The position numbers and the translations under genes are program-made. This document shows positions 1 to 64,000 of a DNA stretch of 64,000 nucleotides, in pieces; the stretch's first letter is position 1; each line of letters begins with the position of its first letter. Source of the stretch: Bryobacteraceae bacterium (GTDB lineage Bacteria; Acidobacteriota; Terriglobia; Bryobacterales; Bryobacteraceae); assembly GCA_019752335.1 (NCBI GenBank), contig JAIEMJ010000014.1:124001-188000 (forward strand), written 5' to 3'. The notes under the pieces are model-generated. The model searched no databases and was not told the DNA's origin. It saw nothing but the letters and a program-made list of their open reading frames with translations.

Positions 1-12
1 AACTAAGGCTGA

Positions 13-414
13 ATGCCGAAAGTCACCTTCCTTCCGGCTGGACAAAGCGAGGGCCAAACGGTCGAATTCGAGTCCGGCAAACTTCCTTATAGCGAGCATG
101 GTCTGCAGGAGAGCCTGTTGGACATCGCCATGCACTTCCATATTCAGTTGGAGCATGCCTGCGGCGGAAGCTGCGCCTGCACCACCTGCCACGTCATCGT
201 GAAAGAGGGCAAGGATAACTTCTCTGAGGCCGAGGACGACGAACTGGACCGCCTCGACACCGCGGCCGGCCTCACCTTGAGTTCGCGGTTAGGCTGCCAG
301 GCGGTGGTGAAGGGCGATGTGGTCGTCGAGATTCCGAACTGGAATCGCAACTACGTCAGCGAGGGCGGCGGCTCCATGAACCTCGGCGACGCCATCCCGA
401 ATCTCAAGAAGTAG
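13..414 (+). CDS. fdx: ISC-type 2Fe-2S ferredoxin
   Basis: Small cytoplasmic electron carrier of the adrenodoxin/ISC ferredoxin family, which supplies electrons for Fe-S cluster assembly. Four cysteines fit the C-x5-C-x2-C...C cluster pattern (Cys50, Cys56, Cys59 and Cys95); an additional Cys54 lies within the loop. At 133 residues it is about 20 longer than typical ISC ferredoxins, because of a C-terminal tail after the conserved core (from about residue 112). AAGG lies 5 bases before the ATG. A TAA at 4-6 probably ends an upstream gene, so this may be the last gene of an isc operon (hscA often precedes fdx), but that part is outside the window. Its stop directly abuts the stop of the convergent next gene. 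Confidence 0.9.
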   Translation: MPKVTFLPAGQSEGQTVEFESGKLPYSEHGLQESLLDIAMHFHIQLEHACGGSCACTTCHVIVKEGKDNFSEAEDDELDRLDTAAGLTLSSRLGCQAVVKGDVVVEIPNWNRNYVSEGGGSMNLGDAIPNLKK

Positions 415-1329
415 TTAGCTGCCCAGCAATTGCTGGAGGGCGGCGCCGTTCAGGTTGAGGCGGATCTTCACCGTCGCTTGCTCGCGGCGGATCTCCACCT
501 GTTCCAAGGCCTTCGACAGCTCATTCCGCGCCGGCAGAAAGGCGACCGCCGCGCGCAGTGCAATCGACAGTTGCTCCGCTGCCTCGCCATCCGGGCAATC
601 GAGGCTCAGTTGGCCCTTTACGCCGTCGCTGAGGTTGGCCGCGAAGACGGCGCGGCTGACGTGGAACGGCAGGGACTGCAGGCTGAAGGAGCCCAGCTTC
701 AAGTTGCCGAGGAGCCCATTCAAGTCGCCCGTGGCGACGGCCCAAACCTGGTTCTCCAGTGGAATCGCCTCAATCGCGGCTAGCAGGGCGGGCGGCGGAG
801 TGGGGTTCTGCTGCTGCCGGTCAATCAAGCCGCGCAACGCGCTGGCCGGGCCGGCCATGGCCGTGGCGCTGTTCAGGAAGCACAGCGAGGCGTTCTCATT
901 GCCTTCCAGCGTGAAGCCCTTATACGTTTCGCGCGTGGTGCGGTCGCCTTCGATGCGGATCGGCGGCTCCATGCCTTGGCGCAACTCGGTGGTGCGGGAG
1001 AATTTGCCCACGGCGAAGGCGACGGGGTCCTGCCCGTTCGAGGCGATGACGATTTCGTAGAGGCTCTTGCGCGGGTCAAACCCGGTGCGCGCGGCGAAGT
1101 TCTCGATGGCCGGAATGCGGCGCCCTTCCACCAGCGTTTTGTAGAGCAGGGTCGGCTTCAGGCGTTCGATTTGGAAGCCCATCGCGAATTGCGTGTCGGC
1201 GGGGATCATCGCGGCCAGCGACGGGTAAATGCGGACCGCCTGTTTCTCACCCGTCGACCACCGGACCAGGGGATACAGCAGAGCCAGACCTACAATGCCG
1301 CCGACGTAGAACACGACAAACTTCTTCAC
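415..1329 (-). CDS. Membrane-anchored protein of unknown function
   Basis: 304 residues. One hydrophobic segment near the N terminus (about residues 4-22, after MKK) looks like a signal anchor; the rest is a predicted extracytoplasmic domain. It contains 'PADTQFAMGFQIERLK' and 'ARTGFDPRKSLYEIVIASNG', which resemble conserved acidobacterial proteins of unknown function (DUF3352-like in style; this is memory, not a search). No catalytic motif was recognised. The annotated start is a GTG with a purine-rich GGGAG unusually close (one base away), so the exact start is uncertain. It is convergent with fdx and divergent from TonB receptor 1. Confidence 0.7.
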   Translation of the reverse strand: MKKFVVFYVGGIVGLALLYPLVRWSTGEKQAVRIYPSLAAMIPADTQFAMGFQIERLKPTLLYKTLVEGRRIPAIENFAARTGFDPRKSLYEIVIASNGQDPVAFAVGKFSRTTELRQGMEPPIRIEGDRTTRETYKGFTLEGNENASLCFLNSATAMAGPASALRGLIDRQQQNPTPPPALLAAIEAIPLENQVWAVATGDLNGLLGNLKLGSFSLQSLPFHVSRAVFAANLSDGVKGQLSLDCPDGEAAEQLSIALRAAVAFLPARNELSKALEQVEIRREQATVKIRLNLNGAALQQLLGS

Positions 1330-1450
1330 GCTCCCTTCAGCGTAGCGCGATCTCCCGCCGGGCTTGATCTATTTCAGGCGTGAAACGAAATCTCTGTAAT
1401 GAATCTGATATGATTTTCTTAAGATTTAGTCCCCTGTCTGGAGTCTCGCT

Positions 1451-4400
1451 ATGTTTCGCTACCTGATTTGTACGCTCGCGCTTAGCGCGGCACTGCTTGC
1501 GCAGAACTACGCCACCCTCACCGGCTCGGTGAGTGACAGCTCCGGCGCCGCCGTCTCGGCCGCCAAGGTTTCGGCGCAGAACCTTGACACGCTCGTCGTC
1601 AAGGAAACCACGGCCGCCGAAGACGGCCAATACACCATTCCCTTCCTGCTGCCGGGCCGCTACAAAGTTACCGTTCAGAAGACCGGCTTTCGCCAAAGTG
1701 TGCAGGACAACTTGAAGCTCGAAGTGAACCAGTCCGCCCGCGTGGACATTAAGCTCGAAGTTGGCCAGGTGTCGGAGACGGTGGAAGTGAAGGGCGGCGC
1801 GCCGCTACTCGAAATCGATAACGCGGCCATCGGCCAGGTGATTGAGGCGAAGGCCGTGGCGGAACTGCCGCTGAATGGCCGCAACTTCGTCCAACTGGCG
1901 ACGCTGGGGCCGGGCGTCACCGGCGTCGGCTTTGGCAGCCGTGGCACCATCATGAGCGGCACCCGCCCGGACGATCTTCGCCCCGGCAGCGAAGTGTTCG
2001 CCAACGGCAATCGGGAGGGCTCCAACAACTTCCTCTACGACGGTATCGACAATAACGAACGGCTCACGCTGTCCATCGTTCTACGCCCGTCGGTGGAAGC
2101 CGTCAGCGAGTTCAAGATTCAGACCAGCCTCTTCGCTGCAGACCAGGGCCGTAATTCCGGCGCCACCGTCAACATCATCACCAAGAGCGGCACCAACGAA
2201 TTTCATGGCAGCGCGTACAACTTCCTGCGCAATGACGCCACCGACGCGCGCAATTTCTTCCTGGCCCGCAAGCCCACGCTGCGCCAGAATCAATTTGGCG
2301 GGAGCCTGGGTGGTGCGGTGATCAAGAACAAGGTGTTTTTCTTCGGCAACTACGAAGGCTATCGCCGCCGCCAGGAGCGCGCTTTCGTCAACACCGTACC
2401 CACGGCAGGCATGCGCACGGGCGACTTCTCCGCGATCCGCGACATCTTTGACCCGGCTACGCTGCGCGCGGCGCCCGGGACAGCGTCCGGTTTCACGCGC
2501 GATCCCTTCCCGGATCGCCGCATTCCCGTGGCCCGGTTTGACCCCGTGATGGGCCGCTTGGTGCAGGCCTATCCGTTGCCCACCTTGCCGGGCATCGTCA
2601 ACAATCACACGTCGTCACCGAAGGAAAAACAGGACTGGAACCAGGGTGACGGCCGCGTGGACTACACCTTGAACGACCGCAATACGATCTTCGGCCGCTT
2701 CTCCCGGCAGGACACGGCCTCCACGCGGCCGAGCACGTTCCTCAACGCGACCATTCCGGGAATGGACGGCACCTACGGCCTAGGCAACGAAGACACCTTC
2801 GCGGGCACTTCGAACTTGAAGGCCTTCCACATCGTCTCGAATTGGGTGCGCACCTGGTCTCCCACACTCATCATGGAAACCAAGATGGGTTGGAACCGTT
2901 TTGATCTCACGTTCCTGCAGGAGGGTGCGGCGCCGGGCGCGAAGCTGGGCGAGAAGCTCGGCGTGCGTGGCGCGAACCAGGGTCCGAATTCGGATGGCAT
3001 TCCGATCTTCAGCCCGGCCGGTTACACCGGCATCGGCCAGACTCGCTCGCTGCCGATCATTCGTTTTGAAGACACCTACAATCCGGCCGTCGGCTTCACC
3101 AAGCTGAATGGACGCCACACGACGAAATTCGGCACGGACTTCCGCGCCCGCCGCCTGACCCAGTATCAGACCAACCGCGGCAATGGCCGCTTCAACTTCG
3201 GGCGCACCTTCACCGACAACCCGAACCTCACGGCCACCACCGGTGACGCCATGGCCGCCACGTTGCTCGGCGTGGCCAACACGATCGAGCAGGACTTCAC
3301 GCTCTTCCGTCCCCGCATTGTGCAGTGGGAGTGGAACTTCTATGTGCAGGAAGATTGGCGCGTGAGTGACCGCTTGACCCTCAATCTTGGTCTGCGCTAC
3401 GAAGTGGATACGCCGACGCGTGAGCTGAACAACAAGTGGACCAACTTCAACCCGGTTACCGGCAAGCTGCTGATCGCGGGCTTCAACACGGATGAGTACA
3501 CGGGTGTGACGTCCGACAAGAATAACTTCGCGCCGCGCATCGGCTTTGCCTATCGTCTGCGCAAAGGTACCGTGATTCGCGGTGGCGCGGGCATCTTCTA
3601 CAATCCGGCGGGCAGTGAGTCCGTGCTGATGCGGCGCCATCGCCAGTTGCCCTTCGGCCCCATCAATACGGTGGACATCAACCAGTTCGTGGCCAATCCG
3701 CGACGCGTGGGCGACGGGTTGAGTCCGATTCCGAATCTTGATCCGGCTACGGTCGCCAATAACCCCGTAGGCGCGATGCTCGCCGTTGATCCGCGCCTAC
3801 GCTCCGGTTACGCACAGCAGATGAACTTTCAGGTGCAACAGAGCCTGCCCAAGGATATGGTGGTGAAGGTGGGCTACGTCGGCAATCTTGGCCGGCGCCT
3901 CGACAATACCTTCGACATCAATCAGTTGGTCCCCGGCTCCGCGCCGCCCATTCAGCGCCGCCCCTTGGGCGTGCTTGCTCCCGGCGTCCAGGGCGTTACT
4001 TACAACGTCTCGGACGGTCTCTCGGCATACCACTCGCTGCAGTCCTCGCTGGAGCGCCGCTTCGCTAACGGGCTCGGCTTCCTCACGGCTTATACCTGGT
4101 CCCACTCGGTAGACTTTATCGCCAACCAGTTCGGCGGCGGTGACAATGGCCCCCTCCCGCAGGACGCCCGCTTCCGCCGCGCCGACCGCGGCAATTCGGG
4201 CTTCGACCTGCGCCATCGTTTCGTCCACAGCATGAACTACGAGTTGCCCTTCGGCAAGGGCCGCAAGCTCTCCAGCGGTAACAACCTGGTGAACCAGATC
4301 CTCGGCGGCTGGGACACCAACATGATCTTCGTGAAGCAGAGCGGCCAACCGTTCACGCCGGTGCTGAATACGTCGGTGTCGAACGCCGGCGGCAGCCGTC

Positions 4401-4756
4401 CGGATCGTTACCGTGTGGGTACCATCGACAATCCCACCATCGCGCGCTGGTTCGATACGTCGTTCGGCACACCGGGCAACGCCGCGTGGGGCAACCCGGC
4501 GCAGTTTACGTTCGGCAACAGCGGACGCAACATCCTCTATGGCCCTGGCCGCACCAACGTGGACTTCTCCATCTTCAAGAACGTGACGTTCAAGGAAAAG
4601 TACAAGGTGCAGTTCCGCACGGAGATGTTCAACATCTTCAACCACGCGCAGTTCGATGTCCCGAATCCGAACGTCGGCAGCCCCAATGCCGGTATCATCA
4701 CCGGCATCGTCGGCACGCCGCGGCAGATCCAGTTCGCGCTGCGCTTCTCGTTCTAA
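1451..4756 (+). CDS. Oar-like TonB-dependent receptor 1
   Basis: Outer-membrane receptor of 1101 residues. Signal peptide at about 1-17, then a carboxypeptidase-regulatory-like (Ig-like) domain at about 20-110, a plug domain starting near 'LPLNGRNF' (139-146), and a large beta-barrel ending in a terminal phenylalanine (LRFSF), as expected for BAM-inserted proteins. Such receptors in Acidobacteriota are thought to import large or complexed substrates using TonB energy. A GGAG lies 8 bases before the ATG, and a possible -10 (TATGAT, 1409-1414) lies upstream. The neighbours do not reveal the substrate. Confidence 0.92.
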   Translation: MFRYLICTLALSAALLAQNYATLTGSVSDSSGAAVSAAKVSAQNLDTLVVKETTAAEDGQYTIPFLLPGRYKVTVQKTGFRQSVQDNLKLEVNQSARVDIKLEVGQVSETVEVKGGAPLLEIDNAAIGQVIEAKAVAELPLNGRNFVQLATLGPGVTGVGFGSRGTIMSGTRPDDLRPGSEVFANGNREGSNNFLYDGIDNNERLTLSIVLRPSVEAVSEFKIQTSLFAADQGRNSGATVNIITKSGTNEFHGSAYNFLRNDATDARNFFLARKPTLRQNQFGGSLGGAVIKNKVFFFGNYEGYRRRQERAFVNTVPTAGMRTGDFSAIRDIFDPATLRAAPGTASGFTRDPFPDRRIPVARFDPVMGRLVQAYPLPTLPGIVNNHTSSPKEKQDWNQGDGRVDYTLNDRNTIFGRFSRQDTASTRPSTFLNATIPGMDGTYGLGNEDTFAGTSNLKAFHIVSNWVRTWSPTLIMETKMGWNRFDLTFLQEGAAPGAKLGEKLGVRGANQGPNSDGIPIFSPAGYTGIGQTRSLPIIRFEDTYNPAVGFTKLNGRHTTKFGTDFRARRLTQYQTNRGNGRFNFGRTFTDNPNLTATTGDAMAATLLGVANTIEQDFTLFRPRIVQWEWNFYVQEDWRVSDRLTLNLGLRYEVDTPTRELNNKWTNFNPVTGKLLIAGFNTDEYTGVTSDKNNFAPRIGFAYRLRKGTVIRGGAGIFYNPAGSESVLMRRHRQLPFGPINTVDINQFVANPRRVGDGLSPIPNLDPATVANNPVGAMLAVDPRLRSGYAQQMNFQVQQSLPKDMVVKVGYVGNLGRRLDNTFDINQLVPGSAPPIQRRPLGVLAPGVQGVTYNVSDGLSAYHSLQSSLERRFANGLGFLTAYTWSHSVDFIANQFGGGDNGPLPQDARFRRADRGNSGFDLRHRFVHSMNYELPFGKGRKLSSGNNLVNQILGGWDTNMIFVKQSGQPFTPVLNTSVSNAGGSRPDRYRVGTIDNPTIARWFDTSFGTPGNAAWGNPAQFTFGNSGRNILYGPGRTNVDFSIFKNVTFKEKYKVQFRTEMFNIFNHAQFDVPNPNVGSPNAGIITGIVGTPRQIQFALRFSF

Positions 4757-4760
4757 GCGT

Positions 4761-5123
4761 TTACTTGTTTCGCTCCGCGGACCAGGCTTGGGTGGCGCTC
4801 ATCTCGACGGCTTCGGCCTTGCCGTCGATCTTGTCGCCATCCACCTTGCCGGTCATTTTGTAGGTCATTGTGCCGCCGTCGGGCCGCTGCCGCTTCAACG
4901 TGAAGCTCACTTGCGCCCCGTCAACTTTGCCGTCTTCGATCTCGAGCTTGCGGGATTCGTTGAGCCAGAAGGCGCCGGTGAGCTTGCCGTCTTCGGACTT
5001 CATGACGGCTTTGGCCTTCAGTTCGCCAAACGGACTCGCCATGCGCCAACTCCATTCGCCATCCGGCTTACCATCAGCCAACAGAGCAAAAGAGAGAGCA
5101 AACAGCAGGGGTAGTCTGTACAT
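4761..5123 (-). CDS. Small secreted protein of unknown function
   Basis: 120 residues with a short signal peptide (about 1-16). The mature part has alternating short beta-like repeats of the form 'DGKxxGAxVSFTLKR' and 'GKVDGDKIDGKAEA', and ends with Trp and Arg residues. This resembles small acidobacterial and planctomycete secreted beta-sandwich proteins that share the 'GxxxGDxIxG' pattern; no function is known to me. It is convergent with TonB receptor 1, with 4 bases between the stops. No Shine-Dalgarno sequence is evident. Confidence 0.65.
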   Translation of the reverse strand: MYRLPLLFALSFALLADGKPDGEWSWRMASPFGELKAKAVMKSEDGKLTGAFWLNESRKLEIEDGKVDGAQVSFTLKRQRPDGGTMTYKMTGKVDGDKIDGKAEAVEMSATQAWSAERNK

Positions 5124-5208
5124 AGGACGTCGGATGCCGGTTATGGCTCCGCGGATGCGAGACTTTTCTCCGCAAACCTGAACCTCCCTGCAGGATGAAT
5201 GGAGAATC

Positions 5209-5487
5209 TCACTCGAGAGTAATCGTCACCCGCCGTCCTACCATCGCCGCGGCGCGTTGTAGGCTGCCCAGCGTAATGTCGTTCTTGGGGTCAAGGATGC
5301 GGCTAACTTGGGTGCGGCTCGTCTTGAGCAGCGTGGCCATCTTATTCTTGGAGATGTTCTTTTTCTTCATCGCCTCGGCGAGTTGCCAGGCAACCACCTC
5401 CTTCACCGCCAGCGCTTGCGCCTCTTCGAAGATGCCCTCCTCCTTGAGGAAATCATCAATGCTCGAACCCATATGCTTCTGGCTCAT
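5209..5487 (-). CDS. HigA-like XRE-family antitoxin
   Basis: 92-residue DNA-binding protein. A helix-turn-helix lies at about residues 43-63 ('NKMATLLKTSRTQVSRIL') and is followed by 'LGSLQRAAAMVGRRVTI', as in antitoxins encoded after RelE/HigB (Gp49-like) toxins. The start is the ATG that overlaps the upstream toxin stop by 4 bases (ATGA); a longer reading would run back through the toxin remnant in a different frame. In intact systems this protein neutralises the toxin and represses the shared promoter. Here the toxin gene is disrupted, so the antitoxin may be a leftover or an independent regulator. Confidence 0.85.
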   Translation of the reverse strand: MSQKHMGSSIDDFLKEEGIFEEAQALAVKEVVAWQLAEAMKKKNISKNKMATLLKTSRTQVSRILDPKNDITLGSLQRAAAMVGRRVTITLE

Positions 5488-5812
5488 CGCTCTAACTCCT
5501 TCTGACGTTTTCGCGTAATTGCCAAATCTTCGTCTGGCGTCGCCCGCGTTTTCTTGATGAACCCGTGCAGAGCGATCAAGTGCTCCCGATGCAAGCAAAT
5601 CAGTACGCGTGCCGTTCGTTTCGTGGGCAGGTCCGTACGGATTTCCCAAAGACCATTGCCCATCGGACGACATAGCGGCATACCCACTGGCCATCGCCAT
5701 TGCGCTCGTAGTAGGTCTTTGCCGATCTCCAGCCGTTCAGATCTCTCACCGGCTCGCTCCCCGCCGCCGTACGGTAAAAGATCAGCGGGATTTTCCGCGG
5801 GTGCTGGTCGAT
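5484..5812 (-). pseudogene. HigB/Gp49-like toxin, frameshifted
   Basis: Two reading frames together rebuild a RelE/HigB-type toxin (phage Gp49-like family), an mRNA interferase that normally cleaves ribosome-bound mRNA. The N-terminal part (5812-5741) reads 'IPLIFYRTAAGSEPVRD'. The C-terminal part (5738-5484) reads 'ERLEIGKDLLRAQWRWPVGM', then 'GNGLWEIRTDLPTKRTARVL' and 'LHGFIKKTRATPDEDLA', in another frame. Family members have about eight residues (WLRELPEA-like) between the two parts, so a net loss of about 22 bases at 5740 would explain the shift. No convincing start codon remains: the only upstream in-frame ATG (5899) lies inside the pnp terminator. The stop overlaps the antitoxin start as ATGA. 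Confidence 0.82.
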
Positions 5813-5860
5813 GCTGCCAGCACAGCCCCGTCGTCCTGGTTGCGCCGGGAAAATCAATGC

Positions 5861-5896
5861 AAAAAGCCCCGTCCTCCGAGGGAGGACGGGGCTTTT
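5861..5896 (-). terminator. Rho-independent terminator after pnp
   Basis: Perfect 16-bp inverted repeat (5862-5877 and 5881-5896) with a 3-base loop. On the minus strand the stem ends in a run of five T. It begins 18 bases after the pnp stop codon. Confidence 0.9.
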
Positions 5897-5914
5897 CATG
5901 GCGTAGGCGCGCGC

Positions 5915-8023
5915 TTATTCGCCGCCCTTGAGTTTGCTGCGCTGCTCCTGCAGGATGGCCTTGCGGGAGAGCTTGATCTTGTTGCCTTCGAGCGCCAGTA
6001 CCTTTACCAGGATCTGGTCGCCTTCGTTCAACTCGTCGCGGACGGTCTTCACGCGGCTTTCCGAGATCTCGCTGATGTGCAGCAAGCCGTCGGTGCCGGG
6101 GAAGATCTCGACGAAGGCGCCGAAGTCAGCGATGCGGGAGACCGTACCGAGGTAGGTCTTGCCCACTTCGGCGACGGCGCAAATGTCGCCGATCATCTGC
6201 AGGGCCTTCTGCGCGGCGATGCCGTCCGTGGCGAAGATGTTGATCGTGCCATCGTCGTTGATGTCGATCTTGGTGCCGGTGGCTTCCGTGATGCCACGGA
6301 TCACCTTGCCGCCCGGTCCGATCACCTCGCGGATCTTGTCCACGGGCACGGTCATCGAGAAGATGCGCGGTGCGTACTGCGAAAGCTCAGCGCGTGGCGC
6401 GGCCAGCACGGCTTCCATCTTGTCCAGAATCTCGAGGCGGGCCTTCTGGGCCTGGGCGAGCGCCTCGGTGAGGACCGCCATGGAAACGCCGACGACCTTC
6501 AAGTCCATCTGCAGGGCGGTGACATGCTTGCGCGTGCCGGCCACCTTGAAGTCCATGTCGCCGTAGTGATCTTCGGCGCCGGCGATGTCCGTGAGGATGG
6601 CGTACTTGTCGCCTTCAATCACCAGGCCCATGGCGATGCCCGCCACGGGCGCTTCGAGCTTTACGCCCGCGTCCATCATCGAGAGGCAGCCGCCGCAGAT
6701 GGCGGCCATCGAACTCGAACCGTTCGATTCGAGGGTGTCGCTCACGATGCGGACGGTGTAGGGGAACGTCGCGGCGTCCGGCAGTACGGCGGAGAGGGCG
6801 CGTTCCGCGAGCAAGCCGTGGCCGATTTCGCGGCGGCCCGGCGAGCCCATGCGGCCCGTCTCACCCACCGAGAAGGGCGGAAAGTTATAGTGCAACATGA
6901 AGCGCTTCGACGTGATCTCACGGTCCAGCATTTCGACGCGTTGTTCGTCGTCCTTGGTGCCGAGCGTGGTGGAGACCATCGCTTGCGTTTCACCGCGCGT
7001 GAACAAGGCGGAGCCATGTACGCGGGGCAGCACGCCGACTTCGATATCGATTTTGCGGATCTGGTCGAACTTGCGGCCGTCTGGACGGCGGCGCTTGTCG
7101 AGCATCTCGTCGCGGAAGATGCGCTCCTTCAGGACGCCGAAAAGTTCGCCAGCTTCCTTCTGTTCGGCCGGATCCGTGAAGAGCTCCTTGGCCTTCTTCT
7201 TTGCTGCGTCCACGCGGGCGTAGCTGTCGAGCTTCGAATACTTCTCGGTGTTCATGGCATCGCTGAGTTCGGCGGCGACGGCCGCTTCGATCTTCTTGGC
7301 GATGTCGGCGTTCGGCGTGGGCGCGGACCAATCCCACTTGGGCTTACCGGCCAGCTTCACCAACTCTTCGACGCCCGCGATCAACTTCTTGCAGCATTCA
7401 TGGCCAAAGGCGATGCACTTCAGCACGTCGGCTTCGGAGGCGCCTTTGCCGCCAGCTTCCACCATCACGACGCCGTCCTTGGTGGCGGCGACGACGATGT
7501 GGAAAGCGGCTTTCTTGGTTTGCGTGTAGGTGGGCAGGGCGACCAGTTCGCCGTCGACCAGGGCGACGCGCACGGCCTGCAAAACGTGGTGGAAGGGAAT
7601 GTCGGAGATGGCGAGCGCTGCGGCGGCGCCCATGATGGCCAGCGGGCCGGGGTCATTCTCGGCGTCGGCGGACATCACCAGGCCGGCGATCTGCGTCTCG
7701 TTGCGGTAGCCTTCGGGGAAGAGCGGGCGGATCGGACGGTCAGTCAGGCGGCAGTTGATGACTTCCTTTTCCGACGGGCGTCCTTCGCGCTTGATGAAGC
7801 CGCCGGGATACTTGCCGGCTGCGTAGGTGTACTCGCGGTAGTCTACGGTAAGGGGGAAGAAGTCCGCTCCCTCGCGTGGCTTGGTGCTGCCGCAGGCGGT
7901 GTTCAGGACGAACAAATCGCCCATGCGGACGACCACGGAGCCGTTCGCTTGCTTGGCCAGCTTTCCAGTTTCAAAGGTGACGGTATGGCCGAACAAGTCG
8001 ACCGAAACGGTGTGAATACTCAA
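5915..8023 (-). CDS. pnp: Polynucleotide phosphorylase
   Basis: 3'-to-5' phosphorolytic exoribonuclease, a trimeric cytoplasmic enzyme of RNA decay. Two RNase PH domains (about 1-220 and 315-540) flank an all-alpha linker. They are followed by a KH domain with 'GPGGKVI' (about 545-605) and an S1 domain ('GTVSRIADFGAFVEIFPGTD', about 612-690). The start was placed at a TTG (8021-8023), because a strong GGAGG lies 6 bases upstream and the resulting 702-residue protein begins at the usual place. The longer frame to 8083 would add 20 residues unlike the family. It follows rpsO, as in many bacteria, with a hairpin in the spacer. Confidence 0.97.
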   Translation of the reverse strand: MSIHTVSVDLFGHTVTFETGKLAKQANGSVVVRMGDLFVLNTACGSTKPREGADFFPLTVDYREYTYAAGKYPGGFIKREGRPSEKEVINCRLTDRPIRPLFPEGYRNETQIAGLVMSADAENDPGPLAIMGAAAALAISDIPFHHVLQAVRVALVDGELVALPTYTQTKKAAFHIVVAATKDGVVMVEAGGKGASEADVLKCIAFGHECCKKLIAGVEELVKLAGKPKWDWSAPTPNADIAKKIEAAVAAELSDAMNTEKYSKLDSYARVDAAKKKAKELFTDPAEQKEAGELFGVLKERIFRDEMLDKRRRPDGRKFDQIRKIDIEVGVLPRVHGSALFTRGETQAMVSTTLGTKDDEQRVEMLDREITSKRFMLHYNFPPFSVGETGRMGSPGRREIGHGLLAERALSAVLPDAATFPYTVRIVSDTLESNGSSSMAAICGGCLSMMDAGVKLEAPVAGIAMGLVIEGDKYAILTDIAGAEDHYGDMDFKVAGTRKHVTALQMDLKVVGVSMAVLTEALAQAQKARLEILDKMEAVLAAPRAELSQYAPRIFSMTVPVDKIREVIGPGGKVIRGITEATGTKIDINDDGTINIFATDGIAAQKALQMIGDICAVAEVGKTYLGTVSRIADFGAFVEIFPGTDGLLHISEISESRVKTVRDELNEGDQILVKVLALEGNKIKLSRKAILQEQRSKLKGGE

Positions 8024-8117
8024 ATCTATCCTCCAGTGCCGCCTCGAGTACGTCCTCGAGCCTAACGGCAGTCGAATGATCAATAGAGGAGATGGGGAAC
8101 GGGCGAGCTATACAACT

Positions 8118-8140
8118 TCGCCCGGCGTGAAGCCGGGCGA
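8118..8140 (-). promoter_or_regulatory. Hairpin between rpsO and pnp
   Basis: Perfect 9-bp inverted repeat (8118-8126 and 8132-8140) with a 5-base loop in the 152-base spacer between rpsO and pnp. It has no T-run, so it is not a standard terminator. It may be an RNA processing or attenuation site: in Escherichia coli the same spacer carries a terminator and an RNase III site used for pnp autoregulation. Confidence 0.5.
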
Positions 8141-8175
8141 GGGTGAATGAACTCTTATGACCAGAGCGAAGAAAC

Positions 8176-8445
8176 TTAGTGGCGCAAACCGAGGCTCAGG
8201 ATGAGCTTCTTGTAGCGTTCGGGGCTGTGCTCTTTCAGGTACGAAAGAAGCTTGCGGCGCTGTGACACCAACGTCAGCAGCCCGCGGCGGGACCCGTGGT
8301 CCTTCTTATGAGTCTTGAAGTGGTCCGTCAACTGGAGGATCCGCCCACTGAGCAGAGCCACCTGCACCTCTGGCGATCCGGTGTCAGTCTTGTTGATCCG
8401 GTATTTCGTGATCGTCGTCTTTTTAACGTCAGTCGCCAAAGCCAT
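8176..8445 (-). CDS. rpsO: 30S ribosomal protein S15
   Basis: 89 residues, the standard length. Small-subunit protein that binds the central domain of 16S rRNA and contributes to an intersubunit bridge. The S15 signature is clear: '[21 protein letters not shown]', followed by '[25 protein letters not shown]' (both motifs are contiguous in the protein, near residues 22-75), and a basic C terminus. It is encoded just before pnp on the same strand, the widely conserved order. Confidence 0.97.
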
Positions 8446-8615
8446 GCGAAAACAGTAACCTCTCGTCTATCCTTAATCTCACTTTATCGTCACCCAGAAT
8501 GGTACCACACGGATTGGACGGTACGCTACTCACCTGCGGCGGAGGCGGATGCATGGCTGTATTAACGGGCATTTCGATTGACCACCTGAGGTATAATCGG
8601 CCCCACGGAGGTTTT

Positions 8616-10535
8616 GTGACGCGATCGAAAGTAATCCTCACTCTCGCTGCCCTCTGTTTTCTTGCTCCCGTATGGGCCGACATTGGCGCAACGGTTGCGA
8701 TGCCCAGTGGCCAGTCCCTCGATCTCGATACCGGGGCGCTCGGTACGGGCAACTCCGCTGATCTGGTATATGCCGTCAACGCCGGTCTGGTGCCACTGAA
8801 CGGGACGCTCTTCGCGATCTCAACCCTGACTGGGAGCGGCGATTTCGACCGTTTGGTTCAAGCCGAACTGGCGGCCATCACGGCGTATCGCGCGGGCTCG
8901 ATCCCGGACGCGACCCTCAACCCGGGCGTTATTCTTTTCATCAAGACGAAGAGCGGCAAATTTTCAAAAATCCTGGTTGCCAACCGGGCGCCGGGCACGC
9001 TTATCCTCACCTTTAAGACCTTTACCACCAGTCTTTCGGCGCCCAACATTGAGGAGGTTCAGAACAACTTTGGACCGGTTCGCCAAGGACATAACAGCGC
9101 CGCGCTCGCCCCGGGCTCGCTGATTTCCATCAAGGGCACGAATTTATCGGCTTTGAATGACGGGCAGTCCCTGCGTTCGAGCGCCGCGCCCGGCCTGCTG
9201 AGTACCATCAATGGGGTGAGCGTCACCGTGACGGTGAACGGAGTTTCGCTCAACTGTCCGCTCTACTATCTTTCGCCCACTCAGATCAATGCCGTTTTGC
9301 CGGGCAACACGCCGCTCGGGGATGGGACGGTCACCGTCACGAGCAACCAGGATCGGAGTTCGCCCTTCGGCATCACGGTGGTGCAAAGCTCGTTCGGCAT
9401 GGTTCACTATGCCAGAACCCTCGTGGCCGCCTATGACACCAGCAACGCCCTCATCACCCGTTTCAACTCCGCCAATCCCGGCCAAACCATTGTCATTTGG
9501 GGTTCCGGCGTGGGCAACGATCCGGCCAACGATGACCGCCTCTTCCCGCAGAAGACGAACAACCTCTTGAATGTCCCGATGCAGGTGCTGGTGGGCGGAC
9601 GGGCGGCCGCCATTCTTTATCGCGGACGCTCGCAATTTCCGGGCGTGGACCAGATCGTGGCGACCTTGCCCGCGAACGTCCCGCAGGGCTGTTATGTCTC
9701 GCTTTCCGTCGTCACGGGCGGAATTGTGAGCCACGGCGTGACTCTGCCGGTAGCCGCCTCAGGCAAAACCTGTTCCGATGTGGAGGACCGCCTCACCCCG
9801 CTGCTGCTCCAGACGCTGAGCGCGAAGCCCTCTATTGGGACGGGCACCCTGCTGATTGGCCGTCAGACGAATCTCAACAACGGGTCAGTGCGCTTCTTCG
9901 TGACAGCAAGTTTTTTCTCCACCAATGGCCTAGCTCAGTTGGTGGGAGCCGATTCGCTGTCGATGGGAAACTGCATCACCGTGCAGTCGGCTCCAAGCAC
10001 TGCCGAAGTTCGCCGTCCGCTGGATGCCGGGCCCAGCCTGCGCGTCAATATTCCCGGGAACGCCGTGTTGGCTTTGCCCAAAACGCAATCCGCGATGGAA
10101 AGTAACTACACCAGCAGCCCCCCGGATGGCTTCGTCCCGGCCGCCGGTGGCATCTTTGTTGTCGAAAACACTCCCGGAGGAACGGACTTGCCCCGCCTGA
10201 GTTTGGCCGCGATTGTGCCCAGCAATTTCAACTGGACGAATGTGCAAGCGCTGCGCACCGTTGATCGGGCCGGAGCCACGGTGACATGGAGCGGAGGAAC
10301 GGGCGCGACTTACGTGGAGATCTCCGGGTCTTCGGCTCTCGCCGAAGCATTTTTCCGGTGCAAGGCCGCCCTTAGCGCCGGCCAGTTCACCATTCCGGCG
10401 TCCGTGCTGCTAGCCGTGCCGAGAGGTGGCTTCAGTCTCGCGGTGGCAGCGGTTACGCGGGAGACTGCGTTTCCCGCCCCGTTGGATTTTTTTGACATGC
10501 AAGGCGTCATATCTTTCAGCGCCGACGTGCGATGA
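8616..10535 (+). CDS. Secreted protein with TIGR03437-type domain
   Basis: 639 residues if translated from the GTG at 8616, chosen because GGAG lies 5 bases upstream and the product then starts with a clean signal peptide (about 1-23, cut after VWA). The region at about 140-370 has features of the acidobacterial TIGR03437 domain: 'LAPGSLISIKGTNLS', 'INGVSVTVTVNGV', 'CPLYYLSPTQINAVLP' and a second Ig-like stretch 'PGQTIVIWGSGVG'. The family occurs in many copies in Solibacter-type genomes on secreted proteins, but its function is unknown. The C-terminal part (400-639) was not recognised. A TATAAT at 8592-8597 may be its -10. Confidence 0.8.
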   Translation: MTRSKVILTLAALCFLAPVWADIGATVAMPSGQSLDLDTGALGTGNSADLVYAVNAGLVPLNGTLFAISTLTGSGDFDRLVQAELAAITAYRAGSIPDATLNPGVILFIKTKSGKFSKILVANRAPGTLILTFKTFTTSLSAPNIEEVQNNFGPVRQGHNSAALAPGSLISIKGTNLSALNDGQSLRSSAAPGLLSTINGVSVTVTVNGVSLNCPLYYLSPTQINAVLPGNTPLGDGTVTVTSNQDRSSPFGITVVQSSFGMVHYARTLVAAYDTSNALITRFNSANPGQTIVIWGSGVGNDPANDDRLFPQKTNNLLNVPMQVLVGGRAAAILYRGRSQFPGVDQIVATLPANVPQGCYVSLSVVTGGIVSHGVTLPVAASGKTCSDVEDRLTPLLLQTLSAKPSIGTGTLLIGRQTNLNNGSVRFFVTASFFSTNGLAQLVGADSLSMGNCITVQSAPSTAEVRRPLDAGPSLRVNIPGNAVLALPKTQSAMESNYTSSPPDGFVPAAGGIFVVENTPGGTDLPRLSLAAIVPSNFNWTNVQALRTVDRAGATVTWSGGTGATYVEISGSSALAEAFFRCKAALSAGQFTIPASVLLAVPRGGFSLAVAAVTRETAFPAPLDFFDMQGVISFSADVR

Positions 10536-10543
10536 AGCGCCCG

Positions 10544-12124
10544 CTAGTCTCTTTGCAGGTAAGCGCGCCAGCCACCAAAAGACGTAATTTCCAAGGCGTC
10601 CTGCAAACCGGCGGGCTCGCAAATGAAACCCTTTACGGTGCTGCCGTCGTCCAACGTCACGCTGCCGATGCCCAGCGGGGCGGGGATGAGCGAAACGAAG
10701 CCGCCGAATTCGCTCAACGGCATCTGCCATACCTCTAACTCAATACCGGGGCCTGCGAAAGCCTCATTACGGACCAGCCCCGGTTTGGGAGGCGTGGTGT
10801 TAGCCAAGGCATACAGCCGGTAGCCGGCGGCGCTGCGGCAACTTTTGCGGAGTCGCGCGCCGCGCTCGGTGAGTTGGCGATTGAGCGGTTGCCCGGTAAG
10901 GTGCGCGCCGACCACGGCGACGTCGATGCAGCCGGGGGCCTGGGCGGTAGCGCGTCCGGCGACGGCCAGCAAGGCCCGGTCACTAAACGCGGGCCCGATC
11001 AGCGTTACGCCGAAGGGGAGCCCGTTGGGGCGGAAGCCGGCGGGAATGGCCAGGGCGGCGAGGTCAAAGAGATTGACGAAGTTGGTGTAGTAACCCAGGT
11101 TGGTGTTGAGCCGCACGGGGTCCGCCTCCACGTCGGCGATCTTGTAGATGGTGCCCGTGGTGGGCAGAAACAACACGTCCATCTTCTGCCATTCGGCCTC
11201 GGCGGCGCGCTTCAACTCGCCCAGTCGGTAGAGCGCGCGGTAGCTATCGACCGCGGTGAACTTCGACGCGCCGTTGATGATGCCGCGGACAACGGGGTGC
11301 ATCTGGTCACCTCGCAGGTGGATGAATTCCTCAATCGCCGCCAAGCGTTCCGCCACCCAAGGACCCTGATAGAGCAACGCGGCGGCGTCGCGAAAAGGCG
11401 TGTAGTCGATCTCCACTGGCTCGCCGCCCATTTTGTTTATGGCCGCTTCATACAGCTTCGCCGCCTCCACGTCACCAAAGAACTCGCGCTGGTCCGCGCG
11501 GAGCACGCCCAAGCGAAACTTGCCGTTCACCCAAGGAGCAGGGAAGTCGACCATCGGCCGGGCGGACCAGTCGCTGGGGTCATACACGGCGGCGGCATCG
11601 AAGAGGCGGGCCGCCGTATCAACGTCGCGCGCAAATACCGAAACCGTATCCAAGCTGCGGCAGGCCGGCACGACGCCAGACATCGAAAAGACGCCGCGCG
11701 TCGGCTTCAGGCCGATCAGGTTGTTGAACGCTGCCGGAACGCGGCCGGAGCCCGCCGTATCCGTGCCGAGCGCGAAGTCGACTTGCTTGGTGGCGACGGC
11801 GACTGCCGAGCCCGAACTGGAGCCGCCCGAGACGTAGTCTTTATCGAAGACGCTGGAACAGGCGCCGTAGGGCGAGCGGACGCCGACGAGTCCGGTGGCG
11901 AATTGGTCGAGATTCGTCTTGCCGACCGCGACCGCGCCCGCTGCTTCGAGCGCCTTTATCACGCTAGCGGTCGCGCTCGGCGTGTAGGCGTAGGCTGGAC
12001 AACCGGCCGTGGTGGGCACGCCCGCGTAGTCGATATTATCCTTCACCGCGAAGCGCAATCCCTTCAGCGGACCCTCCTGCGCGGCATGATCCGGGATGGC
12101 GGAAATCCACACGGGCGGCTTCAT
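10544..12124 (-). CDS. atzF: Allophanate hydrolase
   Basis: Hydrolyses allophanate to ammonia and carbon dioxide, the last step of urea-carboxylase and guanidine-carboxylase pathways. The N-terminal amidase-signature domain has the Lys/cis-Ser/Ser triad: Lys28 in 'FAVKDN', Ser102-103 in 'GGSSSGSA' and Ser126 in '[15 protein letters not shown]'. The C-terminal domain of about 120 residues ('[18 protein letters not shown]' onward) is the one found in full-length AtzF. The start ATG overlaps the carboxylase stop as ATGA, which excludes the longer upstream frame and gives 526 residues. Last gene of the operon. Confidence 0.93.
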
Positions 12125-15100
12125 CGGATCACCGCCAAAATCTGCCCCGGTTGCACCATTGCGCCCGGCGCGCAGCGCAATTCGAGGAGCTTGCCCGAGG
12201 CGGGCGCCATCACGGCGACCTCCATCTTCATGGCTTCGAGGATCACGACTTTGTCTCCTGTTTGCACGGGCTGGCCGGGCGATAAAGCGATGTTCCAAAC
12301 GCTGGCCGCAATCGGCGAGCGGACCGCGATGCCGCCGTCGGGCAAAGCGTCATCCGCCGGCGGCGGCACGTCGTCGAGCGCGGGCGCAAGGTACTCGCCC
12401 CAGCGGTCGCGCTCTTCGCGGAAGGCCTGCTCGCGCATCGACTGAAACTCCGCAGACTCCTTGGCAATCGAGGCCAGGAACTGGCGATGCGCGGGCAGAT
12501 GGAACGTGCCTGGTTCAATTCGAGGGGCGAAACCCGGGTCAGCGCGCAGTTCGAGTAACTCCTGCGCCGACACGGGGTAGAACTGAATGCGATCAAAGAA
12601 TTCGAGCAGCCAGGGTTGCGGCTGGCGATAGGTGTTCCACATCTGCGTCGTCCGGCCGACAAACTGGTAGCCGCCCGGACCCTCCATGCCATATACACAC
12701 ATGTATGCGCCGCCAATGCCGACGGCGTTTTCCGGCGTCCACGTCCGCGCCGGGTTGTACTTCGTCGTCACCAGACGATGGCGCGGATCCACCGGCGTCG
12801 CAACCGGCGCGCCAAGGTAGACGTCGCCCAAGGCGAGCGTGAGCCAACTCGCTTCGAACACCGTGCGATAGACGTCGTCCACTGAAACGAGGCCGTTAAT
12901 CCGCCGGATGAATTCGATATTCCAAGGGCACCACGGCGCGTCCGCGCGCACGCCCTGCATGTAGCGCTGGATGGCGTCGCGCGTCGAAGGATCGTCCCAG
13001 GAGAGCGGCAGATGCACGATGCGCGAGGGCATCGTGTCCACCGAATGCGATTGCGCTTCCTCGATCATCTCGAAGAGCTGGCCGCGCGAGAGCTTGGCCG
13101 TGTCGTAGTGAATTTGCAGGGAACGAATGCCGGGCGTGAGGTCGATCAGGCTCCCATCCTGCAACCGGTGCTTCAGTTGCTGGCGCAGCGAATGCGCCTT
13201 CAGCGACAGCTCAAAGTCGAGCCGGTTCTCGCCGAACTCGACGAGCAGATACTCATCGCCATCGGCGCGAATCACGACGCCGGGCGCCTTCCGCAGCACG
13301 GCGGGCTCGTTGTCGACGCGAGCAAACCGCACCGTGTCGCCGGCCTTCAGTTGCCCCATCTTCCAGCGCTCGGCGGCGACGATAGTGGCCGGGCAGACGA
13401 AGCCGCCGCAACTGGGTCCGTCGGGCCCGAGGATGATCGGCATGTCGCCGGTGAAGTCGACCGTGCCCACGGCGTAGGCGTTGTCGTGGATGTTCGAAGG
13501 ATGCAGACCGGCCTCGCCGCCGTCTTTCCTGGCCCAGGTGGGCTTGGGGCCAATGAGGCGAACGCCCGTACGGTCAGAATTGTAGTGGACGCGGTAGTCG
13601 GTCGCGAAGAAGACGTCGATGTCGTCGTCGGTAAAGAAGTCCGGCGCGCCGTGCGGGCCATAGGTGACGCCGATTTCCCAATGCCGGTCGTAAAGTGGGA
13701 CAGGCCTCCCGGCCTGTCCCGGCGGTTTTTCAGGGTCAGGGCCGAAGCGCAGCAAATCGCCGGTGCGCAGAAATCGACCGCCGAATTTGCCCAGGATGAA
13801 GGTGGACCTAGAGCCGAGGTAAGGGGGGACGTCGATGCCGCCGCGGACCGCGAGGTAGGCGCGCGCACCGGGTCCGTTGACGGCGGTGAGCCGCAAAAAA
13901 TCCCCGGCTTTCACCGCCAACGGCACCCAACGTTCGACGCCCATGTCGGCGCCCGTCAGCGCGACGACGGCATCCTGATGGAAGCGCAGCGTGGGGCCGA
14001 TTAACGTCAGTTCGAGCGCCGCCGCGTCGGGCGCGTTGCCCACGATCTCGTTAGCGAGGCGAAAAGCGAGGTCGTCCATCGGGCCAGAGGGCGGCACGCC
14101 GACGTGCCAATAGCCGAGCCGGCCCGGGAAGTCCTGCACGGTAGATTGGGTGCCGGGCTCGATCACTTCGATGGCGCGCGGCGTATACGCCAGGCTCTTC
14201 AGAAACGACGTGGGAAAAGCGCCCGCCGCGAAGCCATCGCTTTCCACCACCATCCGCAGGTAGTCCAGATTCGTCTCGATGCCCGCAAGTTGCGCGGCGG
14301 CGAGCGCTTGGCTCAGCTTGCCGACGGCCTCAGCGCGCGTCGCGCCGTGGACGATGATCTTCGCCACCAGCGGGTCATAGAAAGGCGGCACTTCGGTGCC
14401 GGCTTCGGCCCAGGTTTCGACGCGAGCGTCGGCGGGCCAAGCGACGTGGGTAAGCAGCCCAGGGCTCGGCGCGAAGTCCTTCAGCGGACTCTCGGCGTAC
14501 ACGCGCACCTGCAGCGACGCTCCGCACGGCTCCACCGGGACGATGGGATTCTCGCCGCCCGCCAGGCGCACCATCCACTCCACCAGGTCGACGCCGGTAA
14601 CCTCCTCGGTCACCCCGTGCTCCACCTGCAAGCGCGTGTTCACCTCCAGGAAGTAGAACTCCTCGCGGTCCGCGTCGTAGATGAATTCCACCGTGCCGGC
14701 ATTGCGGTAAGCGACCGCCTGGCCCAGCCGCACCGCCGCGTCGCACAAAGCCTGCCGGGCGGCCGGCGTGATGCCGGGTGCGGGCGTCTCTTCAATCACC
14801 TTCTGATTGCGCCGCTGCGCCGAGCAATCACGCTCGCCCAGCGCGACCACTTGCCCCGCGCCGTCGCCGAAGATCTGCACTTCAATGTGGCGTGCACGCT
14901 CCACGAAACGCTCGGCGAAGATACCGGAGTCCTTAAAGCTGGCCTCGCTTAGCCGCTGCACCGCGGAGAAGGCTTCGTCGAGTTCGGCTTCGCTGCGGCA
15001 GAGCCGCATGCCGATGCCGCCGCCGCCTGCCGTCGACTTCAGCATCAGCGGCAAGCCCACCACCAAGGCCTCGCTCGCCGCTTTCAATAACCCGGTGCCC

Positions 15101-15486
15101 GGTAGCAGCGGCACTTGATTGCGCTCGGCGAGTTCGCGGGCGCGATGCTTCAGTCCGAAGTCGCGCATCTGGCTTGGCGTGGGTCCGATGAAGGCGATCC
15201 CGGCCGCCTCGCAGGCTTCGGCGAAGGCCGCATTCTCGCTCAGAAAACCGTAGCCAGGATGAATCGCCTGCGCGCCGGTTTGTTTCGCCGCCGCCAGCAC
15301 GGCATCGACGTCCAGATAGCCGCGCACGCCGCCCAACGATACGGCCTGATCGGCTTGGCGGACGTGCAGCGAATGCCGGTCAACGTCCGAGTAAACGGCC
15401 ACGCTGGCGATACCCATGCGCCGCAGAGTACGGATGATGCGGCAGGCGATGGCGCCGCGGTTGGCGATGAGAACTTTGCTGAACAT
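12121..15486 (-). CDS. Biotin-dependent guanidine/urea carboxylase
   Basis: Large multidomain enzyme of 1121 residues that carboxylates a urea-like substrate using ATP and bicarbonate. Order: biotin carboxylase domain (1 to about 445, starting '[20 protein letters not shown]'), carboxyltransferase halves of the KipA/AHS2 type (from '[16 protein letters not shown]', about 468-760) and KipI/AHS1 type (about 770-985), and a C-terminal biotinyl domain with EAMKME (biotinylated Lys near 1087). Enzymes encoded with two DUF1989 partners, as here, are now known to prefer guanidine over urea; the sequence alone cannot prove the substrate. A palindromic repeat is read through at residues about 589-597. 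The start ATG directly follows the TAA of the upstream gene. Confidence 0.9.
13697..13720. repeat. Palindromic repeat inside the carboxylase gene
   Basis: Perfect 10-bp inverted repeat (GGGACAGGCC, 13697-13706, with its complement at 13711-13720) around a 4-base loop. It is translated in frame as 'GQAGRPVP', in a stretch between domains (residues about 589-597). The composition and palindromic form suggest a mobile REP-like element that landed in a permissive loop. Confidence 0.7.
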
Positions 15487-16083
15487 TTAGCCCCAAACCA
15501 TCAGCTTCACGGGCGTGGGATTGTAGGCATTGCAAGGGTTATTGAGTTGTGGGCAGTTCGAAATCAGCACCAGCGTATCCATCTCGGCGCGCAACTCGAC
15601 GTACTTGCCGGGCTCCGAGATGCCGTCTTCAAAGGTCAATTTGCCGTCCGGCGTCACGGGCACGTTCATGAAGAAGTTGACGTTGTGCGAGAGGTCGCGC
15701 TTCTCCAGGCCGTGGGCCAAACCGTACTTCAGAAACGTTTGCCGGCAGGCGTGCATGTAACGCTTGCCGATGTCGTAACGGACCATGTTGCTCTCCTGCG
15801 AGCAAGCGCCGCCGAGCGTATCGTGGCGGCCGCAGGTATCGTCGACAATCGTCACCAAAACGTTCCCCGATTGCGACAGCAATCGGCTGCCGGTGGTGAG
15901 GTAGATGTTGCCTTGCGTGGCGATCGTATTCACGGCGGAGTAGTGGTCCGCGTGGTCGTGCGCGTTGTAGAAGAGCGTATCGACGGCCTGGTTCCCTTCG
16001 AGATCCACGATGCGCAGATGCTGCCCCTGCTTAAGGACCTGCGCCCAACCGTCGCCCGCGAGGACGATGAATTCTTCGCTCAT
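15487..16083 (-). CDS. DUF1989 protein, likely carboxyguanidine deiminase subunit (Cys-containing)
   Basis: 198 residues of the urea-carboxylase-associated (DUF1989) family. In characterised bacteria, two such proteins form carboxyguanidine deiminase, which converts carboxyguanidine to allophanate. This subunit carries the '[11 protein letters not shown]' motif near its C terminus, with two Cys that its partner lacks. It also has '[17 protein letters not shown]' early and '[13 protein letters not shown]' in the middle. The start at 16083 is set by an ATGA overlap with the upstream paralog's stop; the 218-codon frame would begin inside that gene. The stop TAA is immediately followed by the carboxylase ATG. 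Confidence 0.88.
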
Positions 16084-16793
16084 GCCGAATACCTTTCCGT
16101 CAGTGTGAAGCCGCGGCCATTCTCCGGCCGCGACACCCGGCAAGCGTCGTTGGCGCCTGGCGTAGGCACCCGTTTCACGGTCAGCTTCACCGGCTTCGGT
16201 GCGTACACCGTGCCCGGCTCCAAGGGATGATGATTCGCGCTCAAGAGCACCAACACCTTCATCTCGGCCCGCAACTCCACCACGCTGCCCGCTTTGGAGT
16301 TGCCCGGGATGTAGGCCATCTGCCCCAGTTCATTCACCTGCACTTTGCTGAAGAGGTTCAGGGTGGGCGTCAGGTCGCGCGCGGAGAGCGAGTATTTGGC
16401 GAGTTCGAGGATCAGGCTCTCTCGCGCGGCCTGCGTCCAATCGTTGCGATGCTGCTGATAGGGCTTTTCGCCGTACTTGGCCGCGACGTGCGCGGCCGAT
16501 AGCGTGCCGCCAATCGGGTCATGCCAGCCGACCGTATCTTCCGTCATCGAGCACAGGATGCGCCCCATGTCGGAGTAAAGGACGAAGCCTTTGGTGAGGC
16601 GCGCGATGTGCTGGGCTTTCAGCGTATCGGGCATGTTGTAGCGCTCGGTGGGTTCGAGCGCGTTGTAGAAGAGGCTACTGACGTTGGCCCCGCCCTCCAA
16701 GTCCGTCAGGCGCAGGCTCATGCCGCGTTCGAGCACCTGGGACCAGGTCTGGCCGCCACGCAAATCCTCTTCCCACAGAATGCTTTCTTGCAT
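16080..16793 (-). CDS. DUF1989 protein, likely carboxyguanidine deiminase second subunit
   Basis: 237 residues, paralog of the following gene: '[20 protein letters not shown]', '[16 protein letters not shown]' and '[12 protein letters not shown]' align with it. The position of the NCPQ/NNPC cysteines reads '[10 protein letters not shown]' here, so it probably contributes structure rather than the same metal or catalytic ligands. The start was placed at the ATG of '[10 protein letters not shown]', 8 bases after the propeller gene stop; a longer frame would overlap that gene by 67 bases. Cytoplasmic partner in guanidine degradation, inferred from family and operon. Confidence 0.87.
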
Positions 16794-16801
16794 AGGTCTT
16801 C

Positions 16802-17770
16802 TTATTGTCCAGTAAATTGCGCGGGGTTCAGCCGCCAGACGTTCTGCTGCCGCAGATTCGAGAGCCACACGGAGCCGTGCGCAAACAGAATCGCATCGCC
16901 GCCGGGGCCGGCAAACTGATGGGTGACTTTATCGGTCTTCGCGTCAATGCGGCTCAAAGGAATCTGAAAGACGGTCACCCAGACGGCGCCGCCGCCGGCG
17001 GAAATCTCGCCGCCGCCGCCGGGGATGCCCACCTGGATGGTGGCCACGGTCTTGCGGGTCTTCGGATCGATTTTGGAGACGGTGCCATCGCCCTGGTTGA
17101 GGGTCCAGACGAAGCCTTCGCCCACCGTAAGAAAGCGCGGCTGGGGTCCCACTTCGATGGTGTCCGTCACCTGATTCGTCTTCGGGTCGATCCGCGTCAC
17201 CACCTTGCCCTTGCTGTTCGTCACCCAGACGGCGCCTTCGCCAAAGTCCGCCGTGTGCGAGCCTTCCGGCACGCTCACCTCGGCTACCACTTGGTTCGTT
17301 TTCGGGTTGATGCGCGCGACCTTATTGCCGGTCGTCGGCATCCACACGGCGTCCTTGCTGCAGGCGATCCCGCCCTCGGAATTGGCGGGCCCCACGGGAA
17401 TCGTCGCTAAGACCTTGGCTGTCTTGGCGTCGACGCGGGAGACGGTCTTATCGCCGCAGTTGGGCACCCAGAGGCTGCCGAAGCCGTAGGCGATGCCGCT
17501 GCAGGGCTTCACGCCCACGGTCACCGTTTCGGTGACTTTGTTGGTTTTGGCGTCGAGCTTCGAGATGGAGTTCTTCGGGCCGTTCGAAACCCAGACGGCG
17601 TCGCGGGTGGCAATGGTCCAATCCGGCACCCCAGGGACGCTGAACTCGAAGTCGTGCTTCAAGGCGTCCATGGGCTTCTGCACTTCCTTCACCCCCGGCA
17701 GCGGCGGACGTGGCGGTCGCTTCTTCTGCGGCGCCTCCTGCGCGGCAAGGCAGGAGAAGAGCAGCAGCAT
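16802..17770 (-). CDS. Secreted Vgb/YVTN-like beta-propeller, copy 1
   Basis: 322 residues. A short hydrophobic leader (LLLFSCLAA) precedes a Pro/Lys-rich linker and about seven repeats of the form 'WVxN...TVSRIDPKTxKVxATIxVG', typical of virginiamycin-lyase-like (Vgb) propellers. A Cys pair in 'KPCSG...VPNCG' is shared with the paralog at 23389-24381. No catalytic residues can be assigned, so ligand binding or scaffolding in the periplasm is as likely as enzymatic activity. The start is the ATG at 17770; a TTG two codons upstream with a distant GGAG is possible. The open frame continues upstream through repeat DNA but is not coding there. It lies 8 bases before the DUF1989 genes and so heads the catabolic operon. 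Confidence 0.82.
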   Translation of the reverse strand: MLLLFSCLAAQEAPQKKRPPRPPLPGVKEVQKPMDALKHDFEFSVPGVPDWTIATRDAVWVSNGPKNSISKLDAKTNKVTETVTVGVKPCSGIAYGFGSLWVPNCGDKTVSRVDAKTAKVLATIPVGPANSEGGIACSKDAVWMPTTGNKVARINPKTNQVVAEVSVPEGSHTADFGEGAVWVTNSKGKVVTRIDPKTNQVTDTIEVGPQPRFLTVGEGFVWTLNQGDGTVSKIDPKTRKTVATIQVGIPGGGGEISAGGGAVWVTVFQIPLSRIDAKTDKVTHQFAGPGGDAILFAHGSVWLSNLRQQNVWRLNPAQFTGQ

Positions 17771-17812
17771 CGCCAATGTGAATCTGACTCCGCTTACAAA
17801 ACTTGCGGGCTC

Positions 17813-17843
17813 CGAACGAACCCCGACCGTAAGGGAGGGGATG
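17813..17843. repeat. Dispersed 'CCCGACCGTAAGGGAGGGG' repeat, copy 1
   Basis: Same core as the two arms of the inverted repeat at 17921-18014, in the same orientation as its right arm. All three copies sit between the propeller and symporter genes. Confidence 0.8.
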
Positions 17844-17920
17844 GCCGAGCCATCCACAGGACGCACACCGTCGCCCCGCCAAAGCCCCGAAGCCGCCGTC
17901 TGGACGGTTAACCTCTCCGC

Positions 17921-18014
17921 GGGCCCAGCATCCCCTCCCTTACGGTCGGGGTTCGTTCGGGAAGCAGGCGCGCCTACCACGAACCCCGACCGTAAGGGAG
18001 GGGATGCTGGGCCC
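17921..18014. repeat. 35-bp perfect inverted repeat
   Basis: Left arm 17921-17955 and right arm 17980-18014 are exact reverse complements over 35 bases, separated by 24 bases. The arms contain the same core as the copy at 17813-17843. Such a structure can fold into a long hairpin in either transcript and may stop or stabilise RNA between the symporter and propeller genes, but it has no T-run. It looks like a REP/BIME-type dispersed element. Confidence 0.9.
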
Positions 18015-18033
18015 GCAGGCAGGCATCGAATTA

Positions 18034-19443
18034 CTACATCGTGTCGCATGAAAGCTCCTTTTGCGGCGACGCCGCCAAGCTCACCGCGAAGAACGCGATG
18101 GCGCTTAACACCGGGGGCAACAACGTGTCGAGGCCCGCCAACGACGCCGGCACGGCGAAGTAGCAGATCGCCCGCGCGACGGTGCCCGTCACAATGCTGG
18201 CGATGGCGCCCCCTTGCGTCGCCCGGCTCCAATAGACTCCCAAGAATAGCGGAATCACGCAGCCGGCGAAAACAATATCGAAGGCCACCACCAACAGCAG
18301 CCCCGGCTCCGGCCGGACATAAGCAATGATCCCCGCCGCGATCGCCGTGGGCAAAGCCAACGCGCGCGACAGGAACAGCATCTTGCCGTCCGTGATCGTC
18401 TCCGTGCTCCAACGTTGCCACACGTTGCGCGCCATCACCACCGCGATCACCAGCATCGCGCCATTCGCCGTCGACATCGACGCGCCCAGGATCCCGATAA
18501 ACACCAGCACCGCGATCCAGTAGGGCAGGGAAGCATTGGCGAAAGCCGGCAGCACCATCCGCGGATCGTCCACCTTGCCGACGCTGGCGATGGCCGCCAA
18601 GCCCAACAGCGAGGCGCACAGGCCGATCACCAACGTCCAGACGCCCGCGTAATAGCAGCCCCGCCGCGCTGTCTCCGGGCTCTTCGCCGAGAAGACCCGC
18701 TCCATAAAATCCAGCGCCATGGCGTTGCCAAACGCCAGCGAGATAATGTTCGCCCAATTGGCGAGCCCGCCGCCGGCCAGCGTCGTGAGTTGGCCCAGGC
18801 TGAGCGTCTGCGCGGGCAGCGCCGCGGCGATCGAGTCCCAGCCGCGCGTCGTCAGGACGAAGATCGCCGCCGCCAGAAATCCCACGATGGCCACGTGGAT
18901 CTGGAAGAAGTCCGTCCAGATGGCCGCATGCAGGCCGCCCGCGATTGTATACAGAAAGATCAATGACGTGCCCAACAGCAGGCAATTGACGTAGCTGAAG
19001 CCGGTTACCACGCTCAAAATCCACCCCACCGCCGACAAGTTGCCCGCCACCAGCACGATGAAACAGACGATGGTGAGCAGGCTCGCCAAGGCTTCGGCCG
19101 AGCGTCCGTAGCGCCGGTAGAAGTACTCGGGCAACGTCATCAGGTTCATCGCGTTCAGCGGCGCGGCCAGGAAGCGGCCGACGATGAAGAGGCTCGCCGC
19201 GAGACCCAGAGGAATCGCCGCGCCGGCCCAGAACCCTGTGGAATAAGTGAGCGAAGCATTGCCCAGCGTGGCGTTGCCGTCAATCGCCTGCGCGGCCAGC
19301 GCCGTCCCAATCACAATAAACGGCATCGACTTCCCGGCCACCGTGTACTGCTCACTGGAGCCGCGGATCTTCGTGTATGTGTAGAGGCCAATGCACAGCG
19401 AAATCGCCATGAAGATGGCGACCGGCCAGATCATGTCCGTCAA
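18034..19443 (-). CDS. Sodium:solute symporter (SSS family)
   Basis: 469-residue inner-membrane transporter with about 12-13 hydrophobic segments. The N-terminal region 'YTKIRGSSEQYTVAGKSMP' and the following 'GTALAAQAIDGNATLGNASL' fit the sodium:solute symporter family. Substrate unknown. Because it lies upstream of a guanidine/urea-type catabolic operon on the same strand, a nitrogenous solute such as urea or guanidine is an inference. A 263-base spacer with repeats separates the two, so co-transcription is unproven. The start is a TTG at 19443 with GAGGAG 9 bases upstream; an ATG three codons later is the alternative. Confidence 0.88.
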   Translation of the reverse strand: MTDMIWPVAIFMAISLCIGLYTYTKIRGSSEQYTVAGKSMPFIVIGTALAAQAIDGNATLGNASLTYSTGFWAGAAIPLGLAASLFIVGRFLAAPLNAMNLMTLPEYFYRRYGRSAEALASLLTIVCFIVLVAGNLSAVGWILSVVTGFSYVNCLLLGTSLIFLYTIAGGLHAAIWTDFFQIHVAIVGFLAAAIFVLTTRGWDSIAAALPAQTLSLGQLTTLAGGGLANWANIISLAFGNAMALDFMERVFSAKSPETARRGCYYAGVWTLVIGLCASLLGLAAIASVGKVDDPRMVLPAFANASLPYWIAVLVFIGILGASMSTANGAMLVIAVVMARNVWQRWSTETITDGKMLFLSRALALPTAIAAGIIAYVRPEPGLLLVVAFDIVFAGCVIPLFLGVYWSRATQGGAIASIVTGTVARAICYFAVPASLAGLDTLLPPVLSAIAFFAVSLAASPQKELSCDTM

Positions 19444-19567
19444 AGCCAGCTACTCCTCGCGAAGGGGGTGGCCCGCGGAACGTGGCGGGGTGAAAAGGCG
19501 AGTGTAGCGTCTTTGGCCGGGGGAAGCCCAATCGAAAAGTCGGATGCTACCCATCATTAACTTTTGA

Positions 19568-19596
19568 TTGACATTCCGGGCGAATCGCCCTAAGCT
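19568..19596 (+). promoter_or_regulatory. Sigma70-type promoter for TonB receptor 2
   Basis: A perfect -35 (TTGACA, 19568-19573) is separated by exactly 17 bases from TAAGCT (19591-19596). This predicts a leader of about 100 bases before the GTG start at 19703. No known riboswitch was recognised in that leader. Confidence 0.6.
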
Positions 19597-19702
19597 CGGC
19601 TAATCGAGGTGGATCTCTGTCCGGTTCGCCCCGTCTTTTCCCCGCTGAACTATCCCACGACGGATATTTGCTCTAGCCAAATCAAACTTGGAGATTCCAG
19701 TC

Positions 19703-22700
19703 GTGAAACATGCTTCGCTTGTCCACCGGGCGCTGTTAGCCCTTTTACTCAGCTTGCCCGCCTTCGGCCAATCGAGTTCTTTGAAAGGCGAGGTGACGGA
19801 CGGCCAGGGAGCGGCCGTGCCCGAAGTGGTGGTCACGATTACGAATCTGGATACCGCCGCCACCCGGAAGACCGTTTCCACCGCCACGGGTTCCTACGTC
19901 TTTTTGCAAGTGCCTCCCGGCCCCTACAAGCTGGAAGCGCAGCGCCCTGGCTTCCGGACCTTAACTCAGCAAGTGCGCCTGCAGATCGACGTGCCTTCCA
20001 CGGTCAACCTCGCTCTCGAAGTGGGCCAGGTGAACGAGACGATCAACGTCAGCGAAGAAGCCATCGCCATCAATACCACCAACGCCACGGTCGGTAACGC
20101 CTTTACTGAGGTGCAGGTGCGGCAGTTGCCCCTCCAGACACGCAACGTCGTCGAGTTGCTCAGCTTACAGCCCGGCGTCACCGCGAATGGCGAAGTGCTC
20201 GGCGCCAAGCGCGACCAGAACAACGTCACGCTCGACGGCGTCGACGTCAACGATCAGCAAAGCGCCGGCATGACCGCCAGCACTTCAGCCGGCCTCAACG
20301 CCGCCCTGCCCGTTCCCCTCGATTCCGTCCAGGAATTCCGCGTCACCATCGCCGGCCAGGGTGCTGACCAAGGCCGCTCCGCCGGCGGCCAGGTTTCGCT
20401 GGTCACCAAGAGCGGCTCGAACAACTTCCACGGCTCGCTCTATGACTTCAATCGCAATAAGTCGCTCGCCGCGAATGACTGGTTCTCGAATCGCTCCGGC
20501 CTGAAGCGCGAAGCCCTCATCCGCAATCAATACGGCGCTTCGCTCGGAGGACGCATCATCCGCGACCGTGCCTTTTTCTTTGTCAACTGGGAGGACCGCA
20601 AGGACCGTTCGGCTAGCGCCCAATCGCGCAACGTACCCACCGAAACCCTGAAAGCGGGCATCGTGCAGTACCGCACCTCGGCCGGTGTCCAGTCGCTTTC
20701 TCCCGCTGAAGTCACTACGCTCGATCCGCGCGGCCTGGGCTACAACCCGGCGATGCGCGCCATCCTCAACCAGTATCCCGCCGCCAACGACCTCCAGGCC
20801 GGCTCTGACCGCGGCCTGAACTTCGGCGTCTTCCGCTTCAATGCGCCCTTCACCCGCAACGACCGCGCCTACGTCGCCAAGATGGACTTCAACCTCGACA
20901 AGGCCGCCAAGCACACCCTGATGCTGCGCGGCACCCTGGGCCAGAACGCCCGCGATCAGGTGCTGGCGCAGTTCCCCGGCCAGGACGCCGCCGCGAAGAA
21001 TCTTGATAACTCGAAGGGCCTGGCCGCGCGTTACACCGCCGTGCTGAGTTCAAACGTCGTTAACGTCTTTAGCTATGGCTTCACCCGTCTGGGCATTGCC
21101 CAATCCGGCACGCCTGGCACGCGCCTCACCTTCGATAGCTTGTCGGACCTCCAGAACTACACCCGCGGCTTCGGCCGCATCATTCCGACGACGAACCTGG
21201 TGAACGACACCACGTGGACGAAGGGCGCCCACACCATCCAGGCCGGCATCAACTTCCGCCTCATCCAGAATGACCGCAATTCGTTCGCGAACTCCTACCC
21301 CACCTATGGCTTCAGCCGCAACACCCTCCGCGGACTGGGGGCCGACATCACCGATGCGCTCCTGGCCTACACCCGCACCCGCTCCGGTAATCCGGCGCTC
21401 ACACTCACCGAAACCCAACCCGCGCAGCGCGCGCTCGGCAACCTTTTTGGCCTGATGAACAACTACAGCGCCACCTACAACTTCGGCGCCGATGGCGTCG
21501 CGGTTCCTTTCGGCCAGCCCATCTTGCGCAGCTTCGGCACCCGGGAATATGAGTTCTACGTGCAGGACAGTTGGAAGGCGCGCCGCGATCTCACCCTCAC
21601 CGCCGGTTTGCGCTATGGCCTCTATCAGGTGCCTTACGAACGCAACGGCGTCCAAGTGGTACCCACCACGGGTCTCGATGTCTACTTCGCTCAACGGATC
21701 GGTGCTTCGCTGGCCGGCGTCTCCGGCGCCGCGCAGCGGGACGCTTCGCTCACGTTTGCCCTGGCCGGCCCCGCCAACAATGGCCCCGGCTGGTACAAGC
21801 GCGACACCAATAACTTCGCCCCGCGTTTCTCGCTCGCCTATGCCCCGGTCAGCGATACCTTCTGGGGTAAGCTGTTCGGCAAAGGCAGCGTGATTCGCGC
21901 CGGCGCCTCCATGCTTTATGACCGCTACGGCAGCGACATGGTGCTGAACTTCGACTCGTCCGGCTCCCCCGGTCTCGCGAGCCCCGTTACTCAGCCGCGC
22001 AATACTGACTTTACGGACTCTGTGCGTTTCGGCGCCACTCTGCCCGCGCTACCCGTGGCTCCGGCCGCGAAGTTCCCCTTCACCCCCAGCACCATCGTCG
22101 GCGGCTTCGGTTCCTACTCGGGCGTCTTCCCCGATCTGGTGGCCCCGTATTCTTACCTGCTCAACCTCACTTATGCGCGACCGCTACCCGGCAAGCTGGT
22201 GTTAGAAACCGGCTATGTGGGACGCCTGGCTCGGAAGAGCCTCGTGAAGCTGGACGTCTTCCAGCCGCTGACCCAGTTCCGGGACTCGAAGAGCGGACAG
22301 ACTTGGGCGCAAGCGGCCGGCGTTCTGCGCGACCGCTTTGAAGGCGGCGTTACCCCAGCCCAAGTGCGGGCCAACCCCAGCCTGATGGCTCCGGTGCCGT
22401 TTATCGAAAACATGTTCCCCGGCGCCGCTGGCAGAACCTTCCCCGGTAGCGCCACCGCCAACTACTTCTTCACCACCTACGGCACCTACGGCGGCAGCGA
22501 CCTCGACGCCTTGAACGACATGGACCGCGAACGCAATGCCGCCGGCCAGTGCATCTCGGTGCTGGGTTGCAACACCTTCTTCGCGAATCAGAACGCCGGC
22601 AACCTGGCCTGGACCAACGCTGGCCGCTCCTCTTTCCACGGCGGCCAACTCACGCTCCGCCGGGCCGTCAGCCAGGGTTGGGGCTTTGACTTCAACTATA

Positions 22701-23389
22701 CGCTGTCGCACTCGATCGACCTGGCTTCGACGGCCGAATCGGCCGCCGGCGTGGGGGGCGGTGTGATTCAGGATAGCTTCAATCCGCGCAGCTTCCGCGG
22801 CTCCTCCGACTTCGACATTCGCCACAACATCACCGCCAACGGTGTCGTCGAATTGCCCTTCGGCAAAGGGAAGCCGATCCTCGGGAACGCGCGCGGCTGG
22901 GCCGACCACATCGTCGGCGGCTGGCAGGTTTCGACGCTCTGGCGCTTCCGCACCGGCCAACCGCTCAACATCACCAACGGTGGCATTTACCCCACCAATT
23001 ACCTCAACTCGGCGCTGGGCCAACTGCGCCCCGGCGCCTCGCTGCCCGAGAATACGGCTGGCTATAACGCCAACGGCAATCCCGCCCTCTTCCGCACCAC
23101 CAACGCGGCGGCCGGCGCCTTCATGGGCCAATACCCCGGCACCAGCGGTACCCGCGCCCTCATCCGGGGCGCCGGGATGTCCAACTTCGATCTCTCGCTC
23201 GGCAAGTTCTTTATCATGCCCTGGTCAGAGAGCCATCGCGTGCAGCTTCGTGGGGAGGCCTTCAACGCCTTCAATAACGTGAACTTCACCGACGCCAACA
23301 CCAGCTTGGCCAACCCCAGCACCTTTGGGCAGTTCACCGCTGTGATGCCCGCACGTGTCATCCAACTTGCGCTACGCTACGAATTCTAA
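19703..23389 (+). CDS. Oar-like TonB-dependent receptor 2
   Basis: 1228-residue outer-membrane receptor: signal peptide (about 1-23), carboxypeptidase-regulatory-like domain (about 27-110), plug with the variant motif 'LPLQTRNVVELLSLQPGV' in place of the usual LPLNGRN, then a long barrel ending 'LALRYEF'. The start is the GTG at 19703, because GGAG lies 8 bases upstream; the TTG at 19688 precedes that site. Its stop overlaps the next gene's ATG by one base, so receptor and propeller are translationally coupled. It is divergent from the symporter. Confidence 0.92.
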   Translation: MKHASLVHRALLALLLSLPAFGQSSSLKGEVTDGQGAAVPEVVVTITNLDTAATRKTVSTATGSYVFLQVPPGPYKLEAQRPGFRTLTQQVRLQIDVPSTVNLALEVGQVNETINVSEEAIAINTTNATVGNAFTEVQVRQLPLQTRNVVELLSLQPGVTANGEVLGAKRDQNNVTLDGVDVNDQQSAGMTASTSAGLNAALPVPLDSVQEFRVTIAGQGADQGRSAGGQVSLVTKSGSNNFHGSLYDFNRNKSLAANDWFSNRSGLKREALIRNQYGASLGGRIIRDRAFFFVNWEDRKDRSASAQSRNVPTETLKAGIVQYRTSAGVQSLSPAEVTTLDPRGLGYNPAMRAILNQYPAANDLQAGSDRGLNFGVFRFNAPFTRNDRAYVAKMDFNLDKAAKHTLMLRGTLGQNARDQVLAQFPGQDAAAKNLDNSKGLAARYTAVLSSNVVNVFSYGFTRLGIAQSGTPGTRLTFDSLSDLQNYTRGFGRIIPTTNLVNDTTWTKGAHTIQAGINFRLIQNDRNSFANSYPTYGFSRNTLRGLGADITDALLAYTRTRSGNPALTLTETQPAQRALGNLFGLMNNYSATYNFGADGVAVPFGQPILRSFGTREYEFYVQDSWKARRDLTLTAGLRYGLYQVPYERNGVQVVPTTGLDVYFAQRIGASLAGVSGAAQRDASLTFALAGPANNGPGWYKRDTNNFAPRFSLAYAPVSDTFWGKLFGKGSVIRAGASMLYDRYGSDMVLNFDSSGSPGLASPVTQPRNTDFTDSVRFGATLPALPVAPAAKFPFTPSTIVGGFGSYSGVFPDLVAPYSYLLNLTYARPLPGKLVLETGYVGRLARKSLVKLDVFQPLTQFRDSKSGQTWAQAAGVLRDRFEGGVTPAQVRANPSLMAPVPFIENMFPGAAGRTFPGSATANYFFTTYGTYGGSDLDALNDMDRERNAAGQCISVLGCNTFFANQNAGNLAWTNAGRSSFHGGQLTLRRAVSQGWGFDFNYTLSHSIDLASTAESAAGVGGGVIQDSFNPRSFRGSSDFDIRHNITANGVVELPFGKGKPILGNARGWADHIVGGWQVSTLWRFRTGQPLNITNGGIYPTNYLNSALGQLRPGASLPENTAGYNANGNPALFRTTNAAAGAFMGQYPGTSGTRALIRGAGMSNFDLSLGKFFIMPWSESHRVQLRGEAFNAFNNVNFTDANTSLANPSTFGQFTAVMPARVIQLALRYEF

Positions 23390-24381
23390 TGCGCATTCTG
23401 CTCGTACTCGCAATTCTGACGGCCTCGGCGAAGGACAAAGAGGTTCTCCCGCCGAAATCCGGCGTGAAGACGCCCGGCGTGCAGATTCCTTTTGCGAGCC
23501 TGAAGTCCGAGGCCGAGGTCCCGCTAGGAGGGCCCGTCGGCCTCGGCCTGTTTACTGACTCCGCCATCTTCCCGCAGGACGGCAAGCTCGTCCGCGTCGA
23601 TCCCAAGACGAACAAGCTCTCCGAGCCGTTTTCCGGCCTCGACAAAACTTGCGGTGGCCTAGTGAGCGCCTTCGGGAGCCTCTGGGCGCCGAACTGCGGC
23701 AACCAGACCGTTGTCCGGCTCGATCCGAAAACCGGCAAGACCGCCGCCACCGTAAGCGTCACCACGGCCAACGTCGCGAGTGCTATCGCTGCCACCGCCG
23801 ACAGCATCTGGCTGCTCACCGACGAACGCACCACGCTCTCGCGCGTCGATCCCGATACCAACGCCGTCGTCGCCGAAGTCCGTCTGGAGCCTGGTTGCTC
23901 CGCGTTGCACTTTGCCGAAACCGCCCTCTGGCTGGCTTGCCCTTCGCTCAACAAAGTGATTCGCGTGGATCCGCGCACCAACCTGGCCGTCAACCGTATC
24001 GACGTCGCCGGTAAACCGGCCGCCCTCACGGCGGGCGAAGGGTCAATTTGGGTGCTGTGCCAAGCCGAAGGCAAGGTAGTGCGGATTGATCCCAAGAGCA
24101 ACAAAATCGTGACCACTGTCGAACTGTCCATTCCCAACGCCGACGGCAACATCGCCTTTGGCGAAGGCTCCGTCTGGGTCTCGGCCCCCGGCTTTCCCAT
24201 CACCCGCATCCATCCGGGAACCGCCGACAAGCCGGGCAGCGAGCGCGTCATGCAGCAGTTCTACGGCGAAGCCGCGGGGATTCTCCAAGTCGGGCTCAAG
24301 TCAGTCTGGCTGATGGACCGGAAGGCAGGAAAATTGACCCGTTTCGATCCCAAGCGGATCGCAGCCACCCTTGCGGATTGA
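23389..24381 (+). CDS. Secreted Vgb/YVTN-like beta-propeller, copy 2
   Basis: 330 residues with a short signal peptide (about 1-14) and blade repeats such as 'FGSLWAPNCGNQTVVRLDPK' and 'LTAGEGSIWVLCQAEGKVV'. It aligns blade by blade with the protein at 16802-17770, including the 'CGG...FGSLWxPNCG' Cys pair, so the two are paralogs. It overlaps the stop of TonB receptor 2 (TAATG), which suggests it acts with that receptor, perhaps as a periplasmic or surface substrate-binding partner. No enzyme activity can be assigned. Confidence 0.82.
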   Translation: MRILLVLAILTASAKDKEVLPPKSGVKTPGVQIPFASLKSEAEVPLGGPVGLGLFTDSAIFPQDGKLVRVDPKTNKLSEPFSGLDKTCGGLVSAFGSLWAPNCGNQTVVRLDPKTGKTAATVSVTTANVASAIAATADSIWLLTDERTTLSRVDPDTNAVVAEVRLEPGCSALHFAETALWLACPSLNKVIRVDPRTNLAVNRIDVAGKPAALTAGEGSIWVLCQAEGKVVRIDPKSNKIVTTVELSIPNADGNIAFGEGSVWVSAPGFPITRIHPGTADKPGSERVMQQFYGEAAGILQVGLKSVWLMDRKAGKLTRFDPKRIAATLAD

Positions 24382-24478
24382 GCTAGCGCCACGAATGCGT
24401 TAAAGTAAGACTGTTTCGTCCTGTTTTCGGCTAAGTTAGCCCCTGGATCCCTGTTCGGTCCGGCTCTATTGAGCTTCC

Positions 24479-24496
24479 GCGTGACCTATGTCACGC
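24479..24496. promoter_or_regulatory. Crp/Fnr-type palindrome upstream of PSD1 gene
   Basis: A 7-bp inverted repeat GCGTGAC-N4-GTCACGC contains GTGA-N6-TCAC, the spacing of Crp/Fnr-family operators. It lies 32 bases before the ATG of the next gene. Operator function is inferred from the pattern alone. Confidence 0.4.
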
Positions 24497-24528
24497 TAGT
24501 TTGTACCCTGTACGGCGAGAAGGATCCT

Positions 24529-27500
24529 ATGCGTTGCGGCTTTCTGTTTCTTACTCTGTTGAGCGCCACCCTCCGGGCGCAGAACTCGGCCTCGCCCGAA
24601 TTCTTCGAAACGAAGATCCGGCCGGTTTTCGCCAATAATTGCTACAGTTGTCACACTTCCACGGCCATGGGTGGCTTGCGTCTCGACTCGCCCGACGGCC
24701 TCGGCAAGGGCAGCGGCAAACACGGCCCGCTGATCACTCCTGGCGATCCGGAAAAGAGCGCGCTGATTCTGGCTGTCCGGCATACCGAAACGAACTTCAA
24801 GATGCCCATGGGCGCGAAGTTGAAGGATTCGGAAATTGCGGATTTAACGGCCTGGGTAAAGGCCGGCGCCGTTTGGCCCAAGACGGCGCCAGTGGCTGCG
24901 GCCGGCAAGTCAGAAGACGGTAAGTACGTCATTCGTCCCGCCATGCGCAACTTCTGGTCCTTCCAGCCGCTGAAGGAACTCCAGGCCCCCGCCCCCAAGG
25001 ATCCGAAATGGGCCAAGTCCACCATCGATAAGTTTGTTCTGGCGCGCCTCGAAAAAGAGGGGTTGAAACCCGTTAAGGCCGCTTCGAAGCGGGACCTGAT
25101 TCGCCGCGCCTCGTTGGACCTTACCGGCATCCCGCCTACTTACGAGGAAATCGCCGCTTTCGAAAAAGACGCGACGCCCGATGCTTTTGCCAAAGTGGTG
25201 GACCGCCTGCTCGCGTCGCCCCACTACGGCGAGCGCTGGGGCCGCTTCTGGCTCGACGTCGCCCGCTACGGCGAAGACGACTACCGCAGCCTGGATCCCA
25301 TGCGCCGTGGTTATAATCCCTACCCTAACGCCCATGTGTACCGGGATTGGGTGATCAAAGCTTTTCAGGACGATCTACCCTACGACCAATTCGTGAAAGC
25401 CCAGATCGCCGGTGACTTGCTCGACCCCAAGATCCGGCATAAGACTCTGCCGGCCACCGGTTTTCTTGGGCTCGGTCCCTGGTACTACGACAACGGCTCC
25501 ACCGAAGTTACGCGCGCCGACGAACGGCATGACCGCGTCGATGTCGTCACCCGCGGCTTCCTCGGCCTCACCGTCGCGTGCGCCCGCTGCCACGACCATA
25601 AGTACGATCCCATTCCCGCCTCTGACTATTACGCCATCGCCGGCGTCTTTAAGAACACCATCTACGAAGAGTATCCGTTGGTGCCAAAGTCAGTCCGCGC
25701 GGACTTCCAGAAAATCGAAGACCAGATCGACCAGAAGCAAAAACTGATTGGCGAAATCCAGAATAACCAGACCAGCCAATTGTCCCAAGCCCTCGCCTTC
25801 CAAACCGCGAACTATCTGCAGGGCGCTTGGGAAGTAACTGGGACGCAGAAGAAAGAGATGGCCGCCGTGGTGGAGGCCCGGAAGCTCGACTACGAATTGT
25901 TGGATCGCTGGATCAAGTATTTGGAGAAGCCCACCACCAAATACAAAAACAAAGAGGCGTGGCAGGCCATGATCAAGAAAGGCGGCACCCCCGCCGAGGC
26001 CAAGCGCCTAGCCGAAAAGTTTCAGGATGAAGTGCTCACCGTCATGCTCAACCGGAATGAGCTGACGGACGAAAACAAAATCATCGCAGCCAAGGCCCTC
26101 GACGGTACCAAGCCGAAAAAGCGCACCAATAAGCCGAGTAACTTCGTCACCAATGAAGACTTCTGCCCCGGTTGTAACTTGACCCTGAAGTCGCTGGCCG
26201 AGGCCGACGCCAATTTCGCCACGGAAATCTTCCAGCGCATGCTCTCTGACGCCGATGACCCCAACGCCATGATGGAGGGCCCCAATCGCTTCGGCAAACC
26301 CGGTGTGTTAATGTTCCGCGGCTGGGGACTCGAATCGCGCATTGGCTCTGAGGCCCAGGCGCAGATCGCCGCCATCCGTAAGGATATCGAAGAGTCGCGC
26401 AAGAAGCTCGAGCCGGGCTTCCCGTATCTGCACGGTGTGAAGGATGCGGAACTCCCCACCAATCTCGAACTCAGTTTCCGCGGCGATCCCTTTAATTTGG
26501 GTCCGCAGGTTCCGCGTCATTTTCTGTCGGTTCTGTCCAAGGACACCGCGACGCCCTTTTCCCGGGGCAGCGGACGCCTCGAATTAGCCGAAGCGATCCT
26601 CCAGCAGCCCATCGCTATGCGCGTCATCGTCAATCGTATCTGGAAAGGCCACTTTGGCACCGGCTTGGTCGACTCGCCGAGTAACTTCGGCATGACTGGT
26701 GAACGCCCGACGAATCCCGAGTTACTCGAATATCTCGCTTCTACGTTTGCCAAGAATGGACAATCCATCAAAAAGCTGCACCGGGAAATCATGCTGACTT
26801 CGGTTTATCAGCTTTCTACCGAGAACGATCCCGTCGCCCTCGCGAAGGACTCCGGGAATCGCCTCTACTGGCGCGCCGACCGCAAGCGCATGGACGCCGA
26901 GCAAGTGCGTGACTCGATTCTCCAAGTTGCCGGCGACCTCGACCCCGCCATTGGCGGCCCGTCCGCCGAACTTACCCCGGTCTTCAAACGCCGCACCGTT
27001 TACGGCAAAGTCAGCCGCTATAAGTTGGACGAGTATCTGCAATTATTCGATTTCCCCAGCCCCAATCTCAGCGCGGAAAAGCGTTTTGTAACGACGGTGC
27101 CCCAGCAGCGGCTCTTCCTGATGAACAGCGACTTCATGCAACTCGAAGCGGAAGAACTGGCCAAACGTGTCGCTTCTGAGCCGAACAACCGCGCGCGCAT
27201 TCGCAAGGCCCATCAGTTGGTTCATGGCCGTGATCCGTCTGAAGCAGAAGTTGCCTTGGGTCTCGAGTACCTCAAGGCTGAGCCGATGCTCGAGTATGAG
27301 GAAGGCAAGAAGAAGCCTCCCGCCGGGACTGAGCCCGGTAGACGGCGCGGACCCGGCGCCGGTGGTCCGCCGCCCGCCGACATTTCGGCCGTTAGCGGCA
27401 AGCCGGAAAAGCCGGCGGCGGAATCCGCCGAGCCGGCGGCCCCCGAAGCCGCGCCTGGCGCGGAACCGGAGGCCGGTGCCCTTCCTGACTTCGGCATGGG

Positions 27501-27624
27501 CATGATGGGTGGCATGGGCGGGCGCCGTCCGGCCGCTGCTCCACCCGTCAAGTATGAGCCCACCGCGTGGGGCCGTTACGCCAAGGTCTTGCTGAGTTCG
27601 AGCGAGTTTCTGTTTATTAACTAA
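24529..27624 (+). CDS. PSD1 family cytochrome c protein (DUF1549/DUF1553)
   Basis: 1031-residue exported protein of the type common in Planctomycetes and Acidobacteriota. Signal peptide (about 1-18), a PSCyt1 haem domain with the C-x2-C-H motif at Cys38/Cys41/His42, a DUF1549 domain (about 150-370, 'GERWGRFWLDVARYGED'), and a DUF1553 domain toward the C terminus ('ANRIW'-like 'VNRIWKGHFGTGLVDSPSNF'). Function is unknown; it may be a periplasmic oxidoreductase working with the adjacent DUF1501 protein. A Pro/Ala/Gly/Met-rich low-complexity insert (about 925-1005) interrupts the C-terminal region. The start was chosen at the ATG after AGAAGGA, which exposes the signal peptide. Confidence 0.9.
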   Translation: MRCGFLFLTLLSATLRAQNSASPEFFETKIRPVFANNCYSCHTSTAMGGLRLDSPDGLGKGSGKHGPLITPGDPEKSALILAVRHTETNFKMPMGAKLKDSEIADLTAWVKAGAVWPKTAPVAAAGKSEDGKYVIRPAMRNFWSFQPLKELQAPAPKDPKWAKSTIDKFVLARLEKEGLKPVKAASKRDLIRRASLDLTGIPPTYEEIAAFEKDATPDAFAKVVDRLLASPHYGERWGRFWLDVARYGEDDYRSLDPMRRGYNPYPNAHVYRDWVIKAFQDDLPYDQFVKAQIAGDLLDPKIRHKTLPATGFLGLGPWYYDNGSTEVTRADERHDRVDVVTRGFLGLTVACARCHDHKYDPIPASDYYAIAGVFKNTIYEEYPLVPKSVRADFQKIEDQIDQKQKLIGEIQNNQTSQLSQALAFQTANYLQGAWEVTGTQKKEMAAVVEARKLDYELLDRWIKYLEKPTTKYKNKEAWQAMIKKGGTPAEAKRLAEKFQDEVLTVMLNRNELTDENKIIAAKALDGTKPKKRTNKPSNFVTNEDFCPGCNLTLKSLAEADANFATEIFQRMLSDADDPNAMMEGPNRFGKPGVLMFRGWGLESRIGSEAQAQIAAIRKDIEESRKKLEPGFPYLHGVKDAELPTNLELSFRGDPFNLGPQVPRHFLSVLSKDTATPFSRGSGRLELAEAILQQPIAMRVIVNRIWKGHFGTGLVDSPSNFGMTGERPTNPELLEYLASTFAKNGQSIKKLHREIMLTSVYQLSTENDPVALAKDSGNRLYWRADRKRMDAEQVRDSILQVAGDLDPAIGGPSAELTPVFKRRTVYGKVSRYKLDEYLQLFDFPSPNLSAEKRFVTTVPQQRLFLMNSDFMQLEAEELAKRVASEPNNRARIRKAHQLVHGRDPSEAEVALGLEYLKAEPMLEYEEGKKKPPAGTEPGRRRGPGAGGPPPADISAVSGKPEKPAAESAEPAAPEAAPGAEPEAGALPDFGMGMMGGMGGRRPAAAPPVKYEPTAWGRYAKVLLSSSEFLFIN

Positions 27625-27636
27625 AGGGTGAATCAC

Positions 27637-29202
27637 ATGTCTTTCCACAAGAAACCAAACCCCACCACCCGCCGCGAAGCTTTGCGCCGCGTAGGCAATG
27701 GCTTTGGCATGGCTGCCTTTGCGAGCCTCTTGAATAACTCCCTCGCCCGCGCCGGCGGCCTGGCCGCCCCCGACGGCAGCGTCGGCGTCGCCAAGCTGGA
27801 CCACCCCCAGAAAGTAAAACGCGTCATCTTTCTCTTCATGAACGGCGGACTCTCTTCGGTCGATAGCTTCGATCCCAAGCCGATGCTCGACAAGTACGAT
27901 GGCCAGCCCTTGCCCGGCGCTCAGGTGAAAACCGAGCGCGGCACGGGTGCGCTCATGAAGTCGCCCTTCGCTTTCAAGAAATACGGCAAGAGCGGCATTG
28001 AGGTGAGTGAACTCTGGCCGAATGTCGGCGAACTCGCCGACGATATCTGCTTCATCCGCTCGGTCTACACCGAAATCCCCAATCACGAGCCCTCCTGCCT
28101 GATGATGAACACCGGCGCCAACCAGGCTGGCCGCCCGTCGCTGGGCGCCTGGCTTACCTATGGCCTCGGCACGGAAAATCAGAATCTGCCGGGCTTCGTG
28201 GTTCTCTGTCCAGACGTGCCCACCACCGTCGGCCCGCCGCTGTGGAGCAATGGCTTCCTGCCCGCTATCAATCAGGGAACTTACATTTCCAGCAAGGTCC
28301 AAACGCCGGAAGGCGCTCCTCCGCCGATGGAGACTCCGGCGGAAAAGCCGAAAGACGAGAAGGCCATGGCTTCCAAGGACGAAAAGCCCAAGGATGACAA
28401 AGACAAGAAAGTCGTCATCGAAAAGAATTTCGATCCCAAGAAGTTAGTCAGTTACGTCAATAACCCGAAGTTCGAAATCACCGAACAGCGACGCGAACTC
28501 GACTTACTCAAGAAAATCGAAAAGCTCAGGCAACAACGCGACGGCGACGACCCGCAGGTAGAGGCCGTGATGAAGTCGATGGAAGTCGCCTTCCGCATGC
28601 AGACCGAAGCCCCCACCGTCTTTGACATTCGCAAGGAGTCCGAGGCGACGCAGAAGATGTACGGCCCCGGCAGCACCGCCCGCGCTTGCCTTACCGGTGT
28701 GAGACTCCTCGAAAAAGGCGTGCGCATGGTCCAGGTCTATTACGCCAAGGGCGATCCCTGGGATGCCCACGGCGACATCATGGGCCACAAGATCAACGCC
28801 AAGAACTCCGATCAGCCCTTTGCCGCCGTGATCAAGGACCTGAAGTCTCGCGGACTCTGGAACGACACGCTCATCGTTTGCGGTTCCGAGTTTGGCCGCA
28901 CTCCGGTTCGCGAGGTGGGTGGCGGCGGTGGCGGTGGCGGCGTGAAGCGCGGCCGCGACCACAATCCCTTCGGTTTCACCATGTGGCTGGCCGGCGGAGC
29001 CATCAAGGGCGGCACGACTTACGGCGCCACCGACGACTTCGGCTTCAAGGCCATCGAAAAGCCGGTCCACGTCCACGACATCCATGCCACCATCCTGCAC
29101 CTGATGGGCATTGACCACACCAAGCTCACGTACCGCTACTCCGGCCGCGACTTCCGCCTCACCGACGTCAGCGGTAACGTCCTGCACGATATTTTGGCTT
29201 AG
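27637..29202 (+). CDS. DUF1501 protein with Tat signal
   Basis: 521 residues. A twin-arginine export signal ('TTRREALRR', residues about 10-18, then a hydrophobic stretch) directs the folded protein to the periplasm. DUF1501 proteins are alkaline-phosphatase/sulfatase-fold relatives that usually pair with PSD1 proteins, as here with a 12-base gap. 'VIFLFMNGGLSSVDSFDPKP' is the N-terminal core, and 'CGSEFGRTP' and 'GRDHNPFGFTMWLAGG' form the C-terminal core. A Lys/Glu/Asp-rich insert (about 227-262) is unusual. The start is the ATG at 27637, spaced correctly from AAGGGTG; the GTG at 27628 is less likely. Confidence 0.9.
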   Translation: MSFHKKPNPTTRREALRRVGNGFGMAAFASLLNNSLARAGGLAAPDGSVGVAKLDHPQKVKRVIFLFMNGGLSSVDSFDPKPMLDKYDGQPLPGAQVKTERGTGALMKSPFAFKKYGKSGIEVSELWPNVGELADDICFIRSVYTEIPNHEPSCLMMNTGANQAGRPSLGAWLTYGLGTENQNLPGFVVLCPDVPTTVGPPLWSNGFLPAINQGTYISSKVQTPEGAPPPMETPAEKPKDEKAMASKDEKPKDDKDKKVVIEKNFDPKKLVSYVNNPKFEITEQRRELDLLKKIEKLRQQRDGDDPQVEAVMKSMEVAFRMQTEAPTVFDIRKESEATQKMYGPGSTARACLTGVRLLEKGVRMVQVYYAKGDPWDAHGDIMGHKINAKNSDQPFAAVIKDLKSRGLWNDTLIVCGSEFGRTPVREVGGGGGGGGVKRGRDHNPFGFTMWLAGGAIKGGTTYGATDDFGFKAIEKPVHVHDIHATILHLMGIDHTKLTYRYSGRDFRLTDVSGNVLHDILA

Positions 29203-29252
29203 TGGTTGCCGGGACGGCCACGGAGAGCCGCGTAAGGGGTACACTATGGGCC

Positions 29253-32200
29253 ATGTGGCGCTTGATTTTACCCCTCCTCCTGACCATGTCCGCCGGATTG
29301 GCGCAGGCGCCAATTGGCACGATCGCCGGAACCGTTACCGACGATTCCGGTGCCGTGGTGGCCGCGGTAGCGGTGACCGTCACCAACACTGAAAGCGGAC
29401 TGAAGCGCGAGACTTTGTCGAACGCGGAGGGCCAGTACAGCGTGCCGGCGTTGCCCGCCGGCCGTTACGAGGTGCGCGCCCAGAATGCCGGTTTCCGGGT
29501 GACCCTGCGGCAGGCCACGGTGGTGGTGGGTAGCACGACGACGGTGGACCTCGCGTTGCAGGTGGGCGCGGTGACCGAGGTCGTGAATGTCGATGCGGCC
29601 ACTTCGCAGATCGCCTATGACAGCCACAAGATCGACGGGGTGATCGGCCGGACGCAGATTGAGTCGCTGCCGCTGAACGGCCGGAGCTTCTTGCAACTGG
29701 CGTTTCTGGAGCCGGGGGTGGGCGTGGGAACGCAGAGCCTGGCCCAATACAACGCCCAGTTCAGCGTGTCGGTGCTCGGTGCGAGTTCCGGTAAGACGGC
29801 TTTGACGGTGGACGGGGGCAACGTGCGGAACGCGTTGGAAGGTGGGTCGGCGCAGAATTTCTCGCAGGAGGTGGTGGAGGAGTTTCAGATTTCGAGCGCC
29901 AACTTTGACCTTTCCACCGGCATCGCCGCGAGCGGGGCGATTAACATTGTGTCGCGTTCCGGCGGCAATGACTTTCATGGCGGCGGCTACTTCTTTTACC
30001 GCGACAATCACCTCTCGGCGTATCCGGCTTTGCGGCGGAATCCCTTTGCGCCCGATCCTTTCTTTGCGCGGCGGCAAGCGGGATTCCTGGCGTCGGGCCC
30101 AATTAAGAAGGACAAGCTGTTTTTCTTTTTCAACCTCGAGAATAACAATCAGGACTCGGTGGTGACGGTGCAACCGGACTCACCATACTTCGCGGGCTTG
30201 GCGCAGAATGCGGTGACGCCTTATGACGCCCGGCAGATCAGCGCGAAGTTCGACTACCGGATTAATACCAACCATAACTTGTTCGCTCGCTACTCGCACG
30301 ATGGGAATCATGGGTTCGGTCCACGGAGTGGGGCGCCCTTGCCTTCTAATTGGCTGGTGAACCGGAATTGGGCGGACCAGAGCATTATGGGGTTGACGAG
30401 TACTTTCCGGTCGACGTTGGTGAACGATTTCCGTTTTGCCTATCAGTACTGGAATAATCGCAACTTACATGCGACGGAGAAGGAGTGTCCTGGCTGTCTG
30501 GGTATCGGGTTACCCGAGATGTCGGTGGTGGGGACCAATGTGCGGTTCGGCAATACTTTGAACGCGCCGCAGGGCCGGGATATCCGGCGCTATAACCTGG
30601 TGAATAACATGACGTGGCAGCGTGGTGCGCACCGGATGCGTTTTGGCGGTAGCTTTGAGAACTCTCCATTTGCTGGTTTCTGGGCGTTTGGCGACCCGGC
30701 GGCGGGCCAAGTGTGGGGCCCGGACATTATGGTGGCGAACCGGATTCCCTTAGCGGCGTTCGGCTTGCCGAATCAGTTTTCGACGAACGCGGACGTCTTG
30801 AAACTGCCACTGTTGGGTTTTGCGATGGGCATTGGAGACCCGTCGCAGCCGCCGCCTTACAATCGGGATAAGGCGGGGAATAACCGCCGGTATCATTTCT
30901 ATTGGCAGGATACTTACCGGGTGAACAAGAAGCTGACGTTGAATTATGGCCTGTCCTGGCAGTATGAGTCGACTTTGGTGAACGGCGATTTGAGTAAACC
31001 GGCGTTACTCGCTCCGATTATGGAGAGCCTGGAGCCGACGAAGCCGACTTACACGAATTGGAGCCCGTCCTTGGGCTTTGCGTGGAATCCTTTCAGGAAT
31101 AATAAGACGGTGATCCGCGGTGGCGGCGGCTTTTACTACGACACGACGGAGCTATCGCAACGTTTGGGCGAGCGGGCGGCGATCGGGCCGGTGGGCAATG
31201 GACGGCAGCAGATCGGTGGCCAGAGTATTCCGAATCCGACGGCGGGGATCGTGAATCCGATTCCCGGGTTACTGCCGAACGTGAATGTCGGAACGCCATT
31301 GGATTTCCGGACTCTGCCCACGGGCTTCCGGCTTTCGGACTTACTCACCATTTTGCCTCGGGCGCGGGCGACGGCGGAGGCGGCGGTGGCAAATCCGAAT
31401 CCGAATGACCTGTCGGTGCGGAATATTAACCTGTCGAAGCAGGGGACAGATATTTATCCCTACCGCTATGGCCCCGGCTATGCGCGCCATTTGACGTTGG
31501 GCGTACAGCGAGAGGTCCGGAAGGACTTAGTGGTGACGGCCGATTTTGTCTACCGGCATGGTTTCCGCGAGGATCTGGGTGCGCTGGATTACAACCGGTT
31601 TTTCCGGCTGGCGGGTCCGGTGATTCCGCGCTGCACGGGAACGCAGGCGGCGGATCCACGGGCGAATTGTTCGACGGGTTCGATTGGCATTCGGACTTCG
31701 GCGGGCCGGTCAGTTTACCGGGCGCTGCTGGTGAAAGTGGATAAGCGCTTTTCGAAGCGGTTTCAGTTCTTGGCGTCTTACTCCTTGGCCGCTGCCCAGG
31801 GCATGAATGGCGTGACGAATCTGGATAACTGGTTTGAGAATTGGGGCCCGATGGGGGGGAGGCATGGCTTGAATGTTTCGGGCATTGTCGATTTGCCTTA
31901 TCGAGTGCAGCTCTCCTTTATTTCGTCGATGGGGACGCGAGGACCCTACCGGCCGCAGTTGGGCAGTGTGGACTTGGACGGCGATGGCCAGGATACGGCG
32001 TTTCTCCCGGGTTGGAATGTGCCGGATCGTAAGCCGACGAAGCAGCGGTTGGAATCGGCCGTGGCGGCGTGGAATAACAACTATCCAGACCTGCCAAATG
32101 GACAGAGGCCGCGGACGTCGCGCGGGCAGACGATTCCGCGACTGGTGCTGCCGGCGGATTATTCTTTTGGCGATAACTTCTCCTCGCAGGATATTCGCGT

Positions 32201-32405
32201 GACGAAGTCCTTTGTGTACCGGGAGCGGTATAAGTTGAACGTGTTTATGGAGGGCTTCAACGTGTTCAATGTGGCCAATTTGGGCGGAATTAGCAATAGC
32301 TTGAATAATCCCGCAGCGTTTGGCATTCCCACGAGCCGGGCGAGCCAGGTTTTTGGGTCTGGAGGTCCGCGGGCCTTTCAGTTGGGTAGCCGTTTTTCAT
32401 TTTAG
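29253..32405 (+). CDS. Oar-like TonB-dependent receptor 3
   Basis: 1050-residue outer-membrane receptor: signal peptide (about 1-18), regulatory-like domain (about 20-108), plug with 'LPLNGRSFLQLAFLEPGV', barrel ending 'GSRFSF'. It follows the PSD1/DUF1501 pair closely, and this trio recurs in acidobacteria. The start ATG is preceded at 7 bases by TACACT, so it could also have its own leaderless promoter. Its codon use is distinct: G- and T-ending codons (CGG, TTG, GCG, GGG) dominate, while the upstream genes strongly prefer C-ending codons, which suggests a different history. Confidence 0.9.
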   Translation: MWRLILPLLLTMSAGLAQAPIGTIAGTVTDDSGAVVAAVAVTVTNTESGLKRETLSNAEGQYSVPALPAGRYEVRAQNAGFRVTLRQATVVVGSTTTVDLALQVGAVTEVVNVDAATSQIAYDSHKIDGVIGRTQIESLPLNGRSFLQLAFLEPGVGVGTQSLAQYNAQFSVSVLGASSGKTALTVDGGNVRNALEGGSAQNFSQEVVEEFQISSANFDLSTGIAASGAINIVSRSGGNDFHGGGYFFYRDNHLSAYPALRRNPFAPDPFFARRQAGFLASGPIKKDKLFFFFNLENNNQDSVVTVQPDSPYFAGLAQNAVTPYDARQISAKFDYRINTNHNLFARYSHDGNHGFGPRSGAPLPSNWLVNRNWADQSIMGLTSTFRSTLVNDFRFAYQYWNNRNLHATEKECPGCLGIGLPEMSVVGTNVRFGNTLNAPQGRDIRRYNLVNNMTWQRGAHRMRFGGSFENSPFAGFWAFGDPAAGQVWGPDIMVANRIPLAAFGLPNQFSTNADVLKLPLLGFAMGIGDPSQPPPYNRDKAGNNRRYHFYWQDTYRVNKKLTLNYGLSWQYESTLVNGDLSKPALLAPIMESLEPTKPTYTNWSPSLGFAWNPFRNNKTVIRGGGGFYYDTTELSQRLGERAAIGPVGNGRQQIGGQSIPNPTAGIVNPIPGLLPNVNVGTPLDFRTLPTGFRLSDLLTILPRARATAEAAVANPNPNDLSVRNINLSKQGTDIYPYRYGPGYARHLTLGVQREVRKDLVVTADFVYRHGFREDLGALDYNRFFRLAGPVIPRCTGTQAADPRANCSTGSIGIRTSAGRSVYRALLVKVDKRFSKRFQFLASYSLAAAQGMNGVTNLDNWFENWGPMGGRHGLNVSGIVDLPYRVQLSFISSMGTRGPYRPQLGSVDLDGDGQDTAFLPGWNVPDRKPTKQRLESAVAAWNNNYPDLPNGQRPRTSRGQTIPRLVLPADYSFGDNFSSQDIRVTKSFVYRERYKLNVFMEGFNVFNVANLGGISNSLNNPAAFGIPTSRASQVFGSGGPRAFQLGSRFSF

Positions 32406-32965
32406 ACCTGGCCGGGCGGAGGAGAGAAGAGGTAGTCCTTGAGGAGTTGGGAGACTTCGCTGGTGGCCTTTTCGGCGGGTGACAAAACAAAGCCAATTCG
32501 TTTGACTTTGGCGAAGTCGGCGAGGGGGAGTAAGTTCGGTTTGTTCGGGTTGGCAACGCGCTCTTGGAGTTCGCGGGCCGTCTGGAGGGCTTTTAGTTCC
32601 TGCAAGGCCCGATAAAAGGAGCGTTCGTGCTGGGCACGGTAGCGGGTGAGGCGGTCGAGTTGGGGGAAGTCGGCGTTCAAGAGCGATTCGGACTGCAGAG
32701 CTTCGATGCGTTGGAGGTTCCAGCCGGCGGCGATGAACTGAGCGAAGAGGGTAAGTTCGAGGGCACCGGTGGGTTGGATTTGAGCCCGGTGGCTTTCCTC
32801 GAAGTGGGCGAAGGCTGCGTGTTCGTCTTCCCGAATCAAGAGGCGGCCGGTGAGATTGTGCCGGTTGGCGTTTTGACTCACTTTGGCTTCGCCTTCCGGG
32901 GTGCGGGGTCCGGTGGAGCGTGTGCTATTGGACTGATTGGCGGTCTGCTGTGCGGCTGATGACAT
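32402..32965 (-). CDS. Conserved acidobacterial protein, 'STGPRTPEGEA' family
   Basis: 187 residues. The N-terminal block 'STRSTGPRTPEGEAKVSQNA', followed by 'NRHNLTG', is the hallmark of a multi-copy small protein family in Acidobacteriota and Planctomycetes with no known function. The middle and C-terminal parts are largely alpha-helical and charged (about 45-140). No signal peptide. AAAGGA lies about 9 bases before the ATG. Its last 4 bases overlap the end of the convergent TonB receptor 3. Confidence 0.78.
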   Translation of the reverse strand: MSSAAQQTANQSNSTRSTGPRTPEGEAKVSQNANRHNLTGRLLIREDEHAAFAHFEESHRAQIQPTGALELTLFAQFIAAGWNLQRIEALQSESLLNADFPQLDRLTRYRAQHERSFYRALQELKALQTARELQERVANPNKPNLLPLADFAKVKRIGFVLSPAEKATSEVSQLLKDYLFSPPPGQV

Positions 32966-33486
32966 TCTCTGAAGTCCTTTCCTAAATCCAGTTTACGGAA
33001 GGGGTTGGTAATTCCAGGAAGTTAGTGGTGACATAAGGGTCGTGTTTGTAATTGGTTAGGGTAGTTTCAATTAGCCGTGAACCAGGTCGCGCCTGGGGCG
33101 GCAGCGGAGGTTGAAACTAGAGGAGAGCGACGGCGTAGAGTGGCCGTCGCTGAGAACGAGCCACTTACTCTCCAGAAACCAGCTTGTAAATCATTGATTC
33201 TTTTTGGGGACCCACTCGCTTCGCTCGGGGCTTGATGGCGCGCGGCGAATCGGCGCGGTTTCCGACCCTCATGAGGCGTGCAGCGCGTCGGCGACTACGT
33301 GCGTGGCTGGCGGGTCAACGACGGGGCTGTGGAGCAGTTTCGAAGGGAGGATGAGACTAGACCAGAGCGGCGTTTGCCCTCGTCAGAGAGACCGCTGCCG
33401 CCCAGCCGCTCACTCGCGTGCGCGGCTGGCTGGTATGCGACAGGCGGCAGGTCGCCCGTGCTTGGTTCCACGGGGGCCGATTTAGG
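32966..33486. other. Gene-free stretch with structured repeats
   Basis: 521 bases with no credible gene; the short open frames have atypical composition and no recognisable domain. The left half is rich in inverted repeats, listed separately. The right half (from about 33210) is GC-rich and could be a decayed coding sequence, but I could not identify it on either strand. Confidence 0.6.
33062..33173. repeat. Nested inverted repeats, possible structured RNA
   Basis: TAGTTTCAA (33062-33070) pairs perfectly with 33111-33119, enclosing CCAGG-N5-CCTGG (33082-33096). Next to it, AGCGACGGC (33126-33134) pairs with 33143-33151, enclosed by GGAGAG (33122-33127) and CTCTCC (33168-33173); the two stems share two bases on the 5' side. 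Two adjacent multi-stem folds without a gene suggest a structured RNA or a dispersed repeat. Confidence 0.5.
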
Positions 33487-34320
33487 TTAGATCAGCGCGG
33501 ACGGCTGACGCTTCCACTTGCCTGCGGCGATCTCTTCCATGTCCTTCACGTAGGCGCCGGCCTGGGTGAGGATGTGATGCAGGTCATTGCCGACGCTGAG
33601 GAAGGTGAAGCCTTTCTCCAGGAACTCGCGGACGCGGGAGGTGCCGAAGAGGAAGATCCCGAGAATCACCTTGTTCTTGGCGGCCTCGGCGATCAGCGTG
33701 TTGGTGGCGGCGAGGAGTTCGGGCGAGGTGTACATGTGGGGAAACTCGTACTTAACGTAGAGGCCCATCGACATACAGAGATCATTCTGCCCGAGGAAGA
33801 GCATATCCACGCCCGGGACGGCAGCGATCTCGGCCATGTTGTCGATGCAGGCGGCGGTTTCCACCTGGAGCGCCACAATGACGTTGTCGTTGGCGGCGCC
33901 GGCGTAGCCGAGCAGGCCCGCCTTATTCATGGAGCGCTGCGGGAAGTAAACGCTGCGCGTGCCGGCCATCGGATAACGTGTGCAACTGACGGCTTGCCGG
34001 GCCTCCTCCGCAGTGTTGATGTAGGGAACCAGAACGCCGTCGGCGCCGAGGTCGAGGGCTTGTTGGATACCGGCGCGGTCGTTGTAGCCAGCCACGCGCA
34101 CCATGCTCTTCGCGCCGCCGAGGGCGATCGCCGCCAGCATTGCGGAGAGCTTCTCGTAGCCCATCGGGCCGTGTTGCATGTCGACCAGTAACCAGTCATA
34201 GCCACTGTGGGCTAATTGTTCCGCCACCGTGGGGCTGTGCGAATTCAGGAACAGGCCCATCTTGGGCTTCCCTTCGCGCATCTGCTGCTTGAACTGGGCC
34301 CCAGTAAGGATCTCGGCCAT
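33487..34320 (-). CDS. HpcH/HpaI-family aldolase
   Basis: 277 residues, class II metal-dependent aldolase family that splits 2-keto-3-deoxy acids to pyruvate and an aldehyde. The N-terminal 'GYDWLLVDMQHGPMGY', the Arg in 'KSMVRVAGYN', and the metal-ligand region 'VALQVETAACIDNM', then 'GVDMLFLGQNDLCMSMG' match the family. Substrate not predictable. The start is the ATG following GAGGAAG; 24 extra upstream codons lack a ribosome site. It lies 98 bases downstream of TonB receptor 4 on the same strand, so the two may be co-expressed. Confidence 0.87.
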   Translation of the reverse strand: MAEILTGAQFKQQMREGKPKMGLFLNSHSPTVAEQLAHSGYDWLLVDMQHGPMGYEKLSAMLAAIALGGAKSMVRVAGYNDRAGIQQALDLGADGVLVPYINTAEEARQAVSCTRYPMAGTRSVYFPQRSMNKAGLLGYAGAANDNVIVALQVETAACIDNMAEIAAVPGVDMLFLGQNDLCMSMGLYVKYEFPHMYTSPELLAATNTLIAEAAKNKVILGIFLFGTSRVREFLEKGFTFLSVGNDLHHILTQAGAYVKDMEEIAAGKWKRQPSALI

Positions 34321-34418
34321 GGTAATTACTTCCTCCAGAAGAGTTTCGAATCGGGCCTCGCCAAAAGGGAGGCCAACTTGGACTATATCCAACCGGGGGA
34401 AGTGGCGTCAAAGCGATC

Positions 34419-37247
34419 TCAAAAACTGTAGCGCATGCCGAACTGGAAGACGCGGCCGGGGCGGGTAGCGGTGATGCGGCCGAAGTCCGCCGCGCCATCC
34501 CGATTCACGACGGCGGCGGTGCAACTGGCGATGCTGCAACCCGGGTTGAAGCGGTTGAAGAAGTTCTCGGACTCGGCGATCAACTCGAGGGTGTGGCGCT
34601 CCCGGAAGCGGATCTTGCGCGCGAGGCGGACATCCATCTGGGCGAAGTCCGGTCCGGGAAAGGCGTTGCGCCCGCGCCCGGCCATGCGGTCGTTCAGGAT
34701 AAGGTCGTTGTTCAGGTCCGCGCCGGCCTGCGCATTGATGGGATAGCCGGAGTTATAGAAGAAAACACTGGAGAATTCAAAGCCACGGAAGAAGCGGAAA
34801 GACGGCGCGTACAGCCCTTGCGCGGTGAAGTTATGGCGGACGTCGGTGGAGGCGTTGCCGTAGTCACGCCGGCGGTTTGAAGGGTCGGAGATGGTCGTGC
34901 CGTCCAGTTCGGTGTCCGCCAGCGCATGGGACCACGAGTACGAAGCGCTGAGGAGGATGCCTTTTTGAAAGCGTTTGCGCAACGTGATATCCAGGCCGTT
35001 GTAGTTCGAGATGCCGCCGGATTCAATCAAATTGATCTGCCGGAAACGGGGATCCGGACGGCCCAGGCTACCCCGGTAGACCGGCCGTCCGTCGGCGAGC
35101 GTGCTCACCGGGGCGCTGAGATTGATGTCCCGCGCATAGGCGCCAAAGCGATGGCCCCAGTAGCTGTACTGCAAATTCAGCGACAGATCCTGAAATATCT
35201 GCCGCTCGATTTGGAGGCTGGCATTGTGGGCGTACATCACCTGAAAGTCCCGCGGGAAAGCGGTGACGTTGGGTGGCGTCTGGAAAGCCGGATCGGTGGT
35301 GGCGAGTAAGTTGGGAAAGACGGGCGCGCGCGCGTCGGTACCGGGTACCGTGTAGTTCAATATACGGCGGCCGTTCACCTGGGCGCCATTCGAAACCAGC
35401 GATAGACTGGGCGAATCGTAAAAGAGCCCGTAGCCGGCGCGGATGACCGTCTTGCCGTCCTGGAATGGCGAGTAACTCAAGCCAATCCGCGGCGCGATAT
35501 TGTTCTTGTCATTGTTGATCCGCCGCGAGAGTTCGTAGGGCGCCTGGTCATCAAGAACAGGAAACAGAATCAGTTCGTAGCGTACGCCCAGGTTCAGGGT
35601 AAGGCGGGAGTTCACGCGATATTCGTCTTGCAGGAATAAGTTCACAAAGTGGAAGCGCAAGCGAATATTGTTCTCGCCGATGTCCTGCGAAAGCTGCGTA
35701 TAGGTGTAGGGCCTTTGGGTGGCGGGATCGACGGCGCCACGGGTGGTATTCAGGTACTGGTCGAGCGGCGTGACGGCGCCGCGGACGCCGGTGACGGCGG
35801 CGAGTCCGTTAAAACTGAACAGGCGCGTGAGCGCGCTGCGGACGTCGAAGTTGGTGGTCTGATAGTCGATGCCGGTTTTCAAGGTATGACGGCCACGGGT
35901 CCAGGAGAGGTTGTCGATAAACTGCGTGGAAGCTTCCACGGAGCCGGAGCCGGCCAGCGGATTCACCCCGAAGTTCGCGACGTTATTGATGTTGATCTGG
36001 GCTCCGTTGGCTTGACCGGGAACATAAGTTTCTCGAGTTTCGGCGCGGCGATTTACGCCGAAGCGGAATTCGTTTAACAGATTGGGGCTCAGGATGGTGG
36101 CTAATTGGGCGGCGCCGCCATTCATGCGGTCCTCGAAGCTGAGGCTGCGGCTGATGGTGGTGAGTCCGCCGCCCCCGCCCGGTTGGTCATTGGTGAAGCG
36201 ATTGTAACGAATAAAGCCGGAGTTCTTCTCGTTGAGTTTGTAATTCAGCTTACCGCTCGGCGTGTGGAAGGTTTCTCCGAAAGGCGAGTTACCCAGGTCA
36301 CTGGCGGGCAGGTTCAGCGCGGTGGCGTTGGCGGCCAGGATGGTGACGGGCTGGGGTTGCTTGAGGGGATTGAATTCGTCATTGATGAAGTACCAGAGGC
36401 GGTCCCGCTTGAGCGCGCCGGACAGATTGCCGGCCACCATGTACCAGGACTGGTCAGCGCGCACCGCCGCGAGGGGCGCGCGAGCCGTGGCTTCGAGCGG
36501 CCGGTAGAGCCCCATGCCGGAGCCATGCAGATCATTCGTTCCAGAGCGCGACACCACGTTGATGACGCCGCCCGCCGCGCGCCCGAATTCGGCGGAGTAA
36601 GCCCCGGAGATGACTTGCATCTCCTGCACGGATTCCGGAGTGGAGATCACCAGCCGGATTTGCCGCGCGTTACGGCGCGCCGTATTGTCCAGACCATCCA
36701 CCGTCCAGGTGGAGCGGTTACTGCCGCCGAACGTAAATTGGGTGGTGCCGAAACCGGTGGAAGGTATGCCTTTGACTCCCGGCCCGAGTAAGTGGAAATT
36801 GTAGACGTTGCGCGAAGTAATCGGCAGCGACCGGACTTCTTTCTCATCCATTACGATGCCCTGCGCAATTTTTCCCGGGTCCACGATGGCCGCGTCCGCG
36901 TTGACGGTGACGCTGTCGGTGAGGGCGCCCACCTTCAAGGTGACATCGAGGCGGGCCTGCTTGCCGACGGTGAGAATAATGCCGCTTTGGCGGAACTCGG
37001 AAAATCCCGTAGCTGAGACACGGAGTTCGTAGTCGCCTACCTTCAGCAGCGGAAAACGATAGTAGCCTTGCTCGTTGGTAGTAGCTGTGAGTTCGACATT
37101 GGTGCCCGTGTTGCGGGCCGCTACCTGAGCACCAGGAATGCGCGTGCCGGCGGGATCGTTGATGTAACCGTCCATGGCCGCATCGGATGCGTTGGACTGC
37201 GCAAGCAACGCGGCAACGCTAAACAACCCAAGAAGAAAGTAACGCAT
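34419..37247 (-). CDS. Oar-like TonB-dependent receptor 4
   Basis: 942-residue outer-membrane receptor: signal peptide (about 1-17), regulatory-like domain (about 20-110), plug with the variant 'LPITSRNVYNFHLLGPGV', barrel ending 'GMRYSF'. The start is the ATG at 37247, which gives the signal peptide; the open frame continues upstream through the divergent gene and is not coding there. TAGCCT lies 7 bases upstream of the ATG and could be a leaderless -10. It is followed by the aldolase gene. Confidence 0.91.
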   Translation of the reverse strand: MRYFLLGLFSVAALLAQSNASDAAMDGYINDPAGTRIPGAQVAARNTGTNVELTATTNEQGYYRFPLLKVGDYELRVSATGFSEFRQSGIILTVGKQARLDVTLKVGALTDSVTVNADAAIVDPGKIAQGIVMDEKEVRSLPITSRNVYNFHLLGPGVKGIPSTGFGTTQFTFGGSNRSTWTVDGLDNTARRNARQIRLVISTPESVQEMQVISGAYSAEFGRAAGGVINVVSRSGTNDLHGSGMGLYRPLEATARAPLAAVRADQSWYMVAGNLSGALKRDRLWYFINDEFNPLKQPQPVTILAANATALNLPASDLGNSPFGETFHTPSGKLNYKLNEKNSGFIRYNRFTNDQPGGGGGLTTISRSLSFEDRMNGGAAQLATILSPNLLNEFRFGVNRRAETRETYVPGQANGAQININNVANFGVNPLAGSGSVEASTQFIDNLSWTRGRHTLKTGIDYQTTNFDVRSALTRLFSFNGLAAVTGVRGAVTPLDQYLNTTRGAVDPATQRPYTYTQLSQDIGENNIRLRFHFVNLFLQDEYRVNSRLTLNLGVRYELILFPVLDDQAPYELSRRINNDKNNIAPRIGLSYSPFQDGKTVIRAGYGLFYDSPSLSLVSNGAQVNGRRILNYTVPGTDARAPVFPNLLATTDPAFQTPPNVTAFPRDFQVMYAHNASLQIERQIFQDLSLNLQYSYWGHRFGAYARDINLSAPVSTLADGRPVYRGSLGRPDPRFRQINLIESGGISNYNGLDITLRKRFQKGILLSASYSWSHALADTELDGTTISDPSNRRRDYGNASTDVRHNFTAQGLYAPSFRFFRGFEFSSVFFYNSGYPINAQAGADLNNDLILNDRMAGRGRNAFPGPDFAQMDVRLARKIRFRERHTLELIAESENFFNRFNPGCSIASCTAAVVNRDGAADFGRITATRPGRVFQFGMRYSF

Positions 37248-37346
37248 ACGACCAAGGCTAGGCGCTCGCGGTGAATCCTGAATTACAGCCAGGTCACAGG
37301 CGGGTATCTTCATCGGAATGTCATCGTGATACGCGATACTGCACCC

Positions 37347-38309
37347 ATGCGCTTTCTCTACTGCTTTCTGCTCCACGCCGCACTGGCCTGCGCCTGGGGC
37401 GTCCGTGGCCATCATGAAATCAACCGCGCCGCGATGCGGGGCATGGCGGCGGATGGCCCGGCGTTTCTGAAGGTCCAACAGGAGTACATCGTCGCCCTGG
37501 GCCCGGTGCCCGATAGCTGGCGGACGCCGGCCGAGCCCTTTCTCAAGATTCTTGAGGATCCAAACCACGGCTGGTTCCAGGAGCAAGCGCAGAGCCTGAT
37601 GCGCAATCCGCCGCGCTCCCGCTATGAGTTTGTGCTGGCGCTGTATCGTGAGTACGAGAAGACCAAAGATCCCCTCACCAACGTGCGTTGGACGGGGACC
37701 ATTGCTTACGCGGCGATCGAATCCTATGAGCGCATTCAGGCTGGGATGCGGCGCTACCGGGCGGCGCAAGCCAATGGCCAGGACACCCGGTTTATTGAGA
37801 CCGAAATCGCCACGCACATCGGCTACCTTGGCCACTACGCGGCGGATGCGGCCAATCCGATGCACGACTCCATCCACCACGACGGATGGGTGGGCGAGAA
37901 TCCGAGCCAGTTTGCGACGGATCCGGCGGTGCATGGGCGCTTCGAGACGGCCTTCGTCGACCTGATTCAGCTCACCAGCGACGACCTGCTGCCGCGCATG
38001 AAGGCGGCCCAGGTGTTGGAGGATCCGTTCACGGCGATGTTGCAACACATCGAGCGCAGCTACGCCGAATTGGAACACGCCTATGCCTTGGACAAGTCCG
38101 GCGCGCTGAAGGACCCGGAGAACGCCGAGGCGCGGGCGCTGGTTTATCAACTGACCAGCAGCGCCGCCGGACTTCTGCGTGACTTAGTACACACGGCTTG
38201 GGTAAGGAGCGCCGAGCGGAACGGGGCTGGCCGCACGGGCAACCCGGTGAGCCGGAGCCATCCGCTCTATAACCCGGCCACCGGCTCGGCGCCCGCGCCG
38301 CGACGGTAA
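37347..38309 (+). CDS. Zinc phospholipase C / S1-P1 nuclease-like secreted protein
   Basis: 320 residues. After a signal peptide (about 1-16) the mature protein begins 'WGVRGHHEINRAA'. An N-terminal Trp followed by His is the start of the trinuclear-zinc fold of bacterial phospholipase C and S1/P1 nuclease. Further ligand candidates are in 'HIGYLGHYAADAANPMHDS' and the following 'IHHDGW'. The substrate (phospholipid or nucleic acid) cannot be told. The start is the ATG at 37347, which has no Shine-Dalgarno but has GATACT 6 bases upstream; a GTG at 37326 is the alternative. Divergent from TonB receptor 4. Confidence 0.78.
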   Translation: MRFLYCFLLHAALACAWGVRGHHEINRAAMRGMAADGPAFLKVQQEYIVALGPVPDSWRTPAEPFLKILEDPNHGWFQEQAQSLMRNPPRSRYEFVLALYREYEKTKDPLTNVRWTGTIAYAAIESYERIQAGMRRYRAAQANGQDTRFIETEIATHIGYLGHYAADAANPMHDSIHHDGWVGENPSQFATDPAVHGRFETAFVDLIQLTSDDLLPRMKAAQVLEDPFTAMLQHIERSYAELEHAYALDKSGALKDPENAEARALVYQLTSSAAGLLRDLVHTAWVRSAERNGAGRTGNPVSRSHPLYNPATGSAPAPRR

Positions 38310-38312
38310 GGC

Positions 38313-39341
38313 TTAACGCCGCGCTTCGGAGAGCAAGGCCGCCGAGATGGCGCCGAGCGGCAGGACGCGGTGGACGCCGCCTAGCTTGATGGCTTCGCGG
38401 GGCATGCCAAAAACGACGCAAGTGGCTTCGTCCTGCGCGATGGTGCGCGCGCCGGCTTGTTGCATGGCGAGCAGGCCCTGGGCGCCGTCCGAGCCCATGC
38501 CGGTGAGGATCGCCCCTACCGCGTGCGCGCCCGCGGCTTGCGCCACGGAGCGAAAGAGGACGTCAACGGCCGGGCGCTGGTAGCAGACGAGCGGGCCGTC
38601 CTTCACCTCCACCCGGTAGCCGTTGGCTGCGCGCCTTACCAGCAGATGGAAGTTGCCCGGCGCGACGAGCGCCAAGCCAGGCTCCACCGCGTCGCCGTCG
38701 CAGGCTTCGCGGACCCGCATGGGGCAGGCGGCGTTCAAACGCTCGGCGAAGACGCGGGAGAAGACGGGCGGAATGTGCTGCGCGATGACGATCCCGGGCC
38801 CGTTGGCTGGCATGCCCATCAGTACCTGATGAATCGCTTCGGTGCCGCCGGTGGAGGCGCCGATGGCGATCAGCGAGGAGGCCGGGTAGGCACTGGCTAC
38901 GGGCGCTACAGGACTCGCGGGAGCCAGGGGCCGTTGCACCCGGGCGGCGGCCGCGGCGCGGACTTTCGCCGCCAAGTGCTGACCCAGTTCGCCAACCGAC
39001 TGCGGCCCCCCGGGCTTCGCGAGCACGTCCACGGCGCCCGCGGCGAGCGCCTCGATCGAGGCTTGGCTGGAGGACGTACCCAGCGAACTGATGACGATCA
39101 CCGGCATGGGGCGGAAGTGCATCAGACGCTTCAGAAAGGTGACGCCGTCCATGCGCGGCATCTCGATATCGAGCGTGAGCACGTCGGGCGAGAGGGCGAG
39201 AATCTTGTCGCGGGCCACGAAGGGATCGGGCGCGGTACCCACCACTTCCATGTCCGCTTCGGCGGAGAGCGCTTCGGTAAGCAGCTTGCGGACGATCGCC
39301 GAATCGTCCACCACCAGGATCCGGATCTTGCGCGCCGTCAT
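38313..39341 (-). CDS. cheB: Chemotaxis response regulator methylesterase CheB
   Basis: 342 residues. An N-terminal receiver (phospho-acceptor Asp58 in 'DVLTLDIEMPRMDG') is joined by an Ala/Pro-rich linker (about 125-155) to the methylesterase domain with Ser163 in 'GASTGGTE', His in 'IAQHIPPVFS' and Asp in 'TGMGSDGA'. It removes methyl groups from, or deamidates, chemoreceptors for adaptation. Last gene of the chemotaxis operon; its start overlaps the preceding stop as ATGA. Confidence 0.95.
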   Translation of the reverse strand: MTARKIRILVVDDSAIVRKLLTEALSAEADMEVVGTAPDPFVARDKILALSPDVLTLDIEMPRMDGVTFLKRLMHFRPMPVIVISSLGTSSSQASIEALAAGAVDVLAKPGGPQSVGELGQHLAAKVRAAAAARVQRPLAPASPVAPVASAYPASSLIAIGASTGGTEAIHQVLMGMPANGPGIVIAQHIPPVFSRVFAERLNAACPMRVREACDGDAVEPGLALVAPGNFHLLVRRAANGYRVEVKDGPLVCYQRPAVDVLFRSVAQAAGAHAVGAILTGMGSDGAQGLLAMQQAGARTIAQDEATCVVFGMPREAIKLGGVHRVLPLGAISAALLSEARR

Positions 39342-39796
39342 CCGTCAGCATCCAGCGACAAGACTACGGTCAGGGTACCGTGGGCGAGTTCACAGCTCTG
39401 TCGCGAAACTTCGCCCGCGCGTGGGGCTAAGGCCGCTTCGGGCGTGATCAGCGTGGGGGACGAAAGGTCGAAGCTCATCCGGGTCTCGAGCCGGCTGACC
39501 AGGGAGCCGCAGAGCATGTTGGCCAATTCGCAGGCCATTTCGTCCACCTGGGTCGGGCTCACTTCGTCCTCACCCAGAAAGGCCGCCGCGAGGGGCGCCA
39601 TCGCCGCGCGCGTCACCGACAGCGACAGGTCGCCCGACGGGCTGCCGCGAAAGCGCAACATCACGGCCAGGCGCGGTAGGGCCAGGTCACTGTCCTCCGT
39701 GGTGAGCCCTCCGGGTTCGGTGAAGAACATCGTCTCCAGCACGGCGCGCGTGACTGAACCTAGTTGTTCGTCGATCCGCGTGGCGGGTTCAAGCAT
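39338..39796 (-). CDS. CheX/CheC-like chemotaxis protein
   Basis: 152 residues resembling CheC/CheX/FliY phosphatases that dephosphorylate CheY-P. The helix 'VDEMACELANMLCGSLVSRL' carries the E-x2-N pair of the active site, but the residue four before the Glu is Glu rather than the usual Asp/Ser; Pro follows about 20 residues later. This is weaker than the second CheX at 54775. It overlaps the cheY end by 8 bases and lies in the che operon in place of cheC or cheZ, so CheY-P removal is its likely job. Confidence 0.7.
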   Translation of the reverse strand: MLEPATRIDEQLGSVTRAVLETMFFTEPGGLTTEDSDLALPRLAVMLRFRGSPSGDLSLSVTRAAMAPLAAAFLGEDEVSPTQVDEMACELANMLCGSLVSRLETRMSFDLSSPTLITPEAALAPRAGEVSRQSCELAHGTLTVVLSLDADG

Positions 39797-40175
39797 GCGT
39801 CACCTCCAGGGCGCGTTCCATCTCCGCCGCCAGCGAGTCCGGGGCGAAGGGCTTGGTCACATAACCCCGCGCGCCGAGCGCCATCATTTTCTGCACGCGA
39901 TTGACGCTCGCGTCGGTGGAAACGACGATCACCGGCACCGTACGCAGCAGTTCGTCCTGCTCCATATGCCGCAGTAGCTCTTCGCCGTTCATGTCCGGCA
40001 TGTTGATGTCGGTGAGGACGAGATCCATCCAACGCACGCCCAGCACCGCGAGCGCCTCCCGGCCATGGCCGGCCTCGCAGATTTCGCCGATGTCGAGCCC
40101 GGTTAAGCCCACCACGCGGCGGATGAAGGATCGCATGACGGGTGAGTCGTCGACGATGAGTATGTTGAGTGCCAT
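39789..40175 (-). CDS. cheY: CheY-like response regulator
   Basis: 128-residue single receiver domain: acidic pocket Asp9/Asp10 ('LIVDDS'), phospho-acceptor Asp56 ('LVLTDINMP'), Thr/Ser in 'VVSTDAS', Lys in 'TKPFAP'. The start is the ATG after AAAGGAGA; 27 upstream codons in the frame are not supported. Its position in the che operon suggests it is the output regulator for CheA, though the target (flagellum, pili or other) is not in the window. Confidence 0.92.
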   Translation of the reverse strand: MALNILIVDDSPVMRSFIRRVVGLTGLDIGEICEAGHGREALAVLGVRWMDLVLTDINMPDMNGEELLRHMEQDELLRTVPVIVVSTDASVNRVQKMMALGARGYVTKPFAPDSLAAEMERALEVTHA

Positions 40176-40186
40176 GGTTGTCTCCT

Positions 40187-40699
40187 TTAAGCGGCGCCGT
40201 GTCTTTCTAACTGCCGCGCGAGTAGCTTCTCGCCTTGTCCGGAAATCTGCATCCACACCTTACCGGACGCGACTTCCAGGCGCACCGTCCGCGGTAAATT
40301 GCCGCCGGTTTCCTCCACCTGCGCGACGAGGCCGGCCTTCCAGAGTGCTTTGCGCAGAGCAAGGCAGTTCCGCTTGCCAATGTTGAAGACGCCGTTGTCG
40401 TCGATGACCTGTGCTCCACCGGCGGCGTACACGGCCAGACGGCGCTTCTCCGCGCCCTGCGCCAGCATGCTTTGGTAGAGCCGGGCGACGCCCGTGTCGG
40501 CGAACATCCACGGCTGCGCCTGCGCCTTCTCCGGCGCCAGGGAGGATTCGGGCAGCATGTAGTGCACCATGCCCGCCACCTGCGCCACCGGGTCATGCAT
40601 CATCACGGCGATGCAGGAGCCCAACGCGTACGTCGTAATGACGGCGTCCGGATTGCGGCTAACCCCGCCGTCGCCCACGCCCACCACGAGTTGCTTCAT
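40187..40699 (-). CDS. cheD: Chemoreceptor glutamine deamidase CheD
   Basis: 170 residues. Catalytic Cys29 in 'TYALGSCIAV' and His46 in 'GMVHYMLPES' match CheD, which deamidates receptor glutamines and interacts with CheC/CheX proteins. 'FNIGKRN' is the conserved C-terminal part. The start ATG overlaps the cheR stop, which excludes 38 extra upstream codons. Confidence 0.94.
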   Translation of the reverse strand: MKQLVVGVGDGGVSRNPDAVITTYALGSCIAVMMHDPVAQVAGMVHYMLPESSLAPEKAQAQPWMFADTGVARLYQSMLAQGAEKRRLAVYAAGGAQVIDDNGVFNIGKRNCLALRKALWKAGLVAQVEETGGNLPRTVRLEVASGKVWMQISGQGEKLLARQLERHGAA

Positions 40700-41523
40700 G
40701 TCCGCCTTCCCGGTTTCCGGTACACCGCCGGCCGCACTGGCTCGAGCGAGTGCCGCACGCCGGTGAGGCTTTCGGAGTGCCCCACCAGCAGGTAGCCGCC
40801 CGGCTCCAGGCATTCGGTGAGTTGGCGCACCACGAGTTCCTGCGTCTCCCGGCTGAAGTAGATCATGACATTGCGGCAGAAGATGGCGGCGAAGCGCCCC
40901 AAGTCCGGCAAGCGCTCAATGAGATTCAAGCGCGAAAACTCGATCATGGCGCGGACTTCGGGCCGCATGCGGTACCACCCTTCGGCCTGGCCCTGCCCGC
41001 GTTGCAGATAGCGCTTGAGCCAGGGATCGGGCTCGCCGCCGAAGCGCTCGGCGCGGTACATGCCTCGCTCGGCGATGGCGAGGACGCGCGTGGAGATGTC
41101 GGTGGCCACAATCTTCGCCCGGGCTTCTGTTCCCATCGCCTCCCGCAACGTCAGGGCGATGCTGTAGGGCTCCTCGCCGGTGGAACTGGCCGCGCACCAG
41201 ACGCGCAGCGGCCCGCGCGAGGCAAACTCCGGCACAATCGTCTGCCGCAGAAAGTCGAAGTGCGCCGGCTCCCGGAAGAAGTTCGTGTGATTTGTGGTGA
41301 GTGCGTCGATGAGGGCGGTGAGCGCCTCACCGGTCCGGTCATTGGCGACATGCGCGCGGTATTCGCGGAACGTGGGGAAGTTCAGTTCCCGCATCTGCTT
41401 GGCCAGACGCGACGCCACCATCTCGCGCTTGCCTTCGCCCAATTCGAGCCCAAACTGGCGGCGCGCCAAATCCGCGACTTCGCGGTACTCCTCGGCCGTC
41501 AAGCGCACTGGGGCGAGGCTCAT
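40696..41523 (-). CDS. cheR: Chemotaxis methyltransferase CheR
   Basis: 275 residues. S-adenosylmethionine-dependent methylation of receptor glutamates. N-terminal helical domain (about 10-75), then the methyltransferase core with 'TTNHTNFFRE', 'VWCAASSTGEEPYSIA' and 'IFCRNVMIYFSRETQ', which are standard CheR motifs. The start ATG overlaps the cheA stop as ATGA. No TPR or other C-terminal extension. Confidence 0.95.
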   Translation of the reverse strand: MSLAPVRLTAEEYREVADLARRQFGLELGEGKREMVASRLAKQMRELNFPTFREYRAHVANDRTGEALTALIDALTTNHTNFFREPAHFDFLRQTIVPEFASRGPLRVWCAASSTGEEPYSIALTLREAMGTEARAKIVATDISTRVLAIAERGMYRAERFGGEPDPWLKRYLQRGQGQAEGWYRMRPEVRAMIEFSRLNLIERLPDLGRFAAIFCRNVMIYFSRETQELVVRQLTECLEPGGYLLVGHSESLTGVRHSLEPVRPAVYRKPGRRT

Positions 41524-43469
41524 GCCGTCCCCAAGCGATAGATGCGGTCGAGATCGAGAATCAGGCTCACGCGGCCATCGCCCAGGATCGCTCCGCCCGC
41601 TACGCCGGGCGTATCGCGCAATTGCTCGCCCAAGCTCTTGATCACCACCTCTTGCTTGCCGATCAGCTTGTCCACCATCAGGCAGAAGCGTTGGTCGCCG
41701 GCTTCGGCCACCACCAGCAAGCACTCCGCCGCCTCCTCGGAACAAGGCGCCACGCCGAGCCGGCGGTAGAGCCGCACTACGGGCAGCAAGCTTTCGCGCA
41801 CCATGGCCATCTCCTGGCGGCCCTCGACGGTGAAGATCATCTCCGCCTTCGGCTGCAGCACTTCGTGCACCGAGAAGATCGGCAGCACGTAACGCTCCTG
41901 GCCCACGCCCACGACCAAGCCATCGATCATGGCGAGCGTGAGCGGCAGGCGCAAGAAGAAGGAGGTACCCTGCCCAGGCTGCGACTCAATGTCGATGCGC
42001 CCGCGCAGCTTTTGAATTTGCCGCTTTACGACGTCCATGCCCACGCCGCGGCCGGAGACGTCGGTGACTTGCGCGGCGGTGGAAAAGCCGGGGTGGAAGA
42101 TGTAGTTGAAAACGTCGTGATCGGAGAGGTGTTCGCCGTCTTCCACCAGGCCCGTGCGCCGGGCTTTGGCGAGGATCTTCTCGCGCACCAGTCCGCGGCC
42201 GTCGTCGGCGATTTCGATGACGATGTGGCCGGCCTGGTGGCTCGCCTTCAGGCGGACGCGCCCCTGCGGATCCTTACCGGCGGCGCGGCGCTCCTCGGGC
42301 GGCTCCAGGCCATGGTCCATGGCGTTGCGGACCATGTGCATCAACGGGTCAGCCAGTTCCTCGACGACGTTGCGGTCAAGCTCAGTCTCCGCGCCAAAAG
42401 CCTCCATTTCGGCCTGTTTCCCGGTCTTGCGGCCCAAGTCGCGCACCAGGCGGTTCATCTTCTGGAACAGCCCCGCCACCGGCACCATGCGCATCGACAT
42501 GGCCGTCTTCTGCACTTCGCCCGTGATCCGCGCGAGTTGCGCCAGGCTGCGCAACAGCGCCGGACTCTGCAGCGCCGCCAGTTCCGGATGATGGCGCACC
42601 ATCGCTTGCGCGATCACCATCTCGCCGGCCATGTCGACCAGCGCATCGAGCTTACTCGTGTCGACTTTTACCGAACTCGCGCTGGCCGCGGGCGCAGTGT
42701 TTACGACCGGTGCGGTGGTGACCGCGGGGGTGGCCGGAGCTGCAACGGCGGACTCGCCGGGCGTAGCGCCTTGCTTCAGACGCTCGAGCAACAAAGCCGT
42801 CTCTGGCGCCGGGCCCGGGTCGCCGCCGGCGAGTTGCGCTTCGAGCCGCGTCAGCCAGACCTTGAGGAAGTCCGCCGCGGCGAGCACCAGATCGACGATG
42901 CGCGACGTGATCCGCACCTCCTGATTGCGCGCCAAATCGAGCAGCGTCTCGGTTTCGTGCGCTACTTCGCGAATGTCGGCGAAGTCGAGAAAGCCAGCCA
43001 AGCCCTTAATCGTGTGAAAGCCGCGGAAAACGGTGTTAATCGCCTCCATGTCGCCCGGATCCTTTTCGAGCGTCATCATCTGAATTTCCACTTGGTGAAG
43101 ATGCTCGCGCGACTCGAGGATGAAGTCAGCGATCATCTCGGGGTCCTCGCCCAGGGCGACGGGCGGCGCCTTCACCGGCCCGGGTGCCGGTGCGGTGACG
43201 GGCGCGGACTCCCCGGCGGCCGCCTTCTGGAGCGCGAGGATATCGGCCGAGAAGAGCACTTCGAAACTGGCGACGCCCGCCGCCGCCGAAGGCAGCTTGT
43301 CGATTGCCTGGGCCGCCAGACGCGCCACTTCGGCTTCGCCGCCCGCCTCGGCTTGCTCGCGAACGTTTCCCAGCAGCGTTGACCACAAGGTGACATCGGT
43401 CTCGCCCATTACCAGGCGCGTGGCCAGATCGTCGACGCGCTGCCGCAATAAGTTACCGGCTTCGAACAT
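41520..43469 (-). CDS. cheA: Chemotaxis histidine kinase CheA
   Basis: 649 residues. A poorly conserved N-terminal stretch (1-105) precedes the phosphotransfer domain, with His152 in 'FHTIKGLAGF'. An Ala/Pro-rich linker (about 225-265) leads directly into the dimerisation domain, the ATPase domain ('HMVRNAMDHGLE', 'DDGRGL', 'GRGVGMDVV') and the CheW-like domain. No obvious CheY-binding P2 domain lies between phosphotransfer and dimerisation regions. It autophosphorylates in receptor arrays and passes phosphate to CheY and CheB. Confidence 0.95.
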   Translation of the reverse strand: MFEAGNLLRQRVDDLATRLVMGETDVTLWSTLLGNVREQAEAGGEAEVARLAAQAIDKLPSAAAGVASFEVLFSADILALQKAAAGESAPVTAPAPGPVKAPPVALGEDPEMIADFILESREHLHQVEIQMMTLEKDPGDMEAINTVFRGFHTIKGLAGFLDFADIREVAHETETLLDLARNQEVRITSRIVDLVLAAADFLKVWLTRLEAQLAGGDPGPAPETALLLERLKQGATPGESAVAAPATPAVTTAPVVNTAPAASASSVKVDTSKLDALVDMAGEMVIAQAMVRHHPELAALQSPALLRSLAQLARITGEVQKTAMSMRMVPVAGLFQKMNRLVRDLGRKTGKQAEMEAFGAETELDRNVVEELADPLMHMVRNAMDHGLEPPEERRAAGKDPQGRVRLKASHQAGHIVIEIADDGRGLVREKILAKARRTGLVEDGEHLSDHDVFNYIFHPGFSTAAQVTDVSGRGVGMDVVKRQIQKLRGRIDIESQPGQGTSFFLRLPLTLAMIDGLVVGVGQERYVLPIFSVHEVLQPKAEMIFTVEGRQEMAMVRESLLPVVRLYRRLGVAPCSEEAAECLLVVAEAGDQRFCLMVDKLIGKQEVVIKSLGEQLRDTPGVAGGAILGDGRVSLILDLDRIYRLGTA

Positions 43470-43480
43470 CTCTACTCCCC

Positions 43481-44917
43481 TTAAGCCACAACTTCCACCG
43501 GCTGCTGCTCGACTAACGAAGTTAACCGGCTCACCAACGTAAGCAACGCTGCCGACTGCGCGGTGAGTTCCTCGGCCGCCGCCGCGCCCTCTTCGGCTCC
43601 GGCCGCCGATTGCTGCGTCACCCGCTCCATCTCGACGAGCGCCTTGGCGATCTGCTCGATGCCGCGCGTCTGCTCCTGGCTGCCTAGGCTCACTTCCTCC
43701 ACCAGCGTCTTGATCTGCCCGGAGGCCCCGGTGATCTCACGAATGGCTCCGGTGACCTGATCCACCTTCCGCTTCCCGTCGCTCGACTTCGCCATGGATT
43801 CTTCGATTAAGGCCGCCGTGTCCTTGGCCGCCTGCGCGCAACGCTGCGCCAGGTTGCGCACTTCTTCCGCCACCACGGCGAAGCCCATGCCCGCCTCTCC
43901 GGCGCGGGCGGCTTCGACGGCTGCGTTCAGCGCGAGGATGTTCGTCTGGAAAGCGATCTCGTCGATCACCCGGATGATGCGCGAGACCTTGTCGCTGGAG
44001 GTGTTGATGTCGTTCATCGCCGCCACCATTTGCTCCAGGGAGCGATGGGTAGCCGCGAACTTCTCTTCGGATTGCGTCACCAGACCTGCCGCCGCCTGCG
44101 AGTTCTCCTCGTTGCGCCGCGCCATCGAGTTGATCTCCTCGCTCGACGCTGATGTCTGCTCGAGCGACGCCGCCTGTGCGGAAGCGCCGCGGGCCAGCGT
44201 GTGGCTCGAAGACGATAACTCCGCCGCGGCGCTGGCGACCTGGCCGGCGGTCTCGCTTAAGCTCTCCACGGTTTCGCGTAGCGTCCGATTGATGCCGCGG
44301 ATCGACCAGTAGGAACCGAGGGCCGACGCCACCAGAGCCAGGACCACGAGGATCCAAGCCCAGCGGCTGGCGGCCGTCTGTAATGCCAAAGCCGCGTTAA
44401 TCGCGTTCGCGCCATTGTCTTCGTTCCAGCGCCGCAGATTTGCCAGCGTTTGCTTCACGTTACGGAAAGCCGGATCTGCTTTTGCCCAGTACGTGGCCTT
44501 CGCCTCGTCTTTCTGCCTTTGGCGGCTCAGCGCGGCTATTTCCGGCCAGACCGACAAGTAGTGCTCAAGATCCGTGCGGAAGCGGCGCAGATTTTTCCGG
44601 TCCGCCTCTTGCGTGACACTCTTTTCATACGTGCGCAGTGCCGCGTCCACCGCTTGCCTTTGCTCCGCTAAGTCGCGTTCAATGCTCTGGAGCTTGCCCG
44701 GGTCAGCCGTCGCGATATGTTTCCAAACGTCACCCCGGAACAGGTAGATATGCGTCGCGACCATGCTAATTTGCTGTAAGCCCGGGATCGCTTCGTTGCC
44801 CAGGACCTTCAGCTTCATCTCCACGGAGAAGAAAGCCCACTGCATCGCGCCGCTCGCCAAAACCAGCAAACCACAGAGGCTCGCCGCCAGCCACCCCATC
44901 TTCTTTCCGATTGTCAT
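43481..44917 (-). CDS. Methyl-accepting chemotaxis protein
   Basis: 478 residues. Two membrane segments (about 9-30 and 189-211) flank a periplasmic four-helix-bundle-like sensor domain (about 31-188). The cytoplasmic part goes quickly into the signalling coiled coil, with the hairpin tip '[20 protein letters not shown]', then '[11 protein letters not shown]'. A HAMP domain is not obvious, and the C terminus ends 'EQQPVEVVA' without a CheR-tethering pentapeptide. Ligand unknown. It lies 11 bases before cheA and is presumably its dedicated receptor. Confidence 0.93.
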
Positions 44918-44929
44918 TTCTTCCGCCTG

Positions 44930-45448
44930 TCACTTTCTGATCAACGCGTCAACGCCGCCGAGTTCCTGGCTATTCAGCACCTGGTCAATATCGAGCAGGA
45001 TTTTCACCTTACCTTTTACCTTGGCCATGCCGAGTAAGTAGGCCGCGCCCGCGCCTTCGCCAAAGTCCGGGGTATTCTCGATTTCGTTCGCTGCCAGGCT
45101 CAGCACTTCCGAGACTTCGTCCACCACCAGACCCGTTTGTACGGTCACGCCCTCCCCCTGCATTTGCACCACGATGATGCAGGTACGCGGCGTATATTCG
45201 AGCTCGGCCAGACCGAACTTCAGCCGCAAGTCCACTACGGGAATTACCTTGCCGCGTAGGTTGATGACGCCCTTTACGTAGCCCGGTGTCTGCGGCACGG
45301 CGGTGATGTCCTGAATCTTCATGATTTCTCGCACCTTGATCACGCGAATCGCAAACTCTTCGCGCCCCAGGACGAACGTTAAGTATTTCCCAGCCCGCGC
45401 GTCCCCACTCAGCGCCGTGGGCATCTTTTCTATCGTGGCTATCGACAT
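44930..45448 (-). CDS. cheW: Chemotaxis coupling protein CheW
   Basis: 172 residues, a single CheW domain: 'KYLTFVLGREEFAIRVIKV', 'VKGVINLRGKVIPVVDLRL' and 'GMAKVKGKVKILLDID' are typical. It bridges receptors and CheA. First gene of the operon. The start was placed at the ATG of 'MSIATIEKM', with GGAGGGA about 10 bases upstream; an ATG 11 codons earlier is possible. Confidence 0.94.
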   Translation of the reverse strand: MSIATIEKMPTALSGDARAGKYLTFVLGREEFAIRVIKVREIMKIQDITAVPQTPGYVKGVINLRGKVIPVVDLRLKFGLAELEYTPRTCIIVVQMQGEGVTVQTGLVVDEVSEVLSLAANEIENTPDFGEGAGAAYLLGMAKVKGKVKILLDIDQVLNSQELGGVDALIRK

Positions 45449-45570
45449 TGGTTCGGTTCCCTCCACTCGCATAGGACTCATCGGCCCAAGGTGCTGAATC
45501 GTGAGGAGGACTTACTCCGGAAAAGTAAGTGGATACTCCATACCTCTCTGGAGCGGCGTATGATATGCCC

Positions 45571-46530
45571 ATGAGGCTATCCATCATCCTGGCCGCGACG
45601 GCCTACGCCCAAGATCTCGTGGTCGTCGAAAAGAAGGCCTCGCAAGTGGGGTTCTATTCTTCGGCGGGCCAGAGGCTGGCCGGCGTGGCCGTGGGCAAGA
45701 CTCCGCATGAGATCGTCTTCTCTCCGGACCGCCGGACCCTATACGTCTCGAATAACGGCATCCTGTGGATGACCGACGGCGGGGCTGGAGGCAATACGCT
45801 CTCCGTCCTCGACGCCGCCACGCGGCGGCAGACCGGGGTGATCGACCTGGGCGAGAACCGCCGTCCGCATGGCCTGGACGTGATTCCCTCCACGGGGCAG
45901 ATTGTCGTCACGGTGGAGAACCCCAGCGGGCTTCTGCTTGTCGATCCTGCCGCGCGCAAAGTGGTGCGCCGTTACGACACCGGAGGCACCAAGCCGCACA
46001 TGGTCCTGCTGGACCGGCAAGCGAAGTTCGCTTACGTGAGTAACTCGGGCAGCGGCACGGTGGGTGTGGTGGAACTCACGAGTGGCAAGGTGCAAACCAT
46101 TCCCGTGGGTGAGAATCCGCAAGGCGCCGTGCTCACGCGCGACGGCAAGCTGCTCTACGTCGCCGTCTCGATCGACAACTGTCTGGCGGTGATCGAGACA
46201 GCCACGAACAAGCTGCTTGGCAAAATCGCTACGGGTGCGGGGCCGGGGCGGGTGGCGCTTACGCCGGACGAACGCACGCTGGTTTACAACATGCAGGCCG
46301 GGAAGCTGCTGGGCTTCGCCGATGCAGCTACTCGCCGGCAAACGCGGACCGTGCCTTTGCCCGGTCCGCCGTTGTCGTTGAATCTTTCGGCCGACGGCCG
46401 CGTGGGCTACATCGGCATTCAGGACCTGGACCAGATCCTGGTAGCCTCCATCGCCGAAGGCAAGATCGTCCGTTCGTTCGCGACGCCGAAGAACGCGGGG
46501 CCGGACCCCGTCCTGGAGCTACCCCGCTAA
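45571..46530 (+). CDS. Secreted YVTN-type beta-propeller
   Basis: 319 residues with a short signal peptide (about 1-13, 'AATAYA'). Repeats such as 'VFSPDRRTLYVSNNG', 'KFAYVSNSGSGTVGVVEL' and 'VALTPDERTLVYN' mark a YVTN/lactonase-like propeller. It differs from the two Vgb-like propellers near 17 and 24 kb. Function unknown. The ATG has no Shine-Dalgarno; TATGAT ends 6 bases before it, compatible with a leaderless transcript. Probably co-transcribed with the next gene, 3 bases downstream. Confidence 0.82.
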   Translation: MRLSIILAATAYAQDLVVVEKKASQVGFYSSAGQRLAGVAVGKTPHEIVFSPDRRTLYVSNNGILWMTDGGAGGNTLSVLDAATRRQTGVIDLGENRRPHGLDVIPSTGQIVVTVENPSGLLLVDPAARKVVRRYDTGGTKPHMVLLDRQAKFAYVSNSGSGTVGVVELTSGKVQTIPVGENPQGAVLTRDGKLLYVAVSIDNCLAVIETATNKLLGKIATGAGPGRVALTPDERTLVYNMQAGKLLGFADAATRRQTRTVPLPGPPLSLNLSADGRVGYIGIQDLDQILVASIAEGKIVRSFATPKNAGPDPVLELPR

Positions 46531-46533
46531 CAC

Positions 46534-47295
46534 ATGTATCGCCTGACGCTCACCATTCATCCGGACGATGAAGACGAAGTGGTCGCGGAGCTATCCGAAC
46601 TCGATCTGGCCGGGATTAGCCAATACAATCGCGACGACGGCCAACTCGACCTGATGGCCTGGTTCACTTCGCCGCCCGTCACTCGTCTGGCGGGAACGCT
46701 TGAGTTTGTGGAGGATCAGAACTGGAATGCGCTCCATCAGGCAACCTGGCAGCCGCTCCTCGTGGGGCGCCGGTGGTACCTTGCGCCGCCGGACGACTCC
46801 AGCGAAACGCCTCCGGGGCGCACGCGGCTGTCGTTGAAGCCGGGCCTCGCCTTTGGCAACGGCGACCACGCCACCACGCAACTCTGTCTCGAACTGCTGG
46901 AGGAACTCGTCCAGAGTGGGGATAACTTCCTTGATGTGGGCTGTGGCTCCGGCCTGCTCGGCGAAGCCGCGGCACTTCTCGGGGGGCGCGCCTTCGGGTG
47001 CGACCTCGACCCCCGCGACTTACCGCCGAACGCTTTCCAGGGCTCTCTCGCTGCCGTGCGGGCGGGCAGCATCGCCGTGGGCGTGATGAACATTCAGGCC
47101 GGGGTGCTAGCGGAACTGTGGCCGGCGTTGGCCAACGCGGTGACGCGCGATGCCGTGCTCAGCGGCTATTTGCGGGAACAAGCCGCGACGGTAGAAGCGC
47201 TGATTTGCCCGCCTTGGCGTATCGCGGCGCGACGCGAGAAGGAGGGCTGGTGCGCGCTCGCCGCTACTCGATTACCGGCTCGGTTACCGGCTTAG
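46534..47295 (+). CDS. PrmA-like ribosomal protein L11 methyltransferase
   Basis: 253 residues. The methyltransferase core has 'LKPGLAFGNGDHATTQLCLE' (the PrmA 'PGLAFGTGxHxTT' motif) and 'FLDVGCGSGLLGEAAALLG' for SAM binding. The N-terminal domain (about 1-80) is of the L11-binding kind but short. The expected NPP-type active-site motif after the SAM region is degenerate ('VMNIQAG'), so the substrate may not be L11. The last 32 bases overlap the convergent osmC gene. Confidence 0.78.
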   Translation: MYRLTLTIHPDDEDEVVAELSELDLAGISQYNRDDGQLDLMAWFTSPPVTRLAGTLEFVEDQNWNALHQATWQPLLVGRRWYLAPPDDSSETPPGRTRLSLKPGLAFGNGDHATTQLCLELLEELVQSGDNFLDVGCGSGLLGEAAALLGGRAFGCDLDPRDLPPNAFQGSLAAVRAGSIAVGVMNIQAGVLAELWPALANAVTRDAVLSGYLREQAATVEALICPPWRIAARREKEGWCALAATRLPARLPA

Positions 47296-47689
47296 GGAGA
47301 CTGAGGGTGGTAGTGATAGATGGCTTGTTCAGCAACGTGTTGTGAACCAGACATTTTTCCACAGCGTGCTTGACGCCCTCCTGATGCGGGGCAGGGAGGA
47401 GCGCTCCGACCTGAACCCCGATCCGGAAGTTGTCCAGCCGCCCGGGCCCTTTTACTTTGTCCGCCTCGACGGTAACGGTGAGGCCTTCGCTGGGTAAGTG
47501 ATTCTTGTTCAGGTACTCGGCCGCGTAGTAGCCGGCGCAGGTGCCAAGCGAGGCGAGGAGGAAGTCGACGGGAGTCATGCCCTCGTCGAAACCTCCGTTG
47601 GATACGGGCTGATCACAAAAGATCTTGTGCCCCCGCGTCTCGGCCTCGAATTGCACGGCGCCGAGGTAACGCACGGTCATGACGCTCAT
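47264..47689 (-). CDS. OsmC-family protein
   Basis: 141 residues. OsmC/Ohr-type peroxidase fold with the two reactive cysteines at Cys51 ('SLGTCAGYY') and Cys113 ('VEKCLVHNT'), which in the family reduce organic hydroperoxides. Overall closest in style to the YhfA-like subgroup ('TPVDFLLASLGTCAGYYAAE'). Convergent with, and overlapping, the PrmA-like gene. Confidence 0.88.
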   Translation of the reverse strand: MSVMTVRYLGAVQFEAETRGHKIFCDQPVSNGGFDEGMTPVDFLLASLGTCAGYYAAEYLNKNHLPSEGLTVTVEADKVKGPGRLDNFRIGVQVGALLPAPHQEGVKHAVEKCLVHNTLLNKPSITTTLSLPKPVTEPVIE

Positions 47690-47702
47690 GCCCCCAGTGT
47701 AG

Positions 47703-50531
47703 CTAGAACTTGAACTTCAAGCCAAATTGGATCAAACGCTGGTCGAGCGCGCTGGTCCAAGCCAGGCTGGCCGGCGTGGTGATGTTTCCGGCGACGTCCA
47801 CCGACGCGGTGCTGTTCAAGCCCGTGACGTTCGTATGGTTGAAAATGTTGGTCGACTCCATGAAGAACTCCGCGCCAAAGCGGTCCTTGATAGGGAAGAT
47901 ACGGCTGTAGCGCAGGTTCACCTCAAACGTCTGCGGGGCCTTCAGCGTATTGCGGCCGACATAGAGCGGACGCTGGAAGGCGGCCGGCGTGGAGGCGTCG
48001 CCGTTGAGGATGCGGTTACTGGCGAGGTTGAAGTTCTCGCCGGTCTGGGCATTCACCAGGAAGGCGAAGGTATTGTGGTTCACGAAGTAGTTCCAGCCGG
48101 CGTTGCTGGTGCCCGCGCGCGGACTCCAGAGCGCATTGCCATTAAAGACGTGGCGGCGATCAGTAAGGGAGTTTCCGTAATCGCGGCGGCGGTTCGTCCA
48201 GTCCGAGAGGAAGTTCGCGCCGCTATCGATATTATTCTGCTCCGGGGCATTGTCCAACGCGTGGGACCAGGTGTACATCCCCTGGAATTCGAACTGCTTC
48301 GCGTAGCGCTTGGTCACCGTCATGTTGAAGCCGTTGTAATTCGATTGCCCGACGGATTCGGCGCTGATTACGTTGCCAAAGCCCGCAATCGGACGGGTCC
48401 CCGCGTAAATCGGGCGGCCGTCGGCCAGCGTGTTCGGGCCGGGCGAAAGATTGATATTGCGGTAAATCGGCAGGCGATTGCCTTTGGTGAATAAGTAAGT
48501 GAAAGACACTCCCAGATCGGGGGTGATCTCCCGGCTGAGCGTCACATTCGCGTTGGCTGAATAAAGGCTGGCGAACTTCGGATCCACGGTGGTAATGTCC
48601 TGTTGAGCCAAAGTGAAGCCGGCGGGAGCGCCCGTAAACACGGCGGGGAAGGCCGGGGCAAAGGCGGCGGTGGGCGCGACGCTCAGATTGAAGAAAGCGG
48701 GCGACCCATTGTTCACGATGGTCCGGCGGTAAGTATCCGTCTGGAAGGGATCGTAGAAGAGGCCCGCGCTGCCACGCACCACCCACTTACCCAAACCCAC
48801 GGCGATGGCCAAGCGGGGCGCGAAGTTATTCTTGTCCGTGCGGAAGCTCTTGGCCGAAGGAAATAAGGAATTGGCGTTGGCCGTCGGCGGGCGATAGACG
48901 TCGTAACGCAGGCCGTAGCTAATCGTGATGTTCGCACGAGGCTTCCAGGCGTCCTGCCCGTAGAAGCTGGAGAAGAGCGAGTTGTAGTTGATGGAAGGCT
49001 CGCCGACGGTCTGCACGAAGGACGTATAGCCGCGGGGATTGGCGCCGCTCTTGGCCGCCAGGTAGGTTGCGATGGAGGCGAAAGTGTAATTGGCGCTGGT
49101 GCTCTGAATCTGCGTATCGCGGATGCCGCGGAAATTGGCGCCCACCTTGAGCGAATGTTGATTCAAATTGTAAGAGAAATTCTCGGAGACTTCGGGCGTG
49201 GTTTCTTCGTAGACGAAACCGACATTGAGTGAATTGCCAAAAAGCGCGACACCCGGAATGGTAATGGCGGGGCCTTTGCCGGTCGCTTCGAAAGCCTGTT
49301 GGGCTTGGCTGCGATAAGGAATCTGCACGCGCAGTTCATTTACGGCCTTGGGTGATAGGACGCTGATCAACTGAATGGCTCCGGCGTGCGAGCGGTCGAC
49401 GAAGTTGTAGGTGCGGTCAACGGTGGTGAGACCACCGGCATTGTTGTAGGGCGAGTTGTTGCGATGGCCGTTGTAGCGCACCGACAAGCGATTATTGCTG
49501 TTCAACTGCACGTCGGATTTCACCATGAAGAACTGCACGTCCTGCCGGAAGGGAATGGCGTCGGCGAAAGAAGCAGGCAAGCCGAGCGCGGCCAGGTCAG
49601 CCGGCAGGACCGACACCGTGCTGGGCAAGTCGCGCTTGACGCGTTCGTAGCCACCAAAGAGAAAGACACGGTCCTTGACGAGTGCGCCGCCGCCCGAGAA
49701 GTTGTAGGCATTTACGTTCACCTCGGGCGTGGGCGCCGAGGCGCGCAGCAAGGCGGGACGGGCGCTATAGGGAGTCCGCCGCCAGATGAAAGAGCCGTCG
49801 CCGTGCAGCGAGTTCGTGCCGCTACGGGTGATGGTGTTGAACACGGTGCCGACGGTGTTGCCAAACTCCGCCGCAAAGCCGTTCGAAATCTGCTGCACTT
49901 CCTGCACCCAGGTGTTCGAGATGGGCATGAGGCGAATGCCAGCCCGGTCCGACTGGACGTTGTTGGCGCCATCGAGCTGATAGTTGATGCGGCCATTGAA
50001 GCCGTTCGCGTTCAGCTTGCGCGGTACACCGAATTCGGTGTTGCCGCGGCCAGAGACGTTGGGCTGCTGCAGGATGAAGTTGAAGGGATTGCGCGAAACC
50101 AGGGGCAGGTTCACCAGCGTGTTGTAAGTGAGCGAGCTACCCTGGTCCGTCCGGCTGGGGTCAATCACGGAGTTCGACGCCGTCACCACCACTTCGGTGG
50201 CGACGCCCTTCACCTGCAGCACGACGTCGATGGTGGCGGATCCGGCGTTCAGGATAATGCCCGTGGTGCGGCTGGGAGCGAAGCCCGCGGCATCCACCAC
50301 GACGTCGTAGGTGCCAAGCGGCAGAATATTGAACCGGTACTGGCCGCTGGCCGAGGTCTCCACCGTCAGGGTGAAGCCGGTTTGAGTGTTGTTGGCCTTT
50401 ACCTTGGCGTTCGCGACGGAAGCGCCGGCGGCGTCGGAGACGGTGCCGAGAATTTGGCCATTGAGCGCGTTCGCCTGGCCAAAGGCCGAAACGGCGCCGA
50501 GCGTGAGCGCGAGCAAAAAGGCTGTATACAT
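47703..50531 (-). CDS. Oar-like TonB-dependent receptor 5
   Basis: 942-residue outer-membrane receptor: signal peptide (about 1-22), regulatory-like domain (about 25-115), plug with the variant 'LPLVSRNPFNFILQQPNV', barrel ending 'FGLKFKF'. GGAG lies about 11 bases before the ATG. It ends 13 bases upstream of the OsmC gene on the same strand. Substrate unknown. Confidence 0.91.
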   Translation of the reverse strand: MYTAFLLALTLGAVSAFGQANALNGQILGTVSDAAGASVANAKVKANNTQTGFTLTVETSASGQYRFNILPLGTYDVVVDAAGFAPSRTTGIILNAGSATIDVVLQVKGVATEVVVTASNSVIDPSRTDQGSSLTYNTLVNLPLVSRNPFNFILQQPNVSGRGNTEFGVPRKLNANGFNGRINYQLDGANNVQSDRAGIRLMPISNTWVQEVQQISNGFAAEFGNTVGTVFNTITRSGTNSLHGDGSFIWRRTPYSARPALLRASAPTPEVNVNAYNFSGGGALVKDRVFLFGGYERVKRDLPSTVSVLPADLAALGLPASFADAIPFRQDVQFFMVKSDVQLNSNNRLSVRYNGHRNNSPYNNAGGLTTVDRTYNFVDRSHAGAIQLISVLSPKAVNELRVQIPYRSQAQQAFEATGKGPAITIPGVALFGNSLNVGFVYEETTPEVSENFSYNLNQHSLKVGANFRGIRDTQIQSTSANYTFASIATYLAAKSGANPRGYTSFVQTVGEPSINYNSLFSSFYGQDAWKPRANITISYGLRYDVYRPPTANANSLFPSAKSFRTDKNNFAPRLAIAVGLGKWVVRGSAGLFYDPFQTDTYRRTIVNNGSPAFFNLSVAPTAAFAPAFPAVFTGAPAGFTLAQQDITTVDPKFASLYSANANVTLSREITPDLGVSFTYLFTKGNRLPIYRNINLSPGPNTLADGRPIYAGTRPIAGFGNVISAESVGQSNYNGFNMTVTKRYAKQFEFQGMYTWSHALDNAPEQNNIDSGANFLSDWTNRRRDYGNSLTDRRHVFNGNALWSPRAGTSNAGWNYFVNHNTFAFLVNAQTGENFNLASNRILNGDASTPAAFQRPLYVGRNTLKAPQTFEVNLRYSRIFPIKDRFGAEFFMESTNIFNHTNVTGLNSTASVDVAGNITTPASLAWTSALDQRLIQFGLKFKF

Positions 50532-50604
50532 AAGTGGACGGACTCCTGAAGCGGACTAAAGAATGGTGAGACCCAGACGGAGGGTTAGCTAATTCTGATG
50601 AGAC

Positions 50605-51234
50605 TTACTGTTTTCGCCAAAAATCGCGGGCGAAAACCCCTATTGCCTCAAGTGTAGCGCACGTCCGCACGCCAGGCTGAGTGAGCCGGGCCAGGTCCGC
50701 CGGCTCGTCGACGTCGTGCCACGCCGGCCCCAGCGCGACGGAGAGGCCGGCAGCTTCGGCGGCGCGGACGGTGTCGGCCCGGGTGTACTCAGTAGACCAG
50801 CGCACACCAGCGAACATGGCGGGATGCGTCCGGCGGGCGGAGATCGCGTAGTAACCGCCGTCGATGGCGGGGCCCAGCGTGACGTCAGCCGGGGAGGCCA
50901 GAATGGCATGGAGATGGGCGGCGGGCAGGTCTGGCGAGTCACTGCCGAGGATCAGAACGGGCGAGTGCGCCGGCGCGGACCGCAGCGCATGAAGCATGCG
51001 CTCTCCGAGGTCGCCGTCGATTTGGCGCCGGTGGGTGACGCCGGGCCAGAGAGTCGCCGGCTGGTCCAGGTGGAGTTCGAGCGGTAAGGACAAATTAATC
51101 AGCAGGTCAAGCGTGTCGCCGACGAAAGCTTCGTGTAACGCGCATGCCTCATCAGCCGTCAGGATCGGTAGCAGGCGAGTCTTTACCCGGCCAGGAACGG
51201 GCGCCTTCGCAAACAGGATCAGCAGCGGCTGCAC
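50605..51234 (-). CDS. TIGR04282/DUF2064-family transferase
   Basis: 209 residues. The N-terminal 'LLILFAKAPVPGRVKTRLLP' and the later 'LILGSDSPDLPAAHL' plus 'GPAIDGGYYAISAR' match the small nucleotide-sugar transferase-like family TIGR04282 (GT-A/MobA-like fold). Its substrate is unclear. The start is the GTG at 51234, where the family motif begins; the open frame extends 25 codons further without support. TACAAT ends exactly 6 bases before this GTG and there is no Shine-Dalgarno, so translation may be leaderless. Confidence 0.83.
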   Translation of the reverse strand: MQPLLILFAKAPVPGRVKTRLLPILTADEACALHEAFVGDTLDLLINLSLPLELHLDQPATLWPGVTHRRQIDGDLGERMLHALRSAPAHSPVLILGSDSPDLPAAHLHAILASPADVTLGPAIDGGYYAISARRTHPAMFAGVRWSTEYTRADTVRAAEAAGLSVALGPAWHDVDEPADLARLTQPGVRTCATLEAIGVFARDFWRKQ

Positions 51235-51312
51235 CTGAAAATTGTAGACTAGAAGTGTGACCGCCGCTCCCCTGAGTGAGCGAGACAGAAATTCAAGGAG
51301 ACTATACACTCG

Positions 51313-51648
51313 ATGCTGAAGAGCACCCTTACCAGCCTTTCGCTCGGCGCGTTACTGGCGGCCAGCCTGATGACGGCCCAGGACAAGAAGCCGGCCGACC
51401 CCGTCGCGGCGGGCAAGGAAGTTTTCGAACAATGCTCCGGTTGCCACAACGCCGATAGCGACGAGAAGAAGATGGGCCCCGGCCTGAAGGGTCTTTTTGC
51501 CAAGGCCAAGATGAAGAACGGTAAGAAGCCCACCGAGGAGACGGTGAAGGCCCTGATTAACTCGGGCGGCGGCGGCATGCCGGCTTATGAAGACATGCTC
51601 TCGAAGGACGAGCTCGGCAACCTGATGGCCTATTTGAAGACCCTGTAA
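51313..51648 (+). CDS. Small periplasmic cytochrome c
   Basis: 111 residues. Signal peptide (about 1-22), one haem site C41-x2-C44-H45 ('CSGCH'), and a probable axial Met89 in 'GGGMPAYED', as in class I cytochromes. It likely carries electrons in the periplasm. AAGGAG lies about 12 bases before the ATG. A strong terminator follows. Confidence 0.9.
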   Translation: MLKSTLTSLSLGALLAASLMTAQDKKPADPVAAGKEVFEQCSGCHNADSDEKKMGPGLKGLFAKAKMKNGKKPTEETVKALINSGGGGMPAYEDMLSKDELGNLMAYLKTL

Positions 51649-51666
51649 GCTACTTGAGGTGAAAGG

Positions 51667-51696
51667 AAGACGCGGACTTCGGTCCGCGTCTTTTTT
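51667..51696 (+). terminator. Rho-independent terminator after cytochrome c
   Basis: A 9-bp GC-rich stem (51669-51677 with 51682-51690) closed by a TTCG tetraloop and followed by six T. It also lies just past the end of the convergent dehydrogenase gene. Confidence 0.93.
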
Positions 51697-51699
51697 CGT

Positions 51700-53052
51700 T
51701 TACACGGCTAAGTATTGAAAGCCCAAAGCCCGCAGCCGCGCCGCGTCGAGAAAATGACGGCCATCGAGGATCAGTGGATGGCGCATCCGCGTGGCCAGCG
51801 CCGCCCAATCGAGCTCGCGATAGTCCGGCCAGTCCGTCACCAGCACCAGGGCATCGGCCTCGTCGGCCACTTCCTCGGCGGCTTCGCACCAGGTTACGCC
51901 GAGATCGGGATGGAGGCTGCGTGCAGCGGCCAGAGCCACGGGATCATGCGCCCGGACGCGCGCGCCGCGCTCCAACAACTTGCGCGCGATATCGAGGGCC
52001 GGCGCGTCGCGCAAGTCGTCGGTGTTGGGCTTGAAGGCGAGCCCGAGTAACCCCACCGTCTTGCCCTTGAGCAACTTCATCGCGCCCAGCAGACGCTCCA
52101 CTACTAACTCACGTTGGCGCGAGTTGATCTTCCGCGCGGCTTGCACGATCGGCATTTCGAGTTGATACTCGGCGGCGGTGGAAACGAGCGCGGCGGTATC
52201 CTTCCCGAAGCAAGAACCGCCCCAGCCGATACCGGCTTGCAGAAAGCGCGTGCCGATGCGGGCGTCGAGCCCCATGCCGCGCGCCACCAATTGCACGTCG
52301 GCGCCGACGCGGTTCGCCAGTTGGCCGATTTCGTTGATGTAGGAGATCTTCAACGCCAGAAAGGCGTTCGCCGCGTACTTGATGAGTTCGGCGGAGGCCA
52401 GATCAGCGGAGATGAGCGGCACGGCGCCGAAGCCGTCGGGGCGCGGCAGAAATCGGGGCGGGGTGAAGCTTTGGTCGAGCAGGGGCCGATAGAGCGAATA
52501 CAGCCGCTCCAGTGCCTGCTGCTGGTCGGCGCCGATCACCACGCGGTCCGGAAATAAGCTGTCGTGGATGGCGGAGCCTTCGCGGAGAAACTCGGGATTC
52601 GAAGCGACCGCGAAATTCTCCGGCCGCTGCCCCTGGTTCTTTTGGCGGAAGGCGTCCCGCACAATGCTCTCCACCCAATTGCCGCTGCCAATCGGCACGG
52701 TGGACTTGTTCACCACCACCGAGTAAGCCGGGCCGAGATGCTCGCCGATCGACCGCGCCGCCGCTTCCAGATACTCCAGATTCGGACTGCCATCGCCCCG
52801 AGAAGGCGTACCGACCGCAATGAAGATCACCTCGGCCGAGGGAATCGCCTCCGCATAGTCAGTGGTGTAGCGCAAGCGCACCGAGCGCAGCATGTCGCCG
52901 AGATGAGGCTCGTGAAAGGGCGCCGCGCCGGCCCGCAGCGTCGCGACTCTTTGAGGATCCACGTCGAGACAAGTGACCTCGTGACCCACAAAAGAAAGGC
53001 AAACGCCGGTGGTAAGTCCAACGTAGCCCGAGCCAATGATCGCAACTTTCAT
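51700..53052 (-). CDS. UDP-glucose/GDP-mannose dehydrogenase family protein
   Basis: 450 residues, cytoplasmic NAD-dependent oxidation of a nucleotide sugar to the uronic acid, usually UDP-glucose to UDP-glucuronate. The N-terminal Rossmann motif 'IIGSGYVGLTTGVCLS', the catalytic Cys281 in 'GWGGSCFGKD', 'KSTVPIGSGN' and the C-terminal UDP-binding domain ('LLGLAFKPNTDDLRDAP') are all present. The family, not the exact sugar, is certain. AAAGGTG lies 5 bases before the ATG. No glycosylation gene cluster surrounds it. Confidence 0.93.
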   Translation of the reverse strand: MKVAIIGSGYVGLTTGVCLSFVGHEVTCLDVDPQRVATLRAGAAPFHEPHLGDMLRSVRLRYTTDYAEAIPSAEVIFIAVGTPSRGDGSPNLEYLEAAARSIGEHLGPAYSVVVNKSTVPIGSGNWVESIVRDAFRQKNQGQRPENFAVASNPEFLREGSAIHDSLFPDRVVIGADQQQALERLYSLYRPLLDQSFTPPRFLPRPDGFGAVPLISADLASAELIKYAANAFLALKISYINEIGQLANRVGADVQLVARGMGLDARIGTRFLQAGIGWGGSCFGKDTAALVSTAAEYQLEMPIVQAARKINSRQRELVVERLLGAMKLLKGKTVGLLGLAFKPNTDDLRDAPALDIARKLLERGARVRAHDPVALAAARSLHPDLGVTWCEAAEEVADEADALVLVTDWPDYRELDWAALATRMRHPLILDGRHFLDAARLRALGFQYLAV

Positions 53053-53161
53053 GCACGCACCTTTCGCTGACCGGTACGGTAGTACCAGGAACCATCCTAG
53101 CTTTGTTCAGTCCCGCGGGAGGAGTGCGAGGCCCGGCAAATCTGATACAGTTGCAGGCGGA

Positions 53162-54319
53162 ATGAATACTCAGCGTCTGATTCTGGCCGCCATCAGCGGC
53201 GTCTTTACCTATGGCTGCGTCGCGGCCATGCTCGGCACCATTATGCCGACCTTTCAGCTTAGCGAGGCGGAGAACGGTAGTATCGCGCTGATGCAAGCGA
53301 TCGGCTTGATGGTGGCCTCGATCTCGGTGGGCCCGTTAGTGGACCGGTTTGGGAAAAAGCCCGCGCTGGTGGTGTCGCTCTTGATCATTTCGGCGGCCTT
53401 GTTCATGCTTCCCAGCACCGGCGGCGAGTTCAACTTGGTGCGCATGGCGCTTTTCCTGTTGGGCTTCGGCGGCGGCATTCTGGTAACGGCGGCGAACGCG
53501 CTCGCCAGCGACATCAACGTCGCGCAGCGGGCGTCGACGCTGAACTTCTTGAACCTCTTTTTCGGCGTCGGCACGATGGCCACGCCGCTGGTGAGCGCCA
53601 ACATCCTGGGCAACAACGCAACGACGCTCTGCTACGTGGTGGCGGTGGTATCGGCGATCGCGCTGGCGATGAACGGCACCACGGCAATTCCGGGCCCGAA
53701 GAAGGAAGGCGCGTTCTCTTTGGCCGACGCGGGCACGATGCTCGGCCGCCCGGCGCTGTGGCTGCTCGCGCTGATGCTCTTCGTGTATGTGGCGTGCGAA
53801 GTGGGCATCTTCAATTGGGAAGTGAAGTACCTGATGGGGCAAGGCGTGTCGCAAACGACGGCGACCAATATTCTGGGCTTTGGCTTCGCGGGCGCGCTGA
53901 CGGTGGGCCGTCTGATTGTGTCGAAGATGCTGGCCAACGTCCCGCCGCAGACGGTGACGTTGGGCGCGGCGGTGCTGATGGCGGTGACGACGTTCCTGAT
54001 GCTGCAAACTTCCAGCCCGGCGGTCACCATCGGTTGCCTGGTGCTGGCGGGCCTGGCGATGGCCCCGGTCTTCCCCACCACGCTGGCCATGGTGGGCGAC
54101 GCCTTTCCGCGCGGCACGGCTACGGCGATGGGCATCGTGATTACGGCGGGCTGGGCGGGGCTGGCGTTGAGTTCGCAGATTATCGGCAGCATCGCGTCGA
54201 GCTCGAGCTTGCAGTCGGCGCTGATGGTGTTGCCGGCGGCGGCGGTGGTGATGGCCGTGGCGAACCTGGCGTTGCGCGCGACCATGGGCACGAAGGCGAA
54301 AGCGGCCGCCGCGCGCTAG
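53162..54319 (+). CDS. MFS transporter (sugar-permease-like)
   Basis: 385-residue inner-membrane protein with about 12 hydrophobic segments. The loop 'PLVDRFGKKPAL' between segments 2 and 3 is the MFS signature. Overall style recalls FHS/fucose-permease-type carriers. Substrate unknown. The start is the ATG at 53162, where the first membrane segment begins; 42 upstream codons are hydrophilic and unlikely. Divergent from the dehydrogenase gene. Confidence 0.85.
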   Translation: MNTQRLILAAISGVFTYGCVAAMLGTIMPTFQLSEAENGSIALMQAIGLMVASISVGPLVDRFGKKPALVVSLLIISAALFMLPSTGGEFNLVRMALFLLGFGGGILVTAANALASDINVAQRASTLNFLNLFFGVGTMATPLVSANILGNNATTLCYVVAVVSAIALAMNGTTAIPGPKKEGAFSLADAGTMLGRPALWLLALMLFVYVACEVGIFNWEVKYLMGQGVSQTTATNILGFGFAGALTVGRLIVSKMLANVPPQTVTLGAAVLMAVTTFLMLQTSSPAVTIGCLVLAGLAMAPVFPTTLAMVGDAFPRGTATAMGIVITAGWAGLALSSQIIGSIASSSSLQSALMVLPAAAVVMAVANLALRATMGTKAKAAAAR

Positions 54320-54381
54320 CCATCAGAAATCTCCTCACTTTCCCGGGCGTTTGCCCGATGAGAGTTTAGCAAGGAGATTCC

Positions 54382-54753
54382 ATGGCATTAGATGTACTGA
54401 TCGTCGACGATTCCGCGGCGATCCGCAAGATACTACAACGGGTCCTTTTACAGACCGACGTGAGCTTGGGCAAGGTGCTGGAGGCGGGCGACGGCCTGGA
54501 GGCGCTGGAAACGCTGAAGTCCAATAAAGTCGGCCTGATTTTGAGCGACATCAACATGCCCAAGATGGACGGCTTGCAGTTGTTGGGGCAGTTGAAGGCC
54601 GACCAGGAGCATCGGGACGTGCCGGTGGTGATGATCACTACCGAAGGGTCGCAAGCCAAGGTGATGGAAGCGGTAACGCTGGGGGCGGCCGGCTACATTC
54701 GTAAGCCCTTCACCGCCGAACAAATCAAGGAAAAGTTGGCGTCGATTTTCTAA
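54382..54753 (+). CDS. CheY-like response regulator, second copy
   Basis: 123-residue receiver domain: Asp9/Asp10 ('LIVDDS'), phospho-acceptor Asp56 ('LILSDINMP'), Thr in 'MITTEGS', Lys in 'RKPFTA'. AAGGAG precedes the ATG. It is encoded 21 bases before a CheX gene and 62 bases after the MFS gene, about 9 kb from the che operon. It may be a second output or a phosphate sink. Confidence 0.9.
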   Translation: MALDVLIVDDSAAIRKILQRVLLQTDVSLGKVLEAGDGLEALETLKSNKVGLILSDINMPKMDGLQLLGQLKADQEHRDVPVVMITTEGSQAKVMEAVTLGAAGYIRKPFTAEQIKEKLASIF

Positions 54754-54774
54754 ATCACGCATCAGGGGGAACTT

Positions 54775-55299
54775 ATGCAACAAGAAGAACTGGTGCGCTT
54801 TATTCTCGAATCCACCGAAAGTGTCTTTTCGACGATGTTGGGACTGGAGGTGCAGGCCGGCGAGCCGCGCACCAGCCAAGGCGCGGTGGGCCCGAGCTAC
54901 GGCGTGGCGGCACTCGTGGGCCTGGCCGGCTCCTGGGTGGGCACGGGCAGCGTCGATTGCTCGGCGGAACTGGCGTGCAAAATGGCCGGCGCCATGTTGG
55001 GCAGCGAGTACGAAACGGTGAACGACGACGTGTTGGACGCGATGGGCGAAGTAGCCAACATGATTGTGGGTAACATCAAGAACAACGTTGAGAGCTTGGT
55101 AGGTCCGATGGATTTGAGTATTCCCACCGTGGTGTATGGGCGTAACTTCACCACGCGGACGCAGCGCCACAATCAATGGACCGTGGTGCCGTTTCAATGC
55201 GACAACGACGAGTTTCTGATTCAAGTGATGTTACTACCCAATAATGGCCAATCCCTGCCGGTTTGCGTGCCGGTGGGCCAAGCGATGGAAGTAGCCTAA
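54775..55299 (+). CDS. CheX-like CheY-P phosphatase
   Basis: 174 residues. 'DAMGEVANMIVGNIKNNVES' has the complete D-x3-E-x2-N active-site pattern, with Pro further on, as in CheX, which dephosphorylates CheY-P. A second CheC-like half-motif is absent, as expected for CheX. GGGGGA lies 5 bases before the ATG. Coupled to the cheY-like gene upstream, it is the likely phosphatase for that regulator. Confidence 0.88.
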   Translation: MQQEELVRFILESTESVFSTMLGLEVQAGEPRTSQGAVGPSYGVAALVGLAGSWVGTGSVDCSAELACKMAGAMLGSEYETVNDDVLDAMGEVANMIVGNIKNNVESLVGPMDLSIPTVVYGRNFTTRTQRHNQWTVVPFQCDNDEFLIQVMLLPNNGQSLPVCVPVGQAMEVA

Positions 55300-55302
55300 G
55301 GG

Positions 55303-58300
55303 CTAACGCAGCGCGACTTGGTGCGACTCGAGCGTGCCGCCGATGGCTTGCTGATAGCGGGCGATTGCTTTATTCAAGTCCAACCGCGCGGCCACGGCGC
55401 GGCGGCGGGAGTCAGCGTATTCGTTTTGGCGGGTTAACACGAGAAAGCTGGTGCTTTCTCCCGTCGAGAAGAGGCGCGTTTCACTGTCGAGCTTGGCTTG
55501 CGCGGCCCGCGCGCTGGCTTCGGCGGCCGTGATGCGCTGCTTGGCGGTCTCAATCGATTGCAGCGAATTGCGTACCTGGGCTTCAATGAGTTGCGCGACG
55601 CGAGCCTGTTCCAGCTTCAGTTGCCGGCCTTGCAACACCGCGGTTTCTACGTTTGCCTGCGCTGCGCGATTGCGGACGGTGAGATCCAGTGACACTCCCG
55701 CTTGAAACGTAGAGTAATTGCCGCCGAATAGGTTACTCAAAGATTGTCCATAGCCACCCAGCAGGTTGGCGGGTAAGTTGCCGAGCCCACCGGCGCCGCC
55801 CCCCAGTCCTTGAAAGGGATTCGGCGCCGGATTGCGGGATCCGGCGAGTCCGGCGCTGATGTAGCCGGCGTTCAAATTCAATTGTGGCCGCGTCGCTTCC
55901 CGCGCCATCGCCTGCTGAATTAGATTTGACTGCTGCCGTAGATCCGCGGCCTTCAGTTCGGGGCGCTGCCGCAAGGCCGTCTCCACGGACTGGGGCACGT
56001 CGATGGCCGGCGGCGTGGGTCCGCGCTGGTCAGCCGGAATGATCTCTTCATTCCACAGCGCCGACGTGCGTTCGCCGGCCAGTAAGGGTTTCAAGATATT
56101 CTCGGCTTGCGTAACGACTTCCAGGCTCGCGTAGTAAGTATCCCGGCGGCGTTCGAACTCGGCTTCGGCGCCCGATAGCTCGACGGCGGCCAAAGTACCC
56201 GCTTCAATCTGGCGTTTCGACAAATCGAATTGCTTGCGCGCTAAATCCACGGCCTCTCGTTTCACATCCGCGTCTTCGCGGACCGCGACTAAGTCCCAGT
56301 AAGCTTGCTCGACGCGGAGGACGACGTCAATCGCCTTCAAGGCAAAGTCGGTCTGGCTAAGGTCGGCTTGCTTACGGCGAATCTGGATGGTGCCGCGCTC
56401 GTTGTCCAGCCGGCGGTTGCGCAGTAAAGGTTGAATGTAGGAGAGCACTAACTGCGGCGTCACATAGGGCGACAGACCCGTAAATGGGTTATTGGTGGTG
56501 AGACGGTTATTGTTAAAGTCCACGCGCGCGGTGGCGCCCTGGAAATTCAAGCGTTGGCCCAGCGACAGGTTGTTCGCAAAAGACCTTTCCACTAAGCGGC
56601 CATCGGCCGACACCAGCACGCTCGGTGTCGGCGTTGCGCGGCTTTCGAAGCCCGAGTTGTAGTGAAAGAAAGGATCAAAGACGCCCTGGGCCGCGGCCAG
56701 AGCCTTCTGACTTAGCTGCGTATTGACGCGGTCAATTTCGATTTCCAGGTTACTAGCAAGCGCCATTTCAATAGCAGCCTGCAAGGTCAATTTCCGTTGC
56801 GCCGCGCCAACGCCCACGCGAGTTTCGAGCACGTCGGCTTCGGCGGCGTGCAGCCCCATTACCGACAGCAGGATTATCAGCCCGGCCGTCGCGGTGCGCA
56901 GGCGAAAGAAGCTGAGTAAGCGCTTCCACCAGTTACCCTGCGCCAGATCGTCAAAGAGCGAGTAAGCGACCGGCGTCACCAGCAGCGTGAGCAGAAGACA
57001 CAAGGTCTGTCCGCCGATGACGATAATCGCCACGGAACGGCGCGACCCGGAACCCGCTCCGCCACCCAAAGCGAGCGGGATCATGCCGGCTACCAGGGCG
57101 GCAGTCGTCATGAGAATGGGACGCAAGCGGTCCAGGCAGCCCTTGATGATCGCCTGCGGCCGGGCCATCCCTTCGCGGCGTAAATTCTTGATGTGGTCAA
57201 TTTGCAGAATGGAATTCTTCTTGACGATGCCAAAAAGTACCAGAATACCGACCGACGAGTAAATAATCTGGTAATTTTCCTTGAATACGATCAGCGACAG
57301 CACCGCAAAGGGCACGGACAACGGCAAGCTCAAGAGGATCGTAATGGGATCCACGAAGCTTTCGAATTGCGACGCCAACACCATGTACATGAAAATGATC
57401 GACAGTAAGAATGCCACCACGAAATTCGAAGCCGCCTTGCCAAACTCGCGGCTCGCACCGGCCAGTGCCGTGCTGTAGCCAGGCGCCATATTCATTGCGT
57501 CCTGCTCTTTCTGGAGGATATCCAGGACGTTCGAGAGCGACTGCGGCGCGACAATGTTAGCCGTCAGCATGATCTGCCGTTGGCGGTTGTAGCGTTCAAT
57601 CTGCGTAGGTCCAACGGACTGCTCGAAGCTCGCCACATTCGAGACCGCCACATTGCCTAAGGTAGACGAAGGCACGTAGAGACGTTCGAGGGCCCCGGGC
57701 GAATCGCGGAACTCCTTATCGACGCGTAGTTGGACATCAATGCGGTCGTCGCCGTCGCGATAGGTGGACACTTGCCGGTCGCCGCCGACGAGGGTACGCA
57801 GCGCGGTCGCGATGGAGGAGACACTCACATTCAGGTCCGCTGCTTTCTCGCGGTTGATGCGCACGCGTAACTCGGGCTTACCGCCTTCGTAAGAACTTTC
57901 GACGTCTTCCACGCCTTCGAGGGCGCTAAGTTTCTTGAGCAGCGTGGTGGAGTACTTGTCGAGTTGCGCGAGGTCCGGGCCTTGAATCGTAAACATGAGG
58001 TTCTTGTTCGGGCCGCCGCCTTGTACTAGGGCGGGACGCTGCACGCTGACGATCAGGTCTTTGTAGTGCGAGAATTTCTCGCGGGCCATGCCCATGATGG
58101 CGTCTTGCGAAACGGTCCGCTGTTTTTCGTCGACTAAGCCGACCAGAATAAATCCGCGGTCGACTTTGCGCAATTGGTCCGCGCCCACGGTGGTGAGGAC
58201 GCTCTTGAAGCCAGGCAATTTCCGGCAATCGTCCTCGAGACGCGCCATCATGGCATCCGTGCCTTCGAGCGACGTGCCGGGAGGCAGCCGCACAATCACT

Positions 58301-59973
58301 TCGAATTCGCCCTGGTCATCCACGGGCAGAAAGTCCTTGCCGACCATCTGGAAGAGCGGCACCGATGAAGCCATCACCAACAGGCAGATCACCGTAATCA
58401 CCCAACGATGTTGCATGGACCACACCAGCATGGCGTGGTAGGCGCGGTTGGCCTGCGTGAGGATCCAGAATTCCTTGTGGGAGTTCGTCGCTTCTTTTTT
58501 GGTTAAAAAGCGCGAACTGAGCATCGGGGTCATCGTGAAGCTGACTAACAATGAGACCATCACGGCAAAGGCCGCCGTGTAGCCGAAGCTCGACATAAAG
58601 CGGCCGACGATGCCGCTCATCAGAGCTACTGGCATAAAGATGATCACTAAGCTTAGGGTCGTCGCGAGCACGGCGAGGCCGATCTCACGCGTACCTTCCA
58701 TCGCCGCTTGCATCGGCTCCATGCCTTCGTGTTGCATTTTCCGGAAGATATTCTCGAGGACCACGATAGCGTCATCAATGACAATTCCGACCATCATTAC
58801 GAGAGCCAGCATCGTAATCTGGTCGAGCGTGAAGCCCATGGCGTGCATCAAGGTGTAAGTGGAGACAATCGACGTGGGAATGGCGACGGCGGTAATCAGC
58901 GTGGAGCGCCAGCTACGCAGAAATACCCAGACAATAAACGCCGCGAAAAGTCCGCCTTCAATCAAGTGCGCCTGCACGGCTTCAAAAGCCTGGCGAATAA
59001 ACGTAGATTGATCGCGCGTGTAGCGAATCTGGAAATCCTTGGGCAAACGCGGCGCCAGTTCCGCGACGCGGTCCTTCACGTCCTGAATCACGGCCAGCGA
59101 GTTGGTGCCGGCCTGCTTGCGGACTTCCAGGACCACCGCGGGTACGCCATCCAGACGGGCCAGAGTGCGGGGCTCTTCAAAGCCATCAATGACGCGGCCG
59201 ATGTCGCTCACACGCACCGGCGCTCCACCCGTGTTGGCGATCACCAGGCGGGCAAAGTCTTGCGGGCGCTCGACGCGGCCAAAGGTACGCAGAGACATTT
59301 CGCGGCTGCCTTGTTCAATATTGCCGCCGGGCACCTCGACATTTTGCGCGGCCAACGCCGCTCGGACTTGATCGACGTTTAAACCATAAGCTTGTAACTT
59401 ATTGCCGTCGAGCCAGACCTGAATCTGCCGCATGCGCTCACCGACGAACTTCACCTGGCCCACGCCGTTGATCGACTCGACGTTCTTTTTGATGACGTCG
59501 TCAGCCAGTTTGGTGGTCTCGCGCGGATCGCGTGGCGAGGAGATGGCGATGTTGACGACGGGTGCGGCGTCCGTGGCAATCTTCTCCACCACCGGCGGAT
59601 CCGCGTCCTTTGGCAACTGAGACAGCATGGCGCTAATCTTGTCGCGCACTTCCTGCGCCGCCACGTCGGAGTCGCGCGAGAGAGAGAATTGTACGCTTAC
59701 CAACGAGAGGCCCTCGGACGAGACGGAGCGTAGCTCTTCGATGCCGGAGATCGTGTTCACGGCCTCTTCAATGCGCTTCGAAACCTGGGTCTCCACCTCT
59801 TCGGGCGCGGCGCCGCGCAAGGTGGTGGTGATGGTGACGATGGGCAGTTCAATCTTCGGGAAGAAGTCGACGCCCAATTGGCGATAGGAGTTCAGCCCGA
59901 GCACGACCAACGCCAGGATCAGCATGGTGGCGAAAACGGGCCGCTTGATACAAATTTCGGCTAGTTTCTGCAT
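55303..59973 (-). CDS. RND efflux pump fused to TolC-like outer-membrane factor
   Basis: One uninterrupted 1556-codon frame. Residues 1 to about 1015 are a complete HAE1/AcrB-type RND pump: N-terminal TM segment, two periplasmic porter regions, and the proton-relay Asp pair in 'VGIVIDDAIVVLENI'. A hydrophobic segment at about 1022-1045 ('GLIILLSVMGLHAAEAD') looks like a signal peptide with an A-x-A cleavage site. Residues about 1046-1556 form a TolC/OprM-like factor ('AYWDLVAVREDADVKREAVD' helix, second repeat near 1370-1550). No Shine-Dalgarno precedes the junction Met (residue 1039). Inner- and outer-membrane components of a tripartite pump are therefore encoded as one chain. It lies 4 bases after the membrane fusion protein gene. 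Confidence 0.93.
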   Translation of the reverse strand: MQKLAEICIKRPVFATMLILALVVLGLNSYRQLGVDFFPKIELPIVTITTTLRGAAPEEVETQVSKRIEEAVNTISGIEELRSVSSEGLSLVSVQFSLSRDSDVAAQEVRDKISAMLSQLPKDADPPVVEKIATDAAPVVNIAISSPRDPRETTKLADDVIKKNVESINGVGQVKFVGERMRQIQVWLDGNKLQAYGLNVDQVRAALAAQNVEVPGGNIEQGSREMSLRTFGRVERPQDFARLVIANTGGAPVRVSDIGRVIDGFEEPRTLARLDGVPAVVLEVRKQAGTNSLAVIQDVKDRVAELAPRLPKDFQIRYTRDQSTFIRQAFEAVQAHLIEGGLFAAFIVWVFLRSWRSTLITAVAIPTSIVSTYTLMHAMGFTLDQITMLALVMMVGIVIDDAIVVLENIFRKMQHEGMEPMQAAMEGTREIGLAVLATTLSLVIIFMPVALMSGIVGRFMSSFGYTAAFAVMVSLLVSFTMTPMLSSRFLTKKEATNSHKEFWILTQANRAYHAMLVWSMQHRWVITVICLLVMASSVPLFQMVGKDFLPVDDQGEFEVIVRLPPGTSLEGTDAMMARLEDDCRKLPGFKSVLTTVGADQLRKVDRGFILVGLVDEKQRTVSQDAIMGMAREKFSHYKDLIVSVQRPALVQGGGPNKNLMFTIQGPDLAQLDKYSTTLLKKLSALEGVEDVESSYEGGKPELRVRINREKAADLNVSVSSIATALRTLVGGDRQVSTYRDGDDRIDVQLRVDKEFRDSPGALERLYVPSSTLGNVAVSNVASFEQSVGPTQIERYNRQRQIMLTANIVAPQSLSNVLDILQKEQDAMNMAPGYSTALAGASREFGKAASNFVVAFLLSIIFMYMVLASQFESFVDPITILLSLPLSVPFAVLSLIVFKENYQIIYSSVGILVLFGIVKKNSILQIDHIKNLRREGMARPQAIIKGCLDRLRPILMTTAALVAGMIPLALGGGAGSGSRRSVAIIVIGGQTLCLLLTLLVTPVAYSLFDDLAQGNWWKRLLSFFRLRTATAGLIILLSVMGLHAAEADVLETRVGVGAAQRKLTLQAAIEMALASNLEIEIDRVNTQLSQKALAAAQGVFDPFFHYNSGFESRATPTPSVLVSADGRLVERSFANNLSLGQRLNFQGATARVDFNNNRLTTNNPFTGLSPYVTPQLVLSYIQPLLRNRRLDNERGTIQIRRKQADLSQTDFALKAIDVVLRVEQAYWDLVAVREDADVKREAVDLARKQFDLSKRQIEAGTLAAVELSGAEAEFERRRDTYYASLEVVTQAENILKPLLAGERTSALWNEEIIPADQRGPTPPAIDVPQSVETALRQRPELKAADLRQQSNLIQQAMAREATRPQLNLNAGYISAGLAGSRNPAPNPFQGLGGGAGGLGNLPANLLGGYGQSLSNLFGGNYSTFQAGVSLDLTVRNRAAQANVETAVLQGRQLKLEQARVAQLIEAQVRNSLQSIETAKQRITAAEASARAAQAKLDSETRLFSTGESTSFLVLTRQNEYADSRRRAVAARLDLNKAIARYQQAIGGTLESHQVALR

Positions 59974-59977
59974 TTCG

Positions 59978-61165
59978 CTAGTTCACCTGTACCGTTTTTC
60001 CGTCGTAGAGCATGTTGAGGCTCGACGTGGCGACGCGGTCATCGGCCTTCAGCGCAGTGCCCGGCACTTCAACGAGACCTTCGCTCTCCGCGCCCGGCTG
60101 GAAGCGCAGTTCCACGGCCCTTCCTTGCCGGATCGCGAAGACTTTGTTGAGCCCGGCGATCGAATAGACGGCTTGCTTGGGCACCAGATTGACGATCTGC
60201 GGGTTGCGTGTCGAAAGCTTCACTTGCACGAAGCTGCCCGGACGGAGACGGGCATCGTTCTCGATGGGTCGCGCTTCGGCCACTAGGGTCCGGCTGCGCG
60301 CGTCGAGCGTGGGATTGAGTTGGCGAACGACCGCGTGAAACTCGCTGCCGGGAATGGCATCCGTGGTGAAGGTGAGCGTCGTGCCGATTTGCGCGGAGGC
60401 GATGTCGCTTTCTGGCACCTCCACCCGCAGACGCAACGGGTAGGACTTCACCAGCGTCAGGATGGTGGCGCCCTCCTTCACATACTGCCCCGGCGCCGCG
60501 GCGCGGGCACTCACGATGGCATCGAAGGGCGCGCGCAGCACGGTGTCGTTCAAGCGCTTTTCCACCAAGCCGACGTCGGCGCGCAGGGCGCTGATGCTGG
60601 CGAGCTGGGTGCGGAGTTCGTCCTTCTGAGCTTGCAAGGCGGCCTGCCGGGCTTGAAACGCCTTCTCCATCTCGGTGAAGCGCTGCTGCGAAATGTCACC
60701 GCTCTTGTAGAGCTTTTGCGCGCTGTCGAACTTGGTAAACGCGTCTTCCATCTGCGCCTGCGCCTGGCGAATGGCCGGCGTGCTCTCCGGTGTGACATTG
60801 ACTTGATTCGGATCGAGCCCCATGCGGGCCAGGGCCTGATTCAAACCGGACTTGGCCCGGTCAAGCTGGAGGGTGAGTTCGGCGCGGTCGAGTTGCGCGA
60901 GCACCTGCCCTTTGCGGACGGCTTGGCCGAAGTCGACGGCGATGGAGTTGATGTGGCCGGGAATCTCGAAGACGGCGTTGATGGTGTCGTCGGGGACGAG
61001 CGAGCCGGTCAACTGCAGGGTCCGGTTGAGCGGGCGCGCGTCAACCGCGGCGGTCTTAATGGCCAGCGGCGGCTCGGGCTTCGCGGCCGCCTGCACGGGT
61101 GCATCTTTCTTGCCGCAGGCGCTGAGGAGCGCCAGCAGCAGGAGTAGGGTGGACGAGAGTTTCAT
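59978..61165 (-). CDS. RND membrane fusion protein (lipoprotein)
   Basis: 395 residues. Lipoprotein signal with lipobox 'LSAC' (lipidated Cys17), then the adaptor fold: a barrel-sandwich/lipoyl half ('IPGHINSIAVDFGQAVRKGQ'), an alpha-helical hairpin (about 95-190, 'QRFTEMEKAFQARQAALQAQ'), the returning lipoyl half, and a beta-barrel. It links the inner-membrane pump to the outer-membrane factor. Encoded between tetR and the pump fusion. Confidence 0.93.
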   Translation of the reverse strand: MKLSSTLLLLLALLSACGKKDAPVQAAAKPEPPLAIKTAAVDARPLNRTLQLTGSLVPDDTINAVFEIPGHINSIAVDFGQAVRKGQVLAQLDRAELTLQLDRAKSGLNQALARMGLDPNQVNVTPESTPAIRQAQAQMEDAFTKFDSAQKLYKSGDISQQRFTEMEKAFQARQAALQAQKDELRTQLASISALRADVGLVEKRLNDTVLRAPFDAIVSARAAAPGQYVKEGATILTLVKSYPLRLRVEVPESDIASAQIGTTLTFTTDAIPGSEFHAVVRQLNPTLDARSRTLVAEARPIENDARLRPGSFVQVKLSTRNPQIVNLVPKQAVYSIAGLNKVFAIRQGRAVELRFQPGAESEGLVEVPGTALKADDRVATSSLNMLYDGKTVQVN

Positions 61166-61170
61166 GGTTT

Positions 61171-61782
61171 TTACTGCCTTTGGACGACGATGCCGTCGAG
61201 ATAGAGGTCAATCATTTCGGACAAGTCAGGATTGCCTTGGGGGCAGGCATTAGGAAAAAAGATGCTCTTCTTGGCCGCGTCGCTCACGATGCCCAGGAAG
61301 CCGAACATGATGGCGTCGGCGTTTGCCTGGCGCAGGTGGCCGGCAGCGATTTGCCCTTGCACGTACTGCCGCAGTTGGCCACAGAAGGAGACCTCATGCC
61401 GCTGGTAGGCAAGTTCCGCCAGTTCATGCTTTTCGAGCGCGGCGAAGAAGATCAGACGCACATAGTTCGCATTGACGACGTGCCACTCAAAAGCCAGTTT
61501 GGCCAGGGTATGGAAGACTTGCCGGACGTCGTAGCTGGGTTCGTTTAGCACCACTGGCAAGCGCATCTCCACCTCGGAGCCCATCACGGTTTCGATGATG
61601 GCCGTGTAGAGGTCGCGCTTCGACGGGAAGTGCTGGTAGAGCACGGGTTCGCTCACCCCAACGGCGGCGGCGAGTTCCCGCGTGGTAACTCCACGGAAAC
61701 CACGTTCACCGAAAAGCCGCATTGCGGTGTCAATGATGGCGGCACGTCGCTCGACGGAGGACATGCGGGTAGTGGTGCTCAT
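61171..61782 (-). CDS. TetR-family repressor of the efflux operon
   Basis: 203 residues. N-terminal helix-turn-helix ('TRELAAAVGVSEPVLYQHFP', about 34-53), ligand-binding helical C-terminal domain with two cysteines ('VSFCGQ' and 'PNACPQ'). It is the first gene of the efflux operon (5-base gap to the fusion protein gene), and two palindromes lie in its promoter, so it probably represses its own operon. The divergent neighbour is an Old Yellow Enzyme, as in the electrophile-sensing NemR system, but sensing is not shown. Confidence 0.9.
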   Translation of the reverse strand: MSTTTRMSSVERRAAIIDTAMRLFGERGFRGVTTRELAAAVGVSEPVLYQHFPSKRDLYTAIIETVMGSEVEMRLPVVLNEPSYDVRQVFHTLAKLAFEWHVVNANYVRLIFFAALEKHELAELAYQRHEVSFCGQLRQYVQGQIAAGHLRQANADAIMFGFLGIVSDAAKKSIFFPNACPQGNPDLSEMIDLYLDGIVVQRQ

Positions 61783-61792
61783 AAAGTCGCGC

Positions 61793-61840
61793 GTTAGTGA
61801 GCGCTAACCTAGGATACACTAACTTAGTGTTTACTAGCAA
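61793..61840 (-). promoter_or_regulatory. tetR promoter with two palindromic operators
   Basis: On the minus strand, TTGCTA (61835-61840) and TATCCT (61811-61816) form a -35/-10 pair 18 bases apart. A perfect 15-base palindrome (ACACTAA-C-TTAGTGT, 61816-61830) fills the spacer. A second, imperfect one (GTTAGTGAGCGCTAAC, 61793-61808) lies just downstream, 11 bases before the tetR ATG. Shared half-site TTAGTG. The arrangement fits steric repression by TetR. Confidence 0.62.
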
Positions 61841-61895
61841 ATTGTCGCATCCAGGCGCGGTTTGAAAGACTCCAACAGAGCGAAGGAAGACCGAG

Positions 61896-62984
61896 TTGAA
61901 ACTATTTGAAGCATTCATTATGGGTAAGTTACGGATGCCGAACCGCGCGGTGATGGTGCCGATGACGCGCGGCCGGGCGACCGGCGAGGGCGTACCCACC
62001 CCGATCATGGCGGAGTACTACGGACTGCGGGCCGAGGCCGGACTGCTGATCACCGAGGCGACGGCCATCTCCCGGCAGGGGTCAGGCTGGTTGAATGCAC
62101 CGGGAATCTACACGGAGACGCAGGTGGCGGCCTGGAGGCCGATCACCGAAAGAGTGCATGCGGCGGGTGGGCGGATCTTCCTACAGTTATGGCACATGGG
62201 GCGCGTCTCCCATCCTGACTTCCTGGACGGAGCACTGCCGGTAGGACCTTCGGCCGTGGCGGCGGCGGGCGAAACGCACACGCCGACTGGCAAGCAGAGC
62301 TACGTGGTGCCGCGCGCTCTCGACGCAGGGGAGCTACCGGGCATCGTGGACGATTACCGGAAGGCGACGGAAAACGCGCTGCGGGCCGGCTTTGACGGCG
62401 TCGAGATTCATGCCGCCAACGGCTACCTGCTGGACCAGTTTCTGCGCGATGGCTCGAACCGGCGGAGCGACGAGTTCGGGGGCAGCATCGAGAATCGCCT
62501 GCGCTTTCCGCTCGCGGTGGCGAAAGCGGTGGCCGACGTCGCCGGGGCGGGACGGACCGGAATTCGCATTTCGCCCCAGGGCCAGTATAACGACATGAAA
62601 GACAGTAACCCGTTGGCGCTCTTCTCGGCCTTCACGAAGGCATTGAACGGGACCGGCGTCACGTATCTGCACGTGATGGACCCCGTGACGGCCGACCACA
62701 TGTTGAGCAACGGCGAACCGCAGATGCATCCCGCCTTGCGCCCGCTGTTCCCGGGCACGCTGATGGTAAACGGTGGCTATACGCGGGAGACGGCCGAAGC
62801 GGCACTGGCCCAGGGCACGGCTGACCTGATTGCGTTCGGCGTACCGTACTTGGCGAATCCGGATCTCCTTGAGCGGCTACGCGCAGGAGCGGCGATGAAC
62901 GCGCCGGACTTCGCTACGCTCTACTCTCCGGGCGTAAAGGGGTATCTCGATTACCCCGTCCTCAACGCAAACGCCACCCCGTGA
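61896..62984 (+). CDS. Old Yellow Enzyme-family NADH:flavin oxidoreductase
   Basis: 362 residues, FMN-dependent reductase of activated alkenes, nitro compounds and electrophiles, cytoplasmic TIM barrel. 'MPNRAVMVPMTRGRAT' at the N terminus, the substrate-binding His/Asn pair in 'VEIHAANGYLLDQF' (about 166-180), 'GGSIENRLRFPLAV' and 'GVPYLANPDLLERL' are family motifs. The start is a TTG with GGAAG 5 bases upstream. The stop codon lies in the loop of the terminator hairpin. Divergent from tetR, possibly under the same control. Confidence 0.93.
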   Translation: MKLFEAFIMGKLRMPNRAVMVPMTRGRATGEGVPTPIMAEYYGLRAEAGLLITEATAISRQGSGWLNAPGIYTETQVAAWRPITERVHAAGGRIFLQLWHMGRVSHPDFLDGALPVGPSAVAAAGETHTPTGKQSYVVPRALDAGELPGIVDDYRKATENALRAGFDGVEIHAANGYLLDQFLRDGSNRRSDEFGGSIENRLRFPLAVAKAVADVAGAGRTGIRISPQGQYNDMKDSNPLALFSAFTKALNGTGVTYLHVMDPVTADHMLSNGEPQMHPALRPLFPGTLMVNGGYTRETAEAALAQGTADLIAFGVPYLANPDLLERLRAGAAMNAPDFATLYSPGVKGYLDYPVLNANATP

Positions 62985-62997
62985 GGGGTGGCGTTTG
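62968..62997. terminator. Bidirectional hairpin between OYE and rplK
   Basis: Perfect 13-bp stem (62968-62980 with 62985-62997) around a 4-base loop that contains the OYE stop codon. Convergent genes end on both sides; no long T-run on either strand, so efficiency is uncertain. Confidence 0.7.
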
Positions 62998-63022
62998 GGC
63001 GAACACAGAAATCGAGCGGGTG

Positions 63023-63454
63023 TTAGGCGATGACGTCAACGCCCATCGAGACGCAAGCGCCTCTCACTTGGGAGATGGCGGATTCCAGGGTGAAGCTATT
63101 GAGATCGGGCATCTTGAGCTTGGCAATCTCTTCCACTTGCTTCATCGTGATCTTGCCGACCTTGTTCTTATTCGGCTCAGCGGAGCCCTTGGCGAGCGCC
63201 ACGGCCTTCTTCACCAGGACGGCGACAGGCGGCGTCTTGGTGATGAAGGTGAAGGAACGGTCGTTGTAAATGGTGATGACCACCGGGATGATCAGGCCTT
63301 CCTGATCTTTGCCGGAGGTCTTGGCATTGTATTGCTTGCAGAACTCCATGATGTTGACGCCTTGCGGGCCCAACGCCGTGCCGACGGGGGGCGCAGGAGT
63401 CGCCTTCCCGGCGGGAATCTGCAGCTTCACTTGTCCAGTAACTTTCTTAGCCAT
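63023..63454 (-). CDS. rplK: 50S ribosomal protein L11
   Basis: 143 residues, standard length, part of the GTPase-associated centre of the large subunit. '[20 protein letters not shown]', '[19 protein letters not shown]' and '[10 protein letters not shown]'-like '[12 protein letters not shown]' are characteristic. It follows nusG by 19 bases. No rplA follows it: the next gene is a convergent Old Yellow Enzyme. Confidence 0.97.
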
Positions 63455-63473
63455 GGTACCTACTCTTCAGTAA

Positions 63474-64000
63474 TTAAATCTTTTCGACTTGAAGGAATTC
63501 AAGTTCCACCGGGGTGGAGCGTCCGAAGATGGTAACCAGAACGCGCAACGTATCGCGTTCCGGATGGACCTCTTCCACCTTGCCGGTAAAGTTGACAAAG
63601 GGGCCGTCGTTGATGCGGACGGTCTCGCCTTTTTCGAAAACCTGTTTGGGACGCGGCCGGTCAGACGTGTTGGTCTGGCGGTAGAGCATCTGATTGACTT
63701 CGGTCTCGGTCATCGGGATGGGCTTAGTACCGCCACCGACGAAGCCGGTAACCCGCGGGGTAGCCTTCACCTCGTGCCACAGACGGTCATCCATTTCCAT
63801 TTGGACCATCAGATAGCCGGGATAGAGCAACCGTTCGGAGGTGACCTTCTTGCCGTTGCGCAATTCAACGACGGTCTCCTTGGGCATCAAAATGTCGCCG
63901 ATTTGCGCGTCGAAGCCGAAGGCCTGCGCGCGGGTTTTGAGGCTTTCGGCCACCTTGGCCTCGAAACCGGAATAGGTATGGATGATATACCAGAGCTTGT
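63474..64000 (-). CDS. nusG: Transcription antitermination factor NusG (5' end beyond window)
   Basis: About 175 residues visible. Reading from the window edge gives '[20 protein letters not shown]', the NusG N terminus just after the missing start codon; an internal Met (63953) is not the start. The NGN domain ('[11 protein letters not shown]') is followed by a C-terminal KOW domain ('[20 protein letters not shown]'). It binds RNA polymerase and links it to Rho or ribosomes. Confidence 0.96.

Follow-up and report, generated by a model that had tools for sequence, protein, structure and literature searches.

Paired seven-blade propellers co-inherited with a predicted guanidine carboxylase pathway suggest an outer arm of guanidine scavenging in soil Acidobacteriota

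Introduction

The guanidine carboxylase pathway is usually served by an ABC importer of the TIGR03427 type, and a guanidine riboswitch upstream of it is frequent, though not obligatory. According to PMC11410670, Asp at the position of K. lactis 1330 marks a guanidine carboxylase, Asn being found there in urea enzymes, and Asp at the position of K. lactis 1584 is a second criterion. The natural sources of guanidine are treated as an open question in PMC12186494.

Seven-blade propellers are encoded next to TonB-dependent receptors in the BtuG-BtuB (B12) and XusB-XusA (siderophore) systems of Bacteroides, an arrangement also seen at the locus described here. These pairs act at the cell surface and not in the periplasm. 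Propeller lipoprotein lids on TonB receptors have been described as exclusive to Bacteroidetes (PMC10404256). A YVTN propeller is also part of the TIGR03866/quinoprotein relay, together with an ABC importer, a cytochrome and a metallo-beta-lactamase hydrolase, a combination that recurs in some relatives of the present locus. Both PVC bacteria and Acidobacteriota have many gene pairs encoding PSCyt/PSD1 and DUF1501 proteins. As of 2017, nothing was known of the functions of PSCyt genes (PMC5615132).

Gene content of the locus

The window, that is, the whole stretch of DNA analysed, comprises 64,000 nt of Bryobacteraceae bacterium GCA_019752335.1 (contig JAIEMJ010000014.1, positions 124,001-188,000 of the forward strand); its relevant features are given in Table 1. 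The allophanate hydrolase gene was taken to start at the first ATG that is in frame and overlaps the stop of the carboxylase gene, the start of the TonB receptor gene was set by comparison with relatives, and P1 may begin at TTG 17776 or ATG 17770.

Table 1. Features of the propeller and guanidine pathway locus (window coordinates)
Feature	Coordinates	Strand	Evidence or remark
Allophanate hydrolase (AtzF/TIGR02713)	10544..12124	-	TIGR02713 745 bits, over cut-off; AH_C domain
Biotin-dependent carboxylase, predicted guanidine carboxylase	12121..15486	-	TIGR02712 1685 bits; D677, D888
UAAP2/carboxyguanidine deiminase subunit (DUF1989)	15487..16083	-	TIGR03424 331 bits, over cut-off
UAAP1/carboxyguanidine deiminase subunit (DUF1989)	16080..16793	-	TIGR03425 314 bits, over cut-off
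P1, predicted exported 7-blade YVTN propeller with invariant charged ring	16802..17776	-	
REP-like palindromes between SSS and P1, inserted	17812..18023	none	
SSS-family sodium:solute symporter, predicted inner-membrane importer	18034..19434	-	PF00474 115 bits
Divergent promoter/operator region of SSS and TonB genes	19435..19702	none	Footprint in relatives, weak in window
Oar-like TonB-dependent outer-membrane receptor	19703..23389	+	OMP_b-brl_4 451 bits; CarboxypepD_reg
P2, predicted exported 7-blade propeller, P1 paralogue, without charged ring	23389..24381	+	
PSCyt1-PSCyt2-PSD1 protein, one CxxCH haem motif	24529..27624	+	PF07583, PF07587, PF07635
DUF1501 protein, constant partner of PSCyt/PSD1	27628..29202	+	PF07394 449 bits

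All four enzymes of the known guanidine carboxylase pathway are encoded in the window. The genes for UAAP1, UAAP2 and allophanate hydrolase are adjacent, and their products all score over the cut-offs of TIGR03425, TIGR03424 and TIGR02713, respectively. Residue D677 of the carboxylase aligns with K. lactis N1330 and is Asp in 42/42 homologues, while D888 aligns with K. lactis D1584 and is Asp in 43/43. The nitrogen catabolic operon into which the preliminary description had the modules lead can thus be specified as one carrying the guanidine carboxylase signature given in PMC11410670; the carboxylase is predicted from these residues to be a guanidine carboxylase, and its identification as a urea carboxylase is ruled out by the Asp1330/Asp1584 signature. 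Compared with the known pathway, the window additionally contains the propellers, the TonB receptor, PSCyt/PSD1 and DUF1501, none of which is mentioned in excerpts of the pathway accounts PMC12186494 and PMC11410670, and it has an SSS symporter where relatives have the usual TIGR03427 ABC importer. The two importer types alternate next to the same genes, and the SSS gene adjoins P1 in 25 loci.

P1 is embedded in the guanidine carboxylase operon, its stop codon lying 8 bp from the UAAP1 ATG. The start of P2 lies inside the receptor stop codon (a TAATG overlap), and downstream of P2 follow the PSCyt/PSD1 and then the DUF1501 genes. Gene calls and domains agree with the divergence of symporter and receptor genes, each followed by one propeller, that had been noted previously. 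The resulting mirror layout is real in this genome and is not conserved: relatives have a divergent layout, tandem P2-P1 or propellers far apart, layouts other than the mirror being at least equally common, and symmetry was accordingly rejected as a functional feature. What is conserved is the gene set, of which the mirror layout is one of several arrangements. Relatives share a footprint in the SSS/TonB intergenic region that is weak in the window, where no sigma-70 promoter exceeded the scan threshold in that region. The REP-like palindromes are not part of the functioning of the system.

Propellers P1 and P2

That the two propellers belong to one family and share a Cys pair, as claimed in the preliminary description, is borne out by their full-length homology (36% identity, E=2e-66) and by the conservation of C94/C109 in 47/47 P1 sequences and of the equivalent residues in 40/40 P2 sequences. 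The 7.2 Mb genome encodes no further member of their family; its next-best match is 29% identical over 203 residues. P1 and P2 form two clades (support 100/100), each spread across the family, and their split is, judged from this tree, ancient. Both predicted models have the 7-blade propeller fold (pLDDT 90 for P1 and 87 for P2). A ring of charged residues (D54, E136, R216, E/D259 and D296) is invariant in 47 P1 sequences and not kept in 40 P2 sequences; in the predicted P1 model these residues are at or beside the start of the inner strand in five of seven blades (DSSP), and the ring at the P1 channel mouth is proposed to resemble a ligand site.

Both propellers are probably exported. The N-termini of 46 P1 and 39 P2 relatives are, inspected by eye, ordinary signal-like stretches with no conserved lipobox Cys at the cleavage site. 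The top VIA-align rows for the fold (WD40, YncE and Vgb) are tied at Z 31-32, so that fold comparison cannot pick a function for the propellers. Membership of TIGR03866 (PQQ-dependent catabolism-associated propeller) was rejected on a score of 65.6 bits, far under the cut-off of 287.3, and the operon further differs from the quinoprotein relay in encoding no quinoprotein dehydrogenase.

Linkage and co-inheritance

Among 200 genomes of the order, the propeller was found in 73 and the guanidine pathway in 58, all of the latter within the former; 15 genomes have the propeller and no pathway, and the pathway is absent from all 127 that have no propeller (Fisher p=1e-36, a value that overstates independence since the genomes are related). 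P1 and the pathway are separated by -4 to 88 bp in 14/16 relatives in which both are adjacent on one strand. The closest partners of P2 are PSCyt/PSD1 and DUF1501, with PSCyt within 3 kb in 39/46 loci. The same pair is the other constant partner of P1, including in pathway-free genomes: P1 lies beside PSCyt/DUF1501 in G067, G111, G115, G149, G167 and G192. Of the 200 genomes, 58 have a DUF1501 ortholog; 57 of these also have a propeller, and in the exception (G100) the PSCyt gene is almost wholly lost. Planctomycetes/Verrucomicrobia PSCyt/PSD1-DUF1501 pairs have the same domains and gene order, whereas in the genomes considered here one subfamily is linked both to the guanidine pathway and to a pair of propellers. 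The expectation that propellers and transporters would occur together in other genomes therefore held, the propellers, SSS or ABC importer, receptor and nitrogen operon being linked and co-inherited. In some genomes (G060, G104 and G155) the two arms occupy different sites, so that their common regulation cannot be taken as given.

Proposed function

The co-inheritance of the propellers, receptor, cytochrome/DUF1501 pair and guanidine genes suggests that guanidine scavenging in soil Acidobacteriota includes an outer arm not described before. It is tentatively proposed, with a probability of slightly under one half, that a nitrogen scavenging system ending in the cytoplasmic guanidine carboxylase pathway has P1 and P2 as its dedicated subunits outside the cytoplasm. 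The steps would run as follows. The TonB receptor, P2, PSCyt/PSD1 and DUF1501, possibly in physical contact, would act at the outer membrane or beyond it, taking up or processing a nitrogen compound of the guanidino type, and the charged channel mouth of P1 would bind a cationic substrate. Released guanidine would enter through the SSS symporter, or the ABC importer in relatives, and be converted by GC, CgdAB and AtzF via carboxyguanidine and allophanate to ammonia. The nearest working analogue is BtuG-BtuB of Bacteroides, although P1 and P2, judged by eye, are not lipoproteins. Passage of substrate across the periplasm by the propellers, as the preliminary description envisaged, is conjectural.

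Guanidine is small enough for porins and hence should need no TonB receptor, so that the proposal requires a larger substrate. Moreover, P1-like proteins of the 15 pathway-free genomes mostly retain the charged ring and adjoin PSCyt/DUF1501, and the P1 ligand may therefore not be guanidine-specific. The separation of outer and inner arms in some genomes counts against the proposal, as does the lack of a guanidine riboswitch, no Rfam match at gathering score having been found in the window or seven relatives; riboswitch control was set aside on this result.

A more specific version is unlikely: a PSCyt/PSD1-DUF1501 complex with the propellers and receptor would set guanidine free, by oxidation or hydrolysis, from a larger guanidino compound before it reaches the cytoplasm. 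If correct, this would be the first function for cytochrome/DUF1501 pairs of the planctomycete type, and guanidine assimilation would gain a new arm at the outer membrane.

The link of one PSCyt/PSD1-DUF1501 subfamily to a defined nitrogen pathway offers a concrete, testable substrate class, and an arm linked to a receptor would suggest that soil contains some larger guanidino compound as the precursor. Acidobacteriota may also have a counterpart of the propeller-assisted TonB uptake that has been regarded as confined to Bacteroidetes (PMC10404256).

Alternative explanations

The propellers could instead be subunits of a PSCyt/PSD1-DUF1501 redox complex of which the guanidine pathway is merely the commonest downstream user, a rather unlikely reading. 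Hydrazine synthase and quinohaemoprotein amine dehydrogenase have propeller subunits, and the proximity of PSCyt to P2, the PSCyt/DUF1501 neighbours of P1 in pathway-free genomes and, in some genomes, fusion of P1 to or its position next to a metallo-beta-lactamase protein related to quinoprotein-relay hydrolases are all in line with such a complex. The propellers also match the hydrazine synthase beta subunit weakly (including 5c2v_B), but a score of 45 against a cut-off of 560, for which membership was rejected, is probably an effect of YVTN repeats. This genome has 74 first-look DUF1501 candidates and only two propellers, implying that most such pairs do without propellers, and the lack of any known PSCyt function (PMC5615132) likewise weakens this reading. 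In a further, improbable reading of the BtuG/XusB type, one propeller would sit as a lid on the TonB receptor and load it with a cofactor, a metal chelate or another large cation that has no connection with guanidine itself. P1 has BtuG structures among its top Foldseek matches, P2 is directly 3' of the TonB gene in 15 loci, and the negatively charged face of the BtuG propeller binds positively charged B12 (PMC10404256); an electronegative ligand face is known for BtuG and proposed for P1. However, BtuG and XusB are lipoprotein lids, whereas P1 and P2 have no lipobox by eye and the receptor is Oar-like; the charged ring is on P1 and not on the receptor-linked P2; the fold similarity is generic, many 7-blade folds reaching Z 31-32; and exclusive co-occurrence with the guanidine carboxylase pathway would need another reason.

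Lyase activity of the Vgb type on a cyclic substrate has a next to negligible probability, and this identity was rejected. Fold matches to 2qc5 and 2z2o and weak Vgb_lyase Pfam matches were obtained, but the latter (31.1 and 27.7 bits) are under the 50-bit cut-off, the sequence-profile match of P2 to 2qc5 reaches only E 7e-4, and matches of this kind are to be expected for any YVTN propeller with seven blades. Hitchhiking, by which common acidobacterial surface genes would lie near the operon through shared ancestry with no joint function, is disfavoured and very improbable. The genome does contain 99 TonB-barrel matches in addition to its many DUF1501 candidates, yet the set stays linked despite repeated reshuffling of order, strand and distance, and six genera contain both states with the pathway never occurring without the propeller. 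The linkage also recurs in another family, where all three pathway genomes found have P1 adjacent together with PSCyt, DUF1501 and the TIGR03427 ABC transporter.

Gene Organization and the Nitrogen Operon

The genome containing the window spans 7.2 Mb in 55 contigs, and its close relatives carry the names Bryobacter and Bryobacterales. Open reading frames and domain scans confirmed the arrangement given in the preliminary description, a leftward symporter gene (SSS) and a rightward TonB receptor gene, with a member of a pair of related Vgb-like propellers, P1 and P2, after each. The claim that the propellers lead into a nitrogen operon also stands; P1 ends 8 bp before UAAP1 and therefore physically belongs to that operon, and the P2 ATG overlaps the receptor stop codon. 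The observation is real and stronger than first stated.

Features of the window, by position, and of loci in relatives
Feature	Position	Strand	Remark
Allophanate hydrolase		-	
Biotin carboxylase		-	
UAAP2		-	
UAAP1		-	
P1	16802-17776	-	
P1 start region	17768-17791		GTC at the relative's ATG
REP-like palindrome core CCCCGACCGTAAGGGAGGGG	17812-18023		3 copies between SSS and P1
SSS symporter	18034-19434	-	
GAATAAGGANTATAG...TTTTCTATTTGAC	19540-19600		weak version
First Oar-like TonB receptor	19703-23389	+	
P2	23389-24381	+	
PSCyt1-PSCyt2-PSD1 protein	24529-27624	+	
DUF1501	27628-29202	+	
Second Oar-like TonB receptor	29202-32405	+	directly after DUF1501
Fused P1-like propeller and metallo-beta-lactamase	L071:9956-12739		928 aa; also in L188
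Separate metallo-beta-lactamase	L114:8740-9546		between SSS and P1
HEVFH protein, ~209 aa	L092:7032-7661		10 loci
Exported-looking protein, ~139 aa	L102:22-441		and 6 other loci

Judged by sequence, this is a guanidine-type operon. On alignment to K. lactis, D677 of the window carboxylase falls at N1330 and D888 at D1584; the criterion for a guanidine carboxylase in PMC11410670 is Asp at both positions, Asp1330 being the residue that distinguishes it from urea carboxylase. Among the loci fetched, homologues carry Asp at 1330 (42/42) and at 1584 (43/43). UAAP1, UAAP2 (the carboxyguanidine deiminase subunits) and allophanate hydrolase all score above family cut-offs, and no guanidine riboswitch was found in the window or seven relatives. 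The second receptor, unlike the first, is never the top match at fetched relative loci; the genome has 99 TonB-barrel matches, most covering only part of the family profile.

Co-inheritance and Layout in Relatives

Propellers occur in every genome found to carry the pathway. In a sample of 200 genomes of the order, with the pathway scored by carboxylase or UAAP1, 73 encode a propeller and 58 the guanidine pathway; all 58 lie within the 73, and the pathway is present in none of the 127 propeller-free genomes (Fisher p=1e-36, relatedness of genomes ignored). Genera g2, g10, g11, g14, g15 and g16 contain both kinds of genome, the pathway never occurring without the propeller. A DUF1501 ortholog is likewise carried by 58 of the 200 genomes, 57 of them propeller-bearing; in the exception, G100, PSCyt is reduced to a 75-bp remnant. 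Across the phylum, in a sample of 297 genomes, UAAP1 was detected, apart from the window's own genome, in just three, all of another family (f4). In each, P1 directly adjoins the operon, and PSCyt, DUF1501 and an ABC transporter are there too; the transporter's binding protein is TIGR03427 in the one genome of the three where it was read. P2 is absent from all three.

The mirrored arrangement of the preliminary description is not conserved. Neighborhood tables contain at least three layouts: divergent as in the window, tandem P2-P1 (20 loci, gaps of 26-220 bp) and two arms apart, with P1-SSS-carboxylase separate from P2-PSCyt-DUF1501 in G060, G104 and G155. Across layouts, PSCyt lies <3 kb from P2 in 39/46 loci and SSS <3 kb from P1 in 25/63, while the carboxylase is <12 kb from P1 in 24/63, many of the remaining loci being cut by contig ends. 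The gene set is conserved and its mirror symmetry incidental. In several relatives only a few bases separate SSS from P1 and P1 from UAAP1, which speaks for a single transcript.

The Propeller Pair

P1 and P2 can be aligned from end to end (36% identity, E=2e-66), are the only proteins of their kind in the genome and are both confidently predicted as seven-bladed propellers. In a tree of 98 sequences they form two fully supported clades, each found across the family. The duplication is therefore old, with both copies retained. The Cys pair earlier described as common to both is borne out, being invariant in each. Present in P1 only are D54, E136, R216, E/D259 and D296 (47/47 sequences), with S95 and S175 in 46/47. 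These seven positions are spaced 37-43 residues apart, each at or beside the point where a blade's innermost strand begins (DSSP), which, on sequence and secondary structure, suggests a ring around the channel mouth. The same positions in P2 are mostly neutral and variable, and by this comparison P1 looks like the copy that binds the ligand, and P2 like one with a structural role or one that binds a partner. At residue 170 of P2 Cys is invariant (40/40); the P1 residue at this ring position, in blade 4, is Ser.

The P1 ATG of the nearest relative (MRYAF...) is GTC in the window, near the REP insertion, so the start must be TTG 17776 or ATG 17770; this weakens the positive end of the predicted signal peptide.

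Proposed Function

The commonest partner genes define a path from the outer membrane to the cytoplasm. Its outer arm would comprise the receptor with the predicted exported PSCyt/PSD1, DUF1501 and propeller proteins, inner-membrane import would fall to SSS in some genomes and elsewhere to the guanidine-type ABC system, and the guanidine pathway would form the cytoplasmic end. The best reading is that a guanidino-type compound is captured and processed outside the cytoplasm, P1 holding its cationic group, and that guanidine is then imported. Since uptake of guanidine by itself should not call for a TonB receptor, a larger precursor is expected. The pathway itself is known; the system here is a new version of it with an unexplained outer arm. 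PSCyt genes have no known function (PMC5615132). The main caution is that ring-bearing P1 also adjoins PSCyt/DUF1501 in genomes lacking the guanidine pathway; the propeller's role may lie with the PSCyt complex generally, the pathway being its most frequent user.

BtuG-BtuB and XusB-XusA are working precedents of a propeller aiding a TonB receptor (PMC10404256, PMC13142918), and the negatively charged face of BtuG takes a positively charged ligand (PMC10404256). BtuG and XusB are surface lipoproteins, however, whereas P1 and P2 lack a lipobox as judged by eye. BtuG is among P1's best Foldseek matches, but seven-bladed folds are generic, with many unrelated ones tying. The periplasmic substrate relay proposed earlier is unproven. 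Among the open-licence papers that literature searches turned up, no title or listed abstract links propellers or PSCyt proteins to guanidine, which does not prove absence.

Associated Elements

Genome-wide, CCCCGACCGTAAGGGAGGGG occurs in 75 copies at ≤1 mismatch (0 in a reversed control), often as inverted pairs ∼97 bp apart (REPIN-like). In the SSS/TonB gap, GAATAAGGANTATAG...TTTTCTATTTGAC is common to relatives (L077-L090) and is a possible shared operator. Two exported-looking proteins recur near the propellers, the small HEVFH protein matching no Pfam or NCBIfam family and the conserved ∼139-aa protein no Pfam family. The metallo-beta-lactamase domains fused to a P1-like propeller in one frame are related to quinoprotein-relay hydrolases, and genus g9 has a separate gene of that kind.
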